A stretch of 64,000 bases of DNA from a bacterium (GTDB taxonomy: Bacteria > AUK180). This document shows positions 1 through 64,000 of the stretch, piece by piece; within the stretch, counting starts at the first letter, position 1; each line of letters begins with the position of its first letter. A program made the translations under genes and the position numbers. The notes beneath the pieces were generated by a model. That model had not been told where the DNA came from. It searched no databases and was given only the letters and a program-made list of their open reading frames with translations. The DNA lies in contig JAGLGN010000020.1 in the NCBI GenBank assembly GCA_023144005.1, positions 74,941-138,940 of the forward strand, in the 5' to 3' direction.

Positions 1-1289
1 AGGGAGCCGTCGGGCATCTGGAAAAGGATAAATATGACCTTATCATTACTGACCTTAAGCTTCCCGATGGGGATGGTATTGAACTTCTGAAGCAGAGAAA
101 TGCCAATGATATGGAGTCTGAGATCATAATCATCACCGCATACGGGGATGTTGAAACTGCCGTAAAGGCCATGAAAGACGGGGCTTTCGACTTCATCATC
201 AAGCCCTTGAATATCGATGAATTCGAGATCAAGGTAGAAAAAGCCCTTGAGAAGGTCGCCCTCACACAGGATAATGAACGTCTTAGAGAGACCATAAATA
301 TAATGGCGGATAATGAAAGCGAGGATTATAATTTTTCTGAGATCAAAGGTGGGTCCAAAGAATTAGTAGAGGTGATGGAACTTGTAAAAAAGGTAAGCCA
401 CTCTACCGCCGCTGTGCTGATCACCGGCGAATCAGGAGTTGGAAAAGAACTTGTAGCCAGAGCCATCCATTTTAATTCAGATCGATGCAATAAACCCTTT
501 GTCCGTGTGAATTGCGCGGTTTTTTCGGAAGGGATATTGGAATCGGAACTCTTCGGACATGAAAAGGGAGCGTTTACAGGCGCGATGAATAAACGTTTGG
601 GAAGATTTGAGATCGCTGACGGCGGCACGATCTTTCTTGACGAGATCGGAGACCTGCCGGCCAATACACAGGTAAAACTCCTTCAGGTCCTTCAGGAATT
701 TACCTTTGAAAGGGTAGGTGGAAATGTACCCATCTCCATCGATGTAAGGGTTATCGCCGCGACCAATAAGAACCTTCAGGAGAAGATACTTGACAATACG
801 TTCAGAGAAGATCTCTTCTACAGGATCAATGTGGTACCTGTGCATATTCCCCCGCTCAGACAAAGGACAGATGACATCGAACTACTGACCGAGTTCTTCA
901 TCGACAAGTTCGCGAGAGAAGGCCAAGATCCAGGGAATAAGCTCACGATATCTCCGGAGGTCATGGCTGAATTGAAGAAATACGCCTGGCCGGGCAATGT
1001 CAGAGAATTAGAACACATCATCGAACGAATGGTAATACTCTGTTCCGGAAATTCTCTTGAGATCCGGGATATTCCCGTCGAAGTGATAGAGAAAAGGGAC
1101 ATTCCTACAATGAAGAATCTTGATCTTGAAGGAACATTGAAGGAGGTCCTGGAACAATATGAGCGGAAGATAATCAAGTATTATCTTGAAAAAGAGAATT
1201 ACGATAAGCAGCATACCGCAAAAAAACTGGGTGTTAAGCTGAGCACTCTGTACAATAAAATTGATAAATATGGCCTGAAAGGAAAATGA
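1..1289 (+). CDS. NtrC-family sigma-54-dependent response regulator (5' end outside window)
   Basis: The reading frame is open from base 3, so the true start lies upstream. The first visible residues are the second half of a receiver domain: the phosphoacceptor aspartate is in ITDLKLPDGDG and the conserved lysine is in FIIKPLN. A sigma-54 AAA+ domain follows, with Walker A GESGVGKE, the sigma-54 contact loop GAFTGA (in ELFGHEKGAFTGA) and Walker B GGTIFLDEIGD. A C-terminal Fis-type helix-turn-helix ends in LSTLYNKIDKYGL. By family knowledge it activates sigma-54 promoters when phosphorylated by a sensor kinase, which is not visible here. Its stop overlaps the next start (ATGA), so it is co-transcribed with three exported-protein genes that it may control. 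Confidence 0.95.
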   Translation, partial: GAVGHLEKDKYDLIITDLKLPDGDGIELLKQRNANDMESEIIIITAYGDVETAVKAMKDGAFDFIIKPLNIDEFEIKVEKALEKVALTQDNERLRETINIMADNESEDYNFSEIKGGSKELVEVMELVKKVSHSTAAVLITGESGVGKELVARAIHFNSDRCNKPFVRVNCAVFSEGILESELFGHEKGAFTGAMNKRLGRFEIADGGTIFLDEIGDLPANTQVKLLQVLQEFTFERVGGNVPISIDVRVIAATNKNLQEKILDNTFREDLFYRINVVPVHIPPLRQRTDDIELLTEFFIDKFAREGQDPGNKLTISPEVMAELKKYAWPGNVRELEHIIERMVILCSGNSLEIRDIPVEVIEKRDIPTMKNLDLEGTLKEVLEQYERKIIKYYLEKENYDKQHTAKKLGVKLSTLYNKIDKYGLKGK

Positions 1290-2044
1290 AGAAAGCGTTT
1301 TGCCTGATCCTTATTCTTGCTGTTTTCACTGTAAATGTCTTTTCTCAAGACAATTACGATGAAATAGTTGGAAGGATAAGGCAGATCGAAAAAAATATCT
1401 CACGGCATGAAAAAAAGGAACTTTCATACAAAAAGAAGCTGTCGAAATACTCCGAAAGGAACGATTTTATTTCCAGAGCCAGACAGCAGAGTTATCTTAA
1501 TAAGCTCAATAAAATACAGACCCTGCTCTTTCGTGAAAAGAAGTCAAAAAGGGAATTATTGGAAAAACTTAAACCGATATTAATAGTTACTCTGCGGCAA
1601 TTGGAAGAGAGCATCATAGAGACCACTGTGAAAAGAGAGCCGGAAAAACTCCTCGTATTGGGAGAGGAGTATTATGAAACAAAAAAACTCTTCGATTTTT
1701 ATTTTGAGGAAAAAATTGATATAATCCTAAGTGCCGATGAACCTGAGGATGTGAAGGAAATGAAACTTAAACTCATCAGGGAAAGGATCACTTCTTATCA
1801 AAAGGATGTTTCAAGGAACATCGCAATGATAGGGAAACTCAACGAGCAGATACTTTTTCTGGAAGAATCCAATCTGATCTCACCTCAGGGAGAGGACGCC
1901 TTGAGGGACTATATTGATTTTGTGAAGCGGACGATCAATTATTTGACAGCGGATGTCAACGGGAAGCGCGGAATGCTGGAATTTTATGATAAGCAACTAA
2001 GGGAGTTCAAGGAAGGAGAAAGGGATGAGACGGACAATAATTAG
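1286..2044 (+). CDS. exported coiled-coil protein, unknown function
   Basis: A 252-residue protein with a clear Sec signal peptide (MKKAFCLILILAVF, probable cleavage after VFSQ). The rest is very rich in Lys, Glu, Arg and Leu, with heptad-like spacing, so a mostly helical coiled-coil periplasmic protein is likely. I recognise no family. The ATG overlaps the stop of the upstream NtrC regulator, and its own end is overlapped 20 bases by the next gene, which suggests translational coupling. Together with the following secreted protein and outer-membrane barrel it could form one envelope assembly; that is inference from gene order only. Confidence 0.75.
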   Translation: MKKAFCLILILAVFTVNVFSQDNYDEIVGRIRQIEKNISRHEKKELSYKKKLSKYSERNDFISRARQQSYLNKLNKIQTLLFREKKSKRELLEKLKPILIVTLRQLEESIIETTVKREPEKLLVLGEEYYETKKLFDFYFEEKIDIILSADEPEDVKEMKLKLIRERITSYQKDVSRNIAMIGKLNEQILFLEESNLISPQGEDALRDYIDFVKRTINYLTADVNGKRGMLEFYDKQLREFKEGERDETDNN

Positions 2045-2711
2045 TTTTTTGGTGATACTGTTTTTATCTTCACTGATATTCGGCACAACTACTGAAGCGA
2101 AGAAGATAATTGAACAGGACGATAGGCAGGATAAGAGATTGGTTGAGTTTTTGGAAAATGAATATATCAACTCATTCATTCTTTCGGACAGGACCCTTGG
2201 AATAATCGCCAACATCAACGGGAGTTCCTATTATGTTAAACGCATAGAGGATGCGGAAAACTTTCAACTGAGACTTATCGACCTTGATACCGGCGCTCAG
2301 ATCTCATCTTTGCCCTATTTTAAAATGGAGGATTTCACCATAGATCCGACAGGGAATTACTACATTATCACACTGGGGAACGGAGAAGTACTGGAGATCC
2401 CGGTATGGATGGAATCCAATAGCGTCTGGGAATTGCTTGCGGAATATTCCGGAATACCTATTTATCTTGATGACAGGATCATCGGCGTCACCTTATTTCT
2501 GACCGACAATATACAATTAAGTCTTTACAGCCCGTTTTACGGACTCTTTAATGTACAATTCACCAATCTTTCCAATAAGCTTTTTGAGGAGATGAAATTG
2601 GATCTCTTCTTTGACCAGGAAACAGAAAGCCTTCTGCTTAAGAAAAAAGAGAATCAGGAAAAAAAAGAAAAAGATGAAGAAAATATTGAAAAAGAGGTAG
2701 TTATTGAATAA
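2025..2711 (+). CDS. exported protein, unknown function
   Basis: A 228-residue protein with an N-terminal signal peptide (MRRTIISFLVILFLSSLIFG). A strong Shine-Dalgarno (GGAAGGAG) within the upstream gene supports this start despite a 20-base overlap. The body alternates short beta-like segments with Asp/Gly turns (for example YYIITLGNGEVLEIPVW), resembling part of a beta-propeller or sandwich. The C-terminus is a run of charged residues dominated by Lys and Glu. No family was recognised. It sits between an exported coiled-coil protein and a predicted outer-membrane barrel, so a periplasmic location is likely. Confidence 0.7.
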   Translation: MRRTIISFLVILFLSSLIFGTTTEAKKIIEQDDRQDKRLVEFLENEYINSFILSDRTLGIIANINGSSYYVKRIEDAENFQLRLIDLDTGAQISSLPYFKMEDFTIDPTGNYYIITLGNGEVLEIPVWMESNSVWELLAEYSGIPIYLDDRIIGVTLFLTDNIQLSLYSPFYGLFNVQFTNLSNKLFEEMKLDLFFDQETESLLLKKKENQEKKEKDEENIEKEVVIE

Positions 2712-3786
2712 ATTACATGCCGGCCTCCTCGTACTTCTGCTGACATTCTGCCATGGCGCAGCATATTCACAGAATTCATTTATTCTTCTCGGAGGGTATG
2801 AGAAAACACTCGATACGATGCAGGGAGGATGGAAATTTCAGACCGAAGGAGAGGTGAAAGATTTCAAACTATCGCTATCACTTTTCCATCTTGTCCAGTA
2901 TTCTGACGGTGACATACTTCCAGTATATCAATCCGTCATTGAGGTTTCCAAAGATATTGACCTGAACAGGAAGAACTTTCTGAAATTTGAATTCTCCTTT
3001 CGCAATCAGGATAATTTCGATCCCCTTCTCTCCGCTAACAGGATAACCCTGCGGGAAAGTCTTTATCATCTCTTTGATACAAAGAATTATTTCAAATTGC
3101 AGCTGATTCAGCAAGGCGCCGACTATCTGCATACGGACATCATTGATTATTACCGTGTGGGCCTTTTCGCGAAGATCATCCGACGGGCTTCTCTTTCAGA
3201 TTCGATCTTTCTCTCATTTCAGAGCATGTACACAATGCTGCCGAATTGGGAGATCGAGGACGAGAAAAAGCGTTCTGACTTCACTTCTACGATTTTGGTC
3301 TCCTTTTCCCGATACCTTACAAGGAATTTGACCTTTACTCTCAAATATCAGATCCTTTACAATTATTCCTCTACCAGTGTATCACAGCTTGACATCAAAT
3401 ACTTCTATCTGGATACCCCTGATTCCGAAGAGACAAAGCAATTAACAGCTGACTTCTATAATTATTTTCTTCACATCCTTTCTGGAGAGTTCATGCGTTA
3501 CTTCTCCCGAAATCTGATCGGGAAGTTGTCGCTGGCATTCGAATCCAAAGAATACACACAAAGAAGAGCGTACAATAAGGAAGGCACTCAGAAGAACGAA
3601 TTTGAAAGGGATTTCAATTTCACCGGCTCCCTCGCATTGATCTTCAGGAACTTCCCCTTCAAGCATGTCAATCTTGTGGGCGAATTCAAATATGAGAACA
3701 AGAGTTCAAATAATGATTATGACGGCTTTTACTATTACAATATTAAGAAATATGGTTTTAATCTGAATTTCTTTTACGAATTCTGA
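2704..3786 (+). CDS. predicted outer-membrane beta-barrel protein
   Basis: A 360-residue protein that starts with TTG, overlapping the previous gene by 8 bases. A signal peptide (MNKLHAGLLVLLLTFCHGAA) is followed by many short alternating hydrophobic/polar strands rich in aromatic residues, with acidic turns, as in outer-membrane barrels. The last residues are FNLNFFYEF; a C-terminal phenylalanine is the usual recognition signal for the BAM insertion machinery. I cannot assign a transport or structural role. Its 3' end overlaps the oppositely transcribed pyrK-like gene by 13 bases, leaving no room for a separate terminator. Confidence 0.75.
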   Translation: MNKLHAGLLVLLLTFCHGAAYSQNSFILLGGYEKTLDTMQGGWKFQTEGEVKDFKLSLSLFHLVQYSDGDILPVYQSVIEVSKDIDLNRKNFLKFEFSFRNQDNFDPLLSANRITLRESLYHLFDTKNYFKLQLIQQGADYLHTDIIDYYRVGLFAKIIRRASLSDSIFLSFQSMYTMLPNWEIEDEKKRSDFTSTILVSFSRYLTRNLTFTLKYQILYNYSSTSVSQLDIKYFYLDTPDSEETKQLTADFYNYFLHILSGEFMRYFSRNLIGKLSLAFESKEYTQRRAYNKEGTQKNEFERDFNFTGSLALIFRNFPFKHVNLVGEFKYENKSSNNDYDGFYYYNIKKYGFNLNFFYEF

Positions 3787-4535
3787 TCGATCAGCTCATC
3801 AAGCGCGAAAACCGGACCATCTGAACATACATATCGAACACCGACGGCCGTTTCTATATTACACCCCTTGCAGCTGCCTACACCGCATGCCATAACCGCT
3901 TCCATTGAGGCCTGTGTAATGGATGAAAATAAAGTAAAACGCTTTTTGAAGTCAAATACCATGCCTAAGGGCCCGCAGATATATATACTGTCATATGTGC
4001 CCGAAAAGTGCCGTGTAATGCTCCCCTGACGGCCGTAACTGCCGTCGTCCGTGGATACCGTAAAATCAGCGCCGCTATGTCTCCAATACTCTACAAGCTG
4101 ATCCTTGCTCTTTTCACCGTAGAATACATGCGGCCGTATTCCAAGTAGATTCAATTCGGAAATGAGATAGGCAAAAGGGGCATATCCGATACCCCCCGCG
4201 ATGATGGCCGCCGATCCGCCTTTATCAGGCAGATCGAATCCATTGCCCAAAGGGCCGATGACAGAAACAGTATCACCGAATCTAAGGTCTGACAGCTCCG
4301 CGGTACCCGAACCCATTACCCTGAAAAGTATCTTGAAATATCCGGAATCCTTATAGAAATAATGAATGGAAATAGGCCTTTTCAAAAAATGGCCTGTTTC
4401 ACGCGGGGATATCATAATGAATTGGCCCGGCTTCGGAAGAAATGAGCCCTCGGGATCGAATTTCATAAGAAAGGTCCCCTTTGCTACCACCTTTTTTTCT
4501 ATGATGCGGGCTTCAAATTCTTTCATATCTGTCAT
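3774..4535 (-). CDS. pyrK: dihydroorotate dehydrogenase electron-transfer subunit (PyrK-like)
   Basis: A 253-residue flavo-iron-sulfur protein of the PyrK type. An FAD-binding barrel with the RPISIHY motif lies near residue 50, an NAD-binding half with GGIGYAP near residue 115, and a C-terminal cysteine cluster (CGVGSCKGC, then a cysteine in RYVCSDGP) forms the [2Fe-2S] site. In the family it passes electrons from the PyrD flavoprotein to NAD+. No pyrD lies beside it. The same fold occurs in NfnA/SudB-type ferredoxin:NADP reductase subunits, so the name rests partly on being the last gene of a pyr operon. No clear Shine-Dalgarno precedes the ATG; a second in-frame ATG lies 9 bases downstream. 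Confidence 0.82.
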   Translation of the reverse strand: MTDMKEFEARIIEKKVVAKGTFLMKFDPEGSFLPKPGQFIMISPRETGHFLKRPISIHYFYKDSGYFKILFRVMGSGTAELSDLRFGDTVSVIGPLGNGFDLPDKGGSAAIIAGGIGYAPFAYLISELNLLGIRPHVFYGEKSKDQLVEYWRHSGADFTVSTDDGSYGRQGSITRHFSGTYDSIYICGPLGMVFDFKKRFTLFSSITQASMEAVMACGVGSCKGCNIETAVGVRYVCSDGPVFALDELIDQNS

Positions 4536-4582
4536 CTTATCACTCTATCGGCCACCACAGATACACCTGATATTTCTCATTA

Positions 4583-4771
4583 CTATTTGTGCAGAGATAC
4601 AAATCTCGCGATGGACCTGTCCCATGTGCGCTCGACCTCATCCGGAAAATAGCAACCCGGCAGCTCGCCTCTTTCCCGGTGATAGCGGATACATTCACAG
4701 CACTTACCTTTTTTCGAACAGGAATACGAACAATTGCAGTCCTTCAGATTTCTTTCCAGGTCACATTCCAT
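4583..4771 (-). CDS. small cysteine-rich protein (DUF6485-like)
   Basis: A 62-residue protein with a good Shine-Dalgarno (TAGGAG, 5 bases before ATG). It has eight cysteines, in the pattern C-x9-C-x-C-x3-C-x5-CC-x2-C and then one in LPGCYFP. This suggests a bound metal or iron-sulfur cluster. The motif pattern ending in [11 protein letters not shown] resembles what I recall of the DUF6485 family, whose function is unknown; that match is from memory. It lies between pyrC (8 bases upstream) and the iron-sulfur electron carrier pyrK, so a supporting role in PyrK or PyrD function is possible but speculative. Confidence 0.7.
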
Positions 4772-4779
4772 AATTTCTC

Positions 4780-6042
4780 CTAGAAGGGGTATACCATTTT
4801 CCCATTGTTAAATGTATAAAGCACTTCTCCTTTGATCTTCTTTCCCTGCAATGGAGTGTTCTTACCTTTGGAATATATGGTTTTCCTGTCTACTTTCCAT
4901 TCATTCTTCGGATGAAAAATAAAAATATTGGCTCGCTGGCCCTCTTCTAATTCCGACGGGCGCAGCCCCAGAAGTTTTCGCGGAGCTGAGGATATCAGCC
5001 CTATCCATTTCTCAAGCGGGATCTTATTTTCAACCGTCAATGTGGCATAAAGCAGACAGAATGCCGTATCGAGGCTGGAAATGCCGAAAGGAGCGCGGTC
5101 AAAGGGATATTCCTTCTCAAAATCAGCATGGGGAGCGTGGTCGGTGCCGATCGCATCGATCAATCCCTTTTTTATCAGGTCAATAAGGAAGGTTCTGTCG
5201 GAGTCCAGTCTCAAAGGCGGATTCACCTTGAAGTTAGTGTCGAATGACAGGCAATCCTCATCTGTAAACGCTAGATGGTGAGGTGTGACATCAAAGGTGA
5301 TCTTGATCCCGTCCTTTTTTGCCGCAAGAATAAGTTCGGCACCCCGTTTGGTTGACACATGCGTTATATGCATCGGGATGTTCAGATAGCGTGATATCTC
5401 AATATCCCTTTTTATAACGATCGTTTCCGCGATCTCGGGTATTCCCGTAAGTCCGAGTTTTTCAGAGACAACACCCTCGTTCAGTACGCCGTTCGCGGAG
5501 ATATCATGATCCTCCGCATGGTCCATAATGAAAAGCCCGTGAGTATTCGCATACTCCATGGCCCTCATCATGATCGTTCCGTTGCTGATACATTTACCGT
5601 CATCGGTCACGCCGACGGCGCCGGCTTTCTTCATCAGTCCCATCCTGGACAAACGCTCGCCTTTTGAACCCAGAGTAAGCGTTCCAAAGGGATGAATGCG
5701 GCATCTCTTAAATACCGCCCCTTCCAATTTGATATAATTGATCAGAGCTTCATTGTCAGCGGGTGGAGAGGTATTGGGCATGGATGAGATATCTGTATAT
5801 CCGCCGTGTACTGCTGCCTTTGTAACAGAATCAAGATCTTCCTTATACTCCTGGCCCGGACAGCGCAGATGCGTATGTATATCGAAAAGCGAGGGCAGAA
5901 CGAGAGCGCCCGCGGCATCAATGACATCATGTTTACCCTTGGGCTTGCTGAAGGTGATCTTTCCATCGCATATATATACGGCGGTTTTCTCGAACTTGCC
6001 GCCGATCAGGACCTTAGCGTTTTTAATTTCCACATTATTCAT
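4780..6042 (-). CDS. pyrC: dihydroorotase
   Basis: Zinc amidohydrolase that interconverts N-carbamoyl-L-aspartate and dihydroorotate, the third step of UMP synthesis. The metal motif [13 protein letters not shown] is near residue 55, and the late aspartate/histidine motif IGTDHAPH near residue 300. The chosen start (MNNVEIKN, 420 residues) has GGAGAA 6 bases upstream and lies one base after the pyrB stop; a longer in-frame version would run 66 bases into pyrB and has no ribosome site. The length is typical of class I dihydroorotases. It is part of the large nucleotide operon. Confidence 0.95.
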
Positions 6043-6043
6043 G

Positions 6044-6952
6044 TTAATTCTCCACAAAATGATAGAAGATAGACATTCTGGTCGCGAGCCCGTTCGTAAC
6101 CTGCTCATTGATCACGGAATTTTTTGAATCGGCAACCTCGCCGTCTATCTCAATTCCCCTGTTGATCGGCCCGGGGTGCATGATCATAACATCTTTGGAA
6201 GCATGTTCCAGCAGATGAGATTTCAATCCGAAAAAGTGATTATACTCCACTTCATCGGGGATTATACCGGAGTCCTGACGTTCCTTCTGCATCCTCAACC
6301 CCATTATCACATCGGCATCCTTAACGGCCTTCTTCATGTCAAAGGTATGGCGGACCCTGGAATCAATAACATAGCGGGGCAAGAGGGTCTTCGGTGTGCA
6401 TAAGGTAATATTTGCGCCCATTTTCAGCAGTCCCGAGATATCGGAACGGACGACTCTGGAGTATTTCACATCACCGACTATGGTTACATTCAGGCCTTTG
6501 ATGGAACCGAAACGCTCCCACATCGTATATAGGTCCAGAATGGCCTGAGTAGGATGGGAATGCGCGCCGTCTCCGGCGTTGATCACCGATCCCTTGATAT
6601 GATCCGCGATAATATAGGGTACTCCCGGAGAGGGGTGGCGGACAACATATATATCTATCTTCATCGCGTCCAGCGTCATCACGGTATCTTTGATCGACTC
6701 GTTCTTCTTGAGTGATGAGGTCGATGCGGAGAAGTTCACGATATCCGCGGACATTCTTTTCGCCGCAAGTTCGAACGAGAGCTTAGTCCTCGTTGAGGGT
6801 TCAAAGAACAATAAGCCGATAGTCTTTCCCCTCAATGTAGGGATCTTCTTAATAGGCCGCGACAGGATCTCCTTGAATGCCTTCCCCTGTTCCAGAATAC
6901 TAATGATCTGCTCTTTAGAGAGATCGTCCAGAGTTATTAAATGTTTTCTCAT
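6044..6952 (-). CDS. pyrB: aspartate carbamoyltransferase catalytic subunit
   Basis: Joins carbamoyl phosphate to aspartate, the committed pyrimidine step. The 302-residue length is normal for the catalytic chain. The carbamoyl phosphate loop is FFEPSTRTKLSFE; further motifs are HPTQAILDLYT and MHPGPINRGIEID. No regulatory subunit pyrI is adjacent. Control here is more likely through the upstream PyrR, as in Gram-positive bacteria, than through allosteric PyrI. Its ATG overlaps the pyrR stop by four bases. Confidence 0.97.
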   Translation of the reverse strand: MRKHLITLDDLSKEQIISILEQGKAFKEILSRPIKKIPTLRGKTIGLLFFEPSTRTKLSFELAAKRMSADIVNFSASTSSLKKNESIKDTVMTLDAMKIDIYVVRHPSPGVPYIIADHIKGSVINAGDGAHSHPTQAILDLYTMWERFGSIKGLNVTIVGDVKYSRVVRSDISGLLKMGANITLCTPKTLLPRYVIDSRVRHTFDMKKAVKDADVIMGLRMQKERQDSGIIPDEVEYNHFFGLKSHLLEHASKDVMIMHPGPINRGIEIDGEVADSKNSVINEQVTNGLATRMSIFYHFVEN

Positions 6953-7494
6953 TTCTTTGTTTTCTCAGCGATCCATACCGCCCATTCACCATCTGTCTCA
7001 TCGGTCTTCACTTCTATGACTTCATTGTTCTTGGTGGGGATGATCTTACCGACATAATTCGCCATTATCGGCAATTCCCTATGCCCCCGGTCGATCAGCA
7101 CAGCAACCTGAATGGAACGCGGGCGGCCATAATCCATGATCTCATCAAGGGCGGCACGAATGGTCCTTCCCGTGTACAGGACATCGTCCACAAGGACAAT
7201 ATTCATATCATTGACATTCCAATCTATCTCCGTACTGTTCACCTTGGGTTTATCCGCAAGCGTTGACAGGTCATCGCGGTAAAGCGTAATATCAAGAATG
7301 CCGGAGGCGACCTTTTTCTTTTCTTCCGCCTCGATCTCCTTGTGAATGATCTCTCCCAGAGGGACCCCTCTTCTTCGAATGCCCAGAATAGCGAGATTCT
7401 CAGTACCCTTATTCTTTTCGATGATCTCATGCGAGATCCTTTTAAGGCTTCTGAAGATATCCACCTTCTCCATAATTTTGCTTTTAATTTTCAT
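6949..7494 (-). CDS. pyrR: PyrR bifunctional regulator / uracil phosphoribosyltransferase
   Basis: A 181-residue type I phosphoribosyltransferase fold. The PRPP-binding motif is VLVDDVLYTGRT, and the N-terminal ILGIRRRGVPLGE segment is typical of PyrR. In the family PyrR binds UMP and pyr mRNA leaders to cause attenuation, and has weak uracil phosphoribosyltransferase activity. The start at 7494 is supported by GGAGGG five bases upstream, although it overlaps pyrG by 11 bases. There is no intergenic gap around it, so any RNA target would lie inside a coding region, at the distant operon leader, or at another locus. Confidence 0.95.
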   Translation of the reverse strand: MKIKSKIMEKVDIFRSLKRISHEIIEKNKGTENLAILGIRRRGVPLGEIIHKEIEAEEKKKVASGILDITLYRDDLSTLADKPKVNSTEIDWNVNDMNIVLVDDVLYTGRTIRAALDEIMDYGRPRSIQVAVLIDRGHRELPIMANYVGKIIPTKNNEVIEVKTDETDGEWAVWIAEKTKK

Positions 7495-9106
7495 ATCGAC
7501 CCTCCAAGATCTTCTTAATAAACATCAAAAAAAGGCTATGCGGATTCAAAGGCCGCGATTGCAATTCCGGATGGAACTGGCATCCCAGAAAAAACGGATG
7601 TGAAGCCAATTCCGAGATCTCCACAAGATCGTTCTGCGGACATATGCCGGAAAATACTATTCCTTTATCTTCAAAAGCCTTCTTATATGTATTGTTGAAT
7701 TCATAACGATGCCGATGTCTTTCCAGTATCAGATTTTCGTCAAAGGCCTCCATTGCCTTCGTACCTTGACTTATCCTGCACGGGAAATGGCCCAATCTCT
7801 GAGTTCCGCCCTTTTTTTCCACATCGATCTGCGACTTCTGCAGGTCGACGACCGGATACGGTGTTTTATTGTCAAATTCCGAGGAATGCGCATTCTTGAG
7901 CTGAAGCACATTTCTGGCGAGATCAATGATCATTACCTGCATGCCCAGGCAGATTCCAAAACAGGGTATATTCGCGTTTCGCGCGAATTTTGAGGCGTTT
8001 ACCATCCCTTCGATACCTCGTGAGCCGAATCCGCCGGGTATCAATATACCGTCCAGGCCGCTCAACTCCTCATCGATATTATCCTTTTCAAGGGATTCCG
8101 ATTCTATCCATTTTATAATCGTTTTGACCTTGAGAAAACTTGAAGCGTGATTAATCGATTCTCTGATGGACATATACGAATCAGTGAGATTCACATACTT
8201 ACCCACAATGCCTACGGTGATCTCTTTTTCATGAGCGTAATAATTCTTCAGGAAGGTCTTCCAATTATCCATGTAATTGGATTTTCTGGTAGGGACAAGG
8301 GAAAAGAAATCCAATATCGAATTTCCGAAATCCTGATTTTCAAGATTGATCGGAACATCGTAAATAGAGGGGGCATCGGGGAGAGATATGACCCTTTCTT
8401 CAGGAACATTGCAAAAGAGAGATATCTTCGCTTTTATTCCTTCATAAAGCGGCCGTTCACTTCGGCATGCGATAAAATCGGGCTGAATACCGATCCTTCT
8501 CAATTCATTCACAGAGTGCTGCGTAGGCTTCGTCTTCAATTCATCAGAGGTCCTGATATAGGGGATAAGGGTAAGGTGAAGGAACATCACATCATCCGGA
8601 AACTCCAATTTTATCTGTCGGATGGCCTCAAGGAAAGGAAGGGATTCTATATCGCCTACTGTGCCGCCTATCTCACATATCAGAAATTGATCCTCTTTAT
8701 TAAAGAGCTGATAGATTCGTTTCTTGATCTCATCGGAAATATGAGGGACGACCTGAACCGTATTCCCCAGAAATTCACCCTTTCTTTCTTTTTCTATGAC
8801 GGTTGAGTAAACCTTTCCCGTGGTGACATTATTTTCCTGTATCATATCCCTTGAAAGAAATCTCTCATAATGCCCCAGATCGAGGTCCGTTTCAGCGCCA
8901 TCCTTGGTAACAAATACTTCTCCATGCTGGAAAGGGTTCATCGTTCCCGAGTCAACATTCAGATAAGGGTCGAACTTCAAAACATTTACATTGAAACCCT
9001 TGCCCTTCAAAATAACGCCTGTCGAGGCAGCGGTTATTCCCTTTCCCAGGGAAGAAATAACTCCTCCTGTTACAAATATCAATTTTGTGCTGCTTCTTTT
9101 TTTCAT
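7484..9106 (-). CDS. pyrG: CTP synthase
   Basis: Converts UTP to CTP using ATP and glutamine. The protein is 540 residues, full length. The N-terminal synthetase domain begins KLIFVTGGVISSLGKG (P-loop) and contains CEIGGTVGDIES. The C-terminal class I glutaminase has the nucleophile in CFGICLGMQ and the histidine/glutamate pair in CQFHPEL. Its ATG overlaps the purD stop by four bases. It sits exactly where the operon changes from purine to pyrimidine genes. Confidence 0.98.
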   Translation of the reverse strand: MKKRSSTKLIFVTGGVISSLGKGITAASTGVILKGKGFNVNVLKFDPYLNVDSGTMNPFQHGEVFVTKDGAETDLDLGHYERFLSRDMIQENNVTTGKVYSTVIEKERKGEFLGNTVQVVPHISDEIKKRIYQLFNKEDQFLICEIGGTVGDIESLPFLEAIRQIKLEFPDDVMFLHLTLIPYIRTSDELKTKPTQHSVNELRRIGIQPDFIACRSERPLYEGIKAKISLFCNVPEERVISLPDAPSIYDVPINLENQDFGNSILDFFSLVPTRKSNYMDNWKTFLKNYYAHEKEITVGIVGKYVNLTDSYMSIRESINHASSFLKVKTIIKWIESESLEKDNIDEELSGLDGILIPGGFGSRGIEGMVNASKFARNANIPCFGICLGMQVMIIDLARNVLQLKNAHSSEFDNKTPYPVVDLQKSQIDVEKKGGTQRLGHFPCRISQGTKAMEAFDENLILERHRHRYEFNNTYKKAFEDKGIVFSGICPQNDLVEISELASHPFFLGCQFHPELQSRPLNPHSLFLMFIKKILEGRYEN

Positions 9107-10335
9107 CTTGATCCTATATCCTTTCTGTAAAAAATATTCTCACTCTTCAATTTCTCTAATTGATTATATATCCTATCACTTATTTTTTCAAATGATTTCC
9201 CTGTACAGGAGATCCCGCCCAATCGCCCTCCGCTGGACAGGTAATTTTCTCCTTCTTTTATCACTCCCGCGGGAAAAAATGTTAATTCCGGGTCTATCTT
9301 TCCTATATCCACGGGAAAACCCTTCGAATACTCACCCGGATATCCCTTTGCCGCTATGATTACGGTCATAGAGTAATTTTCTTTCGTTGTCAATTCCGGG
9401 GGAAGGATCCCTCTGGAAACATCAAGAAAGAGCTGCAGCATATCGTCATTCAGCAGGGGAAGCACCGCTTGAGTTTCCGGATCCCCGAAACGGCAATTGA
9501 ATTCCAGTACTTTCGCCTGATCGCCTTCAACCATTAAACCCGCGAAAAGCACTCCGCGGTAATCTATGCCCTTTTGCTTTAAATATGTAATCGTTCTGCC
9601 GATTATTTCACTGCCCCATTTCTCATAGAGGCCGGCCGGGATATCTACGGGAGCATAAGAACCCATGCCGCCGGTATTAGGGCCTTTATCCCCGTCATAC
9701 GCCTTTTTATGATCAGCGGCGGGGGGAAGTAGAATATATTTACCATCCGCCACAAGCGCCATCATCGATATCTCTTTTCCCTGAAGGAACTCCTCGACCA
9801 CGATACTCTTTTGCTTACCGAAGCGGTCCGTCTCCAGAATTTCCCTGGCTACTATCTTGGCACGGCAGATATCGGAAGCAAATACCGCACCCTTTCCTCC
9901 GGCAAGCCCGGAGGCCTTGATATAGACCGGCATGGTCATTTCAGATAGGACATCTTCTATGCGGTCGGAATCATTAATTATTCTGTATTTAGGTGACGGA
10001 ACTCCGGCTGAATTCATCAGCTCACGGGCGAAGGCCTTATCCCCTTCTAATCTCGCACCATCGCGGCCCGGGCCGAAAACATCGACACCGACGGCTATCA
10101 ATTTATCACTCAAGCCGTCAACAAGGGGCTTCTCCGGGCCGATGATCACCAGGCCGATGCCGGCATCGCATATATTGCCGGCCAATTCCTCATATGTCTG
10201 CTCCACCGGCAGAAAGGGTGCGACAAAATCAAGGCAGTTGTTATGGGGCCATTGATAAAGTACCGATGAAGATGAACGAAGGGAAAGTAGTAATGCAGAC
10301 TCCCTGCCCCCGTTGCCAATAACGAGGATCTTCAT
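9103..10335 (-). CDS. purD: phosphoribosylamine-glycine ligase (GARS)
   Basis: ATP-grasp enzyme that joins 5-phosphoribosylamine to glycine, step 2 of IMP synthesis. The N-terminal MKILVIGNGGRE and the ATP-grasp signatures KASGLAGGKG, GPNTGGMGSYAP and EFNCRFGDPETQ are present. I chose the ATG at 10335 (410 residues), which overlaps the purS stop as ATGA; the longer frame would begin with TTG inside purS. The length matches the single-domain family. No purN or purM fusion is present. Confidence 0.96.
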   Translation of the reverse strand: MKILVIGNGGRESALLLSLRSSSSVLYQWPHNNCLDFVAPFLPVEQTYEELAGNICDAGIGLVIIGPEKPLVDGLSDKLIAVGVDVFGPGRDGARLEGDKAFARELMNSAGVPSPKYRIINDSDRIEDVLSEMTMPVYIKASGLAGGKGAVFASDICRAKIVAREILETDRFGKQKSIVVEEFLQGKEISMMALVADGKYILLPPAADHKKAYDGDKGPNTGGMGSYAPVDIPAGLYEKWGSEIIGRTITYLKQKGIDYRGVLFAGLMVEGDQAKVLEFNCRFGDPETQAVLPLLNDDMLQLFLDVSRGILPPELTTKENYSMTVIIAAKGYPGEYSKGFPVDIGKIDPELTFFPAGVIKEGENYLSSGGRLGGISCTGKSFEKISDRIYNQLEKLKSENIFYRKDIGSR

Positions 10336-10562
10336 TTCCGCTCGATCTCCCAATCTTCAATTACCGGGTTTGACAAAATATCCGAAGCAAGTTTCTCCAC
10401 CTGCTCCCGGCCAATATCATCAGCAACTTCCAACACGAATACTCTTTCGATGGACACATTACTTACACCTGTATAGCCCAATTTATTCAGGGTTCTTTTC
10501 ACCGTATCTCCTTCCGGATTGAAAACCCCTTCCTTGAACTTCACCGTAATTCTATAACGCAT
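10332..10562 (-). CDS. purS: phosphoribosylformylglycinamidine synthase subunit PurS
   Basis: A 76-residue protein (MRYRITVKFKEGVFNPEGDT) matching PurS, the small subunit that bridges PurL and PurQ in the three-part FGAM synthase. A strong Shine-Dalgarno (GGAGG, 6 bases before ATG) supports the start, which overlaps the purB stop by 11 bases. Finding purS agrees with the short form of PurL and separate PurQ in the same operon, though here purS is far downstream, between purB and purD. Confidence 0.93.
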   Translation of the reverse strand: MRYRITVKFKEGVFNPEGDTVKRTLNKLGYTGVSNVSIERVFVLEVADDIGREQVEKLASDILSNPVIEDWEIERK

Positions 10563-11853
10563 TTTTTTCCTCCAAATAATCCTTTATGATCTCATCGGCA
10601 AAACGGGTGAAATAATCCTGGCTGACCATTGCCTTGAGCTGCGCTTTGTTAAAAAGATCCTTCATTCCGGGATCCGACAGGATCTCTTTTGATAATCCTA
10701 CTTTTTTAGTGATGGCATTGAAAACGAGCTCCTGGACCTTTTCATAGCCTTCTTTTCTGGAAAACCCGCTTTTCATCAATTCCTTCAGGACGGAGCCTGA
10801 AAGGAATCTTTCTCCGGAAAGTTCGATATTTCTTTTGATATTATCCTCATTTACCCGGATATTTCCTAAAATATTGGAAACTTCCGTGAGAATGAAGCAG
10901 AGTGAATGAAAAATATCGGGTAGAATAATGCGCTCCGCGGATGAGTGAGAGATATCTCTTTCATGCATTAACATGATATTCTCCATAGCAACGGTACTGT
11001 ATCCCCTGAGTAATCTCGCCATACCGGATACACGCTCGCATTTGATCGGGTTTTTCTTATGCGGCATGGCTGATGAGCCCTTCTGACCCTTTGTAAAACC
11101 CTCCATCACCTCACCAAGCTCGGTGTGGGACAGAAGCCGGATATTCAATGTGATCCTTTCCAGGCATCCTCCCAGTATAGCGGCTTCCGAAGCGATACGG
11201 GCATGTATATCCCTCTGTATGACCTGATTTGTCCCGATGATCCTCTTCAATCGAAGATTCTTGAGCACATATCTCTCCATTTCGGGGGTCAGAACGGCAT
11301 AAGTGCCTACCGCACCGGATATCACGCCCGCAGAGCCCTGATCCAGGGCATTCAGGAGATTTGCGGCGCAGCGATCGAATTCAGAAAGGTGATTGAGAAA
11401 TTTCAGTCCAAGTGTCGTCGGCTCGGCATGGACATTATGCGTCCTGCCCATGATAGTCACCCCTTTCCATTTGTGGATAAGCTCAAGGAGTATCTTCTCA
11501 ACACTTTTTATAAGCCTTCTGACCACTTTCGCCGTATCTCTGATCTGCATGCCTGTGGCGGTATCAAGGATATCAGAAGAGGTAAGACCCATATGCAGGC
11601 CCTTGGAGACGCCTGAGGCCTCTTCCAGGGCTTCGAGAAAGGCGATTATATCATGCTTTGTTATCTTCTCCCTTTCAATAACATCATTCTTACTTATCTT
11701 CGCTCTTGCTATCTTATCGGCAGAACCCCTGGGTACCTCGCCCGTACTTTCATAGTATCTGACGGCTTCGGCCTCGATCTTCACAAATCTCTTTAACCGC
11801 CCTGAATATGACCAGATGGAAGAAATGGGTTTGTATGAGTACCTCTCGATCAT
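10552..11853 (-). CDS. purB: adenylosuccinate lyase
   Basis: Acts twice in purine synthesis: it splits SAICAR to AICAR and adenylosuccinate to AMP. The protein is 433 residues. The fumarase-superfamily signature loop is GSSAMPHKKNPIKCE, with the catalytic-histidine segments GRTHNVHAEPTT and TSSDILDTA. The ATG overlaps the purE stop (ATGA). All motifs look intact. Confidence 0.97.
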   Translation of the reverse strand: MIERYSYKPISSIWSYSGRLKRFVKIEAEAVRYYESTGEVPRGSADKIARAKISKNDVIEREKITKHDIIAFLEALEEASGVSKGLHMGLTSSDILDTATGMQIRDTAKVVRRLIKSVEKILLELIHKWKGVTIMGRTHNVHAEPTTLGLKFLNHLSEFDRCAANLLNALDQGSAGVISGAVGTYAVLTPEMERYVLKNLRLKRIIGTNQVIQRDIHARIASEAAILGGCLERITLNIRLLSHTELGEVMEGFTKGQKGSSAMPHKKNPIKCERVSGMARLLRGYSTVAMENIMLMHERDISHSSAERIILPDIFHSLCFILTEVSNILGNIRVNEDNIKRNIELSGERFLSGSVLKELMKSGFSRKEGYEKVQELVFNAITKKVGLSKEILSDPGMKDLFNKAQLKAMVSQDYFTRFADEIIKDYLEEKNAL

Positions 11854-12290
11854 TTTCTGAGTTCCGCTTTCATCTTCTCACATTTCTCATTTTCTTTGCA
11901 AATTCTCAATGATAAAAGAGTGGCGTTTATCAGACCGGTTTTATCATATGAACAAACAGCCAGAGGTATTCCCTTAGGCATCTGTATCATTGAATAAAGC
12001 GCGTCCAGGTGTATCGGAGAACTGGAGAACGGAACGCCGAGCACAGGAGTATCCGATAATGCTGCGACAACTCCGGGAAGAGCCGCGGAAAAACCGGCGC
12101 CCGCGATAATGGCGGCGTAATCCTTGGAATGCTCTTTCAGAAAAGCCGTAAGCTCTTCAAGATCACGATGCGCTGAAAGAATCTTGACCTGATAATTAAT
12201 CTCACAGGTGGTCAGAAACTTTTCCATCGGCTCAAAATACTTGAGATCGCTTTTACTTCCGAACAAAAACAAAATTGTGTTATCTTTCAA
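11850..12290 (-). CDS. purE: PurE-type AIR carboxylase / N5-CAIR mutase, divergent
   Basis: Forms 4-carboxy-AIR from AIR or N5-CAIR. The FGSKSD phosphate motif and SAHRD (holding the catalytic histidine) are kept, and DALYSMIQMPKGIP matches the family core. The usual glycine-rich GGAAHLPG is GFSAALPG here, and SAHRTP has become SAHRDL. I prefer a TTG start at 12290 (146 residues), because AGGAGG lies exactly 7 bases upstream; an ATG at 12314 would lie before that site. No purK is nearby, so the enzyme may use CO2 directly (class II-like) or PurK is elsewhere. It overlaps purA by 11 bases. Confidence 0.88.
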   Translation of the reverse strand: MKDNTILFLFGSKSDLKYFEPMEKFLTTCEINYQVKILSAHRDLEELTAFLKEHSKDYAAIIAGAGFSAALPGVVAALSDTPVLGVPFSSSPIHLDALYSMIQMPKGIPLAVCSYDKTGLINATLLSLRICKENEKCEKMKAELRK

Positions 12291-13494
12291 TTGTCTGCCT
12301 CCTGGCGGGTCCATAAGAAATAATATTAATTGGAACTCTCAATTGTTCTTCTATATATTCAATATACTTTTTAAGATTTTCGGGAAGATCGCTGTAATTA
12401 CAATCCGGGGTTATCTCACCCCATCCCTCGAATTCTTTGTAAAGGGGCTTATTCGCGCTATCCCGGCTCTCGGCGATAAGTACCTTATCCATTCCGCAGA
12501 GAACATCCGCCTTGGTCATAGCGAGATCTGTGGTTCCACTGAGCATGACAGCGCGCTTCAAATCAACGATATCCGCCCAGCCCACCCGGCGCTTTCTGCC
12601 GGTAGTGGTACCGTACTCTCCGCCCTTCTCACATATGGCCTCGGAAATATCATCAAAGAGTTCGGTAGCAAAAGGCCCGTCGCCTACCCTGGTCGTATAT
12701 GATTTGAACACACCGGTGATCTTTTTCACACCGCCCAGGGGATAACCGCTTCCGCAAAGCGCGGCGCCTGAAACGGTATTGGAAGATGTGACGAACGGAT
12801 ATGTTCCGTGGTCCAGATCAAGAAGAATGCCCTGAGCACCTTCAAAAAGGATCTCTGTCTTCTTTTCATATGCCTCGAACATCAATTCCTCTGTATTGCA
12901 TATATATGTCTTCAATATATTCAGATATTCCATGATCTTATCGTACGAGTCCTGTATATCGGGAGGCTCGATCCCGAAATATTCTTTAAGTACAAATGAA
13001 TGATATTTCGCAGCCGACTCATATCTTTGAAAACCGCCGTCTCCGTCCAGAAGGTCTAAAAACCGTATACCGCGCCGGGCGGCTTTGTCGGAATATGCGG
13101 GGCCAATGCCTTTTTTTGTTGTACCGATGGAACCCTTGCGCATTTCATTCGCTCCGTCAAGAGCAATATGGAAGGGTGTTATCAGATGGCATTTTTCGGA
13201 AACCCTTAATCCTTTTGCCGATATGCCGTTTTCTTTCAGGCCCGCTATCTCCTTTACGAGCGTTGCCGGATTGACAACGACTCCGTTGCCTATGATACTC
13301 AACTTATCATCATACATGATACCGGAAGGTATAAGGTGATTGAAGTACTTTTTCCCGTCAATGAGAAGTGTATGGCCGGCATTATCTCCGCCCTGGAATC
13401 TTAATACGATATCGGCCTGAGAAGCCAGATAATCGGTTATTTTCCCCTTTCCTTCATCCCCCCATTGTAATCCTAAAAGCACACTTGCACTCAT
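12280..13494 (-). CDS. purA: adenylosuccinate synthetase
   Basis: GTP-dependent condensation of IMP with aspartate, the first step to AMP. The protein is 404 residues. The N-terminal P-loop LQWGDEGKGK and GDNAGHT are intact, as is GTTKKGIGPAYSDK. C-terminal GRKRRVGWADIVDLKRA matches the family. GGAG five bases before ATG supports the start. The family is usually about 430 residues, so this is slightly short but has no obvious loss. Confidence 0.97.
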   Translation of the reverse strand: MSASVLLGLQWGDEGKGKITDYLASQADIVLRFQGGDNAGHTLLIDGKKYFNHLIPSGIMYDDKLSIIGNGVVVNPATLVKEIAGLKENGISAKGLRVSEKCHLITPFHIALDGANEMRKGSIGTTKKGIGPAYSDKAARRGIRFLDLLDGDGGFQRYESAAKYHSFVLKEYFGIEPPDIQDSYDKIMEYLNILKTYICNTEELMFEAYEKKTEILFEGAQGILLDLDHGTYPFVTSSNTVSGAALCGSGYPLGGVKKITGVFKSYTTRVGDGPFATELFDDISEAICEKGGEYGTTTGRKRRVGWADIVDLKRAVMLSGTTDLAMTKADVLCGMDKVLIAESRDSANKPLYKEFEGWGEITPDCNYSDLPENLKKYIEYIEEQLRVPINIISYGPARRQTIER

Positions 13495-13502
13495 AAATAC
13501 TC

Positions 13503-14960
13503 CTAATGCCGGAAGTAGCGCTCTCCGGTCAACATCATCCCGATCCCAAGTTCCTTAGCCCTTTTGATCACTTTTTTATCCTTCAGAGACCCACCGGGCT
13601 GTATGATCCATCCGATCTTTGCCTCTGCCGCTATCTCAATAGAGTCTGCAAAGGGAAAGAAGCCGTCGGAAAGCAGCATTGCCCCTTCAGCGGCGTCACC
13701 GGCCTGCAGTATAGCCCTTTGCATGGCCTCAATGCGGTTCGGAAAGCCGAATCCCGCTCCAATGACACAATTATTCTTTATCAAGAGAATGGAATTTGAA
13801 GTATACAACCGCAGAAGAGAAATGCCGAAGTCGATCATATGATCCGAAGGAGCGGGAGAATTACACTCCGAAACTATTTTGTAATTCGCAGCAGCGGGAA
13901 TCCTGCTGTTGACCAGAAGTGTCCCCGCGAATCCTCTCATGCTGATAATGGGAGATCCTTCGGCATATTCTCCAATGAATATCCTTAGATTCTTTCTCTT
14001 TTCAAAGAGCAAAGAGATACATTCTTCGCTCAAAGCGGGAACTATGAGCACTTCCATAAAATGCTCCCTTAGCTTTAGAACAAGCTCGCGGTCTGGCTCG
14101 CGGTTCAAGGCGATTATCCCGCCGAAAGCGGATACCGGGTCGGTGCTCATGGCTTTCTCAAATGCTTCTTCAATACTATCGGCAAATGCGGCACCGACAG
14201 GATTGCCGTGCTTAACTACGGCGGCAGCCGGCTTCGTTCGCCCTCCTGCCGCTTCATATGCGATCCATGCGTCATAATAATTGTTAAATGATATGCCTTT
14301 TTTTGCTGTAACGACCTTCAGGCGGCAAAGGCCGGAAGGGTCAAAGGAGAAAACCTCGCCCCTTTCTCCCGGGTTCTCACCGTAAGACGCCTCGCATACC
14401 TTCTCCAAGGCAATGGCGGAATGATCTATACGCAGATCGGAAGCGGAGATAGACGATGCGATCACCGAGTCATAATAGGAGGTGAACGAGAATACCTTTT
14501 TTGATAAACTCTCAGGCGAGATCTCAACACCATCAAGAAAATCAATCAGATCCCCGGAATTCAGGAACGGCAGCACATGCGGAATGTTCTTCGCCGACGC
14601 TCTTAACAAGGTAACGCCGCCGATATCGATCAGCTCCCGATGCTTTTCAAATTCCCCTGCCCTGGGAAATGGATAAAGGTCCACTAAAACGACCTTGAGA
14701 CCGAATAACGGATGGTCTTCTCTTAATGACGGTGAAAGTATGGCCTCATAGATAACAGGAGACAAGGTCTTGACCCTCTGATCGGCCAATGTATCAAATC
14801 CCGTAAGATCGGCAAGTTCCTTGACCGCGATACCGGCTTCACGGAGGAAACGGTATGTACCTCCGGTGGAAAACACCGTATAATCGCATTGCACAAGCTT
14901 TTTCGCCGAATTAAGAAGGCCGTCATCCTTTGTATAGGACGATACTATTGCTTTTTTCAC
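13503..14960 (-). CDS. purH: bifunctional AICAR formyltransferase / IMP cyclohydrolase
   Basis: Performs the last two steps to IMP. The N-terminal cyclohydrolase domain has the methylglyoxal-synthase-like FSTGGTYRFLREAGI. The C-terminal transformylase has the catalytic KHGNPVGAA (lysine-histidine pair) and DGFFPFADSIE. At 485 residues it is somewhat shorter than the usual 510-530. The ATG overlaps the purC stop (ATGA). Full function is expected. Confidence 0.97.
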   Translation of the reverse strand: MKKAIVSSYTKDDGLLNSAKKLVQCDYTVFSTGGTYRFLREAGIAVKELADLTGFDTLADQRVKTLSPVIYEAILSPSLREDHPLFGLKVVLVDLYPFPRAGEFEKHRELIDIGGVTLLRASAKNIPHVLPFLNSGDLIDFLDGVEISPESLSKKVFSFTSYYDSVIASSISASDLRIDHSAIALEKVCEASYGENPGERGEVFSFDPSGLCRLKVVTAKKGISFNNYYDAWIAYEAAGGRTKPAAAVVKHGNPVGAAFADSIEEAFEKAMSTDPVSAFGGIIALNREPDRELVLKLREHFMEVLIVPALSEECISLLFEKRKNLRIFIGEYAEGSPIISMRGFAGTLLVNSRIPAAANYKIVSECNSPAPSDHMIDFGISLLRLYTSNSILLIKNNCVIGAGFGFPNRIEAMQRAILQAGDAAEGAMLLSDGFFPFADSIEIAAEAKIGWIIQPGGSLKDKKVIKRAKELGIGMMLTGERYFRH

Positions 14961-15658
14961 AGCACTCCCTTCAAACGGCCCTGAATATCTTTATAGCTTT
15001 CAACTATCTTGCCCATTCCCTTTCTGAATCTTTCTTTATCAAGCATCTCGCCGTCCTGCCCCCATAATCTGCACGAATCGGGATCGATCTCATCGGCAAG
15101 CAGAAGTTTTCCCGAAGGGTCTTTTCCGAACTCGATCTTGAAATCGACAAGCGAAATACCGCAGGATTCAAAGAGAGCTAATAGGATGCCGTTTATTTTT
15201 TTCGCGGATCTCTTCAATTCTTCGATCTCTTCCGGAGTAGCCAGATCCATTAATTCAAAGAGTTCTCTGGTGAGCTGCGGGTCGTTGCGTTCGTCATCCT
15301 TGTAGAAGAATTCAACAAGCGGAAAATCCAATTTGGCGCCGCTGACAAGATCGAAGCGCTTCAAAAAACTACCGTATGCCCTGTTGCGGACAACTACCTC
15401 AACTGGGATCATCTCCACATCGGATACCTCGATCGTGATTTCGTCCAGGCGCGAGATATATGATGTGTCAATACCGTTCTTTTTAAGATGCTCATATATC
15501 ATCCATGTAATATCGCAATTCAAAGCACCCTTGCCCTGCAGTTGCTCGTGTTTCTCCATGTTGAACGCGGTGATATCATCCTTGAATCTCAGAAAATATC
15601 TCTTTCCCGTTTCATCCTGTAACACAGCTTTTGTTTTACCTTCACCAATTTTTTTCAT
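14957..15658 (-). CDS. purC: SAICAR synthetase
   Basis: ATP-dependent ligation of aspartate to CAIR. The protein is 233 residues, the usual bacterial length. Recognised segments are GKTKAVLQDE at the N-terminus, PVEVVVRNRAYGSFLKR and the metal/ATP site LLADEIDPDSCRLW. The ATG overlaps the purM stop by four bases. It lies immediately before purH in transcription, although PurB acts between the two steps. Confidence 0.97.
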   Translation of the reverse strand: MKKIGEGKTKAVLQDETGKRYFLRFKDDITAFNMEKHEQLQGKGALNCDITWMIYEHLKKNGIDTSYISRLDEITIEVSDVEMIPVEVVVRNRAYGSFLKRFDLVSGAKLDFPLVEFFYKDDERNDPQLTRELFELMDLATPEEIEELKRSAKKINGILLALFESCGISLVDFKIEFGKDPSGKLLLADEIDPDSCRLWGQDGEMLDKERFRKGMGKIVESYKDIQGRLKGVL

Positions 15659-16572
15659 ATCACTTCTCCAATGATCTTATACTCTTCCGGTAATGTCGTC
15701 GATTCGCCGCCCGATAGAATAAAGGCGAAGCCGATCCCCATATTAAATACCCTGTACATCTCGTTCTTATCAACGCCGCACGCCTGTATCCTTTTGAATA
15801 TTTCAGGTACTTTCCAATTGTAATGAAGCTTGATCCCGCGTGAAGGGGGCACCGCCCTAAGAAGGTTCTCATGCACCCCTCCACCGGTAATATGCGCTGC
15901 GGCCTTGATATGGAATCTCTTCCTGAGCCGCTTGAATTCCTTTACATATATCTTCGTAGGCATAAGAAGTTCATCTCCCAGAGGAAGGTCGCCTTTCTCA
16001 ATGAGAAGATTGACAAGGCTGAATCCGTTTGAATGAAGCCCGGATGAAGGAAGGCCGACGATACGGTCGCCCTCTTTTACCTTGCTCCTATTAAGAAGAT
16101 CTTTTTTACGGCCCATGCCCATGGAAAAGCCGACAAGATCAATTTTATCTCCGTAAACCTCTGTCATTTGAGCTGATTCGCCGCCGATAAGCTGTGATCC
16201 GCTCTCCTTGCATCCTTGGATTATCCCTGAAAGTATCTGCTTAAAACGATCTTCCTCCATATCCCCGAAACCCATATAATCAAGAAAATATTTCGGGTAT
16301 AGCCCGGTACAGAGAATGTCATTTACATTCATCGCCACGAGATCTATTCCCACGGTATCATATTTTCCGAGTTTCTGCGCAAGCATCAGTTTTGTCCCCA
16401 CACCGTCACATGCCATAGAGATATACATATCTTCCGCTAATTTGATCGCCGCGCCGAAACCGCCGATATTTGAGCCGCCGGAAACACCCTGCTGCTTTAA
16501 AAGCCCCTTGACTATCGCGGGGATCTTCTGCGCGAATTCCAGGTCAACTCCGGAATCTTTGTAATCAACCAT
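15655..16572 (-). CDS. purM: phosphoribosylformylglycinamidine cyclo-ligase (AIR synthetase)
   Basis: Closes the imidazole ring to give AIR. It begins [14 protein letters not shown], the family's usual opening, with GGAG 7 bases upstream; this start at 16572 is preferred over an ATG two codons earlier or the longer frame inside purF. Motifs are CDGVGTKLMLAQ, LIGGESAQMTEVY and HITGGGVHENL. At 305 residues it is shorter than the common 330-350, the difference being at the C-terminus. It overlaps the purF stop by 8 bases. Confidence 0.95.
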   Translation of the reverse strand: MVDYKDSGVDLEFAQKIPAIVKGLLKQQGVSGGSNIGGFGAAIKLAEDMYISMACDGVGTKLMLAQKLGKYDTVGIDLVAMNVNDILCTGLYPKYFLDYMGFGDMEEDRFKQILSGIIQGCKESGSQLIGGESAQMTEVYGDKIDLVGFSMGMGRKKDLLNRSKVKEGDRIVGLPSSGLHSNGFSLVNLLIEKGDLPLGDELLMPTKIYVKEFKRLRKRFHIKAAAHITGGGVHENLLRAVPPSRGIKLHYNWKVPEIFKRIQACGVDKNEMYRVFNMGIGFAFILSGGESTTLPEEYKIIGEVI

Positions 16573-17923
16573 TTTCATTCTCCATAATATAATTTCCCGC
16601 GAAACAGGCGAAGCAATAATCATTCGCATTTTCCTTGAGAATGCGCTTCAGTCCTTCAACGGGAAGGTAATTCACCGAAGTGATACCAAAATGCTCCGCA
16701 AGCTCCTCCGGGGTCATCCTATTCGCTATGAGTTTCTCTCTGTCAGGCGTATCAACTCCGAAATAACAACTGTATTTTATAGGCGGAGAAGCTATGAAAT
16801 AATGTATCTTTTTAACATTTTTCGCCTTGATAAGCTTTATGATCGCATTGGCGGTAGTGCCCCTCACCATCGAGTCGTCTATAAGCGCGATCTCCTTACC
16901 TTCGATCACCTCCAGCACAGGTCTGAGCTTCATCTTCACGAGGTCCATTCTTTCTTTCTGCGTGGGTTGTATAAATGAACGACCTACATAATGATTCCTT
17001 ATAAGTCCCCTGTCCATGGGGATACCGCTTTCGCTGGCAAAACCCATTGCCGATGATACGCCGGAATCCGGCACTGCCACAACGATATCCGCTTTTATAT
17101 GGGAGTATTCTCTCGCCAATTGCTTTCCCATCTCATATCTCATCTTATGCACATTCTTTGAAAACACCTGGGAATCCGGCCTCGCGAAATATATATGTTC
17201 GAATACGCAATGCTGTTTGATAATCTCCGATGAGAAGCTTTTCATCTCGATCTTGCCGTCCATTCCTATCCTTAAAATATGTCCGGCGGGAACCTCTCCT
17301 AAAACCTTTCCGTCCAGGATATCTATCGCGCATGTCTCTGAAGCCACCATATGTCCGCCGGGTATCTCACCATAGACCAGCGGGCGGAAGCCATGAGGGT
17401 CACGGATCGCCCAAAGGGCATCCTCGGTAAGCATTACCAGAGAATACGCTCCTTTGATGGTTTTGACGGTTTCCACGAGCGCATCTTCAAAGCTGCCTTT
17501 CAACCCCGCGAGATAATGGATTATCAATTCCGAATCCGAATCTCCTGAAAAGATCGCGCCCCGTGCGGCGAGATGCCTTCTCAGGGGTTTGAAATTCACA
17601 AGATTTCCATTATGCGCAAGTGCGATCGGGCCGAAATTGGTCTCAGCGAATATCGGCTGGGCATTCGATATATGAGAATCTCCGGAGGTACGGTATCTGA
17701 CATGGCCGACGGAACCGTTACCCGCTCTGCTCTTTATTCTTTTGTCCAGAAGATTCCTGACAAAGCCGTCACATTTGTATGTCTCAAAATCCCCGTGATC
17801 GTTTATCGTAATGCCGGCGGATTCCTGCCCTCTATGCTGCAAAGAGAAAAGCGTGAGGTACATTTTATAAAATAGGTCCTGGTCCTCAAGAATGATCCCG
17901 GAAACTCCGCAATATTCTCTCAT
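16565..17923 (-). CDS. purF: amidophosphoribosyltransferase
   Basis: First enzyme of purine synthesis, making phosphoribosylamine from PRPP and glutamine. The N-terminal nucleophile cysteine is residue 5 ([10 protein letters not shown]), so a four-residue propeptide must be cleaved, as in Bacillus-type PurF. The PRPP motif is [13 protein letters not shown]. Cysteines in [23 protein letters not shown] and [10 protein letters not shown] match the four ligands of the oxygen-sensitive [4Fe-4S] cluster of that subclass. The Shine-Dalgarno GGGAGG is upstream, and the start overlaps the purL stop by four bases. Confidence 0.97.
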
Positions 17924-20046
17924 AGGAAATTCCTCCCGAAGGAAGCGCTGTATAATTCAATAAGCTCCGCTTTTTTCATCTTCTCACCATTGATGATGAT
18001 ATCATCACCCACTGTCACGGTCCCTATATGTTTCGGAGAAAGCGTTGCGGTTAAGGAAAGAAATTTCTTTTCCAGCGACGGGTCAATTTCAAAGATCATC
18101 GCCGCGCCGTATTCTTTGAAAAGATCCCCGCTTTCCATCTTCGGTATCTCAAAGGCAAGTCCATTCTCAAGGCACATTTTGAATAATGCGAGGGCAAGCC
18201 CTCCGCGGGAGATCATGCGGGCGGAGGAAACAAGCGGAAGTATCTTCTCCATATTGCTGATGAATTCCTTGAGAGCGTTTTGATCAATGCGTGGAACCGC
18301 ACCCTGATCATTATCAAAAAGGACCTTGGAAGCCACGGTCGGAGAGTTAACGCCGTCAGAAAGTTCAAGAAGGTATAATCGGGAGCCGGTCTTTTGAAAT
18401 TCGGGATATGAGATATCCCCGATATCTTCTATCAACCCGACCATTCCTATCTGCAAAAGCGGCTTTACGGCACCATTCTCATTTTCATTGTACAGCGAAA
18501 CATTTCCGCTTATGATAGGGACGCTCAGCAGCTCCGCTGCATCGCTCATTCCCTTAACACTTGCGGCGAATTGTTCCAGTATATGCGGCTTTTCGGGATT
18601 CCCGTAATTCAGGCAATCCGTAATGCCGATGGGAGTGAACCCGCCAAGATAATGCTCCAAAGCGGATCTGACAACAGTGTTAAATCCGCCGTTATACGGT
18701 TCGAGCTGAACCCAGTCCTCAAGTCCGAGATTTGTAATACTGAGGGCTTTTTTTGTTTTCATCACACGCAGTACGGAGAATCCGTTCCCTGGAGGACGGA
18801 CGGTATCCGCACCGACCCTGGAATCATACTGCTCGTATATCCAATGCTTGGAATTTATCAGATCCGATGCCATGAGCTTCCTGATCGCAGAAGGGACAGA
18901 TATCTGCGAAAGGTCAGCTTGTGAGGTTTCCAAGTCCCTTTTCTCCCTTTTCGTACCCGCGGGAGGAACATCATATTGCAGCGATTCCAATGGTATTACC
19001 GCTACGGATTCCCCATCGCCGTCAAAGAGCTTCAATGCGGGCTCGTCTATGACTTCGCCGATAACGGCCCAGTCAACTTCATGCCTCTTCAAAACAGCGG
19101 TGATCTCTTTCAGACGGCCGGGCTCGACTATTGCAAGCATCCTCTCCTGTGTCTCGGAAAGCATCATCTCATAATGGGTCACATCGTTCTGCCTCAGCGG
19201 GACCTTCGAAAGGTCCATTGATATACCGACATTTCCCCTCTCCGCCATCTCAACAGAAGAAGAAGTAAGCCCTGCCGCGCCCATGTCCTGCATCGCCACA
19301 ACAAGATGCTTCCGGGCGATCTCCATACATGCCTCGATCACCTTCTTCTCTTGAAACGGATTCGCTATCTGTACCGAAGGACGGTTCTTCTTTGACTCTT
19401 CCGTCAGCTCATCAGAGGCGAAGAACGCTCCGTCAACACCGTCACGGCCCGTTTTTGAACCGAAATACAGAACTAAATTTCCTGTGCCCGAGGCACGGCC
19501 CTTGATGATCTCGTCGGTTCTTCCGATGCCGAGGGCAAAAACATTGACAAGGCAGTTAATGCCGTATGAATCATCAAATTGCGTCTCTCCGCAAAGTGTG
19601 GGAACTCCGACTGAATTGCCGTAATCCGAAACTCCTCTGACAACCTCTTCCAGAAGATGCCGGGAATGCGGATCGTTCATATGACCGAACCTCAAGGGGT
19701 CTGTAGATGCCACCGGTCGAGCGCCCATAGTGAAAATATCTCTTAAAATACCGCCGATACCTGTAGCGGCGCCTTGATACGGCTCAATGGCGGAGGGATG
19801 ATTATGCGATTCCATCTTGAATGCGACGAAATAACCGTCGCCGATATCCAATGCTCCCGCATTTTCACCGGGACCCGCCAGTTTTCTGGGAGAATCGGTA
19901 AATATTTTGCTGAGAAAGGGTTTTGATGTCCTGTAACTGCAATGCTCCGACCACATCACGGAGAAGATACCCGCTTCAACGGAATTCGGCTTTCTTTTTA
20001 ATCTTTCGGTAACTATCTTGAGATCATTCGCGCTAAGAATTCCCAT
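17920..20046 (-). CDS. purL: phosphoribosylformylglycinamidine synthase subunit PurL (small form)
   Basis: The synthetase subunit of FGAM synthase. At 708 residues it is the short PurL that works with PurS and PurQ. Motifs are [31 protein letters not shown] and [14 protein letters not shown]. The ATG at 20046 has AAGGAGG five bases upstream, better than the longer TTG version that would begin 15 bases earlier. It overlaps the purQ stop by 14 bases. Confidence 0.97.
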
Positions 20047-20719
20047 TTCCGCCTCCTTCAAGTATGCCCTTTATCAAGGGAATACCGCTTTCTCCGAGTA
20101 TCGGGTCGCAGACCCTTTCAAAATGAGGCATCATGCCGAGAACTCTTCCCTTCGGATCAGAAATGGCGGCGATATTATCATGGCTGCCGTTAGGATTCGC
20201 TTCATCCGAAACATTGCCGTCTTCGTCACAATATCTGAATATTACCCGTATATCCTTCTCAGAGGTTCCGGCGGGTTGATAATTACCTGTGGTATGGGCA
20301 ATGGGCATTCTCAGCACATCCCCTTTTGAGTATTTATATGTAAAGGGCGTATCCGTATCCTCCACCCTCAGATGGATCTGTTTGGAAATGAAACGGTGCT
20401 CGCGATTGCGCAGAAGAAAGCCCGGGAGCAATCCCGATTCAACAAGCATCTGAAAACCGTTGCATACACCGAGGACCAGGCCACCGGCGGCAATGAATGA
20501 CGGCAGAGCGGAGAACAGTTCGGAATGTACCGCTATCGCCCCTGTGCGCAGATAATCCCCGAAGGAAAATCCGCCCGGAAGGATGATCATATCGTATTCA
20601 CTCAATGTCTCAACACCATAATGAATATAATCGATACCTTTGGCTCCATGACACTTGAAAGCATACATCGCGTCCCTGTCGCAATTTGAACCCGGGAAAA
20701 CACCAATACCTATTTTCAT
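20033..20719 (-). CDS. purQ: phosphoribosylformylglycinamidine synthase subunit PurQ
   Basis: Class I glutaminase subunit that supplies ammonia to PurL. The oxyanion segment is [12 protein letters not shown], the nucleophile cysteine is in [11 protein letters not shown], and the catalytic histidine/glutamate are in MMPHFER, where most relatives have HPER. The 228-residue length is normal. It lies 12 bases after guaA with GGAG upstream of the ATG. Confidence 0.96.
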
Positions 20720-20731
20720 TCCAATCTCCAG

Positions 20732-22258
20732 TTATTCCCACTCTATTGTTGCAGGTGGTTTTGAAGTAATATCGTACACTACTCGGTTTATACCTTTTAC
20801 TCTATTTGTGATCATCGAGGATACCTTTTTCAGGAAATCCGAAGGCATCTCGAACCAGTCAGCGGTCATCCCGTCTACGGAAGTCACCGCCCTCAATACT
20901 GTCAGATGTTCGGAAATGCCAACATCTCCCTTCACGCCGGTGCTTTTTACGGGCACGAGTACCGCCAATGACTGCCATATCTTCTCATAAAGTCCCGTGC
21001 TTTTGAGCTCACTTATAAAAATATCATCTATCTCCTTCAGCAGTTCAAGCCGCTGCTCATTTATCGCTCCGATTATGCGTACCGCAAGGCCGGGCCCGGG
21101 GAAGGGGTGCTGATCCAATACCGGCGAAGGGACATTTAATAATTTTCCCAATTCCCTGACCTCATCCTTAAAGAGGTAACGGAAGGGCTCTACAAGGTCA
21201 AGGTTAAGTTTTTCCGGCAGGCCGCCGACATTGTGATGCAGCTTTATCTTTGATGACTGCCCATAAACCGGTGTGCTCTCGATGACATCGGGATAAAGAG
21301 TGCCCTGGCCCAGAAAGCGGACACCTGAACCCTTTAATTCCTTCTCGAAAACTTCTATGAATGTCTTGCCGATGATCTTGCGTTTTTCCTCCGGGTCAAC
21401 CACACCCTTCAGACGGTCGATAAAGAGCGACGAACTGTCAATGCACTTGACATTCAGGCCCAGAGAAGCAAACATCTCCATCCTATCGCGGGCCTCGTTC
21501 TTTCTCAATAGTCCGTTATCAACAAATATGAGTATCAGCCGGTCACCAATGACCTCTTTGAGAAGGACGGCGAGCACGGTGGAATCGACACCGCCGGAAA
21601 TAGCCAGAGCGACACGCTCATTATCCGTTTTTTCCGCTATATCGGCTTTGATCTGTCCCAGGCGGGAATCCATGTCCCATTTATCCTGAATATCTATCAT
21701 TTTAAGAAAATTTCCAAGGACCCTTGTCCCCTCTTGTGTATGTGTCACCTCGGGATGGAATTGCACTCCGAATATCTTCTTGGACATATCCTCGACAGCT
21801 ACGATAAATCCGTTCTCGGATACCGCTGATATCGTGAAATTCGCGGATGCTTTCTTCACTTCATCCGAATGGCTCATCCAGGCATTTATTCTGCTTTGAT
21901 CAATTCCTGAAAAAAGCATTGACCTGTTTTTTATCTCGATCACCGAAGAGCCGTATTCCGTGGTATTTCCCGGCGATGTTTCACCGCCCATGTAAGAGCA
22001 AAGAAGCTGAAAGCCGTAACAGATGCCGAGTATCGGTACATTAATATCAAATAGCCCGTCCGGTAGCGTCGGCGCATTCTTTTCGTATACGGAACGGGGG
22101 CCGCCGGCGAGGATAATTCCACGAATGTTCGGATCATTTAGAATAGGTACTCTATTGAACGGGACGATCTCACCGGGATAACCGGCATGTCTGAGATTCT
22201 TCAGAATAAGCTGCGTATATTGAGATCCGTAATCGACTATCAGTATCTTCTGAGCCAT
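20732..22258 (-). CDS. guaA: GMP synthase (glutamine-hydrolysing)
   Basis: Converts XMP to GMP. The protein is 508 residues. The N-terminal glutaminase has the nucleophile in GICYGFQLL and the histidine/glutamate in GVQFHPEVTHT. The ATP pyrophosphatase P-loop is SGGVDSTVLAVLL, followed by QGTLYPDVIES and the C-terminal dimer domain. The start has AGGAGGG eight bases upstream. As the first gene of the 18-gene operon, its leader (22259-22404) is where operon-wide control is expected. guaB, needed to make XMP, is not in the window. Confidence 0.98.
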   Translation of the reverse strand: MAQKILIVDYGSQYTQLILKNLRHAGYPGEIVPFNRVPILNDPNIRGIILAGGPRSVYEKNAPTLPDGLFDINVPILGICYGFQLLCSYMGGETSPGNTTEYGSSVIEIKNRSMLFSGIDQSRINAWMSHSDEVKKASANFTISAVSENGFIVAVEDMSKKIFGVQFHPEVTHTQEGTRVLGNFLKMIDIQDKWDMDSRLGQIKADIAEKTDNERVALAISGGVDSTVLAVLLKEVIGDRLILIFVDNGLLRKNEARDRMEMFASLGLNVKCIDSSSLFIDRLKGVVDPEEKRKIIGKTFIEVFEKELKGSGVRFLGQGTLYPDVIESTPVYGQSSKIKLHHNVGGLPEKLNLDLVEPFRYLFKDEVRELGKLLNVPSPVLDQHPFPGPGLAVRIIGAINEQRLELLKEIDDIFISELKSTGLYEKIWQSLAVLVPVKSTGVKGDVGISEHLTVLRAVTSVDGMTADWFEMPSDFLKKVSSMITNRVKGINRVVYDITSKPPATIEWE

Positions 22259-22404
22259 TTATTACCCTCCTGAAAATGGTTTACCGACACTTCTCCTTCG
22301 CTTATCTTACCGTATCATCGAAATTTATCGTAATAAGCTTTATTTTTCCCTTATTTTGTAATGGTTTTTTATGACTGAAAACCATTATCCGCAGCGCAAC
22401 ATAT
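22259..22404 (-). promoter_or_regulatory. guaA operon leader with two mutually exclusive hairpins
   Basis: In the predicted RNA, AATGGTTTT (complement of 22386-22378) can pair with AAAACCATT (22368-22360) across a 9-base loop, or with AAACCATTTT (22282-22273). The latter ends one base before the Shine-Dalgarno AGGAGGG (22271-22265). The first pairing leaves the ribosome site free; the second brings it next to a helix. It does not match the purine riboswitch consensus as I know it. The ligand or factor, if any, is unknown. Confidence 0.5.
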
Positions 22405-22410
22405 GTAAAA

Positions 22411-22439
22411 ATTTTAACAAAAAGAAGTACTCATGTCAA
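22411..22439 (-). promoter_or_regulatory. sigma-70-type promoter of the nucleotide operon
   Basis: Read on the minus strand: TTGACA at 22439-22434, a 17-base spacer, then TAAAAT at 22416-22411. This is one mismatch from the full housekeeping consensus and lies about 150 bases before the guaA start. Nothing comparable was noticed elsewhere inside the 18-gene cluster, though I did not scan every coding region. Confidence 0.82.
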
Positions 22440-22735
22440 GCGTGATTTTACGATTTTTCGAAGTATTTCACGACTGCCCAACAGAGCTTGCAATAGGAGA
22501 AATTGACAATGATGCTTCGCAGAGGTTAGAGGATAGAGGTTGGAGGTTAGTGGGGAGAAAGACAAGGGGAAATGGACAATTAGAAATTGCAGGATGAAGA
22601 ATATTCGTAGGGACAGGGCTTGACCTGTCTTCTGTCATGTTGAACAACGCCGGATCATCAAATACTTTGCTAATGGAATATAATATGATAAAGAATACAA
22701 TGAATACTGATTTCCAATCAACACTATTTTTTATT
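22440..22735. other. intergenic region with degenerate repeats
   Basis: No gene seen. It holds a short G-rich direct-repeat tract (variants of GAGGTTAGAGGATAGAGG near 22523-22555) and, near 22604-22632, ATTCGTAGGGACAGGGCTTG followed by an inverted match (ACAGG...CCTGT). The same ATTCGTAGGG/AATCGTAGGG opening occurs near 37450 and 51899, where it precedes the 138-nt core repeat, but the core is absent here. Confidence 0.5.
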
Positions 22736-23803
22736 TTATTCCTCTTCGTATCTTTTTCTTTCTATTTTTGTTATCTCTTTGTTAGTTATTTCATTTGTTT
22801 CTATATTGATGAATCCATTACCAAAAAAAACATACTTCCCATTATTAGTAACGCTAAAAAATGGATTCTTCTTATCTAATCCTAGTTCGGAGTTTGTAAA
22901 AATTCTTTGCCAAACAATTCTATTTTCAGAAATTAAATTTAAATGGTACGTATTTTCATCAAGATATGTAGGGAGAAGATAGTATTCACTGTTATCTGAG
23001 AAGCACCAAGGGCATAGACTAAATCCCTTAATATTATGAGATTCATAATCGAAATCTTCAATTAGTTCAATTTTATTTTCTTCATAATCAAAGCCAAATA
23101 CTTGATATTCTTTTTTATCAAATATTAATATGTAGCTCGCATCAGGTGAAAGTAAATAGCTTTTATTTTCCATAGTTGTGCTAAATATTTTTTCTCCACT
23201 TGTATTATGTATTTCTAAAAATCCAGAACTTGCAATTTCTTTTACCGTATCCAGGATTATATAGCCATTTGACAAAACTTGTCCTTTAGAGATTGCTTTT
23301 CCAACCTCAAGGTTGAAGTTTTGGATCATTTGCTTTTCTTCTCCACCTTGATATACCTCTACTTCCCATAGGTCTTCCCAGATTTCTTGGGTTTCTACTC
23401 CTTTCCATCTTAATACATATTCCTTGTTTTTTGAATAGGTAATATACTCATGATAAGTTCCTTGGCGCATTTCTCCATCTTTAGGTGATTTATACACATA
23501 CTCTCTATCTTTTCTTAGCTCAATTTTCGTATTCGGATCATACTTTGTCGTATCAATCTCATATCCACCAACTTTCAATATCTTCACATCAGTCAATTCG
23601 TGATCTGTCTTGTCTGCAATATCCCCGCTCTTACTCTCTAATTGTACTTCATTCTCAACCTTCACCGTCACTACCGGCTTCTCAATATCCTTATCTGATT
23701 TTAAAGTTTTACTCTCCTTCTCTCCAATCTTTTTGCAGCCAGCAAATACAACAAATATTCCAAGAAGGATAAATAAAACAATAATAAGCTTTTTACTGTT
23801 CAT
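22736..23803 (-). CDS. lipoprotein with propeller-like repeats, unknown function
   Basis: A 355-residue predicted lipoprotein: basic start MNSKKL, a hydrophobic stretch and the lipobox VFAGC. The body has repeated beta-rich segments (for example GYIILDTVKEIASSG, SYLLSPDASYILIFD) like a WD40/YVTN-type propeller. Residues about 42-58 share DIEKPVVTVKVENEVQ with the gene upstream, nearly identical at DNA level, showing a common origin or gene conversion. It is the last gene of a four-gene AT-rich operon; the ATG overlaps the previous stop (ATGA). Confidence 0.75.
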   Translation of the reverse strand: MNSKKLIIVLFILLGIFVVFAGCKKIGEKESKTLKSDKDIEKPVVTVKVENEVQLESKSGDIADKTDHELTDVKILKVGGYEIDTTKYDPNTKIELRKDREYVYKSPKDGEMRQGTYHEYITYSKNKEYVLRWKGVETQEIWEDLWEVEVYQGGEEKQMIQNFNLEVGKAISKGQVLSNGYIILDTVKEIASSGFLEIHNTSGEKIFSTTMENKSYLLSPDASYILIFDKKEYQVFGFDYEENKIELIEDFDYESHNIKGFSLCPWCFSDNSEYYLLPTYLDENTYHLNLISENRIVWQRIFTNSELGLDKKNPFFSVTNNGKYVFFGNGFINIETNEITNKEITKIERKRYEEE

Positions 23804-25059
23804 TTTCTTAAAACCGTTAACGGAAGAGAAAACTTTCCTTTATATTCACTCTTCATTAATTTTTTATCTTTAATTTCAATAACATCGGAGCCTCTAAATT
23901 CCCCCAATTTCTTTATCTTTTTTGTCATGTAATCAATTTTCTTAGAACCTATATTGTAGCAATAAAACCTGTAGAATTCTCCCTCCTTTCCCGGATAAAT
24001 AATATACTTACCGTCCTTACTGATAGCAAGAAAAGCAGTGAAGGAAAATTCCTTTTCCCAGATCTTATTTCCATTTCTATTGAAAATCAGGCATTTTGTT
24101 GTCAAATTGCTGTCTTTTTTATGAAAATAGGATGCTTTCAGCAAAACTACTTCATCATTCTCTGACACTCGCAGACTTTTGCTAGAATTTGGTGAATATT
24201 TTCCTAAATCATGCTCTTTACACCATATCAGATTTCCCGCAAAATCCCATTTCAACATATAAGCAACATAATTATCACCTACTTTTTTACGATTGAAACC
24301 ATAAATATAATTGTCGGAAATAATGAAATTAATACCTTGAAAGCCACATATATCAAATTCTTTACTCACTTTTCCATTAAAGCCCATTATAGCGCATTTT
24401 GATGAACATCCATCTCCCCAACATTCTAACATTAAATATCCAGAGAGATCGGGTAGTAAGTCAAAATGATAGTTAGAATATTCGATAGCAATACTTGTTT
24501 TTTTATAAAGGCTACCTTTGCTATCATAAACCTCTAAATATTCTGTTTTTCGTTTCTCAATATTATATTTTTCAAGAAGAATATATTTGTTTCCATTGTA
24601 CACGACAATACTCCCGCTTGTGTAACCATCGACTTCCTTTGTTTTCACCCCATCGAAAGTGTAAATCTCTATCCCATCATTCCCATCAATCCCATCATAT
24701 TGTTTTGTTTTTTTCACTAAGGGATAGTTGATTTTCACCTTGTCAGTATTCTTGTAATTCTTAAATCCTATATACCCCATTCTCTTTGCATTCTCAACCG
24801 TGGTTTCACCTTGAATCCAGATCTCGTTGCTGGAATGCTTATATCCTGGCTTTTCATATTCAACAGTAACCTCAACAATATCACTTAAATCATCTACCTC
24901 ATCACCATTGTTACTCTCTGATTGTACTTCATTCTCAACCTTCACTGTCACCACCGGCTTCTCGATATCCTTACTTGCTTCCTCACTCTTCCCACAACCC
25001 ACCGCTCCAGAAAGCACAATAATAACCAAAATCAAGGTAATTCTGAGTTGTCTTTTCAT
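23800..25059 (-). CDS. lipoprotein with propeller-like repeats, unknown function
   Basis: A 419-residue predicted lipoprotein with lipobox AVGC after MKRQLRITLILVIIVLSG. The mature N-terminus carries the same DIEKPVVTVKVENEVQ block as the downstream gene. The body looks like a beta-propeller (YLMLECWGDGCSSKCAIMGF, NYIYGFNRKKVGDNYVAYML). No catalytic motif is visible. It overlaps both neighbours by four bases. Codons are clearly more A/T rich than in the flanking operons. Confidence 0.75.
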   Translation of the reverse strand: MKRQLRITLILVIIVLSGAVGCGKSEEASKDIEKPVVTVKVENEVQSESNNGDEVDDLSDIVEVTVEYEKPGYKHSSNEIWIQGETTVENAKRMGYIGFKNYKNTDKVKINYPLVKKTKQYDGIDGNDGIEIYTFDGVKTKEVDGYTSGSIVVYNGNKYILLEKYNIEKRKTEYLEVYDSKGSLYKKTSIAIEYSNYHFDLLPDLSGYLMLECWGDGCSSKCAIMGFNGKVSKEFDICGFQGINFIISDNYIYGFNRKKVGDNYVAYMLKWDFAGNLIWCKEHDLGKYSPNSSKSLRVSENDEVVLLKASYFHKKDSNLTTKCLIFNRNGNKIWEKEFSFTAFLAISKDGKYIIYPGKEGEFYRFYCYNIGSKKIDYMTKKIKKLGEFRGSDVIEIKDKKLMKSEYKGKFSLPLTVLRK

Positions 25060-26120
25060 TGCTCTTTCACCAATTCGTATTTGATCAGTCTTATCCCTTT
25101 TGCGTAAATAGCAGATTCCGGAGCTTGAAGATCAGGGATGTACTCCAACACATAAATATCTCCCTTTCCGGTAACTTCCATATTTAATTGTGAAGGATAT
25201 CCAGGTATATTAATGTTGGCTTCTAATTCCCCTGTTTCTATTCTGTATTTTTTTACCGATCTTAGAGTTTTAAAACCAAAGTAAATAAAACCTTCTTCAT
25301 CAAGAAATAAATAATTTATCTCGTTTTCCTCTACATTTACCTGAAATATTTTAACATTCTGACTATTATTAACACTTTGAAAAATCACATTTCCGTTAAG
25401 ATTCTCCACTATGACTTGATAATTCTTCTCCTCCTTATCAATTCCATGATTTTCTATTCCTGCTTTTTCTCTGAATCTGTTATGCTTCTTAACTTTTTCA
25501 TACTGCTCTTTCTCTGTTTTTTCCCAAGCTGGTTCACTGAACTTAAAATATACATCTATAGATTTGTATATTTTTTCTTCACCCACCTTTACAATCTGCT
25601 TTTTTATGTATATATTATCCTTTTTGTCCAACAATATTTCATCGGCGCAAATAGTTCTAAAATCATACCCGCTTGTATTCCAATGCCTCTTTGATAATTC
25701 GACTTCCTCTTTCGTCGATCGTTTATAACTCTCAACTGGTATTATATTTATTGATTCTCCATCCTTGTTGTAAACTTTTATCCGATTATTTATGTAGTCA
25801 AACAACAACACCTGCCCACTATTATCAATTTGAAAGGATTTCGGCTCGAGTGATTCTCCTTCAAATGCATCTCCTCCAACTTGTTTTTTCCCTTGACCCC
25901 ATTCCTCTTCAATAATTATCTTCTCTATATATTCGTACTCTTCAGGTTTATCACTCGTTGTAACAACAATCTTCCCATTCTCACCTCTATCGACACTCTC
26001 TCTATTTATTTCCGTGCTTCCTTCAACCTTCCTTTCCTCCGCTCCCCTATTACATCCGACGAATAAAACGAAGAGCATCAGTCCACATAAAATAACATTC
26101 TTGAAAATCTTACCCTTCAT
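25056..26120 (-). CDS. NHL-like propeller lipoprotein
   Basis: I chose the ATG at 26120 (354 residues, MKGKIFKNVILCGLMLF), with AAGGAG four bases upstream; the longer frame would need a TTG. The lipobox is LFVGC. The segment EEWGQGKKQVGGDAFEGES followed by VLLFDYINNRIKVYNKDG has the shape of an NHL blade, and the C-terminal part repeats this pattern. Function unknown; in the family such surface propellers usually bind proteins or glycans. Confidence 0.75.
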   Translation of the reverse strand: MKGKIFKNVILCGLMLFVLFVGCNRGAEERKVEGSTEINRESVDRGENGKIVVTTSDKPEEYEYIEKIIIEEEWGQGKKQVGGDAFEGESLEPKSFQIDNSGQVLLFDYINNRIKVYNKDGESINIIPVESYKRSTKEEVELSKRHWNTSGYDFRTICADEILLDKKDNIYIKKQIVKVGEEKIYKSIDVYFKFSEPAWEKTEKEQYEKVKKHNRFREKAGIENHGIDKEEKNYQVIVENLNGNVIFQSVNNSQNVKIFQVNVEENEINYLFLDEEGFIYFGFKTLRSVKKYRIETGELEANINIPGYPSQLNMEVTGKGDIYVLEYIPDLQAPESAIYAKGIRLIKYELVKEQ

Positions 26121-26163
26121 ATATCTCCTTAACAACCGTCCTCAACTTTTCCTAATACGAAAA

Positions 26164-27117
26164 TTACATTTCCGTTTGCATTTCCCATTTTATCACCTTT
26201 ATGCCTTCTTCATAGGGTTTTGAAAAATATATATTACTTTGATTACTTATTTTGCAAGAATTATATGATAGAAGTAATTTTGTATTATTATAATCCAGGT
26301 GTTTATATCGTGGTATTTTCTTAGCAAAAATCAATTTATTATTTTTATCAAATATTAAATATTTTCCATCTTTATATCCAATTAGGTATCCGTTATTCAA
26401 TTCTTTTAATATTTGGCAATTTAATTGTTCACCTAATTCTTTTGAACTTTTATCTCTTAATTTTAATTTTTTATTTCTTTTATTTTTTTCTTTCTCATTT
26501 GTTATATATTTATCATTAGAAATTCTTACTTTTTTAACTAATCTATCATTACTATATCGACTTAATATTGTTCCCGCTTTCCCATCGTAAGAATAAATAT
26601 AGAGTTGTTCATTATTATTAAATTCTATTTTCGGCATAATATTTCCGTAATATTTTATTTTTGTTAATAGTTTCCCTTTATTTGAATATTTTTTTATTAA
26701 ATTCAATTTATCATCTATAATATAAATATTTTCATTATTATCAACATTAAAGTAAGTTAAATATTCTCCTTGTTCGAAATTCCAGCCTGAGGGAGGACTG
26801 ATCTGATATGGACCGGTTCCCCATTTAAGATCAACTACAACCTTCTGAATAAACTCTATTTCTTCTCCTCCACTCTCTATATCACTCGTAATGATTACTC
26901 CATCTTCCAAATGTACTTTCTTCTTTGGCATTTCAGGAACTTGTTTCTCTTGAACCTTATTGATCTCCTTTTCTTGGTTATCTGTAACTATCTCGTTCAC
27001 AACTACACCGGGATTCTTGCTTGGTTTTTGCTTCGAAGGCAAGCCTCTAACTATAAATACAATGCCAATACCGAGGATAAGTCCGATAATAAATATAGCT
27101 ATGATTTCCTTTTTCAT
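26164..27117 (-). CDS. membrane-anchored NHL-like propeller protein
   Basis: A 317-residue protein with one N-terminal membrane segment (MKKEIIAIFIIGLILGIGIV) and no lipobox cysteine, so it is a membrane-anchored relative of the three following lipoproteins. DLKWGTGPYQISPPSGW and NIYIIDDKLNLIKKYSNKG match the blade pattern of the next gene. It is first in the operon, with GGGGAG before ATG and a promoter at 27154-27181. It is very A/T rich. Confidence 0.72.
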   Translation of the reverse strand: MKKEIIAIFIIGLILGIGIVFIVRGLPSKQKPSKNPGVVVNEIVTDNQEKEINKVQEKQVPEMPKKKVHLEDGVIITSDIESGGEEIEFIQKVVVDLKWGTGPYQISPPSGWNFEQGEYLTYFNVDNNENIYIIDDKLNLIKKYSNKGKLLTKIKYYGNIMPKIEFNNNEQLYIYSYDGKAGTILSRYSNDRLVKKVRISNDKYITNEKEKNKRNKKLKLRDKSSKELGEQLNCQILKELNNGYLIGYKDGKYLIFDKNNKLIFAKKIPRYKHLDYNNTKLLLSYNSCKISNQSNIYFSKPYEEGIKVIKWEMQTEM

Positions 27118-27153
27118 ATTAGTCTCCCCTGATTTTGATCTTTCACTAAGGAT

Positions 27154-27181
27154 ATTATACCATAACCAAATGCATTATCAA
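27154..27181 (-). promoter_or_regulatory. promoter of the propeller-lipoprotein operon
   Basis: On the minus strand: TTGATA (27181-27176), a 16-base spacer and TATAAT (27159-27154), 36 bases before the ATG at 27117. A perfect 18-bp palindrome lies 11 bases upstream of the -35 box. Confidence 0.75.
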
Positions 27182-27192
27182 GGAATTCACAC

Positions 27193-27210
27193 ATGTCGCA
27201 ATTGCGACAT
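27193..27210. repeat. perfect 18-bp palindrome
   Basis: The sequence ATGTCGCAATTGCGACAT is identical to its own reverse complement. It lies just upstream of the -35 element at 27176-27181. It could be an operator for a dimeric regulator or the remnant of a small mobile palindrome; it has no loop or T-run, so a terminator is unlikely. Confidence 0.85.
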
Positions 27211-27330
27211 GACGACACAGGTATTATAAAGAGAGTTTTATTAAAATAGTTACTGTGTTTTTACTTATTACCTGATTTTCTATTTCAGGAGGGGCACAGC
27301 AGAGGGAATTCAACCGCAGTCACCAATTTT

Positions 27331-28254
27331 TTAAATAAGAATCGATACAAGTGAGGATACGATAATGATAATGCAGAAAGCAAGGTGTATTATAAATGCG
27401 TACTTGCGGGCATTGAGCATTCTCGCGGCATCGGCAAATCCCTTCCAGGATACGGCTACAATCTTTATTGCGAGGCCGATTGTAATCAGCGCTATCAAAG
27501 ACAAGGGATGTAAAGAAGTCCGTCCGAATACCGACAAAATAAGTACCGCATATAGAATAATTACTATTATGAGTGTAGCAATTCGGCCGGAGAAGATTGG
27601 AGTAAAAAGCGTTACCATGGTGCTTCGCCCTGTTATTTCGTCTTCCGGTCTGTTTATAAGCTCCGCGATCCATACCCACAGGCCTGTTGAAACAACAAGC
27701 GGCATTGCAGCTATATAAACCGTGCGCGTGAGATCTCCGGCTTGAACAAGATACGCTCCAAGAACGGGCATCAAACCAAAGCCTACGCTGATTAAAATTT
27801 CCCCTCCAATTCGCCTGAAAAAGCTAATGGGCGGTGCAATATACAGCAGCCCTGTAAATATCGTCCCCGCGAGCCAAAAAAGGAAAATGTTCTTTTGTAC
27901 ATTTAAATTTAACTGCAGGATAGTATTTAGATGCAGTCCGATGAGAAGCGCTGTTGACAAACATATGATCCCGGTCCATAAAAGTCGGGCTTTAGTCCAC
28001 TTGGCAGTGAATCGTTTTTCAACGAGAGCGTACAGGAAAGAAAATCCTCCATGTAAGAGCGCTGTCAGAATGAGAAACTCAAAGGCTTCCAGCCACTTGA
28101 ACGAAAAACTTTGTGGATTGAGCCAGAATGGAAGCGTGGTACCCACAAGAGCCGGAAGCAGAGAAGCGGTCCAGTAACGGAATCCACAGAAGTAGAGAAT
28201 TCCGGAATTTGCCCTATCATTGCTTTTTATTTCTTTACTCAGACCCTTTTTCAT
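27331..28254 (-). CDS. UbiA-like prenyltransferase-family membrane protein, first Asp-rich motif missing
   Basis: A 307-residue protein with about eight or nine membrane segments. The central part (GLLYIAPPISFFRRIGGEI, then GFGLMPVLGAYLVQAG) resembles MenA/UbiA enzymes that attach polyprenyl chains to aromatic rings, and the second aspartate-rich motif appears as NRPEDEITGRSTM. The first motif (NxxxDxxxD) expected near residue 70 is absent; that position reads FLYALVEKRFT. It may be a divergent or inactive member. It follows the FAD protein gene by 27 bases and ends the envelope operon. Confidence 0.6.
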   Translation of the reverse strand: MKKGLSKEIKSNDRANSGILYFCGFRYWTASLLPALVGTTLPFWLNPQSFSFKWLEAFEFLILTALLHGGFSFLYALVEKRFTAKWTKARLLWTGIICLSTALLIGLHLNTILQLNLNVQKNIFLFWLAGTIFTGLLYIAPPISFFRRIGGEILISVGFGLMPVLGAYLVQAGDLTRTVYIAAMPLVVSTGLWVWIAELINRPEDEITGRSTMVTLFTPIFSGRIATLIIVIILYAVLILSVFGRTSLHPLSLIALITIGLAIKIVAVSWKGFADAARMLNARKYAFIIHLAFCIIIIVSSLVSILI

Positions 28255-28281
28255 TAACCTTTCTCGGAATTCATAGATCGG

Positions 28282-29526
28282 TCATCTCTGCTTATTAATT
28301 GCTTTCAAAAAGAGTGAGCTTCTGTTAAATATATCGGAGATGGAGAGGTATTCCCAGCTACCGGAACGGCCGTAGAAGTGGATTCCGTCTGAAGCGGCGC
28401 TTTTCATGAATGATTTGATGGCGGGATAATCCTTATTGTGAATGGGGTATGCGTATTTGATATTGATCTCCACGATGCTCTCAATATCGCTTACGGCAAA
28501 TATGCCGAGTGACTCCACCGCTTTGAGGATCTTATCCTTATCGGGCGCATTGTCGCGATAACTGGTCTCAATATAGAATGAATGCTTGCCATCTGGCGCG
28601 AGATGAGGGGCTATATTGGAAAAGGAGCCGATGCGGTAGAACGGGAGCTCGGGCTGAGGATAATACGCCCAATGATGAGGAAAATCAGCAGCCGACACAC
28701 CTACATTAAGATCATGAACATTCACCCAGCACGGTTTCAGGGACTTCCCCTTACCCGAAAGACGGAGAAACTCAGGAAAAGGGATCGTCGAGATCAGGGC
28801 ATCGTATGTGAATTTTTCATCACCGCAAAATATTTCTTTCTTAACGGTATCTATCTTTGTAATTTCCTTATCGAGAATGATATTATCCTTTAATAGTCCG
28901 TACATCTTTTTCGGAAGGATCTCGATCCCTCCCGAAAGAGGATAATTGAAAGAGGCATTATAACCCGCGTCATTGCCGTACTTACCCGCCAAGGACCGAA
29001 TGAATTCCACCTTATCTGGAACGGGAAGATAACGGGAGAACCAATTTGAGGATATATCACTGATATGTGTATTGAATAATTTGCCGTTATAGGGAATAAA
29101 GAACAGCTCCGCCAATGCATCGCCGAATATAGAGCGCACCCAGGTCTCGAAATCAAGCTCGCGGGATACGGAAAGGGGCTCGGATTTCAAGATCTGATCC
29201 GTGATCGTATTTTTCATTTCCGTAGAGAGCTGCGGGATATTCAATTGTATGGGGTAGTCGATATACTTATTCTCAACGAACACCGCCGCTTTCCTCTTTA
29301 TATTCTGTAATTCTATTCCGGCGGCGGAAATGAATTTCTGGAACTCACCTGTGAGTGAGTGTATAAGATGTCCTGTAATATCGTAAGTGTATCCGTTATC
29401 CTTGAAAGTGCGCAGCAATCCCCCGGGAGATGACTCCTTCTCTAAAAGAATTACATCGTGCTTTCGTCGGAGATGCGCCATCACATTCATACCGGCAACA
29501 CCGCCGCCGAGTATCAATATCTTCAA
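28282..29526 (-). CDS. FAD-dependent amine-oxidase/UDP-galactopyranose-mutase-like protein
   Basis: A 414-residue flavoprotein. The N-terminal dinucleotide motif MKILILGGGVAGMNVMAH continues to an FAD-contact segment SSPGGLLRTFKD. The overall layout (DITGHLIHSL, PYNGKLFNTHISDIS, GIEILPKKMY) resembles the protoporphyrinogen oxidase-like and UDP-galactopyranose mutase-like NAD(P)/FAD proteins that commonly sit in polysaccharide clusters. The substrate is unknown. It overlaps the WecA/MraY-type gene by four bases, and the glycosyltransferase is just beyond, so a sugar or lipid-linked role is likely. Confidence 0.8.
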   Translation of the reverse strand: MKILILGGGVAGMNVMAHLRRKHDVILLEKESSPGGLLRTFKDNGYTYDITGHLIHSLTGEFQKFISAAGIELQNIKRKAAVFVENKYIDYPIQLNIPQLSTEMKNTITDQILKSEPLSVSRELDFETWVRSIFGDALAELFFIPYNGKLFNTHISDISSNWFSRYLPVPDKVEFIRSLAGKYGNDAGYNASFNYPLSGGIEILPKKMYGLLKDNIILDKEITKIDTVKKEIFCGDEKFTYDALISTIPFPEFLRLSGKGKSLKPCWVNVHDLNVGVSAADFPHHWAYYPQPELPFYRIGSFSNIAPHLAPDGKHSFYIETSYRDNAPDKDKILKAVESLGIFAVSDIESIVEINIKYAYPIHNKDYPAIKSFMKSAASDGIHFYGRSGSWEYLSISDIFNRSSLFLKAINKQR

Positions 29527-30524
29527 TTCTTCTTTCCTCTAAGATCCAGCAGAAGCACCCCGGCTAATACAAGTAAACTTACAGCGGCACCGAAGACCAG
29601 AGGGAATATTCCCTTGAGAAATACGCTCAATACACCTGTCGCTGCTCCAAACACGGCGATAATCGTCACTTGCAGCACCACTCCCATATCGGAAAATCCC
29701 ATCTTCTTCAATCTGATAGGGAAATGATGAGGCGAACCCCTGAAGGGAGATAATCGTCTGCGCAGTCGTGAAAACACGACAAGTGACGTCTCAAATATCG
29801 GATATATGCTGATGATGAGCGGAGCGAGGTTGGAAAGCCGGTTAAAGGCGGTATATGATAATCTGATAGAGATAACACCCGCGATAAAGCCAAAGAACAT
29901 CGAACCGCCGTCTCCCGCGAATATCCTCGCCTTCGGCAGATTGAAGACAAGAAATGCGAATACTCCTCCGATGAGAGGATAAATTATCAATGCCAATCCT
30001 TTATCGCCTGTAAAGGTCGCGATGATCGCAGATGACGCGAGAAAGGCGGCAAAAGTGATGCCCGAAACACCGTCGGAAACATCGATAATATTGTAGCTGT
30101 TAATGATAAAAAGCATCCACAGGACGGTTATCATTGAATTTGCAATAGGAGGAAGAAAGTCAAAGTCGACCCTGATATCATATGAAAACATTATGATGAC
30201 CAGAAGCAATTGTCCCAGGAGCTTTACTATCCATGACATCCGGTACATATCATCGAGGACACCCAGAAACACAATAAAGGTCGAGGCGATGAACAAGCCT
30301 TTGAAAAACGGCTCCGCGGGAAATTTCAGGACATATATCTCGATGAACAGCCCCATTAAAAGAGCGGCATATACGATAAGGCCTCCAAGATACGGAGTGG
30401 CATCGGAATGCGTCTTCAGCTTTCCGTCGGGACGATCGACGACATTACACTTCAATGCCAGAAAGCGTATAGGGAAATACGCGAGTACTCCGAATAAGAA
30501 AGTCAGCAGGCTAACCCAGAGCAT
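29523..30524 (-). CDS. WecA/MraY-type undecaprenyl-phosphate sugar-1-phosphate transferase
   Basis: A 333-residue polytopic membrane protein. Signatures of the family are FLGVLDDMYRMSW (aspartate pair), NSYNIIDVSDGVSGITF, IFAGDGGSMFFGF and the cytoplasmic SPHHFP histidine pair. In the family it loads N-acetylhexosamine-1-phosphate onto undecaprenyl phosphate, starting a surface polysaccharide. WecA is more likely than MraY because no mur genes are near. It overlaps the GT4 gene by 14 bases. Confidence 0.88.
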   Translation of the reverse strand: MLWVSLLTFLFGVLAYFPIRFLALKCNVVDRPDGKLKTHSDATPYLGGLIVYAALLMGLFIEIYVLKFPAEPFFKGLFIASTFIVFLGVLDDMYRMSWIVKLLGQLLLVIIMFSYDIRVDFDFLPPIANSMITVLWMLFIINSYNIIDVSDGVSGITFAAFLASSAIIATFTGDKGLALIIYPLIGGVFAFLVFNLPKARIFAGDGGSMFFGFIAGVISIRLSYTAFNRLSNLAPLIISIYPIFETSLVVFSRLRRRLSPFRGSPHHFPIRLKKMGFSDMGVVLQVTIIAVFGAATGVLSVFLKGIFPLVFGAAVSLLVLAGVLLLDLRGKKN

Positions 30525-31647
30525 CGTACATCTCTGCTAACCTTTCAAGCATATGCGCCTTTGAGAATTCTTCCGGAATATTTGCCATAGCGCCCTTTGA
30601 GAGTTTTGACCGAAGCTTTTTATTATTAAGTATCGAAACGGCATGGGAAATCCCTTCCTGTGGGAATTCAAGATCGAAGGTGAAGCCGTTTACCTCATTC
30701 TTTACAACTTCCTTTATCCCTCCGATATTCGACCCTACAACAGGAATTCCAAGCAGGAATGCCTCTATTATGGTTCGCGGAAGTCCCTCCCAAAGCGAGG
30801 TCGTCAGATACAGGTCGGCGGCCTTTACATATTCCTCAGGGGTTAGTGAAAAACCGGGAAGGAATACATTCTTCTCGAGTGAAGCGGCCTTGACCGCCTT
30901 TTCCAATGCCTTTCTCTTCACACCGTCACCTACTATATATGCCTTTATCCCCGGTATCGAATCCCTGATCTCTTTTATCATGGAGACAAAGACCATGAGG
31001 TTCTTCTGCTTTTTAAAAGGGGCGACATTCACGATAACACGCGAACGCATCGGTATGCCGAGCTTCTTTCTCAATTCATCGCGCGTGGGCGTATAATCGG
31101 AAAATTTGGCAAAATCGACACCGCTTCTGATCAGGTGATAAGCATCCTTTCTGCCTATCTTAAGCTGAGATGCGGTGATCATATCATCCTTTGAGACAAA
31201 TACCAGTCCGGTCGAATGAGATGCGGCATTCTGCTCAGCCCAGAGGGCGGCTTTCTTCATCAGCGGATTCTTGAAAAATCCGAAGCCGAAACCGTGAACG
31301 GTATGAAATATGTACTTGATCTTCACCGCGGCCGCCGCTTTTCTGCCCAGAATACCCGCCTTTGAGGAATGCGTGTGCACGATATCGGGATTTTCTTTGG
31401 CCAGTATTTTCTTGATCTGCGAATATGCCTTTTTATCCCTTAACGGGTCTACTTTTCTTCTCAGATCTTTCAAGAGGTATTTTTTAATATTTTTGTTTCC
31501 GATCAGGCGGTCATTCATCACTCCCTGCTGATTTGTGATGAAAACGACTTCGTGCCCCAATGCGGAGAAATACTCCCCCATATCAAGGGCTGTCATCTGA
31601 GCGCCGCCTAATTCAAGCTGGGTTACTATTATCGTGATCTTCTTCAT
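30511..31647 (-). CDS. GT4-family glycosyltransferase
   Basis: A 378-residue GT-B fold enzyme. The N-terminus IIVTQLELGGAQMTALD is the acceptor-domain opening common to exopolysaccharide transferases. The C-terminal donor site has EGLPRTIIEAFLLGIPVV with the EX7E pattern. It probably acts after the adjacent WecA/MraY-type enzyme on an undecaprenyl-linked glycan. The ATG at 31647 shares one base with the stop of the upstream lipoprotein gene (TGATG). Confidence 0.9.
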   Translation of the reverse strand: MKKITIIVTQLELGGAQMTALDMGEYFSALGHEVVFITNQQGVMNDRLIGNKNIKKYLLKDLRRKVDPLRDKKAYSQIKKILAKENPDIVHTHSSKAGILGRKAAAAVKIKYIFHTVHGFGFGFFKNPLMKKAALWAEQNAASHSTGLVFVSKDDMITASQLKIGRKDAYHLIRSGVDFAKFSDYTPTRDELRKKLGIPMRSRVIVNVAPFKKQKNLMVFVSMIKEIRDSIPGIKAYIVGDGVKRKALEKAVKAASLEKNVFLPGFSLTPEEYVKAADLYLTTSLWEGLPRTIIEAFLLGIPVVGSNIGGIKEVVKNEVNGFTFDLEFPQEGISHAVSILNNKKLRSKLSKGAMANIPEEFSKAHMLERLAEMYDALG

Positions 31648-32585
31648 CAATAAGTGTAAACCTCACCCTGCAGATTATCTATGATGTACAAGACCTCAGA
31701 ACTATCGATGAACACTCTGTACGGCCGCGAAAATTCCGTTCCGGGAACGGCAGATGAGGTTCCGTAAATATAATCCCCTGACAGGGAAAGAAAATGGACC
31801 TTATTCTCCTTGTTGTCGGTCAGAACAAGATAACGGGATCTCCAGATGCACAGATCGGAAACATTTCCGATCCTTGAATTCTTGATATTGTGCATATGAT
31901 CGCCTCTGGAAGAGAAAACCTTTACATACTTCCCATCGGCAATATAATAATTACCATATTCATCAGTGGCAACGGATTGAGGGAAGCTGAGCTTACCCGA
32001 ATCATTGCCTCCATCCCTGATCTCCATGATCGTTGTACCGCTTTCATTTATCTCGAGCAGGCGGCTGTTATAGGTGTCAACTATCATCAGAAAACCGCTC
32101 ATCTCATTTTTTCTCAACATTACAGGGAAATAGGGATACTCTTCATCTTCATCGGAAAAATCATAGAATTCCCTCAGAAACCTACCGTCGGAGGAAAATA
32201 TCAGGATCTTCTTACCCATTGAGTCAAGTAAGTAGAAAATATTGTTATCGGGAAAAAGTACCATAGATACTGGGAATTGAAGTTCTCCTTCTTCCTCGTC
32301 GGTCTCCCATTTATCAACGGAGGCCAGGTAATTTCCCAGCGAATCAAAGATATTGACACGAGCCCTTTGCTTACCCTCGACAAGGTAGTATCTCGAAGAG
32401 GAAGCGGAGAAATCTCTGACATCAGTGAACTTTCCCGTCTCTTCAAAGGAAAGCCCGAGGGGCTTCCCGCTCTTCATCGTAGAAGCAATATATTTATTGT
32501 CTTCCTTGTATTTCAGGCCTACCAACACGCATCCCTGCGCAAAGAACACCGCAGCCATGATAACCATTATGTATAATTTTCTCAT
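31647..32585 (-). CDS. NHL-like propeller lipoprotein
   Basis: A 312-residue protein with signal peptide and lipobox FAQGC. Repeats of the form QFPVSMVLFPDNNIFYLLD, SFPQSVATDEYGNYYIADG and FSRPYRVFIDSSEVLYIID, each followed by a short strand, are characteristic NHL blades; about five or six are present. It is anchored in the inner or outer membrane and probably scaffolds protein-protein contacts. It is coupled to the TPR gene upstream and the GT4 gene downstream. Confidence 0.85.
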   Translation of the reverse strand: MRKLYIMVIMAAVFFAQGCVLVGLKYKEDNKYIASTMKSGKPLGLSFEETGKFTDVRDFSASSSRYYLVEGKQRARVNIFDSLGNYLASVDKWETDEEEGELQFPVSMVLFPDNNIFYLLDSMGKKILIFSSDGRFLREFYDFSDEDEEYPYFPVMLRKNEMSGFLMIVDTYNSRLLEINESGTTIMEIRDGGNDSGKLSFPQSVATDEYGNYYIADGKYVKVFSSRGDHMHNIKNSRIGNVSDLCIWRSRYLVLTDNKENKVHFLSLSGDYIYGTSSAVPGTEFSRPYRVFIDSSEVLYIIDNLQGEVYTY

Positions 32586-34231
32586 CTCTCACCTCGAGCG
32601 ACACTTTTTATATATTTTATCATCAAAGTCGCCTCGCCGGAAAACGGGTCGATCTTCAATATCTCTTTAAAATCATCGAAGGCGGCATCATAATGCCTCA
32701 GATATATATTTGCCCACCCCTTGAATTCATACGCCTCAATATCGTCATCGGCATACCTCAGGGCTGACTTGAAAGCCGCAATTGCCTTTTTCATAAAGTC
32801 GTCACGCCGTCCCAATGTTGCCTGGCCCGGTATCTTCAGCAGGTTGCCCAGCAGCAGGCCCGAGAGAAAATACGATTTGCCCAGAGAGGCATAGATCTGA
32901 GATGAATTACGATTGCGCGGTGGTACATGCTTTGCGGCTTTTTCGAGCTCCCGTAGCGCTTCTTTCAACATTTCAGAACACTCTTCTCCGCTCAGAAACA
33001 ATTTCATACTTCCATCAAAGAGAAACTTTCCGAATTCATAATGAGCGGAGAAATTCTTGTCTGGAACCGTTCTCACCTGTTCAAGAAGGACAAGCGCTTC
33101 GGTTTCTCTGCCGTCTCTCAGATAATAATCGGCGAGCAGAAGATATCCGCGGAAATCGTTAGGATACTTCTTGGAGATCAGCTTGATCAATTTATAAGCG
33201 ATATCCCTCTCATTGATCTCAAGGGCATAGGACGCAAAGGTCTTCAAGGTTTCAACAGGGACATTCCTGATCTTGCTCTTAACGAAACCATTGATCAATT
33301 CCACTACCATCGAAGGGATATTGAAATTGTAATAAAGCAGCAGGCCCACATCGTAATATTCGAGAACATCCTCATCATTCAAGCTCTTCAGGTCTGATAT
33401 GAGGATCTTGTCGAAGCTCCTTTTCGCATCTATATAATCGCCGCTGCTGAAATTAATTCTCGCGGAAAGTATATTGTATTTCAAGATCTCGGCATCACTT
33501 AAAAATTCAGCGTATCTGTTTAAATATACCTCAAGAACAAAAGAGAGTGAGTCAAAGTAGTTCAATCGCTGATAAATGTCGATCAAATATTTGAAGTACT
33601 CCTCAACATCTCTGAATTCATCCTTCAGGTCTATCTTTTTGCTCATCTGATACATAATAAGTTTTTCTATTTCGACAGATAGCGAAGATAGACGGCCGAT
33701 CCGTTTATAATACCCCATCAGGAAGGAATGGTAGAATCGATAGTCAATGACCTTCTCCGGGTCTATCCTGTTAACGCTTCTTATCATATAATAACCGCGC
33801 TTCTTCAAGGAATATTTTCCATCGTCCAGCGAGAGAGAGTTATTCAAGCGTATCCCTTCAAGAAGTGAAGCCCTTTTCAAGAAGGTGACTCCCTGGCTCT
33901 CTTCGCCCAGCCCGATGATACTGAATCCCATAACAATATTAAAGCCGATTTTTTTGTCATTATCTTCCATGACCTCGGAAAGATGCAGATAAGACTCTTC
34001 AAAGAGGCCGGACTTATAATAACTCAGGGCGCGATAATATTCTACAAGGCCGAAAAGTTTGAATCTCTCCTCCGGATCAACAGTCAGCGCCGCGGATTCA
34101 TATCCGCTGAGATAATCAAGCGCGGCTTCATATTCACCCGCAGCGATATGTTTTTCTGCGGGGGCAAGCTCGAAAGAAAAGGCAGACATAGACAGAAGGA
34201 GTAAGGCAAATGTCAATATTAAGCGCTTCAT
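32582..34231 (-). CDS. exported TPR-repeat protein
   Basis: About 549 residues from the ATG at 34231 (MKRLILTFALLLLSMSAFSF, a signal peptide), which overlaps the penicillin-binding protein stop as ATGA. Helical repeats typical of TPRs run through the protein, clearest at the C-terminus (AIAAFKSALRYADDDIEAYEF, AAFDDFKEILKIDPFSGEA). It is likely periplasmic. Position between PBP1a and an NHL lipoprotein suggests a partner or regulator of peptidoglycan or polysaccharide synthesis; that is inference. Confidence 0.82.
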   Translation of the reverse strand: MKRLILTFALLLLSMSAFSFELAPAEKHIAAGEYEAALDYLSGYESAALTVDPEERFKLFGLVEYYRALSYYKSGLFEESYLHLSEVMEDNDKKIGFNIVMGFSIIGLGEESQGVTFLKRASLLEGIRLNNSLSLDDGKYSLKKRGYYMIRSVNRIDPEKVIDYRFYHSFLMGYYKRIGRLSSLSVEIEKLIMYQMSKKIDLKDEFRDVEEYFKYLIDIYQRLNYFDSLSFVLEVYLNRYAEFLSDAEILKYNILSARINFSSGDYIDAKRSFDKILISDLKSLNDEDVLEYYDVGLLLYYNFNIPSMVVELINGFVKSKIRNVPVETLKTFASYALEINERDIAYKLIKLISKKYPNDFRGYLLLADYYLRDGRETEALVLLEQVRTVPDKNFSAHYEFGKFLFDGSMKLFLSGEECSEMLKEALRELEKAAKHVPPRNRNSSQIYASLGKSYFLSGLLLGNLLKIPGQATLGRRDDFMKKAIAAFKSALRYADDDIEAYEFKGWANIYLRHYDAAFDDFKEILKIDPFSGEATLMIKYIKSVARGER

Positions 34232-36324
34232 TTGATCCACTCAACGCTTTTCAGGCGTTTCATCAGGAGATCCTCCTTATCACTGACATCTTTGGAGGTG
34301 GCAGTGACCTCGGTTCCTTCTATAAAAGGCAATTTTGCGGTTCTTCTGGAAGATTTACCGGCAAGTTTACCCGTACTTCTGTCGATACGGAGGAATTTGA
34401 TGCCGGAAGGCATCTTGAAGTCAACGGGCACTTCCTTTGTCAAGATGGGCTTCATCGCTTTTTTCCACAATGGAGCAGCGACCGCACCGCCGGCTCTTTT
34501 ATTTCCCAGTGTGTCTGACGGGTCGTCATTTCCCAGAAATACCGCGGTAACATAATTGGGCGTAAAACCGACGAACCAGGCATCAGTAAAATTATTGGTA
34601 GTACCTGTTTTGCCGGCGACGGGATATCCCCATATCTTTGCTCGGGTGCCGGAGCCGCTATCGACCACTTTCTTCAGGACCCAGTCCATTATATACACGG
34701 TCTGAGCATCCAGGACCTTTTTCTTTTGAGGAGTGTTCCACTCCAGTACCTTCCCTATCTGGTCCTCTACACGGACAATGCAATAGGGTTCTATCTTATA
34801 GCCGCCGTTGGCAAGAGGGGCAAATGCAGCGGCCAGCTCAAGCATTTTCACTTCATTCGCGCCCAATGGCAGCGATACTATGGGTTTTAAATATGATTTT
34901 ATCCCCATTTCATGCGCGGTCTCGATCACGTCTTTCACACCTATGGAAAGGAGAACTTTCAAGGCAACTATATTTATGGATTGACGAATGGCGTCATAAA
35001 CGATGGTTGGCCCGTGAAAACGGGAATAATTTCTGGGAACCCATCCGATGAGCTTATATATATCCTCTTCGGTAGTATTCGTATCATCCTCATCCTCATC
35101 TTCCTCTTCCTCCAATTCCTCATCTCCTTCCGTTTCCTCTTTTTCTATTTCAAGCTTCTTGGCCGGCAGGCGCGTACCCTCCAATTGCGGAAAATGGATG
35201 GGGGTATCATACCAGAGATCGGCAAGGGTGCCTATTCGGTACTTTATATAAGTGGTGTACAAAAATACCTTGAAAGCCGAGCCGCATTGCCGGGGAGCCT
35301 GTGTAGTACGATTAAATTTACTCTCTTCATAATCCCTTCCGCCTACCATGCCCAGAATTCCGCCTGTCTTGGGGTCAAGCGTGAGCAGACCGCCCTGATA
35401 ACGGGAGCCTTCCATGGTGGTTTCCAAGCTTTCCTGTATATCCTTTCTGAGCGTTGTATAGACTTTTAAGCCGCCGTTGAAGGTTGCAGCATAGCCGTAT
35501 TTCACAACCAGTTCCTTTATCAGATGATCAATAAAATAAGGGGCGAATCGTTTCTTTTTTTCCTGTTTTTTTAAGATGATCTTTTCTTTTTTGGCGATCG
35601 TATATTCATCTTCGGTGATAAAACCATATTTGAACATTCGGGACAGAACTGTTTTTTGCCTCTTCAATGCCCTTTCAAGATGCCGATGAGGGTAGAAGTA
35701 AGTAGGGCGCTGCGGCAAGCCGGCGATCAATGCCGCCTCCGCGATGGTCAGCTCAATAGGTAATTTATCAAAATATGCCCTTGAGGCCAGAGCGACACCA
35801 TAATTACCGTAACCGTAATTGATCTGATTGATGTACAACTCAACGATCTGATCCTTCGTATATGTTTTCTCGATCTTAAGAGTAAAGAAGGCCTCCTTGA
35901 TCTTTCTCACAAGCCGCTTCTCCATATTATTGGTCATATTCTTGGCCAATTGCTGTGAGATGGTCGAGCCGCCTTGAGACACCGAGAGTGTTTTCAAATT
36001 ATGCACAAAAGCCCTCAGGATAGCTTTCAGCCGTATGCCTTTGTGATGGTAGAAATAGGGATCTTCGATGGCGATCGTAGCATTTACCGCGAATTCCGGC
36101 ATCTCATCGAGAGAAGCAACCTCTCGCCGTTCCGCATAAAGAGTGGAGATCTCTTCACCGTTTATATCGTATATTTTCGTCAATTCTCGCGGCTGATATT
36201 GAGAAAGGTCAATGGGGAATTTGATGATATCTATGAAAATTAGCCCAAAGAGGGCAAAGAGAAAGCCGAGGACGAACGGTGAAAGCACGAAAATGAGTGT
36301 CCTTTTTCTTATTTTCAATTTCAT
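34228..36324 (-). CDS. class A penicillin-binding protein (PBP1a type)
   Basis: A 698-residue bifunctional peptidoglycan synthase. A cytoplasmic tail and one N-terminal membrane anchor are followed by GT51 transglycosylase motifs EDPYFYHHKG and GGSTISQQLAKN. The transpeptidase has SAFK (nucleophile serine, in QCGSAFKVF), the SIN motif (RQSINIVAL) and KTGTTNNFTDAWFVGF. Between the first two lies an unusual acidic stretch of about 30 residues, mostly Glu and Asp, around residue 410. It overlaps the PASTA gene by four bases. Confidence 0.95.
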   Translation of the reverse strand: MKLKIRKRTLIFVLSPFVLGFLFALFGLIFIDIIKFPIDLSQYQPRELTKIYDINGEEISTLYAERREVASLDEMPEFAVNATIAIEDPYFYHHKGIRLKAILRAFVHNLKTLSVSQGGSTISQQLAKNMTNNMEKRLVRKIKEAFFTLKIEKTYTKDQIVELYINQINYGYGNYGVALASRAYFDKLPIELTIAEAALIAGLPQRPTYFYPHRHLERALKRQKTVLSRMFKYGFITEDEYTIAKKEKIILKKQEKKKRFAPYFIDHLIKELVVKYGYAATFNGGLKVYTTLRKDIQESLETTMEGSRYQGGLLTLDPKTGGILGMVGGRDYEESKFNRTTQAPRQCGSAFKVFLYTTYIKYRIGTLADLWYDTPIHFPQLEGTRLPAKKLEIEKEETEGDEELEEEEDEDEDDTNTTEEDIYKLIGWVPRNYSRFHGPTIVYDAIRQSINIVALKVLLSIGVKDVIETAHEMGIKSYLKPIVSLPLGANEVKMLELAAAFAPLANGGYKIEPYCIVRVEDQIGKVLEWNTPQKKKVLDAQTVYIMDWVLKKVVDSGSGTRAKIWGYPVAGKTGTTNNFTDAWFVGFTPNYVTAVFLGNDDPSDTLGNKRAGGAVAAPLWKKAMKPILTKEVPVDFKMPSGIKFLRIDRSTGKLAGKSSRRTAKLPFIEGTEVTATSKDVSDKEDLLMKRLKSVEWIK

Positions 36325-37283
36325 TCCGATCTCAGCTCCTTGATAAGAATGCCGCCAAGGTAGATCTTGATAACGATCTTTTCACTATGCTTGATCAATT
36401 TATTAATTCGATCACCCCCTTTGAGCTTCTCGGATAAAATGGTCTTTTTGCTGCGCCCTTCATGCAAAACCACCTTGACCCTTTTCGTTCCGAAATAATT
36501 AGGCAGGGTAAAATTCAGATTATAAAATCCATAATCGGTGTTTAGGGGAATGATCCTGTTGATCCCGATCTCAGATGCTTGAGACGAAACAAGGCCTTTC
36601 TGGATCTCAAGGACCATTATTGTGCCCGGCCTCACCACACTGCCCGGCACAAGGCCCTGAAATACCACCGTACCGGAAATATCGCCGCTGGCGCTGATGG
36701 AAAGCCCCATATCTTCGGAAATAGAAGAGATGTAATTGAGATCATTATTCAAGAGATAAGGCACTATCACATGCTTTTTCATCACGCCGTCATTAATATA
36801 TATGTCGATCTCACTCCCCCGCCTGACATTGTCAAAAGGGTCCGGCGACTGGAATATGATCTGATCCTTAAGGTTTACCCTGCCTTTCACGCGGATTATT
36901 CGCCCGACCTTCAAACCCATCCTCATAAGGCTCATATTAGCATTCGAAAGGTCCAGGCCGGTAAGATCAGGACACACGGTCGTATCGTCATTCTGGGATA
37001 CATAGAGTTTAACAGGAAATCCCCGCAATACTTTCTGTCCGTGTTTGGGATGCTGGTAAAACACCGTGGAATCCGGATAATCATAGGTTTTTGAATATTC
37101 AGTATGCACCTTCAAGCCCCGTTTGCGCAATATCGAAGTAGCCGTTTCCAGGACCTCTCCGGTAACAGAAGGTATAATAACCTCTCTTTTTACAAGAAGC
37201 AGATTGACCGAATAGTACCCGCTTAACACGAATACGCCGATACTAAGTACAATTAGAAGGATAACCCTTACCTTTTTCCACAT
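36321..37283 (-). CDS. membrane-anchored PASTA-repeat protein
   Basis: A 320-residue protein with one N-terminal membrane helix, then three PASTA-type repeats (starting VIIPSVTGEVLETA, TVCPDLTGLDLSNA and VIVPYLLNNDLNYI). PASTA domains bind peptidoglycan or beta-lactams, and usually sit on PknB kinases or PBPs; here they stand alone without a kinase. Co-transcription with the following PBP1a gene (4-base overlap) suggests it guides that enzyme. The -10 box lies only 8 bases before the ATG, so the mRNA may be leaderless. Confidence 0.88.
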   Translation of the reverse strand: MWKKVRVILLIVLSIGVFVLSGYYSVNLLLVKREVIIPSVTGEVLETATSILRKRGLKVHTEYSKTYDYPDSTVFYQHPKHGQKVLRGFPVKLYVSQNDDTTVCPDLTGLDLSNANMSLMRMGLKVGRIIRVKGRVNLKDQIIFQSPDPFDNVRRGSEIDIYINDGVMKKHVIVPYLLNNDLNYISSISEDMGLSISASGDISGTVVFQGLVPGSVVRPGTIMVLEIQKGLVSSQASEIGINRIIPLNTDYGFYNLNFTLPNYFGTKRVKVVLHEGRSKKTILSEKLKGGDRINKLIKHSEKIVIKIYLGGILIKELRSE

Positions 37284-37291
37284 ATTTTATT

Positions 37292-37319
37292 ATTATACAG
37301 TTTTAATGTTAAAAATCAA
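37292..37319 (-). promoter_or_regulatory. promoter of the PASTA-PBP operon, probably leaderless
   Basis: Minus strand: TTGATT (37319-37314), a 16-base spacer and TATAAT (37297-37292). Only 8 bases separate the -10 box from the ATG at 37283, so transcription should begin at or next to the start codon, and there is no room for a Shine-Dalgarno. Confidence 0.65.
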
Positions 37320-37359
37320 AAATCTAATAAGGGAATAAATGCGTTTTATACACCTGGTG

Positions 37360-37864
37360 ATCTGATTCATGAATACGGTAACAGTCGTTCCCAAGTGAAC
37401 GAGGTACAAGGTTGGTGCAGAGGAGAATAAGAAAAATAGTGAATAATGGGAGAATAATCGTAGGGGCACGGCATGCCGTGCCCTTCTGAGAGAGTGCGGA
37501 TATTATTTTACAGTTGATTCTAACGGGGCGAAGAGTGTACAATTGCTTCACAATTTTCAACTCTTCGCTTGGAACTTTTGCACCGGGACAGTCGAACTCC
37601 TGCGGAGTACGGCATGTCCCATATCTTGTTTGGGGTGCGGCGTGATATGATTGGAACAGGAGAATTAATGAGTTAAACGAAATATTGATTTTCCGGTTAC
37701 GGGTGTGTTTCTTTTTCCACTTCGTACATCGCACCTAGTACTGTTTTTATCACTTTACACTTCACACTTCACACTTTCTTCTGCACTTGTGCCTTGTTCC
37801 TTCCCCCTGTTCCACTGGGTCCACTTGTCCCTGGGTCCACTGGTGCACTGCGAAACGTGTCCCC
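37360..37864 (+). repeat. composite intergenic repeat, copy A
   Basis: This copy matches 51807-52233 module by module in the same orientation: an opening TCTGATTCATRAATACG, an ATCGTAGGGGC-type segment (here with the inverted pair GGGCACGGCAT/ATGCCGTGCCC), the 138-nt core (37516-37653), a tail ACGAAATATTGATTTTCCGG, a CACTTTACACTTCACAC tract and a closing CTTGTCCCTGGGTCCACTGG. The modules are conserved to different degrees. Apart from this repeat and the two promoters at its edges, the 805-base gap 37284-38088 holds no gene. Confidence 0.75.
37516..37653 (+). repeat. 138-nt core repeat, copy A, with three stem-loops
   Basis: Aligns without gaps to 51939-52076 with three differences in 138 bases by hand count. 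Stem 1: GCGAAGAGT (37528-37536) with ACTCTTCGC (37560-37568), enclosing AATTG/CAATT. Stem 2: GGGACA (37585-37590) with TGTCCC (37615-37620), enclosing ACTCC-TGC-GGAGT. Stem 3: ATATC (37621-37625) with GATAT (37644-37648). It may be a structured RNA, a mobile palindromic element, or a conserved DNA site. Confidence 0.8.
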
Positions 37865-38033
37865 TATCTTACTTCGCTCCAGTGTTCTATTGTTTAAACG
37901 GATGATTCTAATGAAAATAACGAAATATTGATTTTCCGGTTACAGGTGTGTTTCTTTTTCCACTTCGTACCCGCACCTCGAACCTCTTACTGTATTTATT
38001 ACTTTACACTTCACACTTCACACCTCACACTTC
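37676..38033 (+). repeat. tandem copies of the repeat tail
   Basis: The tail module (AACGAAATATTGATTTTCCG..., then TTTCTTTTTCCACTTCGTAC and a TTACACTTCACACTTCACAC tract) occurs at 37676-37777 and again at 37919-38033, so this locus has an extra tail copy compared with the element at 51807. The second copy ends shortly before the promoter at 38052. Confidence 0.75.
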
Positions 38034-38051
38034 TTAATGCTTCACGCTTCT

Positions 38052-38080
38052 TTGCATTAGCAGAGATTCTTTGATATAAT
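38052..38080 (+). promoter_or_regulatory. promoter of the DUF4015-type gene, probably leaderless
   Basis: TTGCAT (38052-38057), a 17-base spacer, TATAAT (38075-38080), then 8 bases to the ATG at 38089. There is no Shine-Dalgarno in that gap. The -35 is a weak match; the -10 is perfect. Confidence 0.65.
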
Positions 38081-38088
38081 AGCATTTC

Positions 38089-39930
38089 ATGAAAAAGACA
38101 TTGAGCATATTACTCCTTATTTCTTCGATCATTCCCCTCTTCGCTCAGGGGGTCTTGATAGATAGAAGAGGCCTGATCTATCGTGAGCATAGTAGTAAAC
38201 TCTATGTGGCTAAAAGCCTCCCCGAGGGAGAGCAAGTCAGGAAACTGGGATGGGACGGAGATGAAAGGTTCTACATCATCACCAAAAAGAATCTCTTTAT
38301 TACTTATGACCGTTTCAAGACAATGCAGGTCTTAACAGAGATTATTCCCCAGGAGGCGGCGATCGGGGAAACGGGAGAGCTCCTTTTTGAGTTCCCTGAA
38401 CTTTCCGATGTTTCTTTCAATGAGACAAATCTCGTAGCTGTCTCCGATTCAACTCTGTTCAGATATTCGTTCGGAGATACAATGGCAGAGAAAGTCAAGA
38501 CCAGAGACGCTTATTACTTCTTCTGCTGTGAGATGGATGATTCCGGTATATATGCAGGCACATCACAAAACGGCGTACTTCATTTCCCATGGGGATCTGA
38601 TGAACAACAGCGGCTCTATAGGGGCTTATCCAATAATTACTATACCAAGGAAACCAATTATTTTGAAGAGGTCATAGGGCTTTTCAGAAAGAACGGAAAG
38701 ATCTACGCGGCGCAGGATTTCGGAATAAATGTTTTCGTCCTGACCGATACAAAGGAATGGCAGCCGCTATCAACTTTCTATGAACAGCATAAGGTCGAGG
38801 ACTTCATGGTAGGCGAAAAATATATCACACTGACCTCGGAAAGCGGAAGCGATCTTCTCTTTATGAACGGTTTAAAATACAAGACAGAGTCAGTTCGGAA
38901 ATTGCCCGACGATTTCATCGCGGGGATCAAATTCGAAGAAGGTGCGGCTTTCCGGCTGCAAAAAGAGCCCGTTGAGAATAATAAACGCGACGGTGTATAT
39001 TCCATTCATATTCCTCCGCATCGCATCCGTGACTTCACTAAGAACATGGAAAAATACAAGAAAATGGGCTTCAACACCGTTGTAATGCCATTCAAGGATG
39101 ATCATGGCTATGTTCTCTTTCCACCTTCATCCCATATTATAAAGAAGGTCGGAGCCGACCATTACAAGTGGAATATGAAGAAAATAATCAAAAGGATCAA
39201 AAAGGGAGGATTCAATGTTGTCGCCCGTGTCGTCTGTTTCAAGGATAAGGTTCTTTTCAAATATGATTCAGGGAGACATGCCTTTGTAAATATTGAGACC
39301 GGAGAACCATGGAAGGGAGCGGAAAAGGAATATTGGGTCGACCCCGGTTCACGATTTACGAGAGAATATGTCCTTGAGATCATCAAAGAGACAGCGCGGC
39401 TCGGTGTATCAGAGATACAGCTTGACTATATCAGATACCCCACAGAGGGAGCCCAGGATATCAGAGGGTCAAGACATATGGAGACACCCATACGCAAGGA
39501 AAAGGTTCTGGCGGCATTTCTGAGAGATGTATCAGCTTCGGTCAACATACCGGTATCTGTAGATGTTTACGGACTCAAGGGATGGTATAACTATGCCGGC
39601 AATCCCGGGCAGGTCATACCACGCTTTGCCGAACATATCGATATTCTCTGCCCAATGCTCTACCCCTCACACTTTGACAGGCGATTCTTTCATAATGAAG
39701 ACCCGCTCACAAGGGTTTACAATATTATTTTTTACGGTGTGAAAAGGAATCTTGAAAAATTTCCCAACCTGGTGATACGTCCGTATATTCAGGCCTTTGC
39801 CAACGGCTCTCCCGAATACTCAAAAGAATATCTGGAGATCCAGATCCGCGCCCTCTACGATGCCGGTGCCTCCGGCTTCACCTTCTGGGGACTTGATATC
39901 CCTGAGGATTTCCGGATACCCGGAATCTAA
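38089..39930 (+). CDS. exported putative glycoside hydrolase (DUF4015-like)
   Basis: A 613-residue protein with signal peptide MKKTLSILLLISSIIPLFAQ. Residues about 20-300 look like a beta-propeller or sensor region. From residue 305 a TIM-barrel domain of the DUF4015 putative glycosidase type follows: YSIHIPPHRIRDF, GFNTVVMPFKDDHGYVLFPP, FNVVARVVCFKDK, IQLDYIRYPTEGAQDIRG, VDVYGLKGWYN and ILCPMLYPSHF. Acidic residues in KDDHG and QLDYIRYP are candidate active-site positions. The real substrate is unknown; a cell-wall or surface glycan is likely because it is divergent from the PASTA/PBP operon. Confidence 0.85.
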   Translation: MKKTLSILLLISSIIPLFAQGVLIDRRGLIYREHSSKLYVAKSLPEGEQVRKLGWDGDERFYIITKKNLFITYDRFKTMQVLTEIIPQEAAIGETGELLFEFPELSDVSFNETNLVAVSDSTLFRYSFGDTMAEKVKTRDAYYFFCCEMDDSGIYAGTSQNGVLHFPWGSDEQQRLYRGLSNNYYTKETNYFEEVIGLFRKNGKIYAAQDFGINVFVLTDTKEWQPLSTFYEQHKVEDFMVGEKYITLTSESGSDLLFMNGLKYKTESVRKLPDDFIAGIKFEEGAAFRLQKEPVENNKRDGVYSIHIPPHRIRDFTKNMEKYKKMGFNTVVMPFKDDHGYVLFPPSSHIIKKVGADHYKWNMKKIIKRIKKGGFNVVARVVCFKDKVLFKYDSGRHAFVNIETGEPWKGAEKEYWVDPGSRFTREYVLEIIKETARLGVSEIQLDYIRYPTEGAQDIRGSRHMETPIRKEKVLAAFLRDVSASVNIPVSVDVYGLKGWYNYAGNPGQVIPRFAEHIDILCPMLYPSHFDRRFFHNEDPLTRVYNIIFYGVKRNLEKFPNLVIRPYIQAFANGSPEYSKEYLEIQIRALYDAGASGFTFWGLDIPEDFRIPGI

Positions 39931-40167
39931 ATGCGAAAAAGATAGTTCAAAAGTTACGCTTCGCAGTGGACCCAGGTACAAGTGGACCCAGTGGAACACG
40001 CTTCGCAGAGCACAAGTGACAAGTGAGAAGAATACAATTAAATGATGGAACACAGAAGGTCTATCTCAAACGATTTATCTCAACTTGGAACCTTGAACCT
40101 TTGAACTTTTGAACAATCTTCTCTACAGAGCAAGGCGTGCCCTGCCCTTGAATACAGAATCATTTAT
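39931..40167. other. intergenic gap with inverted fragments of the repeat
   Basis: No gene seen. Around 39958-40022 it carries TTCGCAGTGGACCCAGG and related pieces, the reverse complement of the closing module of the 37360 and 51807 repeats. Near 40084-40112 is a low-complexity run of variants of TTGAACC, and at 40133-40153 GGCGTGCCCTGCCCTTG. No terminator could be recognised between the two convergent genes. Confidence 0.55.
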
Positions 40168-41562
40168 CTATTTTCTTATCTCCCTCAACTGTTTTTCAAC
40201 AGCCTTAAGCAATGATTTCGCGTCAGCTTCTTTGAATATTCTTCCTGCTTCTATTAAATGATCCTCTGCTTCCTTTTTTTTGTTTAATTTCATCATGATC
40301 CTGGTAAACTCGGCAATACATTCTCCATGTAAGACATCCAAACCTTCCTTTTGAGCAATGCCCATTGCTTCCTTAATAGACTTTATTGATCTTTCAGGAT
40401 CAAATACTACAGCGGCCTTGGCAATTGCAATAAGGGAATTAATTTCATTTGCTTTTGCAGATGCTTGCCGTGAAGCTCCTAAAGCCTTTTCCGCAAAGGC
40501 TAAGGCCTCGGGATATCTTTTTCGCAACGAATTGAGCTCCGAAAATACCTGGTAAGCTTCACTAAGCTGGATCAAACTTTCACTTTTTTCAAATATTTTT
40601 ATTGAACGTTTCAGGTATTTCTCTGCTGACTTCAGATCACTAAGATATAGATAAAGGTGCCCGATATTCATACAGCCTATGCCAATACCTTTTGTATAAC
40701 CTATCTCCTCCGAAATTGAAAGATAGTTTTTGAAATATCTGAGAGCTGTTTTATAATCTTCCCGCTGTGCGTAGATAATTCCAATATTTACAGAGGCGAT
40801 GGCAATTCCTTCCCTAAAGCCAATTTCATTGGAAATAGAAAGGAAGCGTTCAAAATACTTGACTGCCTGATCGGGTTTACCTTTGCCTAAATATATTAAG
40901 CCGATGTCATTAGAAATTTTGCCGATGCTTTGTATCGCATGTATTTCTTCTCCGATCCTGAGAGATCTTTTCATATAATCTAGTGCCCTGTCAAGTTTGC
41001 CTTTTCGCCAGTAGATTGCGCCGATATTAGCCAGAGCGACTCCTACTTGCTCCTTGCTATTGATCTTCTTCATTCTGAAAAGGAATTTGTTAAAATATTC
41101 AAGAGCTTTATCAAGTTCGCCTTTGTTTCGATAGAGCAATCCCATTTCATTATACATTGGTCCTAGCAGTTCGACATCATTTATCTTCTCCAAAATGCTG
41201 ATCGCCTGCTGAAAATACTTTAATGATATGTCGTAATCTCCTTTTCTAAGGAAAATAAGCCCTGCGGTTTTTAAAGCCATGCCATAACTCTCGGATTTAT
41301 CTGTATTTTTTGTTTTCTCAATTGCCATATTCGCGTATTTCAATGCTTTCGAATAATCACTTTTATGCTCGCACAATATATTTGAATAAGACATTATGGC
41401 ATCGATCCGGAATTTCCAATGGACTTTATCGCTTTCCTTGCAATGTGATATTATGTGATCATGATCCTTCAGGGCATCATCAACTTTTCCGATAAGCTTA
41501 TATATTTCACCCCGCTTTTGCAATGCCGAATAATAATGAGTTATCCGCTCTTCCTGCATCAT
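40168..41562 (-). CDS. cytoplasmic TPR-repeat protein
   Basis: A 464-residue protein made almost wholly of about ten TPRs in 40-residue steps (for example YDISLKYFQQAISILEKIND, LDRALDYMKRSLRIGEEI, YKTALRYFKNYLSISEEIGY). There is no signal peptide and no membrane segment. The repeat type is the one usually found C-terminal to kinase-AAA or adenylate-cyclase modules in large signalling proteins; here it begins abruptly, with an in-frame TAA shortly before the start, so it may be a stand-alone scaffold or the remnant of a larger gene. ATGATG gives two possible starts. No convincing promoter was found. Confidence 0.75.
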   Translation of the reverse strand: MMQEERITHYYSALQKRGEIYKLIGKVDDALKDHDHIISHCKESDKVHWKFRIDAIMSYSNILCEHKSDYSKALKYANMAIEKTKNTDKSESYGMALKTAGLIFLRKGDYDISLKYFQQAISILEKINDVELLGPMYNEMGLLYRNKGELDKALEYFNKFLFRMKKINSKEQVGVALANIGAIYWRKGKLDRALDYMKRSLRIGEEIHAIQSIGKISNDIGLIYLGKGKPDQAVKYFERFLSISNEIGFREGIAIASVNIGIIYAQREDYKTALRYFKNYLSISEEIGYTKGIGIGCMNIGHLYLYLSDLKSAEKYLKRSIKIFEKSESLIQLSEAYQVFSELNSLRKRYPEALAFAEKALGASRQASAKANEINSLIAIAKAAVVFDPERSIKSIKEAMGIAQKEGLDVLHGECIAEFTRIMMKLNKKKEAEDHLIEAGRIFKEADAKSLLKAVEKQLREIRK

Positions 41563-41667
41563 AGAAAAGGTACCTGGTCTTTATTTTTTATGCGAGTCGT
41601 GATACTCGTATCCGTCCAATATATCTGTATATTACCGGCCTATTCAACTGTTACACCATACATTATA

Positions 41668-42108
41668 TCACCCTGATATCAAATTCATAATAAAAAATAT
41701 GATAAGTGGATATGCTAAGATAGTCACGCCTGACAAATAAGGCCTCCCCGCCTCTTTGAGCAGAAAACCTGTTTTTCTATCTCTCTTCTTATCGATTAAG
41801 ATCCCGACAACTATTAGAAGTACAATGAATGGGATATCAATAAACAAGTTTCTATTCGCTAATAACGGAAAACCACGAGGCAAAATGGTCCTTACTAAAA
41901 GCAATGGTCCGAATGTTCGGAGGGTAATTATGGTTAAGCGCGGAAGAAAAGCAATTATTATTGCGTACATTATTGCAATTAACAGTACAATAGAAATCTC
42001 TTTGTTCATCGAAAATATAAATAGGGAAACACAGGATAAAATTGAAAGCAATAATAGAATATAGAACAGAATACTCAAATGCGTCTTATCTATTTTTCTA
42101 ACTTTCAT
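41668..42108 (-). CDS. small integral membrane protein, unknown function
   Basis: A 146-residue protein with about four membrane segments (ILFYILLLLSILSCVSLFIF, ISIVLLIAIMYAIIIAFL, FIDIPFIVLLIVVGILI and ILAYPLIIFFIMNLI) separated by basic loops such as DKKRDRKTG. No family recognised. A TATAAA sits 5 bases before the ATG, but no good -35 was found. It is 105 bases upstream of the TPR gene on the same strand and could be in the same transcript. Confidence 0.65.
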   Translation of the reverse strand: MKVRKIDKTHLSILFYILLLLSILSCVSLFIFSMNKEISIVLLIAIMYAIIIAFLPRLTIITLRTFGPLLLVRTILPRGFPLLANRNLFIDIPFIVLLIVVGILIDKKRDRKTGFLLKEAGRPYLSGVTILAYPLIIFFIMNLISG

Positions 42109-42287
42109 CTTGCTTTATAAATTCCCAAATCGGCATATCTTCATATATGCAACTTTTGCAACTACCGGCCCTGTTTTTTGCACTTGTTTCTCCATTTGTA
42201 AACAGCTCTCTCTCCAGTGTAATTATACCATAACCGGAAAGAGAATCCAAAAACGTGACACGCTATACGTCATACGTCACACGGCTA

Positions 42288-42316
42288 TTGACTACTAAAA
42301 AGATTTTTAGTATACT
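42288..42316 (+). promoter_or_regulatory. promoter of the DnaE-like gene, probably leaderless
   Basis: TTGACT (42288-42293), a 17-base spacer, TATACT (42311-42316), then 7 bases to the ATG at 42324. This fixes the start codon: a longer frame beginning at 42255 would start upstream of the promoter. The preceding bases 42252-42282 are a low-complexity tract of TACGTCA/GTCACAC variants. Confidence 0.72.
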
Positions 42317-42323
42317 GATATAT

Positions 42324-45071
42324 ATGGACATACACTGGAGCGAATACTCATTCCTTCAAGGCTTCTCAACGACAAAGGATATATGCAGGTATGAAGGGGA
42401 TAATGTCTTTGTCTTAGCGGATATCGAGGCCTTCTGGGGGTTGAGCGAACTCTACACTCACAGCAAGAGCGGCATATGGGGAAATACCATAATGACAGAA
42501 GCGAAAGAGCCGCTCATCTTCATCCCCACCAACAAAAAAGAAATGATGGTACTGTCGGAAATAGTGTCGATATTAAGGAGCGGAGAAGACATAGAAAGAG
42601 ACCGTGTCTTTTCACATTTTGAAAAACTGCCGCCGGTCCTCTACTCTCCCCTTATCCCCAAAGAGGTGTATGATCTTCTCAAGGAAAGGGCGGCAGAAAT
42701 CTTTCCCCTTGAAAAATGCGGGGCAAAGATCATCAATGCGGTGACAAAAAGAGACATCATGGCCGCGTCACTACTTAAAAAGATCCCCCCGAAATACAAG
42801 GACATGGATGATACGAAGATAAAGGAATTTCTCTCTTGCGTAAAAAGAAGCATAGACCTGAACGAAAGAAGGATACCTGCTTTCTGCGGTGATGACAATG
42901 CCCTTTTGAGACAGAAGTGCCTGAAAAGCCTTCACAATATCTCAAGAGCGGGCAAGGGCCATAAATATATGGAGCGTTTCAAATATGAGTATTCCGTCAT
43001 CACCGACAAACAGCTGGCGGGATATTTTCTGATAGTATCGGATATGGTCAATTGGGCCAGATCCCGGGGCATATATGTCGGCCCCGCGCGCGGCTCCGCC
43101 GCCGGGGCATTGGTATCCTTTCTTTTAGGGATCACGGATATCGACCCTATCCGTTTCAGCTTGACCTTTGAACGCTTTCTTAACCCCTCAAGGGAAGAAC
43201 TGCCGGATATCGATCTTGATTTCTCACATACCAGGCGAAAGGAGGTCTTTCGGTATATGGAGGAACGCTATGGGAAGGAAAAGACCGGACATCTTTCCAC
43301 CATAGTGAGATTCGGCTGGCGCGGGGCTCTCAGACATCTTCAAAGAGAGATGAACTGGGAGATGAAGAGAGTAAAGATGCTGACGGCGCATATGCCCACA
43401 TACTTCAAAGGGAACATGGCGGGCCTGTGCAGCACACATCCGCTTGTTGCTGATATGATATCTCGTGACAGCGTGGCAAAAAAGTATGTGCAGACGGCCG
43501 AACTGCTGGTAGGCAGACCCCATACCTTTTCGGTGCACCCTTCCGGCTATTTCGTCCTCAATTCACCTGTTTCCGAGTTATCGCCGCTGCACCCGGGAGA
43601 TAACGGAGAGAAGATATCGCATATTACAAAAGATACAGAGCTGAAGATACTGAAAATAGACTGCCTCGGCCTGAGATATCTCAATGTCGTGTGTGAGACC
43701 GCGGCGGATGCGGGGCATGACCCCATGAATTTCATAAATACGGTTAACAGATCGAATAAACACGCCTATGCCCTCTTGAAAGAAGCGAATACACAAGGTA
43801 TCTTTCAATTGGAAAGCGCCGGGGTACGAAGTTATCTCAAAAAACTTGCTCCGGTAAATATAGAGGATATGATAGCCATCGTATCCCTGTACCGCCCGGG
43901 CCCGCTTTCCGCGGGGGTCATAGGGCATTATATCAAACGCCGAAAGGGTGAGGAGGCCGCAGACCCGGTTCATCCCGCGCTCACTGATATTCTCGCTATA
44001 ACATACGGCATCATCGTATTTCAGGAACAGGTAATGAAGATAGGTGTCAAACTTGCCGGCTTCAACTGGTCGGAGGCCAATGTGCTCCGCCGCGCCATGG
44101 CGGCCAGAGACCGTAAGAAGATGGCGAGGATGAAAGAAAGATTTATAAAAGGGATGGCCGAAAACAATACCGGCAATAGCCGGGAAGCAGCAGAGATCTG
44201 GACTTTTCTGGAAAAATTCGCCTCCTACGGATTCAATAGGTCACATGCCGCAGGGTACGGCCTTCTAGCATACTGCTGCGCCTATCTCAAGGCCAATGAA
44301 CCGCTTTTTTACTTCAAGAACCTGCTGAATAATTTCATTGATATGCCGGGAGTGATCCAAAATTATATATTCGATGCCGCAAGGAATAAGATAGAGGTTG
44401 TGCCCCCGGATATAAACAGGAGCCAAGCGTTCTTCTCGATCTCAGAGGGCCGTATAATATCCGGTTATCTCTCCATTAAAGGCATCAGCATCAAATGGGC
44501 GAAGCACCTGGAGGAGATCTCCTCATCCTCAGCCGCGGTATTTCCTTCCTTGGAAAGCTTTTACCGAAGAGCGGTCGAAACAGGCAATAAGCCGCCGGCG
44601 GACATTATGCTGGCATTGATACAGGCGGGGGCATTTTGCTTTTACGGGCCGATGGAGCAGCTCACACAGAGCTACTACAGGGCGGCAGCCGGAGAGAAGG
44701 CGGGAGAACTCTTCAGATACAGGGATAGGACGGTATTTACCGAAAAGTCAAGCGTATATTATAACGGTGATTTTCTCAATTATATCTTTCGTCTTCCGCT
44801 GATCTATAAGATCAACGGCAATATCGTGAGTATTAGGGGCTATGTAACCAAATACAGGAGGATACGGACAAAACAGGGTAAGTGGATGGTATTTATCACC
44901 ATGGCCAATCAATGCAGGGAATTTGAATGCACATTGATGCCGAAGATCGCGGAGAAATTTCTCAGAGAAAGGGATCCGTCAAAACCGCTATATATAAAAG
45001 GGGTATATGACAGCGACCGTGGCTGTATCAATGTAAACGATCTCAGGACCGCTTTGGTTTCCTTTGCTTGA
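42324..45071 (+). CDS. DnaE-family DNA polymerase III alpha-like protein with reduced PHP domain
   Basis: A 915-residue C-family polymerase. The N-terminus MDIHWSEYSFLQGFSTTKDI aligns with the PHP opening (HVHSEYSLLDG), but one metal histidine is tryptophan and the domain is roughly 100 residues short. The polymerase core is intact: GPARGSAAGALVSFLLG, the aspartates of PDIDLDF, KIDCLGLRYLN, FQEQVMKIGVKLAGF and FNRSHAAGYGLLAYCCAYLK. A C-terminal OB fold follows (VSIRGYVTKYRRIRT). Size and reduced PHP suggest an accessory or error-prone (DnaE2/ImuC-like) enzyme; no imuA or imuB is adjacent. The end overlaps the opposite dGTPase gene by 29 bases. Confidence 0.88.
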   Translation: MDIHWSEYSFLQGFSTTKDICRYEGDNVFVLADIEAFWGLSELYTHSKSGIWGNTIMTEAKEPLIFIPTNKKEMMVLSEIVSILRSGEDIERDRVFSHFEKLPPVLYSPLIPKEVYDLLKERAAEIFPLEKCGAKIINAVTKRDIMAASLLKKIPPKYKDMDDTKIKEFLSCVKRSIDLNERRIPAFCGDDNALLRQKCLKSLHNISRAGKGHKYMERFKYEYSVITDKQLAGYFLIVSDMVNWARSRGIYVGPARGSAAGALVSFLLGITDIDPIRFSLTFERFLNPSREELPDIDLDFSHTRRKEVFRYMEERYGKEKTGHLSTIVRFGWRGALRHLQREMNWEMKRVKMLTAHMPTYFKGNMAGLCSTHPLVADMISRDSVAKKYVQTAELLVGRPHTFSVHPSGYFVLNSPVSELSPLHPGDNGEKISHITKDTELKILKIDCLGLRYLNVVCETAADAGHDPMNFINTVNRSNKHAYALLKEANTQGIFQLESAGVRSYLKKLAPVNIEDMIAIVSLYRPGPLSAGVIGHYIKRRKGEEAADPVHPALTDILAITYGIIVFQEQVMKIGVKLAGFNWSEANVLRRAMAARDRKKMARMKERFIKGMAENNTGNSREAAEIWTFLEKFASYGFNRSHAAGYGLLAYCCAYLKANEPLFYFKNLLNNFIDMPGVIQNYIFDAARNKIEVVPPDINRSQAFFSISEGRIISGYLSIKGISIKWAKHLEEISSSSAAVFPSLESFYRRAVETGNKPPADIMLALIQAGAFCFYGPMEQLTQSYYRAAAGEKAGELFRYRDRTVFTEKSSVYYNGDFLNYIFRLPLIYKINGNIVSIRGYVTKYRRIRTKQGKWMVFITMANQCREFECTLMPKIAEKFLRERDPSKPLYIKGVYDSDRGCINVNDLRTALVSFA

Positions 45072-46083
45072 GCTTTTTATAGAGCTTTTCCGCTTCAATA
45101 TCGGAAAGAGAAGCGATATGATCCACAACATTCTGCGAAAAACCGTCCTTCTCAAAGAACTGCTTGCAGATCTTTAAAAAGTGATCTGGCTCCTTATGAA
45201 AATATTTGTAGATAAACATGGTCATTTGCGCGCCGCGATCCGTATATTTCGCTATCTTCGGGTGAGGATAAACGGTTTTGTAAAGAAAATCTTTGAGTAT
45301 ATTCATTCCCTTCAGTACATGATCGGGGATAAGGATCTGACCCTTATCGTAACTCTCCTGAACAATGCCTTCGACCATTGAATCGATACGGAGAGAATAA
45401 CGGCTTCCCAGCAGTTTCGAGGCCTTTCTGGGAATATCTCCCGGTTTTATGATGCCCGCAATGATCGCATCATCGATATCATGATTGATATACGCGATCG
45501 AATCGGAGATCCTGACAATGACCCCTTCAAGTGTGATGGGCGTATTGAAGGTACTCATATCACGCTGAAGATCACTGGGACCCTTTGAATGTTTCACAAT
45601 ACCGTCCAGCACTTCCGCAGTGAGATTAAGTCCCTTTCCCCTCTTTTCCAGCTTCTCAACTACTCTCAGAGAATGAAGAGAATGCTTGAATCCCTTTGAA
45701 AATAGCTCCGCAAGAGCTTTCTCGCCCGCATGGCCGAATGGGGTATGTCCGAGATCATGACCCAACGCTGACGCCTCTGCCAGATCTTCATTGAGCCGCA
45801 AAGCGCGGGCAATTGTCCGGGCGATCTGCGATACGGTGATCGTATGTGTCAGCCGGGTCCTGTAGAAGTCCTTCTCCGGGGAGATAAAGACCTGTGTTTT
45901 GTGTTTTAATTTCCGAAAGGCCTCTGAATGTACGATCCTGTCACGGTCACGCTGAAACGCCGTTCTCACTGCGGAGGGTTTTTCTTTTCTCCTGCGGCCC
46001 AGTGTTTTACTGCTCTTTGCAGCGAATTTACTTAAATTCTTTTCTTCTATGATCTCAAGCTGCTTTTTAATATCTATATTCAT
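45043..46083 (-). CDS. deoxyguanosinetriphosphate triphosphohydrolase-like protein
   Basis: A 346-residue HD-domain enzyme. Family signature HSEAFRKLKHKTQVF is followed by the metal ligands: H in RLTHTITVSQIA, HD in ALGHDLGHTPFGH and D in RISDSIAYINHDIDD. It removes triphosphate from dGTP or other dNTPs, tuning pools for replication. The start overlaps the DUF167 stop (ATGA), and its 3' end overlaps the DnaE-like gene by 29 bases tail to tail. Confidence 0.93.
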   Translation of the reverse strand: MNIDIKKQLEIIEEKNLSKFAAKSSKTLGRRRKEKPSAVRTAFQRDRDRIVHSEAFRKLKHKTQVFISPEKDFYRTRLTHTITVSQIARTIARALRLNEDLAEASALGHDLGHTPFGHAGEKALAELFSKGFKHSLHSLRVVEKLEKRGKGLNLTAEVLDGIVKHSKGPSDLQRDMSTFNTPITLEGVIVRISDSIAYINHDIDDAIIAGIIKPGDIPRKASKLLGSRYSLRIDSMVEGIVQESYDKGQILIPDHVLKGMNILKDFLYKTVYPHPKIAKYTDRGAQMTMFIYKYFHKEPDHFLKICKQFFEKDGFSQNVVDHIASLSDIEAEKLYKKLKQRKPKRS

Positions 46084-46328
46084 TTGTACAAAGCCCCGAT
46101 ATCCGTTCCATCCGGAATCTCCAAAACCTTATCTCTGGTGGAAGCACCCTTAATAATGGTTATAGAGGTCTTTTGGATGGACAATTCTCCGGACAGATAT
46201 TGTATGAGCTCTTTATTTGCTTTGCCGTCGGCGGGCGGTGAGTTCAGATATACCCTGATCACGCCGTCATTGCCTGTTTTGATCATCTTTTTGCGGGCTT
46301 TCGGTATGACTTTTATCTTTAATTTCAC
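46080..46328 (-). CDS. DUF167 (YggU) family protein
   Basis: An 82-residue protein with the DUF167 signature NSPPADGKANKELIQYLS and SITIIKGASTRDKVLEI. Biochemical function is unknown in the family. It starts with GTG inside the divIVA gene, overlapping it by 62 bases in another frame; the N-terminal MKLKIKVIPKARK is part of the family core, so the long overlap appears real rather than a wrong start. Confidence 0.88.
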   Translation of the reverse strand: MKLKIKVIPKARKKMIKTGNDGVIRVYLNSPPADGKANKELIQYLSGELSIQKTSITIIKGASTRDKVLEIPDGTDIGALYK

Positions 46329-46932
46329 TTTTTATCTCATTTACTATTTTCTGAAGTTCCCCTGCCTTTTTTTGAAAGAAGTGCTTCAATTCCTTGAGAA
46401 GTTCGTCCCTGTAAGTTTTCAACCGGTTCACTTCACTGAGATATGTGGATTTCATTTCTTCCATTTCGGAAAGCAGCTTCGCTTTCATCGCGGCCGCTTC
46501 TTCCGTGGTCTGCTTTGAACCTTCGGTCGCCTTATCAAGGATCTCCTTGGCATTCTTCTCCGCCGCTGCGATCTTATCTTCCGCTTCCTTTTGCGCTCTT
46601 AATCTTAAGTCTTCTCCCATGGTCTGGGCATTCATTATGGCGGAATTCATCTTCTCTTCCATCTCTTTGTAGCGGGTCAACTCCTCCACAAGACGAGATA
46701 CCTTTTCATTAAGCAGGGCATTTTCACGGAAAAGATCTTTATAATTCTCGTATACTTCGGTAATGAATTCATTTACCTCATTAACATCGTATCCCTTCAG
46801 TTTTTTAGAAAACTCTTTGTTCTTTAATTCGATCGGGGTTAATTTCCCTACAATATCCTGTTTCTTTTTTGCCCAATCAAGCAAATTATCATTGTTCTTC
46901 TGCGGCATGCCTTTATCCAATTCTCTACTCAC
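46267..46932 (-). CDS. DivIVA-domain protein
   Basis: A 221-residue coiled-coil protein. The DivIVA domain lies at residues about 32-95: LTPIELKNKEFSKKLKGYD, VNEVNEFITEVYENYKDL, then long heptad helices. DivIVA proteins mark curved membranes and recruit division or growth factors. It starts with GTG (GAGG 7 bases upstream) and overlaps the thrS stop by 8 bases. The C-terminal 20 codons also encode the start of the DUF167 gene in another frame. Confidence 0.9.
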   Translation of the reverse strand: MSRELDKGMPQKNNDNLLDWAKKKQDIVGKLTPIELKNKEFSKKLKGYDVNEVNEFITEVYENYKDLFRENALLNEKVSRLVEELTRYKEMEEKMNSAIMNAQTMGEDLRLRAQKEAEDKIAAAEKNAKEILDKATEGSKQTTEEAAAMKAKLLSEMEEMKSTYLSEVNRLKTYRDELLKELKHFFQKKAGELQKIVNEIKSEIKDKSHTESPQKDDQNRQ

Positions 46933-48814
46933 TGTTCAACCTCTTTTTGACGATCTCTACGAAATTGTCAATAGTCATCGCTTCCATCTGGCCTTCCCGT
47001 CTTCCGGTCGGCTTTATCAATGAACCGCTCTTTTCACTTTCGCCAACAACAATAAAATAGGGTGTCTTGTTCAATCTGGCCATGCGCACCTTATATCCAA
47101 GCCTCTCGTTCCTAAGATCTACCTCTACCCTCAATCCTGCCGCTTCGAGTTTCTCCCGAACCTCCTGCGCATATGGCTGCAGATCATCGTTTACTGGTAA
47201 AATGACGCATTGGACTTGAGAAAGCCAAAGCGGGAAATCACCCTTATAATGTTCGATCAAAACGCCGAAGAAACGCTCAAGAGAACCCAAGAGGGCTCTG
47301 TGGATCAGTATCGGGCGTTCCTTTTCACCTTTGTCATTTACGAAGTCAATATTAAAACGCTCGGAAAGATTGAAGTCAAATTGTATGGTAGTGGTCTGCC
47401 ACTCTCTGCCGATGGCATCCTTGATCTTGATATCGATCTTCGGGCCATAGAACGCGCCGCCGCCCTCATCAACCTCATATGGGATGTCGTACTTCTTAAC
47501 GGCGTTTTCCAATGCCTCTTCCGCCTTCTCCCAATCCTTAGGATCACCGACCGCCTTCTCGGGCATCGTGGAAAGGTACACCTTGAAATCCTTGAAACCG
47601 AATTTCTTTATGAAGAAAACGGAGAAATCAAGTAATTTGTATACTTCCTCGGCAAGATGCTTCCTCTCACAGAAGATGTGAGCGTCATCCTGTGTGAACC
47701 CTCTGACACGCATAAGGCCGTGCAGAACTCCGGATTTTTCGTATCTATATACTGTTCCCAGCTCCGCATACCTTATGGGCAGTTCTTTATAACTTCTCAG
47801 TTTTTCTTTAAATATGAGGATATGGAACGGACAATTCATCGGCCGTATCAGGTATTCATCCCCTTCGGGAAATTCCATATCGGGAAAGAGATTTTCACGG
47901 TAGAACTCATAATGTCCGGAGGTCTCCCATAAATGACGCTTGGCGACATGCGGAGTGTAGAGGAGGTCATAGCCCTCTTTAATATGCTCTCTTTTCCAGA
48001 GGTCCTCTATCTGCATTCTCATATAAGCGCCACGGGGCTTCCAGAACACCAGACCGGGGCCGGCTTCGGGAAAGATCGAAAAGAGGTCAAGGTCTTTTCC
48101 AAGCTTCCTATGATCCCTTTCCGCGGCTTCTTTGATGAAATCCATGTACCCGTTCATCTCATCTTTACTGCGAAAGGATATTCCGTAAAGGCGCTGAAGC
48201 ATCTTATTCTTTTCATCTCCGCGCCAATAGGCACCGGCAACTGATAATACCTTGAAACTCTTTATCAGTCCGGTATGAGCCAAATGCGGGCCGCGGCAAA
48301 GATCAAAGAAATCATCCTGTTTGTAGATGGTTACATTGGGATCCTCTATCTCGGAAATGATCTCCACCTTGTAGGGATTGCCTGCATCGGAATAGATCTT
48401 CTTCAATGCTTCGGTGGATATCTCTTCTTTGTATAATTTTATCTTTTCCTTAACTATCTTTTTGAATTCCGCTTCTATCTTGGGAAAATCCTCTTCGGTG
48501 ATCTTAGCCTCTGTATCAATGTCATAATAGAAGCCATGTTCGATCGCGGGACCGATGGCGAGCTTAACATCCTTGTAGATCCTTTTGATGGACTGCGCCA
48601 TAATATGCGCGGATGTGTGCCAGAAAATATGCTTCCCCTGATCACTCTCATAATATATGGGTGCGAGTTTATCGCCGTCCTTTATTTCAGTGGACAGATC
48701 AACACTCTCTCCGTTAATTTCAAATGCGATAACCAAACCGCCTTTATTAAGCTCATTGAACAATTCCGCCTTATCGGCGAAATCAACTGGCTTTCCATCC
48801 AGGGTAACCTTCAT
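46925..48814 (-). CDS. thrS: threonyl-tRNA synthetase
   Basis: A 629-residue full-length class II synthetase. N-terminal TGS domain (residues 1-60); editing domain with HTSAHIMAQ (HxxxH) and DLCRGPHLAHTG (CxxxH); catalytic core with RPMNCPFHILIFKEKLRS (zinc cysteine), YEKSGVLHGLMRVRGFTQDD and HRALLGSLERFFG; C-terminal anticodon-binding domain. GGAG lies 6 bases before ATG. There is no T-box leader: the gap to cvpA is only 9 bases. Confidence 0.98.
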   Translation of the reverse strand: MKVTLDGKPVDFADKAELFNELNKGGLVIAFEINGESVDLSTEIKDGDKLAPIYYESDQGKHIFWHTSAHIMAQSIKRIYKDVKLAIGPAIEHGFYYDIDTEAKITEEDFPKIEAEFKKIVKEKIKLYKEEISTEALKKIYSDAGNPYKVEIISEIEDPNVTIYKQDDFFDLCRGPHLAHTGLIKSFKVLSVAGAYWRGDEKNKMLQRLYGISFRSKDEMNGYMDFIKEAAERDHRKLGKDLDLFSIFPEAGPGLVFWKPRGAYMRMQIEDLWKREHIKEGYDLLYTPHVAKRHLWETSGHYEFYRENLFPDMEFPEGDEYLIRPMNCPFHILIFKEKLRSYKELPIRYAELGTVYRYEKSGVLHGLMRVRGFTQDDAHIFCERKHLAEEVYKLLDFSVFFIKKFGFKDFKVYLSTMPEKAVGDPKDWEKAEEALENAVKKYDIPYEVDEGGGAFYGPKIDIKIKDAIGREWQTTTIQFDFNLSERFNIDFVNDKGEKERPILIHRALLGSLERFFGVLIEHYKGDFPLWLSQVQCVILPVNDDLQPYAQEVREKLEAAGLRVEVDLRNERLGYKVRMARLNKTPYFIVVGESEKSGSLIKPTGRREGQMEAMTIDNFVEIVKKRLNSE

Positions 48815-48823
48815 CTTAAACTC

Positions 48824-49270
48824 CTATTGGAGAAATCCTCTGAAAACAGGGAAATACAACACTGATCCCTTAACATATTCCCCAATGCCACCGCCGATCT
48901 GCAGCATAATATACATCACGACCATTATTAAAAGAGAGGACAGGATAATGCCGAAACCGCCTCCCAGAATAGAATCAATTATCTTCAATGGTGTGACATT
49001 AATAAAATTCTTTATGATGAACGCTATGAGTCCTATCACAAGAAGATACAATAAAAACGCGATTATATAACCCACCCAGGGTTTTTCGCCAACGATCCTG
49101 ACCATTCCCGAGCCGAAGATCTTAATGATGGGTAAACTGAAATTGAATGACATCCACATGGATGTAACGATTGCAAATACGGGAAGCAGAACCCCGAGAA
49201 TGCCCTTTTTCCAAAAGACCACTGCACCGGAAATGATGAGGATGGAGCCGATCAGATCAAATAGATTCAT
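48824..49270 (-). CDS. CvpA-family membrane protein
   Basis: A 148-residue protein with four predicted membrane helices, beginning MNLFDLIGSILIISGAVVFW, the typical CvpA opening, with a conserved glycine segment LKIIDSILGGGFGIILS. CvpA proteins are linked to colicin V export and envelope integrity. It overlaps the DHH gene by 14 bases and precedes thrS by 9. Confidence 0.82.
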   Translation of the reverse strand: MNLFDLIGSILIISGAVVFWKKGILGVLLPVFAIVTSMWMSFNFSLPIIKIFGSGMVRIVGEKPWVGYIIAFLLYLLVIGLIAFIIKNFINVTPLKIIDSILGGGFGIILSSLLIMVVMYIMLQIGGGIGEYVKGSVLYFPVFRGFLQ

Positions 49271-50423
49271 CGAACGCCTCTAAAAAGATTCTCCTGAAGT
49301 CCTTTTCATGTTCGGCATCAAATAGACAGCCGGCTGCGCGCGGATGGCCGCCCACAGAGCCGTAAGGGAAATCTTTATCCTTTACTTTCAGCATCATCTG
49401 CACCAGATTCTTATCGGCGTTCTCACCTTCTCTTATCTCACCGGAAATTTCTGTTCCGAATTGATTGAGAATGAGAACCACCTTATTGGGATGATCCTTG
49501 ACAAGATTAGAAGCGATCACTCCCAGAATATAATGCGATGTATCGATCTTATAGATTATCAACTCGCGGTCGGGACAAAACTCCGCCAGTTCACTTGAGG
49601 CGGCATAAATTCTCTGTATTTCTTCTCTCAATTCCCGCCTCTTTCTTGTCAGGTCGGCGGAAACATCATCGCCTGAATAAATAAAAGAGGGGTCATTCAG
49701 CTCCAGGGCTTTTGCCAGGACACGGAAAGCGGTTGCTTCATGCATGTCGGGATGATGGAAGAATCCGGCATTGACATAATACACGCATTTTTCCAGAAGA
49801 TTCTTGTAGTCATGGCCTTCCAATGGCTCCAATAACTCAGGATTCTCTTTCTGAATAATCTCTTGAAGCTCGGTATATTCATCAGAAAAGAATGCGTGGT
49901 CACCGCGAAGCCCGATCGCCGCCAGCCATGCGTATTCCTCCTTGAAGAATCGGCGGTTAAGCTCATATCCGAAGAATGACGCAGGATGCCATATATTTTC
50001 ATACCCCAGCATTCTCGCATTTATATACTCGATAGAATGAGGGATCGTATCCCTGTAATCCTCACCGATATTATGATGGTCATACATGAAGATAGCGTCA
50101 ATGGTCGCTGACCAATGATGAAGCAGGTCACGCTCCTTACCCAGGTCAAGGTCGGTTACAATGAGAATGTCTGGAGAGATACTGTCTATTAAAGCCCTTT
50201 CCTGTTTCATTTTGTAGGATTTGGTTGAAACCCAGATAATATGCTCAAGGGGAGCTTGAGTGAGTTTTTCGACAATACGGGTAATATAGAGCCCGGATGT
50301 CACACCATCCGCGTCGCCGTGATGCACGAGGACAACCTTCTTTCCGGGAGATATCTTCTGCTTGAAGAACTTCTCCGCTGCATCTATCATTTCTTCCCAA
50401 TCGAGATAATTCCAATGTACCAT
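49257..50423 (-). CDS. DHH-family phosphoesterase (RecJ/NrnA-like)
   Basis: A 388-residue protein. DHH motifs are VLVHHGDADGVTSG, VTDLDLGKERDLLHHW and FMYDHHNIGEDYRD; the C-terminal DHHA1 motif is SVGGHPRAAGCLFD. Family members are manganese-dependent exonucleases, nanoRNases or cyclic dinucleotide phosphodiesterases; the exact substrate cannot be told. The ATG is preceded by AGGAAAG and by the promoter at 50450-50478, making it the first gene of the run down to the dGTPase. Confidence 0.9.
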   Translation of the reverse strand: MVHWNYLDWEEMIDAAEKFFKQKISPGKKVVLVHHGDADGVTSGLYITRIVEKLTQAPLEHIIWVSTKSYKMKQERALIDSISPDILIVTDLDLGKERDLLHHWSATIDAIFMYDHHNIGEDYRDTIPHSIEYINARMLGYENIWHPASFFGYELNRRFFKEEYAWLAAIGLRGDHAFFSDEYTELQEIIQKENPELLEPLEGHDYKNLLEKCVYYVNAGFFHHPDMHEATAFRVLAKALELNDPSFIYSGDDVSADLTRKRRELREEIQRIYAASSELAEFCPDRELIIYKIDTSHYILGVIASNLVKDHPNKVVLILNQFGTEISGEIREGENADKNLVQMMLKVKDKDFPYGSVGGHPRAAGCLFDAEHEKDFRRIFLEAFDESI

Positions 50424-50449
50424 TATTCTTTCCTAAATTTTTATGGGGT

Positions 50450-50478
50450 ATTATACGATAAACACGAAGTTATTTCAA
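50450..50478 (-). promoter_or_regulatory. promoter of the DHH-cvpA-thrS operon
   Basis: Minus strand: TTGAAA (50478-50473), a 17-base spacer and TATAAT (50455-50450), 26 bases before the ATG at 50423. This leaves room for a short leader holding AGGAAAG. Confidence 0.78.
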
Positions 50479-50600
50479 ATAATGATGCTGTATCAAGGAT
50501 AATTGGTGAAGGTAATTGCAAATAGGTAATTATTTGACCGGATCGGGGGCGATAGATCAACAGATTTTCGAGACAAACTGTTTTTCACTCCAATCTCACA

Positions 50601-50634
50601 GTTGCACGATTTCGTAATTACGAAATCGTGCAAC
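50601..50634. repeat. perfect 34-bp palindrome
   Basis: The left half GTTGCACGATTTCGTAA is followed directly by its exact reverse complement, with no loop. It lies in the 427-base gap 50424-50850 between divergent genes, 123 bases upstream of the DHH -35 box. It lacks a T-run and loop, so it is not a standard terminator. Confidence 0.9.
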
Positions 50635-50696
50635 CACCTTATAAATACGCGGGATTATCCTTACTTACATTACTTGCGGGCAATATGCATATCATT

Positions 50697-50728
50697 GTAC
50701 TTTCGTATTTAGCTAAATACGAAAGTAC
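50697..50728. repeat. perfect 32-bp palindrome inside a 142-bp inverted-repeat element
   Basis: The left half GTACTTTCGTATTTAG is followed directly by its exact reverse complement. Around it, TATCCTTACTTA (50656-50667) and TAAGTAAGGATA (50786-50797) are perfect 12-bp inverted arms, and a further ATTAC/GTAAT pair continues after a one-base offset. The arms plus centre resemble a miniature mobile element. Confidence 0.85.
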
Positions 50729-50806
50729 TATTTTCACCCTCGTCTCACATATAATAATTGAAACGTTATCTCTCGTTTTTGGTAATAAGTAAGGATACCC
50801 TCTGAT

Positions 50807-50835
50807 TTGACTTATTGGACTTTTCTCATTACAAT
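50807..50835 (+). promoter_or_regulatory. promoter of the GGDEF gene
   Basis: TTGACT (50807-50812), a 17-base spacer and TACAAT (50830-50835). The TTG start codon follows 15 bases later, so the leader is under 10 bases, with GGGGG at 50841-50845 as the only possible ribosome site. Confidence 0.75.
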
Positions 50836-50850
50836 ATATTGGGGGTATGA

Positions 50851-51738
50851 TTGAAACGGAACATTGTCATCTTTGACTCGGAGAGCGGAGGATTCGCCCG
50901 ATTGAACCTTATTTTCAGAAATAATTTCAACTGTCATCATTATAATAATTATTCCCTGCACATTGAAATGCTGAAAAATCAGGATGTGGATCTTTTTCTT
51001 TTTATCATTCACAAGACGGACGGCGAGGCCTTTGAGCTCCTGAAGAAGATACATGAATCTCCCAAGCTGAATGTAATCCCCAAGATCACAATTGCGGACG
51101 AGATGAATCTCGATCTGGAGATACGCCTTGTATCCCTGGGGGTAATGTATTTCTTTACTCCCGATTATGATGTAAAACGCTTTTACAGGACAGTGGATAA
51201 TTTAGTAAGGTTCTACAGTCTGGTAACGCAGATCAATCCCCTTTCCCTGCTTCCGGGCAATCTTGAGATCCGCCGAATAATTTCACGGGGTCTTGAGAAT
51301 AAGGATGACTTGATCGTGGGATGGGCGGATATTGACAACTTCAAAGTATTTAACGATACATTGGGGTATTTTGAAGGAGACCGGATAATCAAGATGACCG
51401 CGTGGCTGTTGATGGACATGGTGAAGACCCATGATGCAGCGGGCTTTGTAGGCCATATCGGGGGTGATGATTTCACCTTTCTTGTGAAACGGAAACTGGG
51501 CAAGCCCATCGGTAAGGATATTGTAAATTTCTTTGATCTGATCATCCGATCCCAATACGGGCTTCTGGAATTGGAGAGCATAGGCAATAAGTCATTGAAC
51601 ATCCCCGAGATACTGACCATTACGGTTGCAATGACCCCATTGAGCAAACACAGAACAATATACGATATAAGCAAACACCTTGCTCATTTAAAAGAGCAAT
51701 TGAAGGGAGAGCCGGAATCTAATTACTCCATTTCCTGA
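50851..51738 (+). CDS. receiver-like plus GGDEF-domain protein, possibly degenerate
   Basis: A 295-residue protein starting with TTG. Residues 1-120 fold like a receiver (NIVIFDSES), but the phosphoacceptor region reads LFIIHKTDGEAF, without the usual aspartate. The GGDEF domain follows: GWADIDNFKVFNDTLGYFEG and the active-loop variant HIGGDDFTFLV, with GGDDF in place of GGDEF/GGEEF. Active diguanylate cyclases normally need Asp/Glu then Glu at those positions, so activity is doubtful; GTP or c-di-GMP sensing is possible. An ATG at 50847 is in the wrong frame. Confidence 0.85.
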   Translation: MKRNIVIFDSESGGFARLNLIFRNNFNCHHYNNYSLHIEMLKNQDVDLFLFIIHKTDGEAFELLKKIHESPKLNVIPKITIADEMNLDLEIRLVSLGVMYFFTPDYDVKRFYRTVDNLVRFYSLVTQINPLSLLPGNLEIRRIISRGLENKDDLIVGWADIDNFKVFNDTLGYFEGDRIIKMTAWLLMDMVKTHDAAGFVGHIGGDDFTFLVKRKLGKPIGKDIVNFFDLIIRSQYGLLELESIGNKSLNIPEILTITVAMTPLSKHRTIYDISKHLAHLKEQLKGEPESNYSIS

Positions 51739-51806
51739 GGGATCTCTGAGAATATTCCGATCTTATCGACCGAGATCCTGGGAATTCTGAATTCAAGGTC
51801 TAGCGT

Positions 51807-52233
51807 TCTGATTCATAAATACGATAACAATGATGATAAGGGCAAAAGCGACAAGAGCACAAGTGGGTAGGGATAAGAAAAGAAGGAAATAATCAGAAAT
51901 ATTCGTAGAGACATGTATTGAGGATGACGATAGCGCTTGATTCTAATGGGGCGAAGAGTGTACAATTGCTTCACAATTTTCAACTCTCCGCTTGGAACTT
52001 TTGCACCGGGACAGTCGAACTCCTGCGGAGTACGGCGTGTCCCATATCTTGTTTGGGGTGCGGCGTGATATGATTGTGACACGATAATTTAATGATAATT
52101 ACGAAATATTGATTTTCCGGTTACGGATGTGAATATTGCTTTGTTCTCCTCACTTTACACCTCACACTTCACACTTCACACTCTTTGGTGCACTTGTCCC
52201 TGGGTCCACTGGTGCACTGCGAAGCTTGTCCCC
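51807..52233 (+). repeat. composite intergenic repeat, copy C
   Basis: It has the same module order as 37360-37864: TCTGATTCATAAATACG, ATTCGTAGAGAC, the 138-nt core, ACGAAATATTGATTTTCCGG (52101), a CACTTTACACCTCACAC tract, and CTTGTCCCTGGGTCCACTGG (52192), ending 3 bases before the stop of the convergent YkgJ gene. Apart from it, the gap 51739-52235 shows no gene. Confidence 0.75.
51939..52076 (+). repeat. 138-nt core repeat, copy C
   Basis: Three differences from 37516-37653 in 138 ungapped positions. Stems 2 and 3 are fully kept (GGGACA 52008-52013 with TGTCCC 52038-52043). Stem 1 has one changed base (CTCTCCGC), giving an A-C mismatch. All three changes would be non-synonymous in the only shared open frame (minus strand), so it does not look protein-coding. 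Confidence 0.8.
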
Positions 52234-52235
52234 TT

Positions 52236-52688
52236 TCAAGTACCGTTATAGAGTTTATCCGGGTCACCGAACACCTTTTCGCCCTCGGCCAACATATCGA
52301 GGATCCGTTCTCTTGGAACAGGATCACCCTCGCCAAGTCCGGGACATTGCAGGTATTCGTAATTGAATAACTCCTTGTCCGATATTATCCTCGGCCAGAA
52401 AGGGTATGTCCTGCATTGTATCGGGCGGGCCTCATATACGGAACACTTCCCTTTCTCGGTGAGAAAGATGCACTCCGTTATACTTCGCTTATCCTTCAGG
52501 ATATATCTGTCATTGCGTCTTATCGTGTACTCTCTTTTAAATAATTCGGGGGCAACCTTCAAGAGCGCCGCTATTTCTGCGATCTCATTCTCTGAGATCC
52601 AAACATAACCGTCACCACGGCAGCAGCGACTGCAGCCGTCAATACAGGAAAAACGAAGGCCTTCTTCGGGAATATCAAAATTTGGCAT
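52236..52688 (-). CDS. YkgJ-type CxxC cluster protein
   Basis: A 150-residue protein from the ATG at 52688 (AGGTGG upstream), overlapping the acyltransferase gene by 14 bases; the longer frame lies inside that gene and is unlikely. The cysteine pattern CIDGCSRCC, then CIFLTEKGKCSVYEARPIQC and a late CPG match the YkgJ/UPF0153 family of zinc or iron-sulfur proteins. Function unknown. Confidence 0.85.
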   Translation of the reverse strand: MPNFDIPEEGLRFSCIDGCSRCCRGDGYVWISENEIAEIAALLKVAPELFKREYTIRRNDRYILKDKRSITECIFLTEKGKCSVYEARPIQCRTYPFWPRIISDKELFNYEYLQCPGLGEGDPVPRERILDMLAEGEKVFGDPDKLYNGT

Positions 52689-53496
52689 CACGCCACCTGT
52701 TATGAAGCCAGAAATATTGCTCGGGACACTTTTTAATGAAGCTCTCCAATGTAGTCGCATATTCCGGTATCAATTTCTCCAGAGAGCTTTCCTGAGAACC
52801 CTTGAATTCCACAACGATCCTTCCCTTGGAGAAATAGCAGAAGACAAATAGAGGGATCGCATTAAATTTCTTAAGTAATTTAAAGGGGATCTTGTAGAAT
52901 CTGGTATCCACATTAAAGAACTTCACAGTATATCCCTGATCAATGGGACGCTGGTCTACCAGAAGTCCCAGGTCCAGCCCGTTCCTCAGATTTGTCAATA
53001 TCTGTTTGATGTCTCCGCGGTCCGTAAAAATACAATTCGCTTTGGAACGGTGTTCAAGCACAAGAGCATTTATTTTTTCATTCCGTATCTTCTGATAAAG
53101 GATAGCGGACCGGCGGTATTTATAGCTTACATAAAGAGGCAAAATCTCCCACAACCCCAGATGTGCGGTGAAATAGAAGATAGGGCGGCCCTCGTCCAAT
53201 GCTGCTTTGAAGATATCAAAGTTTATGAAATCAACCATGCCTTCCAGTTTTTCGGGATAGGACGCATAATAGACCGAGAGGACGCTCTGCCTTAGAAAAT
53301 GGCGGTAAACATTGCGGCCGATATAACGCCGCCAATTTGCGTCTTTTTTCGGAAAAGCGATATTCAGATTTTTATATAAGACCTTTTTCCTGATACCGAG
53401 CAAAAAGATCATATCACCCATAAATGAGACGAATTTCAGCATGGATCGAGGGAAGAAACGGGATAAAGAATATAGAAATTTTATCAGAAGGCTCAT
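52675..53496 (-). CDS. lipid A biosynthesis lauroyl/myristoyl acyltransferase family protein
   Basis: A 273-residue LpxL/HtrB-type enzyme with one N-terminal membrane segment. The catalytic HX4E motif is in FTAHLGLWEILPLY, and the family segment LGLLVDQRPIDQGYTVKFF follows. It adds a secondary acyl chain to lipid A or a related lipid on the inner membrane. It overlaps the MsbA-like exporter gene by four bases, the expected partner for flipping the finished lipid; this is the best evidence for a lipid A outer membrane. Confidence 0.88.
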   Translation of the reverse strand: MSLLIKFLYSLSRFFPRSMLKFVSFMGDMIFLLGIRKKVLYKNLNIAFPKKDANWRRYIGRNVYRHFLRQSVLSVYYASYPEKLEGMVDFINFDIFKAALDEGRPIFYFTAHLGLWEILPLYVSYKYRRSAILYQKIRNEKINALVLEHRSKANCIFTDRGDIKQILTNLRNGLDLGLLVDQRPIDQGYTVKFFNVDTRFYKIPFKLLKKFNAIPLFVFCYFSKGRIVVEFKGSQESSLEKLIPEYATTLESFIKKCPEQYFWLHNRWRDAKF

Positions 53497-55346
53497 TTTA
53501 CATTATAGAGGTTCCAGTACACTCCCCGCTTCTCCATGAGCTTCTGATGCGTGCCGCTCTCTTCCACAACTCCCTTTTTCAGCACAAAAATCCGATCAGA
53601 GTTTACAATAGTGGAAAGGCGATGCGCAATTATGATATTGGTGCGGCCCTTCATGAGGTTATCAAGAGCGGACTGCACTGATTTTTCGGATTCGGAATCC
53701 AGCGCTGAAGTCGCTTCGTCAAGAACAAGGATCTCCGGGTCTTTGATCAGCGCGCGGGCAATTGAGATCCTTTGACGCTGACCGCCTGAGAGAGCATAGC
53801 CTCTCTCCCCTATAATGGTATCGAAACCCTTCGGAAGGCCCTCGATAAACTCCCGGCAATGAGAATTATCGGCAGCGTTCAACATCAATTCCCTGGAAAC
53901 ACCCTTCCTGCCGTAGGTAATATTATTTTGGATGGTATCATTGAATAGAAAGGTCTCCTGGGCTACGAAGCCGATCATACCTCTGACATCCTTAATAGAA
54001 TAATTTCTGATATCTTCGCCGTCTATTAAAATATTTCCGGAAACGACATCATAAAATCTCAGCAATAGAGAGGCGATCGTGGATTTTCCCGCACCGGATT
54101 CTCCCACAAAAGCGACCGTCTCGCCTTTGGTGATCTCCAGCTCCAAGCCCATTAATACCGGATTACCCTCGTCATAATGGAAGAACACCTTATTGAAATG
54201 TATCGCCTTTTCCAATTGATCAATGGAGCGTGGATCTTCAGCTTCGACCACACGGATGCGCTCATTTAATATCTCTTCTATCCGATCGACCGCAGCATAG
54301 GATTTTCTCAATGTCGAGAACGCTTCCATGATAGTTCTGGTAGGCCTGTACAGTGAGAATAGAGCCAAGAAATAAGCAAAAAATGTTCCAGTGGTCATTG
54401 TGCCCGCGGCTATCTGAAGTCCTCCTTGAACTATGGCAATGGAGATGGCGATGGAGGCCAGGAATTCATTGGAAGGATTCAAAAGCGCCCATGCGCGATT
54501 CCCCTTCATCATGGCATTAAAATATTCTCTGTTTACGCCCTTGAATTTTCCTATCTCATATTCTTCCATATTGAACGCTTTTACTATGCGAACGCCGCCG
54601 ATGATCTCCTGCATAATGGAGGAAAGATTGCCGATCTTTTCCTGAGAGGCCTTGGCGGCGTTCTTCATCTTCCTCGAGAGCACCGATACGGGATAGATCA
54701 AGCACCCGACGACCAGAACCGAAACAACCGTCAGCTGCCAGTTCAAATAGATCAGCACAGCCAGAGCAAAAATAAAATTTATAGGTTCCTGCACTATCTG
54801 TGTACCCGCGAGAGCTACGGTCTGCTGGACAAGAGTAACATCATTGGTTATCCGCGACATGATCTCGCCGGTCTGAGCGCGATCGAAATATCTGACGGAA
54901 AGATTTTGAACATGACGGTATATATCGTTTCTGAGATCAAGCACGATACGCTCGCCTATATATAGCATCATGTATTTCCTGATATACCAGAATATACCCT
55001 TCAGAAGATAGATGAATATAAAAACTATGGAAATGATGATAAGGGAATTTATAAGGTATTTCTTTGCCCCTTCTCCCTGGAGCGCCGGTGAATCCTGATC
55101 GTCGTCAAATGAAAGATTCACATCCTTTGAAAACACCTTTTTCAAGGTGATCTTGTGATCGGATGAAATGGTCTGCCCCTTTGAGATCATTTGCGCCTTG
55201 ACGAACACCTCGTCAACAATGGTTTTCACCATGAAGATAACCGATGTATTGAGGAGTGTAAATAAGAACATAAAAATAAGGGCAGTAGCAAAACGGCCCG
55301 AATATTTTCGCATACGGTCAAGGTAGAATTGAAGGTATTTATTCAA
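53493..55346 (-). CDS. MsbA-like ABC exporter
   Basis: A 617-residue half-transporter: six membrane helices and one ATPase domain. Walker A GESGAGKST, signature LSGGQRQRISIARAL and Walker B ILVLDEATSALD are intact. The first periplasmic loop (residues about 48-95) is long and charged, with an FDDDQD stretch, which accounts for the extra length over the usual 580. Next to the lipid A acyltransferase it probably flips lipid A; multidrug export is the alternative. Confidence 0.9.
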   Translation of the reverse strand: MNKYLQFYLDRMRKYSGRFATALIFMFLFTLLNTSVIFMVKTIVDEVFVKAQMISKGQTISSDHKITLKKVFSKDVNLSFDDDQDSPALQGEGAKKYLINSLIIISIVFIFIYLLKGIFWYIRKYMMLYIGERIVLDLRNDIYRHVQNLSVRYFDRAQTGEIMSRITNDVTLVQQTVALAGTQIVQEPINFIFALAVLIYLNWQLTVVSVLVVGCLIYPVSVLSRKMKNAAKASQEKIGNLSSIMQEIIGGVRIVKAFNMEEYEIGKFKGVNREYFNAMMKGNRAWALLNPSNEFLASIAISIAIVQGGLQIAAGTMTTGTFFAYFLALFSLYRPTRTIMEAFSTLRKSYAAVDRIEEILNERIRVVEAEDPRSIDQLEKAIHFNKVFFHYDEGNPVLMGLELEITKGETVAFVGESGAGKSTIASLLLRFYDVVSGNILIDGEDIRNYSIKDVRGMIGFVAQETFLFNDTIQNNITYGRKGVSRELMLNAADNSHCREFIEGLPKGFDTIIGERGYALSGGQRQRISIARALIKDPEILVLDEATSALDSESEKSVQSALDNLMKGRTNIIIAHRLSTIVNSDRIFVLKKGVVEESGTHQKLMEKRGVYWNLYNVK

Positions 55347-56598
55347 TACTCAGCCCTTCCTTGATATACTTCTTTGCGGATTCGAGCCGGTCCTTCTTAT
55401 TGTAATGAATGAGGATGACGCTTTCGCCCTTGGTGACCGGATCACCGGGTTTCTTCAGCAATTCCAACCCGCAGCTGTGGTCCACTTTATCTTCCTTCTT
55501 CTCGCGCCCCGCACCTGTCGCCAATGCGGCGAGGCCGATCAGATAAGCATCCATTCTGCTTATTCTTCCGGTTTCAGCGGCTTTATATTCAAAGATGTTC
55601 TTTGCGGGTTTCATTATCGAATAATCTTCAATGACCCGCGGGTCACCGTTTTGTAATTGGATTATCTCTTTCATCCTGTCGAGATACTCCCCCGTGGAAT
55701 ACTTCTCGTGTATCTTCGATAGAGCGGAGTCCTCATCATGAAAAAGTCCGCAGAGCACGAGCATCTTCGCTGCCAGTTTCTCGGTTAATTGCGTTGTATC
55801 TTCCGGGCCGTTGCCTTTAAGGATCTCCATTGATTCAATGATCTCTAATCTATTACCGATAAATCGTCCAAGAGGGACATTCATATCGGAAAGGACATGG
55901 TCGGCATTTCTGCCCGCGATCTTCGCCGTCTGAGTGAGATAAGAAGCGAGTTTTTTGCCCTCCTCACGACTCTTCATAAAAGCGCCGCTGCCGTACTTGA
56001 CATCAAATACGAAGTTCATCGCGCCTTCGGCGATCTTTTTGCTCATGATGCTCGCTGTGATAAGGGGGATCGAGTCCACCGTGGCGGTAACATCTCTCAG
56101 GGCATAAAGTTTTTTATCCGCGGGAGCTATGCGCCCCGTCTGTCCGATCATCGCGCATCTATTTTTTTTGAGCAGCGACAGAAAACCGGCATCATCATAA
56201 TCCACTCTGAAACCGGGGATCGATTCCAATTTATCCAATGTGCCGCCGGTATGCCCCAGTCCGCGGCCCGACATCATGGGGACGATCACATCAAAGGAAG
56301 TTACGATAGGAACCAGAGGTATTGATATCTTATCCCCGACACCACCCGTGGAATGTTTATCCACGGTCGGGAATTCCATATCGTCAAATTGATAACTGAC
56401 GCCTGAGCCGATCATGGCGTTGGTCAGCTCAAGGGTTTCGTCAAAATCCATTGATCTGAAAAAGACCGCCATCAAGAAGGCGGATATCTGATAATCGGGG
56501 ATGCTCCCCTCAACATAACCCTTAATGAGAAAGTCGATCTCTTCCTTTGAAAGAGTGCCGCCATTTCTCTTCTTGTAAATTACATCATATACACGCAT
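55339..56598 (-). CDS. pyrimidine-nucleoside (thymidine) phosphorylase
   Basis: A 419-residue enzyme of the Pdp/DeoA family, which splits uridine or thymidine with phosphate. Signature segments are VDKHSTGGVGDKISIPLVP, GRGLGHTGGTLDKLES and MSKKIAEGAMNFVFDVKYG. It supplies bases to salvage, complementing the de novo operon at 3774-22258. It shares one base with the nucleotidyltransferase stop and overlaps the MsbA-like gene by 8 bases. Confidence 0.93.
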   Translation of the reverse strand: MRVYDVIYKKRNGGTLSKEEIDFLIKGYVEGSIPDYQISAFLMAVFFRSMDFDETLELTNAMIGSGVSYQFDDMEFPTVDKHSTGGVGDKISIPLVPIVTSFDVIVPMMSGRGLGHTGGTLDKLESIPGFRVDYDDAGFLSLLKKNRCAMIGQTGRIAPADKKLYALRDVTATVDSIPLITASIMSKKIAEGAMNFVFDVKYGSGAFMKSREEGKKLASYLTQTAKIAGRNADHVLSDMNVPLGRFIGNRLEIIESMEILKGNGPEDTTQLTEKLAAKMLVLCGLFHDEDSALSKIHEKYSTGEYLDRMKEIIQLQNGDPRVIEDYSIMKPAKNIFEYKAAETGRISRMDAYLIGLAALATGAGREKKEDKVDHSCGLELLKKPGDPVTKGESVILIHYNKKDRLESAKKYIKEGLSIE

Positions 56599-57572
56599 CA
56601 GAATTCCACCTCCGACGAATCCCCGATATTCAATTGCCTGGAATGGCCCTTAACCCAAGCATTTTTTCCAAGAATAGAATTATCCAGGTTCATATTATAT
56701 ATCTCGCTTTTGCGGTCCAGGATTGAATTCTTGATAATAGAGGATCTGATGATCGAGCCGCTTCCAACTGACACATACGGCCCGATAACCGAATCCTGAA
56801 TATCGGTATCTTCCGGGATATAACAGGGAGGGATAACAATAACGCTTTTCAAAGAATGCACCTCTGTGGATTTGGACAGCAGGAATTTATTAGTAGAGAG
56901 AAGCGTTTCCGGTTTTCCGCAATCATACCACCCTTCTGTAAAAGCAACGCCGAAGTCCTCGCCGTCGTTGATCATCTGCTGAAGAGCATCGGTAAGTTGA
57001 TATTCTCCTCTGGTCTTTATATCGTTCTCCATAATATGTTCGATCGAATGCTGCAAACGGCTCCATTTCATAATATAGTATATCCCTACAAGAGCGAGGT
57101 CGGAAATGAATTCAGCGGGTTTTTCCACCAGTTTGACGATACTCTCGCCTTTTGTGACCGCGACTCCGAAACGGCGGGGATCTTTGACCTTCTTCACCGC
57201 AAGCACAGATCTATTCTCTTTCAAGAATTTGTAATCCGTGTCGAATATGGTATCACCAAGAACGATAAGCACTTCTTCGTCATCTTCCATCACATCCTTT
57301 GCGAGATATATAGCATGCCCCAGCCCTTTTCTTTCTACCTGGTCAATAAAGTGGAATTTCTGATCCGGGTAGGTTGCCAGTAAATACTCTCTGATCTTAT
57401 CGCCCAGATAACCCAGTATCAGAACGAATTCCATTTCACCGCGATCCTTCAACTTGTCAATTATATACGATATGATGGGCTTGCCGGCAATATATATCAG
57501 CACCTTGGGCACTGTATGTGTATGCGGCCTTAACCGCGACCCTATACCTGCAACTGGAATTATTACTTTCAT
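56598..57572 (-). CDS. sugar-1-phosphate nucleotidyltransferase with left-handed beta-helix tail
   Basis: A 324-residue protein. The N-terminal catalytic motif PVAGIGSRLRPHTHTVPKVL is typical of RmlA/GlmU-like uridylyl or thymidylyl transferases. The catalytic region ends near residue 230. The C-terminal 90 residues have hexapeptide-like repeats (IQDSVIGPYVSVGSGSII, KNSILDRKSEIYNMNLDN). It activates a sugar for envelope glycan synthesis; which sugar cannot be told. Confidence 0.88.
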   Translation of the reverse strand: MKVIIPVAGIGSRLRPHTHTVPKVLIYIAGKPIISYIIDKLKDRGEMEFVLILGYLGDKIREYLLATYPDQKFHFIDQVERKGLGHAIYLAKDVMEDDEEVLIVLGDTIFDTDYKFLKENRSVLAVKKVKDPRRFGVAVTKGESIVKLVEKPAEFISDLALVGIYYIMKWSRLQHSIEHIMENDIKTRGEYQLTDALQQMINDGEDFGVAFTEGWYDCGKPETLLSTNKFLLSKSTEVHSLKSVIVIPPCYIPEDTDIQDSVIGPYVSVGSGSIIRSSIIKNSILDRKSEIYNMNLDNSILGKNAWVKGHSRQLNIGDSSEVEF

Positions 57573-58159
57573 GCGTCCTCCTGATAATTCAACTTGGGAA
57601 AGATTATCTCGGGATCCATTCTGCCCTTCTTGTTCTTACCCATGAATAAACACACATCCGATGCCCTGCCGGGCCGATTGTGCCTGAAACGGATCTGAAA
57701 TATTTTCATGTTCTTTCTGTCTGCCTCATTCATCACCTCATGCAAACGCGCGGATGGAAATACAAAGAAGAAATTCCGGCCGGGTTTAAGAAGATAGGAT
57801 ATGGCGGAAAAAAAGATCGATAGATCAAAGTTGTCATCAAAGCGTTCGTTATGCCTCTCTTCGCTATCCGGTGACAGCCCCTCTTGCGCCTTGAAGTATG
57901 GGGGATTAGAGATAAAGAGGTCAAAGGAATGCGGCTGGAAGAGATCATTGAAATTTCGAAGATCACCCCGCATTAAAGTCAGATTCCTTTCACTGATATC
58001 ATCTGCGCTAAGATCTAATCCGGTAAAAAAGGAGTCGGGGTATTTCTCCGCTGTTTCCTTCAAGAGCTCGCCTTCGCCGCAGCAAACATCGATCACACAA
58101 TAATGCTTTTTTAATCTTATGCTCTCATAGAGAAAGATCGTATCTTCAGTCAGCGTCAT
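57569..58159 (-). CDS. TrmN6/YfiC-like SAM methyltransferase
   Basis: A 196-residue Rossmann methyltransferase: SAM loop VIDVCCGEGELLKETA, acidic residue in TGLDLSADD, and the N6-adenine catalytic motif ISNPPYFK. The following SPDSEERHNERFD and SARLHEVMNEADRK match tRNA1(Val) A37 methyltransferases (TrmN6). tRNA is the likely substrate. It overlaps the NtrC-type gene by 14 bases. Confidence 0.83.
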   Translation of the reverse strand: MTLTEDTIFLYESIRLKKHYCVIDVCCGEGELLKETAEKYPDSFFTGLDLSADDISERNLTLMRGDLRNFNDLFQPHSFDLFISNPPYFKAQEGLSPDSEERHNERFDDNFDLSIFFSAISYLLKPGRNFFFVFPSARLHEVMNEADRKNMKIFQIRFRHNRPGRASDVCLFMGKNKKGRMDPEIIFPKLNYQEDA

Positions 58160-59495
58160 CTTTTTTCAGATCGTATTTTTGTATCTTCTTGTATAGATTG
58201 GAGCGCTGCATATCAATATCATCTGCCGTTTTCGAGATAACCCAATTATTACGCTCCAGAGCTTCAAGAACAAAGCTTTTTTCAACCATGTCCATGTAAT
58301 CCCCATAGGATTTGGGTTTACCGGCCTTCTGCCCATTGAGGCGATCACCCTTAAGCTCGGGAATGATCGACAGCAATGTACTTTTATCCACAACATTGTC
58401 CCCTGAAAGAATGATCAGCCTTTTGATAAAATTTCGCAATTCCCGAATATTGCCTGGAAAGGAATATGTACTCAAGAGGTCCATTGCGGCTTCTTCAAAT
58501 TCCAATGTATCGCCCTGCATAAATGTCCCTTTGATAAAATCGATCAAGAGGGGCACATCCATTTGACGGTCCCTTAACGGGGGGATATCTATCGGAACTT
58601 CATTAAGCCGGAAAAAGAGGTCTTCCCTGAAATGTTCCTTCTCGATCTGCTGAGAAAGATTTCGATTAGTTGCGGCAATGAATCTGACATTGACTTCCTT
58701 TTCTATCGTATCTCCAAGAGGTGAAAATCTTTTAAACTGGAGGACCCTCAGGAGTTTGGCCTGTGTCCTCGGGGACATATCTCCGATCTCATCCAGGAAA
58801 AGCGTGCCGTTATTCGCCAATTCAATCTTTCCGGGTTTATCCCTTTCGGCACCGGTGAACGCGCCTTTCTTATAGCCGAATAACTCCGACTCGATAAGGT
58901 CTTCGGGTAGAGCGGCACAGTTCACTACAACGAATCCGCCTTTGAGCTCGGAGCTCTTATGTATCATTCTGGCGACAACTTCCTTTCCTGTACCGTTCTC
59001 CCCTGTTATGAGCACAGTGGCATCCGAAACAGCCACCTTTGAAATGGTTTGCCTGATATGTTCAATAGCACCGGCCTCGCCCACTAATTCAAAGGATACC
59101 GCCTGCTGAAGTAATTGTGAATATGCGGTGAGTATGCTTTTTTCCTCCCCGATATTGTTAAGCAGGAATTTGATCTTTTCCACTGAAACGGGTTTCTCCA
59201 TATAATCATACACACCCATTTTCATGGCATCGACAGCATCAACGACATTTCCGTGGCCGGTGATCACTATGATATATGTTCCTGAAGACGCTTTTTTAAT
59301 GTCCGGAACTATTTCAAGGCCGCTTCTTTTGGGTAATTTCACATCGAGAAATACCACATCAAAAGCATCTCCCTTGATCTTCTGAAGAGCTTCTTCAGCG
59401 GTTCGAGCTTCTACTACGGAATGATCCGCATAGGAAAGTACCATATTGAAAGTTTTTCGGATCGCCTGCTCGTCATCTACTATTAGAATCTTCAT
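58146..59495 (-). CDS. NtrC-family sigma-54-dependent response regulator
   Basis: A 449-residue complete regulator. Receiver: ILIVDDEQ, phosphoacceptor in VVFLDVKLPKRSG, lysine in DYMEKPVS. AAA+: GENGTGKEVVARMIH, ELFGYKKGAFTGAE and GTLFLDEIGDM. C-terminal Fis helix-turn-helix: ISKTADDIDMQRSNLYKKI. No histidine kinase lies next to it; the gene upstream, overlapping by 23 bases, is a STAS-HATPase fusion that may act in the same pathway. It is a paralogue of the regulator at the start of the window. Confidence 0.95.
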   Translation of the reverse strand: MKILIVDDEQAIRKTFNMVLSYADHSVVEARTAEEALQKIKGDAFDVVFLDVKLPKRSGLEIVPDIKKASSGTYIIVITGHGNVVDAVDAMKMGVYDYMEKPVSVEKIKFLLNNIGEEKSILTAYSQLLQQAVSFELVGEAGAIEHIRQTISKVAVSDATVLITGENGTGKEVVARMIHKSSELKGGFVVVNCAALPEDLIESELFGYKKGAFTGAERDKPGKIELANNGTLFLDEIGDMSPRTQAKLLRVLQFKRFSPLGDTIEKEVNVRFIAATNRNLSQQIEKEHFREDLFFRLNEVPIDIPPLRDRQMDVPLLIDFIKGTFMQGDTLEFEEAAMDLLSTYSFPGNIRELRNFIKRLIILSGDNVVDKSTLLSIIPELKGDRLNGQKAGKPKSYGDYMDMVEKSFVLEALERNNWVISKTADDIDMQRSNLYKKIQKYDLKKDDAD

Positions 59496-60267
59496 CTTTA
59501 TTTATGACCTTCTCCATGATCAGCCGATTCCCCATACCGGGGATAAAGAGATGCTGAAAGCTGTCCATGACCTTCTCGATTATGAAAATACCCAAGCCGC
59601 CGTGATGGCCTTCTTTGATGTAATCATCCACATTCATTTCTTCTACATCCTTCTCGGTAGGATCGAAATGATCCCCGTTGTCTATCAGAACGAATCGCAG
59701 TTTAGGTTCCTTGTATTGCGCCTGGACAATAAGATGCTTCTCCTTACTGCCCTGATAGGCGTATTTAATGATATTTGCGACCGCCTCATCGATGGACAGT
59801 ACAATAAGGTTATTATCGTCCTCGTTTAAAGGTAGATTGTGAAGAACAGACAGTATAAACTCCCTAACTCTGGGGAGATTGTCATATTCTCCGGTAAACG
59901 CCATTTCCATTGTGAAGTATTGAACCCCGGTCTGTTGTCGTCCCTTCAGATACTCTCTTATATCATCGAAGCGATAGAAATACGGGACATTCTTGTCTAT
60001 CTTATAATGGATCATCTTTTTGTCGATCGAGGAGTTCTCTTCTACCAGTATTGTAAAATTGGCGAGATTCTTCTTTGCGCGATTCGAAAGGATGGAGATA
60101 TTATGGAGTACAAATGGGACCAGCTCCTCTGTCTTTGTAAGGTCCACCACGATATTACGCTCACCCTTCATGATCAATGAGTTCACATCCCTTTCCAATT
60201 CACGGAAGTTGGTTTCATTAAACTCTTCTTTGATGTAGAAAACATGAAGGATCTCTTTTGAGATCAT
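59473..60267 (-). CDS. STAS-like domain fused to RsbW/SpoIIAB-type HATPase
   Basis: The ATG at 60267 has GAGGAG 7 bases upstream and follows the SPOR gene by one base, giving 264 residues. Residues about 1-105 resemble a STAS domain (ERNIVVDLTKTEELVPF, NFTILVEENSS). Residues 125-260 are a GHKL ATPase of the anti-sigma kind: N-box DEAVANIIKYAY, G1 DNGDHFDP, G2 HGGLGIFIIEKVMD. In the family the kinase phosphorylates a separate STAS antagonist; here both are in one chain. No sigma factor or phosphatase is adjacent. Confidence 0.83.
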   Translation of the reverse strand: MISKEILHVFYIKEEFNETNFRELERDVNSLIMKGERNIVVDLTKTEELVPFVLHNISILSNRAKKNLANFTILVEENSSIDKKMIHYKIDKNVPYFYRFDDIREYLKGRQQTGVQYFTMEMAFTGEYDNLPRVREFILSVLHNLPLNEDDNNLIVLSIDEAVANIIKYAYQGSKEKHLIVQAQYKEPKLRFVLIDNGDHFDPTEKDVEEMNVDDYIKEGHHGGLGIFIIEKVMDSFQHLFIPGMGNRLIMEKVINKDEDSNSR

Positions 60268-60268
60268 T

Positions 60269-61993
60269 TTATTTCTCCTCAGTGAACGGGTAGAGATATT
60301 CCTTCCAACCGCTCTTTTTGACCTTCTCGATAAAGTTGACGGCATCGTCTCTGGAGTCAAATTCAGCATCAAGGCGTACGCGGTAATAGAGAGTTCCTTT
60401 TATCTCCGCTTCAACAACATATGAATTGTAGCCAAGGGCCTTAAAGGTTTCTATCTCCCCCTCGGCAGAGCTCATTTGTGTATAAGATCCGGCTTGTACA
60501 TATATAACTGTCCTCTTCTCCACCACCTTTACGGGAATTTCTTCCTTTTCGGGTTCTATAACCTCAGGCTCTTCGGTCGTCTCTATGATCGGTTCGGGGG
60601 TTTCTTCGATCTTGGGATCAGGTATATCCGTAACCGGCTTAGTGACTTCGGCTTCTTTTCCCACCGTTTTGACATCTGACGGTACATCCTTCTTTCTGGA
60701 TTTCCAAACAACAAAAACAGAGAAGAGTATAAGGATCACCACAGCACTTACGGCTACAGGGATCAGGGGGAATTTCTTTTTTGCCTTTTCTTTGGGAGCA
60801 CCTTTGTCCTTCTCTTTCTTGGGGCTGACAAATTTCACCTTCTTTTTCTTGACGCCTTTTGGAGAAACGCGCCTTTGCAGGCGGGAGGATATCTTGCTCT
60901 TGTCGCTCGGTTCTTGAGCTATTTCATCTTCCTTTACCGGTGCCTTTGGTTTTACCGCACGCGCAGCTTCTTTTTCCTTTTTTTTCTTCTTTTTCTTCTT
61001 TTCATTAAAATCCGGAATTGTAGGCGTCATGCCGGCCGGCGCAATTTTTTCTTCAGCACTGTCGTCCGGGAAAGAAAATTTTTCTGTCTCGGGTTCTGCC
61101 GGTGTATCCGCATCTGCCTTGGGAGGAACTTCAACTGTTTCGGCCTTTTGAGCATCTGCTGGATCCGGAGACGGCTCCATTGGAGTGAATGGTTCTGTCG
61201 GAGCATCAGCAGGGACTTCTGGCGGAACTTCTGCCGGAGTTTTTTCCGCAGGAGATTCAGGTTCTTCAGCGTGAGCGGCCTCGATCGGATCATCAAAAAT
61301 AGAGTCCAGCTGGCCTATGCTGTCATTTATCGAATCGGGGTCAACATCGGGATTACTACCGGTAGTGATGACATCTTCCGGTACATCAGGGGACGGCAGA
61401 TCGTCCAGAGAATTTTCATCTGCATTGGAAGTGATCACATTGGCTTCCTCGGCGGTCATCTGTGAGAGTTTTGAATCAATAATAGTGGCTTCTGAATCAC
61501 CGAATGCCTCTTCGTCATCATCCATGGAATCTCCGAAACCCGAAAATACCGCATCCAATTTCCGGTCCACTTCATCAGCGCCTTCGACCTGATTGTCATT
61601 CTGTATCTCTGAAATTATGTCCATAGCAATGGGAGATAAGGGCGAAGTCATCAATTCCTGGGAATGCTTTACCGGATCCTGCATAACATACTCTTTCAGG
61701 GCATCCTCTCCTGGAAGGAACGCTACCGTATCATTTATTTTAAAGACCTTCTCCACTCCATCACGGATCGCTGAGTAGTTCACATCTTCCTTACTTACTT
61801 CCACCAGAGAGCATTCCTCCAATTTGGTTTTCAGATCTTCTGAAGAGATCTCATACTCTTTGGCAATGCCCTTCAGGATCACTCCTTTTCTCCGCGTTTC
61901 TTTCGAAATACAGTAGGGATATTCCGGGATCTTTTTCATGTCATTCAACTTAGAAATTAATCCCTCAAGAAGTGTAGTTATCATCTGCTCCAT
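60269..61993 (-). CDS. single-pass membrane protein with SPOR domain
   Basis: A 574-residue protein. Residues 1-150 form a folded cytoplasmic region, about 150-320 are low-complexity and rich in Pro, Glu, Asp and Ala, and about 320-430 are lysine-rich with SPKKEKDKGAPKEKAKKK. A membrane helix (LIPVAVSAVVILILFSVFVV) follows, then a Glu/Pro linker and a C-terminal SPOR domain (VIYVQAGSYTQMSSAEGE, YYRVRLDAEFDSRDDAVNF). SPOR binds denuded peptidoglycan at division sites. The large charged cytoplasmic arm could link division to the adjacent signalling genes. GGAG lies 7 bases before ATG. Confidence 0.87.
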   Translation of the reverse strand: MEQMITTLLEGLISKLNDMKKIPEYPYCISKETRRKGVILKGIAKEYEISSEDLKTKLEECSLVEVSKEDVNYSAIRDGVEKVFKINDTVAFLPGEDALKEYVMQDPVKHSQELMTSPLSPIAMDIISEIQNDNQVEGADEVDRKLDAVFSGFGDSMDDDEEAFGDSEATIIDSKLSQMTAEEANVITSNADENSLDDLPSPDVPEDVITTGSNPDVDPDSINDSIGQLDSIFDDPIEAAHAEEPESPAEKTPAEVPPEVPADAPTEPFTPMEPSPDPADAQKAETVEVPPKADADTPAEPETEKFSFPDDSAEEKIAPAGMTPTIPDFNEKKKKKKKKEKEAARAVKPKAPVKEDEIAQEPSDKSKISSRLQRRVSPKGVKKKKVKFVSPKKEKDKGAPKEKAKKKFPLIPVAVSAVVILILFSVFVVWKSRKKDVPSDVKTVGKEAEVTKPVTDIPDPKIEETPEPIIETTEEPEVIEPEKEEIPVKVVEKRTVIYVQAGSYTQMSSAEGEIETFKALGYNSYVVEAEIKGTLYYRVRLDAEFDSRDDAVNFIEKVKKSGWKEYLYPFTEEK

Positions 61994-61995
61994 AA

Positions 61996-63612
61996 TCAGA
62001 CTCCTATATCCAGGTCAATGTTGATCTCAAGACCGCCTTCGATACGCTGCGTGGCAGTAAAGATCACCTCTCCTTCCTGCCATCCGGAGAAATTTTCCGG
62101 AAGCACGAGAACATTCTCCGTCCCGCCTTCGGGCTTCTCCAACTCAACGCCGGGATTCGGGTGAACGGTCATGAGAACAGGTAGGGAATTTAAAGGCGAT
62201 TCATTCTTGAAGGCAACTATAAAGGAAGTGCTCTCCCCTATTCTTGTTTTATTTGAAGACCTCTTTACCTTGTATGTAAGGTACCTTCGGGTAGCTGCGA
62301 TCACATTCCGCACCTTCATCTCTTCTTCGATCGATTCAAATATTTTAGTGAACTGTTTCTTGAATACGCGCTTTTCCTTGTCCACTTTCTTTATGGCCTT
62401 TTTGAAATTTGCCTTCTCTTTATTAGTGATGCCGACCATATCTGTTTTCAAATTGATATATTTCTTGTAGAATTTCTTCTTCAGTATATTGATATTCTTG
62501 TATTGATTGTTCGAGATAAAATCCCTTGAAATGATCTGATTCAGTAAATTTGCGATCTCCTCGCTCATATCGTCCAGATTATTCAATTGTTTTGTCCACT
62601 GTACATCATCTTCCGCCAATTGACTTCGCAGATAAGATGTCAGGACCCGATTCATCTTCCAGATCTCAACCTCCTTTTTCAGGGTTTCCGAAAATATATT
62701 GTAGAAGATAAATGAAAAGAGAAAATCCTTGAAACTGTCGTATATAAGAGGAGTTTCAGACAATCTGTCATCCCAGTCCAATCCAAAGATCACAATATCA
62801 TTCAAGGCAATGAGCCATTTCTCATTTTCCAAAGAGAAGATATTGAGGTCAAAGTAACGAAATCTTTTAACTATCTTCTCGGTGTCCCGCAGATATATGG
62901 AGATCTCATTTCTTTCCTCAACATAAATATTGTCTTTGATCGTAACGCTATAGGAAACCGTGGGATCTACCCAACCGGGGAAGAGCTCGATCTTGGAACT
63001 TTTGAATACCGGCCGGTCATCAATGGTAATCGCATATTTCAGATAAAGGCCGTCCGCGGGCTGAATGGGATCAAGGTCGATCTCGATGATCTCTTCAAAA
63101 TTCAATATGATCTCATACATCTCCCTGAAGACGGTTTCCCGCTTTTTATTCCGTATGATCAGCGGGATCTTCAAGTTAAGGGGTTCGATCTCCCTGTTCA
63201 ATGCATGTATTTTCAAGCATTTAAAAGCCCCCGCCTCATCAAAAGAGGTTTTATGCTCGATTATCTTCATATCATATTCAACACCTGCAGTGAAAAGATA
63301 AGAAGAAAGGATACCGGCATCACCGGATTCCTTGGAAACCCATTGCACATAACCTATGAAATTATATCTGGAAGAGATCTTCTCGGGGATCTCAATGTCC
63401 CATGTCACCTTCTGCGGGGAATTTCCCCTTAGAAAGACTTCCTTTTTATCATTGTCGATTTTTTGTGTATCTTTATCGACATTGGTTCCGATAAGATACA
63501 ATTTGATCAGATATTTACCCTCTTGTTCGGCAGAGAACAATCCGGAAACAATGATCTTATCTCCCGATTTTACATTGGTCTTCGATGCTCTGAAAAACTC
63601 AATCTTGATCAT
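61996..63612 (-). CDS. hypothetical cytoplasmic protein
   Basis: A 538-residue protein with no signal peptide or membrane segment. The first 240 residues are beta-rich, Ig-like (IEFFRASKTNVKSGDKIIVS, KVTWDIEIPEK, ITIDDRPVFKSSKIELFPG). The middle is helical and lysine-rich (KEKANFKKAIKKVDKEKRVF), and the C-terminus returns to beta (VLMTVHPNPGVELEKPEG). No family recognised. It is flanked by the SPOR gene (2-base gap) and the partial gene upstream (14-base overlap), so a role in the same envelope-signalling set is possible. Confidence 0.7.
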   Translation of the reverse strand: MIKIEFFRASKTNVKSGDKIIVSGLFSAEQEGKYLIKLYLIGTNVDKDTQKIDNDKKEVFLRGNSPQKVTWDIEIPEKISSRYNFIGYVQWVSKESGDAGILSSYLFTAGVEYDMKIIEHKTSFDEAGAFKCLKIHALNREIEPLNLKIPLIIRNKKRETVFREMYEIILNFEEIIEIDLDPIQPADGLYLKYAITIDDRPVFKSSKIELFPGWVDPTVSYSVTIKDNIYVEERNEISIYLRDTEKIVKRFRYFDLNIFSLENEKWLIALNDIVIFGLDWDDRLSETPLIYDSFKDFLFSFIFYNIFSETLKKEVEIWKMNRVLTSYLRSQLAEDDVQWTKQLNNLDDMSEEIANLLNQIISRDFISNNQYKNINILKKKFYKKYINLKTDMVGITNKEKANFKKAIKKVDKEKRVFKKQFTKIFESIEEEMKVRNVIAATRRYLTYKVKRSSNKTRIGESTSFIVAFKNESPLNSLPVLMTVHPNPGVELEKPEGGTENVLVLPENFSGWQEGEVIFTATQRIEGGLEINIDLDIGV

Positions 63613-64000
63613 TATTCTCCCTGTTTATAATATCCAGAAGTTCCTGCAAGTCGCTTTCGGGTATTAAAAGTGAAACATTAAAACCCGAGAAATGTACATC
63701 TGAAAAATCCATGGAACTGTTTTTGATAATTCCCATGATCTTTGAATAGAACCTCTTCTGGGTCCTGAATCCCCACCCCACGACAACGGTACGGCTGAAA
63801 GGGCCTGAAAGCTCAAAAGGCACTTTCTGATCTTTTAATTTGGGGCGGATCTTCTCTAATTCACTTTCAGACAGTGTAAGCAGAAGCTTCTTAAAATCCC
63901 CGCTGCTTATCCTGTCAAGATAATTTATGCTTATATCATCGCCCAATACGCGAAAGAAAGCTTCCGGGTCGGAATCAACAAGTAATTGATGTTCATCATC
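63599..64000 (-). CDS. C-terminal part of an unrecognised protein, possibly with an ACT-like end (5' end outside window)
   Basis: The frame is open to the window edge, through residues LLVDSDPEAFFRVLGDD before a TTG that should not be taken as a start. The visible 133 residues end with TVVVGWGFRTQKRFYSKIMG, then FSGFNVSLLIPESDLQELLD. That beta-alpha-beta pattern recalls ACT domains of aspartate kinases, but the similarity is weak. It overlaps the next gene by 14 bases and is the earliest visible gene of the operon. Confidence 0.6.
   Translation of the reverse strand, partial: DDEHQLLVDSDPEAFFRVLGDDISINYLDRISSGDFKKLLLTLSESELEKIRPKLKDQKVPFELSGPFSRTVVVGWGFRTQKRFYSKIMGIIKNSSMDFSDVHFSGFNVSLLIPESDLQELLDIINRENNDQD

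Follow-up and report, generated by a model that had tools for sequence, protein, structure and literature searches.

The two nearly identical hairpin-forming sequences in the 64,000-nt stretch of bacterial DNA analyzed here (the window) belong to an abundant, undescribed repeat family in an uncultured phylum. We use S for the full hairpin-rich 192-nt repeat, G000 for the genome of the window and G001 for its congeneric sister. S is probably a non-autonomous, MITE-like intergenic repeat that has moved partly in composites bounded by a second repeat, T, and has been scrambled by recombination.

The original prediction was of a non-coding 138-nt sequence, almost identical at two intergenic sites and able to form three stem-loops, that would be either a recently spread palindromic element or a conserved structured RNA or DNA module. 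The near-identity was borne out: 37516-37653 and 51939-52076 align without gaps and with exactly three differences in 138 (C/T at position 9, T/C at 50 and A/G at 99; BLAST E = 3e-63), copy 2 being 97.8% identical to copy 1 over this part. The 138-nt core is real but its coordinates were too short, the repeat being 192-193 nt; S runs about 54 nt further 3′, ending ...GGTTACGG(A/G)TGTG, and the window copies are 93% identical across 194 nt (37516-37707 against 51939-52131). The features of the two sites are:

36321-37283, reverse strand: gene for a PASTA-domain protein, flanking copy 1
37356-37386, forward strand: T-element remnant upstream of copy 1, its left terminal inverted repeat (3 mismatches)
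37516-37707, forward strand: S copy 1, full 192 nt, its first part being the 138 nt above (covariance-model match G000:C13:112456-112647, 229 bits; BLAST)
37528-37568, forward strand: stem 1 of copy 1, GCGAAGAGT 37528-37536 with ACTCTTCGC 37560-37568 (93% of cells paired, 62 copies)
37585-37620, forward strand: stem 2 of copy 1, GGGACA 37585-37590 with TGTCCC 37615-37620, nested ACTCC/GGAGT
37621-37648, forward strand: stem 3 of copy 1, ATATC/GATAT (79% of cells paired, zero double-sided changes)
37655-37698, forward strand: stem 4 of copy 1, outside the 138 nt, AACaGGAGAATTAAT with ATTGATTTTCCgGTT (78% of cells paired)
about 37855-37950, forward strand: half copy, the 3′ part of S with the second type of 3′ module, TTACTTCGCTCC... 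(nhmmer profile positions 142-274; sequence)
38089-39930, forward strand: gene for a DUF4015 putative glycosyl hydrolase, flanking copy 1
50851-51738, forward strand: gene for a GGDEF-domain protein, flanking copy 2
51802-51832, forward strand: T-element left terminal inverted repeat preceding copy 2 (26 nt without a mismatch)
51939-52131, forward strand: S copy 2, full 193 nt (covariance-model match G000:C13:126879-127071, 208 bits)
52236-52760, reverse strand: gene for a CxxCxxCC zinc/iron-chelating domain protein, flanking copy 2

Copy 1 lies between divergent genes and copy 2 between convergent ones, and a left T end precedes each of them by about 105-160 nt. The half copy begins within the right arm of stem 2. 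Intergenic DNA at 37700-38050, at 52130-52230 and at many loci is pieced together from short repeat phrases (CACTTTACACTTCACACTT, CTTGTCCCTGGGTCCACTGG, CTTCGTACCTCGTACTTCG, TTGTCCATTGTCAATTG and GGATTCCCGCTTTCGCGGGAATGACA), and at orthologous sites these phrases are often wholly different between G000 and G001.

We searched the 2.67-Mb, 38-contig G000 assembly with the 138-nt sequence and found 41 BLAST matches. A covariance model gave 106 matches in G000 and 123 in G001, counted at E up to 0.1 and taking in partial copies and other core types. The model found one marginal match (E = 0.0125) and none convincing in five further genomes of the phylum, and no S match was found by BLAST in 39 other relatives or by exact-pattern scan of viral contigs. 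The same kind of scan of genome contigs, which may omit the window's own genome, returned only the sister, the MAG ‘bacterium isolate RS_12_30 ZL285.bin.30’ (JAGLWT01). As far as these collections show, the S family appears to be genus-specific. Its copies are intergenic and show no bias in gene orientation: in G000 the neighboring genes are both forward at 11 copies, convergent at 10, divergent at 9 and both reverse at 8.

Alignment of 62 distinct full copies gave lengths of 190-193 nt and a mean pairwise identity of about 81%. S starts with a conserved TGATTCTA and has a conserved 3′ end, CGAAATA..GATTTTCCGGTTACGGRTGTG; these ends are not mutually inverted, and S by itself lacks terminal inverted repeats. 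The stems named in the original prediction are all present. Stem 1 takes two main forms, GCGAAGAGT..ACTCTCCGC with the inner stem AATTG/CAATT and GCAAAGAGT..ACTCTTTGC with a different loop. Stem 2 is the most conserved part of S, its outer GGGACA/TGTCCC arm nearly invariant in the 62 copies and its inner pair GC in 47 and UA in 15. The 3′ half also has two forms, TTG.TTGGGGT.CGGCGTGATATG and TTACTTCGCTCCGGCGTTCTAT, the common end following both; stem 3 is lost in the second. The lack of coding was confirmed, with no frame open in more than 23 of the 62 copies, and protein coding was rejected for want of a conserved frame. An attC-like reading of the S ends was dropped by eye, the second core type described below (S2) having no conserved core triplets.

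The RNA fold of 37495-37720 reaches -69 kcal/mol, where shuffled sequences give -55.6 (z = -3.4). Its long-range helix GCACC/GGTGC, seen in copy 1, is lost in most copies and was dropped as a conserved feature. Over the alignment 87% of the cells are paired (column shuffles give 85%, slid controls 35-43%), and 61 cells have double-sided changes where 28 are expected; both sides of a pair change in 25 copies for stem 1 and in 15 for stem 2, and three pairs of stem 4 also show such changes. These pair counts support structure, but the double-sided changes cluster in block types and so represent few events.

Some copies are joined or broken. At one locus (L073, 6964-7146) two tandem pieces of S meet at GTGTG, and at the G001 site orthologous to L050 the 5′ flank joins the 3′ flank at GTGTG, hinting that this may be a boundary repeat of S. 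At L089 (about 7242-7667), L121 and L227, 100-170 nt of intergenic phrases separate the two arms of stem 2 in the S copy, and the 3′ part begins ...GGTGCACTGCGAAGCTTGTCCC, like the half copy in the window.

Scanned for across G000, the 3′ end turned up at 61 places, of which about 30 did not fall in an S copy recognized beforehand. Many of these extra places carry a different core, S2 (GGGACGGAGGTGGTGAATTTTTCAAC...GTTAAAATATTCAACCTnCCGTCCC), that shares the 3′ end of S and, where intact, its TGATTCTA start. Since S and S2 share ends and differ in core, the family is defined by its ends and the cores are exchangeable. There are at least two interchangeable cores, each with a GGGAC(A/G)G hairpin; the core hairpin of S2 starts GGGACGG...CCGTCCC and that of S1 GGGACAG...TGTCCC. 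An autonomous form of S was also sought at the loci fetched around the 3′-end matches, which have no protein-coding cargo inside S; two 3′ halves that follow a common sequence proved to be of the S2 core type, and no transposase gene was present.

Occupancy of sites was compared between the sister genomes, whose flanking genes are mostly 93-96% identical. Orthologous loci were located through short gene pieces adjoining the copies, and both flanks were aligned. From G000 to G001, 9 of 24 testable sites are occupied and 15 empty. The reverse comparison gave 1 occupied and 10 empty of 11, a ratio biased toward empty because the set omits six G001 loci whose pairing had been established before, so that the G000-to-G001 set is the fair one. 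At the site of copy 1, G001 keeps the T-end remnant and lacks S; at that of copy 2 a whole 476-nt block is missing. Most empty sites hold unrelated repeat phrases in the sister and no clean pre-insertion sequence. Presence and absence are unpolarized, there being no outgroup copy, and loss of S in the sister genome instead of gain is possible. In a tree of the copies the two species interleave (18 label changes, 20.9 in shuffles), which places expansion of the family before the species split. The predicted recent spread therefore stands in part: spread is evident in the many intergenic copies and in their varying occupancy between two close genomes, and presence at sites is still changing, but the amplification began before the split.

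At the occupied orthologous sites, partners are not always nearest relatives. L028/L082 and L023/L074 behave as orthologues, whereas the L010/L081 partners are 77% identical (rank 53) and the L017/L075 partners 87% (rank 19). The L017/L075 copies agree from stem 2 through the 3′ end and differ in their stem-1 modules; those of L010/L081 agree in stem 2, down to the rarer T-A inner pair, and differ in stem 1 and the 3′ half. These differing modules account for the poor identity ranks, and they are direct evidence that modules are exchanged between dispersed S copies.

T is a MITE-like repeat of about 273 bp (units of 271-274 nt) with inverted-repeat ends AGTGtTCTGATTCATAAATACG, which have also been given as AGTGTTCTGATTCATAAATACG. 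G000 contains 122 matches to its ends. Within one T copy the two ends match each other better than ends taken across copies (11.85 against 10.77 of 16), which partly reflects subfamily structure. The complete T units seen, at 271-274 nt, are too short for a transposase. Some are inserted inside S and S2; at other loci T ends bracket S to form composites of 397-426 nt, and those at L007, L008 and L095 have complementary ends. These three T-S-T composites are present in one genome only (L007/L096, 410 against 24 nt; L008/L110, 418 against 34 nt; L095/L232, 422 against 11 nt), with the length difference stopping near the T ends; by inspection, no clear target-site duplication was seen at L007, L008 or L095. 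Their absence from the other genome makes it likely that S has dispersed at least partly by transposition in T-bounded units. Of 66 copies whose flanks are complete, only about 18 have a T end placed as in the composites, not counting cases with T inserted inside S, so other routes must act, for example recombination among the intergenic repeat phrases; carriage by T may account for only part of the spread of S.

These observations can be assembled into a mechanism. S would be the inner part of a mosaic mini-element family with conserved ends and an interchangeable core. It would reach new sites inside T-bounded composites through a transposase acting in trans, and the T ends would decay after arrival. 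The modules of stems 1 and 2 and the 3′ half would then be shuffled between copies at different sites, by gene conversion or by template switching, the route of this exchange being our inference. Against the whole scheme, no transposase is tied to T or S.

A resident transposase of another kind might serve instead. Five Y1_Tnp genes occur in G000 (L041, L042, L043, L044 and L045, on contigs C25, C33, C13 and C1), the nearest NCBIfam model being ‘REP-associated tyrosine transposase’, although the proteins score at or below its cut-off. Such HUH (Y1) transposases of the RAYT/TIRYT type could move S as hairpin-containing single-stranded DNA, in the manner of REP/TIR repeats, with the GGGAC(A/G)G hairpin as recognition site and TACATC, 5′ of its foot, as a guide pairing with the 3′-terminal GRTGTG. 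All five genes are bracketed by inverted repeats GGGACG...CGTCCC, four of them read directly, which the opening of the S2 core hairpin matches and that of S1, with A for G, resembles; TIRYT genes are described as having inverted repeats that share a GGGGWSAS motif (PMC3733652). RNAalifold, unprompted, pairs TACATC with the 3′ end, and this prediction together with the hairpin likeness suggests a possible link between S and the Y1 genes. However, several kb around each of the five genes contain no S match, Y1 genes are in seven of seven genomes of the phylum and S in two, the guide pairing hardly covaries (6 copies have C-A at columns 71/196), and no TACATC guide stands at the corresponding place in S2. 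We consider this route unlikely, and hold as more doubtful again the proposal that S is a new type of single-strand-DNA element, mobilized by TIRYT-class HUH enzymes, with a fixed-length body, swappable cores and a hexamer guide pairing with its 3′ terminus. At L044 the 3′ end of the Y1 ORF contains the right GGGACG-type repeat. The G001 orthologue of the L042 gene (L227, G001:C54:54600-57200) retains only a degenerate Y1 fragment, beside an interrupted S copy. A TnpB-linked (omega-RNA) element was rejected, with no PF07282 match in G000.

Alternatively, S might be kept at each locus for a function of its own, as a structured RNA or a site bound by protein, such as a regulator, terminator or chromosome-organizing site; its stable fold, nearly invariant stem 2, strict length and the pair changes in stems 1 and 2 all speak for this. 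On the other side, S lies at random with respect to neighboring genes, the sister has no S at most of the orthologous sites that could be tested, stem 3 is lost in copies with the second 3′-module type, and the double-sided changes mostly track two or three block-swapped module types instead of independent compensation. Nor is a known RNA family recognizable: the window has no Rfam match at the gathering threshold, and five loci gave chance-level matches only. The structured-RNA half of the original prediction is thus disfavored, and we regard a per-locus function as improbable. An artefact of assembling or binning repetitive MAG contigs has in its favor that both genomes are drafts and several copies are at contig ends; it is very improbable given that the family is in two separate genome records, most copies are inside long contigs with unique flanking genes, and several sites are common to both genomes. 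Least credible is a simple local duplication of the 138 nt. Within the set compared, the window copies are indeed mutual nearest relatives (93.2% over the full element), but the other species has relatives nearly as close (92.7%), and some 40 further copies in G000 and many in the sister already refute it, excluding the case of only two copies in the genome.

Among known systems, compared by description, S is most usefully set beside three. Like the BOX elements of Streptococcus, with their boxA-boxB-boxC plan (PMC3049150), it is short, intergenic, modular, hairpin-forming, present in many copies and narrow in host range, with conserved ends and interchangeable inner modules; S1 and S2 share the 3′ end and TGATTCTA start around exchangeable cores. 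Unlike BOX, it has no tandem inner module of variable number, is fixed at 190-193 nt and occupies an unrelated host. T and T-S-T resemble MITEs such as Correia elements in ending in inverted repeats, in keeping nearly to one size (273 nt for T, about 400-425 nt for the composite), in lacking a transposase ORF and in being polymorphic between relatives, while S alone, without terminal inverted repeats, and the lack of a clear target-site duplication depart from that pattern. REP/BIME sequences and the TIR repeats of RAYT/TIRYT (PMC3733652; PMC6006769) are likewise intergenic palindromes in genomes with several Y1 genes, and the GGGACG...CGTCCC repeats that bracket these genes in G000 resemble the S core hairpin. 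Unlike REP/BIME, S is 192 nt with several hairpins, does not lie next to Y1 genes and is missing from relatives that possess them; no GTAG/GTGG tag lies 5′ to the hairpin foot, where stem 2 instead has TACATC or TGCACC.

What is new here is the abundant repeat family itself; short, modular, non-autonomous intergenic repeats are a known general kind. The sister pair shows rapid gain and loss of repeats and exchange of modules, and the swaps can be read directly at orthologous sites. For repeats of this kind the family also carries a warning, that apparently ‘compensatory’ pairs can reflect block exchange and do not necessarily indicate a functional RNA.

Follow-up and report, generated by a model that had tools for sequence, protein, structure and literature searches.

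Perfect palindromes in a bacterial intergenic gap as probable orphan copies of dispersed families paired with ArsR/SmtB-like genes

The window analysed here, a 64-kb stretch of bacterial DNA (64,000 nucleotides of genome G000), contains a 427-bp gap between a DHH-phosphoesterase-like gene on the minus strand and a GGDEF gene on the plus strand. Two perfect palindromes, named P1 and P2, are found in this gap, and its features are as follows:

49257..50423, minus strand: flanking gene, similar to DHH/DHHA1 phosphoesterases (Pfam matches weak and under the curated cut-offs)
50570..50600, minus strand: P1-adjoining sequence TTTTCACTCCAATCTCACAG (reversed CTGTGAGATTGGAGTGAAAA), common to other P1 copies of the genus
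50601..50634, no strand: P1, 34-bp perfect loop-less palindrome GTTGCACGATTTCGTAATTACGAAATCGTGCAAC with 17-bp arms
50656..50667, plus strand: left arm of a 12-bp inverted repeat, TATCCTTACTTA, probably incidental
50697..50728, no strand: P2, 32-bp perfect loop-less palindrome GTACTTTCGTATTTAGCTAAATACGAAAGTAC with 16-bp arms
50786..50797, minus strand: right arm of the 12-bp inverted repeat, probably incidental
50851..51738, plus strand: flanking gene, GGDEF-domain protein

As claimed by a first, sequence-only reading, the palindromes of 34 and 32 bp are exact and loop-less and span 128 bases end to end. P1 starts with GTTG and ends with CAAC, and P2 both starts and ends with GTAC. A chance origin is indeed unlikely, with 1.8e-5 palindromes with arms of at least 16 expected per window at the window's composition, and the loop-less palindromes next in length in the window measure 20 bp. 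The gap also lies between divergent promoters, as had been supposed, with good sigma-70-like predictions on the minus strand (50478-50450) and the plus strand (50807-50835). The same reading had P2 centred in a 142-bp stretch framed by the 12-bp inverted repeat. This repeat is exact over 12 bp, but the midpoint of P2 (50712.5) lies 14 bp off that of the frame (50726.5). The arm TATCCTTACTTA occurs one further time in the window's genome and not at all in the sister species G001, which is about the level of a reversed-pattern control, and the orthologous frame in G001 is imperfect. Since its arms are unrepeated, its orthologue is imperfect and P2 is off centre, the frame was rejected as an inserted element or transposon end; nor does it show the terminal inverted repeats (TIRs) common to family members that mark MITEs.

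Copies were counted genome-wide by pattern and BLAST searches, with seven genomes of the phylum as the comparison sample. Both P1 and P2 are single-copy in G000 (2.67 Mb; BLAST), where a looser pattern retrieves a few degenerate P2-like sites. Many different sites in G001, and in three further genera of this family, do carry P1- and P2-like palindromes, so that a search for the same arms, proposed in the sequence-only reading, did yield dispersed related palindromes. That reading was to fall if no related palindrome and no conservation existed elsewhere; related copies occur in relatives. P1 is identical (34/34) to a stray copy on contig C118 of G001, the BLAST alignment of the window reaching 94% over 54 nt including P1 for C118 and 80% for C154. 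With P1-type palindromes also adjoining ArsR-like genes in G003 (C171) and G004 (C6), P1 was assigned as an orphan of the TTGCACG palindrome family. P2 is identical (32/32) to a palindrome just downstream of an ArsR-like gene on G001 C39 and has a degenerate orthologue at the equivalent place on G001 C23, and was assigned as an orphan of the CGTATTTNNNNAAATACG family. G005, which belongs to another family, has roughly a dozen P1-type copies, 34-44 bp long, yet its ArsR relatives are only distant, a point against a link between the palindromes and ArsR-like genes. A third related palindrome with core CGTATTTTCGTAATTACGAAAATACG recurs in G001, G002, G003, G005 and G006; no ArsR-like gene was recognised beside it in these five genomes. 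The maximum is 28 pattern matches (one mismatch) in G001, with other palindrome types counted in. An assembly artefact was ruled out by the identical palindromes in independently assembled genomes, and a viral origin was rejected, as viral contigs lack the exact P1 or P2 pattern. Relative to gene orientation the copies appear random (20 unidirectional, 8 convergent and 8 divergent), without preference for promoters or gene ends. Because of this lack of preference, plain operators or terminators explain the copies poorly. One P2-type palindrome, at about 498-515 of L070 (G003 C121), apparently falls inside coding DNA and directly follows a Walker A motif (GPPGTGKT).

Several copies in G001 form inverted pairs about 380 bp apart that enclose one ORF of about 97 aa. 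This ORF matches Pfam HTH_5 (ArsR, PF01022) with an E-value of 1.6e-12 (1.7e-9 to 3e-16 over the three proteins tested), and the nearest solved structure is SmtB; an alignment of the ArsR-like clade contains no conserved cysteines. In the typical unit, a palindrome closely follows the stop codon of a single gene, and a second one frequently precedes the gene. With a strict threshold (palindrome score of 9 or more, within 90 bp of the gene), 12 of the 15 clade members have a palindrome, versus 1/13 other ArsR genes (p 1.7e-4), and the same scoring finds none downstream of 68 ORFs of the window. By inspection, a downstream palindrome accompanies 14/15 clade genes: 11 of these palindromes reach the threshold, and the remaining three, at G004 C6, C118 and C71, are weaker, those of C118 and C71 having a GGTT core that breaks the symmetry. 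Palindromes stand on both sides of 7/15 clade genes, and some members have them on one side only. The palindrome CGTAT[CG]TTCGTATATACGAA[CG]ATACG flanks both sides of the gene on G000 C17, G002 C115 and G001 C66, the P1 type does so on G004 C6 and also goes with the G003 C171 gene, and an ATGTCGCATTGTCGTAATTACGACAATGCGACAT palindrome goes with the ArsR-like paralogues of G000 C26 and G001 C64. An inverted repeat next to an arsR-type gene, as at ArsR/SmtB operators, is present in the relatives and not in the window, and cognate genes for P1 and P2 were not found in the window's genome.

The ArsR units stand alone, and the neighbouring genes are unrelated and differ from unit to unit. No transposase adjoins the units examined, and the ArsR-like gene itself encodes no known DNA-moving enzyme. 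Integron attC sites were considered and rejected: on inspection the palindromes lack the RYYYAAC ... GTTRRRY core boxes, and the units lie alone among unrelated genes, not in cassette arrays. Among 386 sampled genomes, the clade (E at most 1e-22) was detected once outside the window's family and in five genomes within it, and a genome-contig scan with a narrower alignment gave four loci, each of them in a MAG from the window's phylum. A candidate unit outside the phylum was discarded, as in G138 the hairpin behind the clade-like protein is T-rich and resembles a terminator. Repeat units of an ArsR gene and a palindrome were absent from the open-licence literature searched. Directly downstream of two related ArsR-like genes, arrays of the octamer ATATTCGC replace the single palindrome:

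L125 1799-1852 (G003 C327): ATATTCGC octamer array
L138 1427-1486 (G002 C52): ATATTCGC octamer array

Proteins and palindromes diverge together. With half-sites delimited manually and small shifts permitted, protein distance correlates with palindrome half-site distance (Mantel r 0.53, p 4.5e-4), and the groups in the ArsR-like protein tree largely follow palindrome type. In an alignment of the P1-type copies plus one copy of the G000 C26 type, both sides are altered in 11 of 19 arm pairs, compared to a mean of 4.2 after shuffling, with no shuffle as high, and 0-2 in slid controls. The central 12 bp played no part in collecting the copies, and they are fully paired in 11/14 of them. This covariation and pairing show that the symmetry itself is maintained or restored.

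Signs of mobility were obtained from syntenic comparisons. An ArsR unit and a solo palindrome on G001 C71 are both missing at the syntenic places on G000 C25, and the C71 and C118 ArsR-like proteins are 97% identical. The counterpart of the window's gap in G001 is split across two contigs: one retains a P2-like palindrome with the core of G001's own units, and the other runs at its end into the start of an ArsR unit. This state fits repeated invasion and conversion between copies. The comparison for empty sites, suggested for the gap in relatives, showed related units to be absent at syntenic sites of G000, but no target duplication was found and the insertion ends at the compared syntenic sites are not clean. 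Selection or recent insertion, as put forward at the outset, fits the dispersed recurrence in relatives, the arm covariation and the presence or absence of units between sister species.

Based on the palindrome families, the linkage of gene and palindrome, the co-divergence of protein and palindrome, the presence or absence of units between sister species and the arm symmetry, all read from sequence, P1 and P2 are probably orphan copies of two related dispersed palindrome families, each cognate to a clade of small ArsR/SmtB-like winged-helix genes, which together form co-evolving REP-RAYT-like units. An ArsR-like homodimer would bind its own palindrome, the arms of which may frequently be read as octamer half-sites such as TATCTTCG. 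Where an upstream copy is present, the protein might repress its own gene, and the palindromes could spread as REP-like repeats via some mobilising enzyme or by conversion between copies. The palindromes of the window are probably solo remnants with little effect on the DHH and GGDEF genes at either side.

The closest comparison is with REP/RAYT systems, or REPtrons (Nunvar 2010, PMC2817692; PMC3733652), which likewise consist of small dispersed intergenic palindromes with a single gene between two copies, each gene clade having its own repeat with which it co-evolves. Unlike in REPtrons, the gene is an ArsR-like DNA-binding protein instead of a tyrosine transposase, the palindromes are loop-less and perfect instead of tagged stem-loops, and there are tens of copies at most instead of hundreds. 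REP repeats are tagged at one end with GTAG or CGTC (PMC3733652) and usually exceed 100 copies per genome (PMC2817692). P1 and P2 have no such tag, although some P2-type copies of G001 happen to have GTAG beside the stem, and the copies number one each in G000 and at most 28 pattern matches in G001. The ArsR/palindrome units are placed outside the REP family because the defining tag and copy number are absent and no transposase was seen beside the units examined; by analogy, their anatomy may work like that of a REP-RAYT pair without family membership. It is possible, and is suggested here tentatively, that they are selfish REPtron-like units whose transposase is replaced by an ArsR-type DNA-binding protein without catalytic function; protein and perfect palindrome would spread and co-evolve as a pair, and solos such as P1 and P2 would be left behind across genomes.

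According to a second explanation, P1 and P2 are ordinary operators bound by an ArsR-type repressor, with the DHH and GGDEF genes in its regulon. The units do share with ArsR/SmtB repressors the PF01022 fold and, in some cases, a palindrome placed at the promoter of the arsR-like gene itself or immediately 5' of its ribosome-binding site; in addition, P1 and P2 lie between two divergent promoters and G001 retains a degenerate P2 at the equivalent position. However, neither predicted promoter is overlapped by P1 or P2, the closest ArsR-like proteins in G000 pair with other palindromes and copies are not enriched upstream of genes. The constant feature, and the rule here in contrast to ArsR/SmtB systems, is placement downstream of the gene; the conserved cysteines are absent, the palindromes are dispersed, there is no conserved neighbour to regulate, and perfect symmetry over 32-44 bp is rare for single-site operators. 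This explanation is therefore considered unlikely. It is quite improbable that a tyrosine (Y1/HUH) transposase which reads a single-strand hairpin moves the palindromes as REP-type repeats, with the ArsR-like gene as a passenger. Size, dispersal, pairing round a gene and compensating arm changes all resemble REP/RAYT (PMC2817692), and GGGGACGGTG repeats, of a kind seen with transposable TIRs, adjoin several copies, but the missing tag of P1 and P2, the ceiling of 28 matches per genome and the lack of a transposase beside the units examined speak against it, and a passenger would not need its own palindrome per ArsR clade. Transcription terminators or RNA hairpins are hardly credible: unit palindromes do stand just 3' of stop codons and P2 scores terminator-like in a loose scan, but where intrinsic terminators have a G+C-rich stem and a T-tract at a gene's 3' end, the stems are AT-rich, the downstream copies have no consistent T-tract, neither a gene-end nor a convergent-gene bias exists, no Rfam match comes near the gathering score, and P1 and P2 lie between divergent genes.

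The reading of P1 and P2 as orphans of co-evolving gene-palindrome units accounts for otherwise puzzling perfect palindromes in the gaps of these genomes. REP/RAYT is the main known case of dispersed palindromes in bacteria that have a gene of their own, and that gene codes for a transposase; in the present units, the corresponding gene codes for a small transcription-factor-like protein, with a separate palindrome in each clade. Should binding be confirmed, the units would supply a series of naturally co-evolved pairs of protein and DNA site, and would allow a test of how a regulator can spread along with its site when no transposase is carried.

As small non-coding dispersed repeats, the palindromes also resemble MITEs, but neither a repeated TIR nor a target duplication was found for the copies in the window. 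MITE-like units in G005, of about 125 bp with 17-bp TIRs in L164, are built around a central P1-type palindrome:

L164 1449-1577: MITE-like unit, 17-bp TIR CTATATAACTGCGCATA
L162 1449-1587: MITE-like unit, 14-bp TIR

On G001 C71 (L197, about 1475-2434), an insert that contains a solo P2-type palindrome and small genes resembling the nucleotidyltransferase/HEPN type is bordered by copies of CACCGTCCCC (GGGGACGGTG), and G000 has a single CACCGTCCCC at this place. The same CACCGTCCCC/GGGGACGGTG motif adjoins several other palindrome copies. Intergenic dispersed repeat modules are also present at about 37500-38050 of the window (G000 C13:112497-112898), and a query from G001 C71 (L197 770-1232) gave more than 80 matches in G000, which fall into two modules, each about 100 bp long. 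Such dispersed repeat modules seem to make up much of the genus's intergenic DNA.
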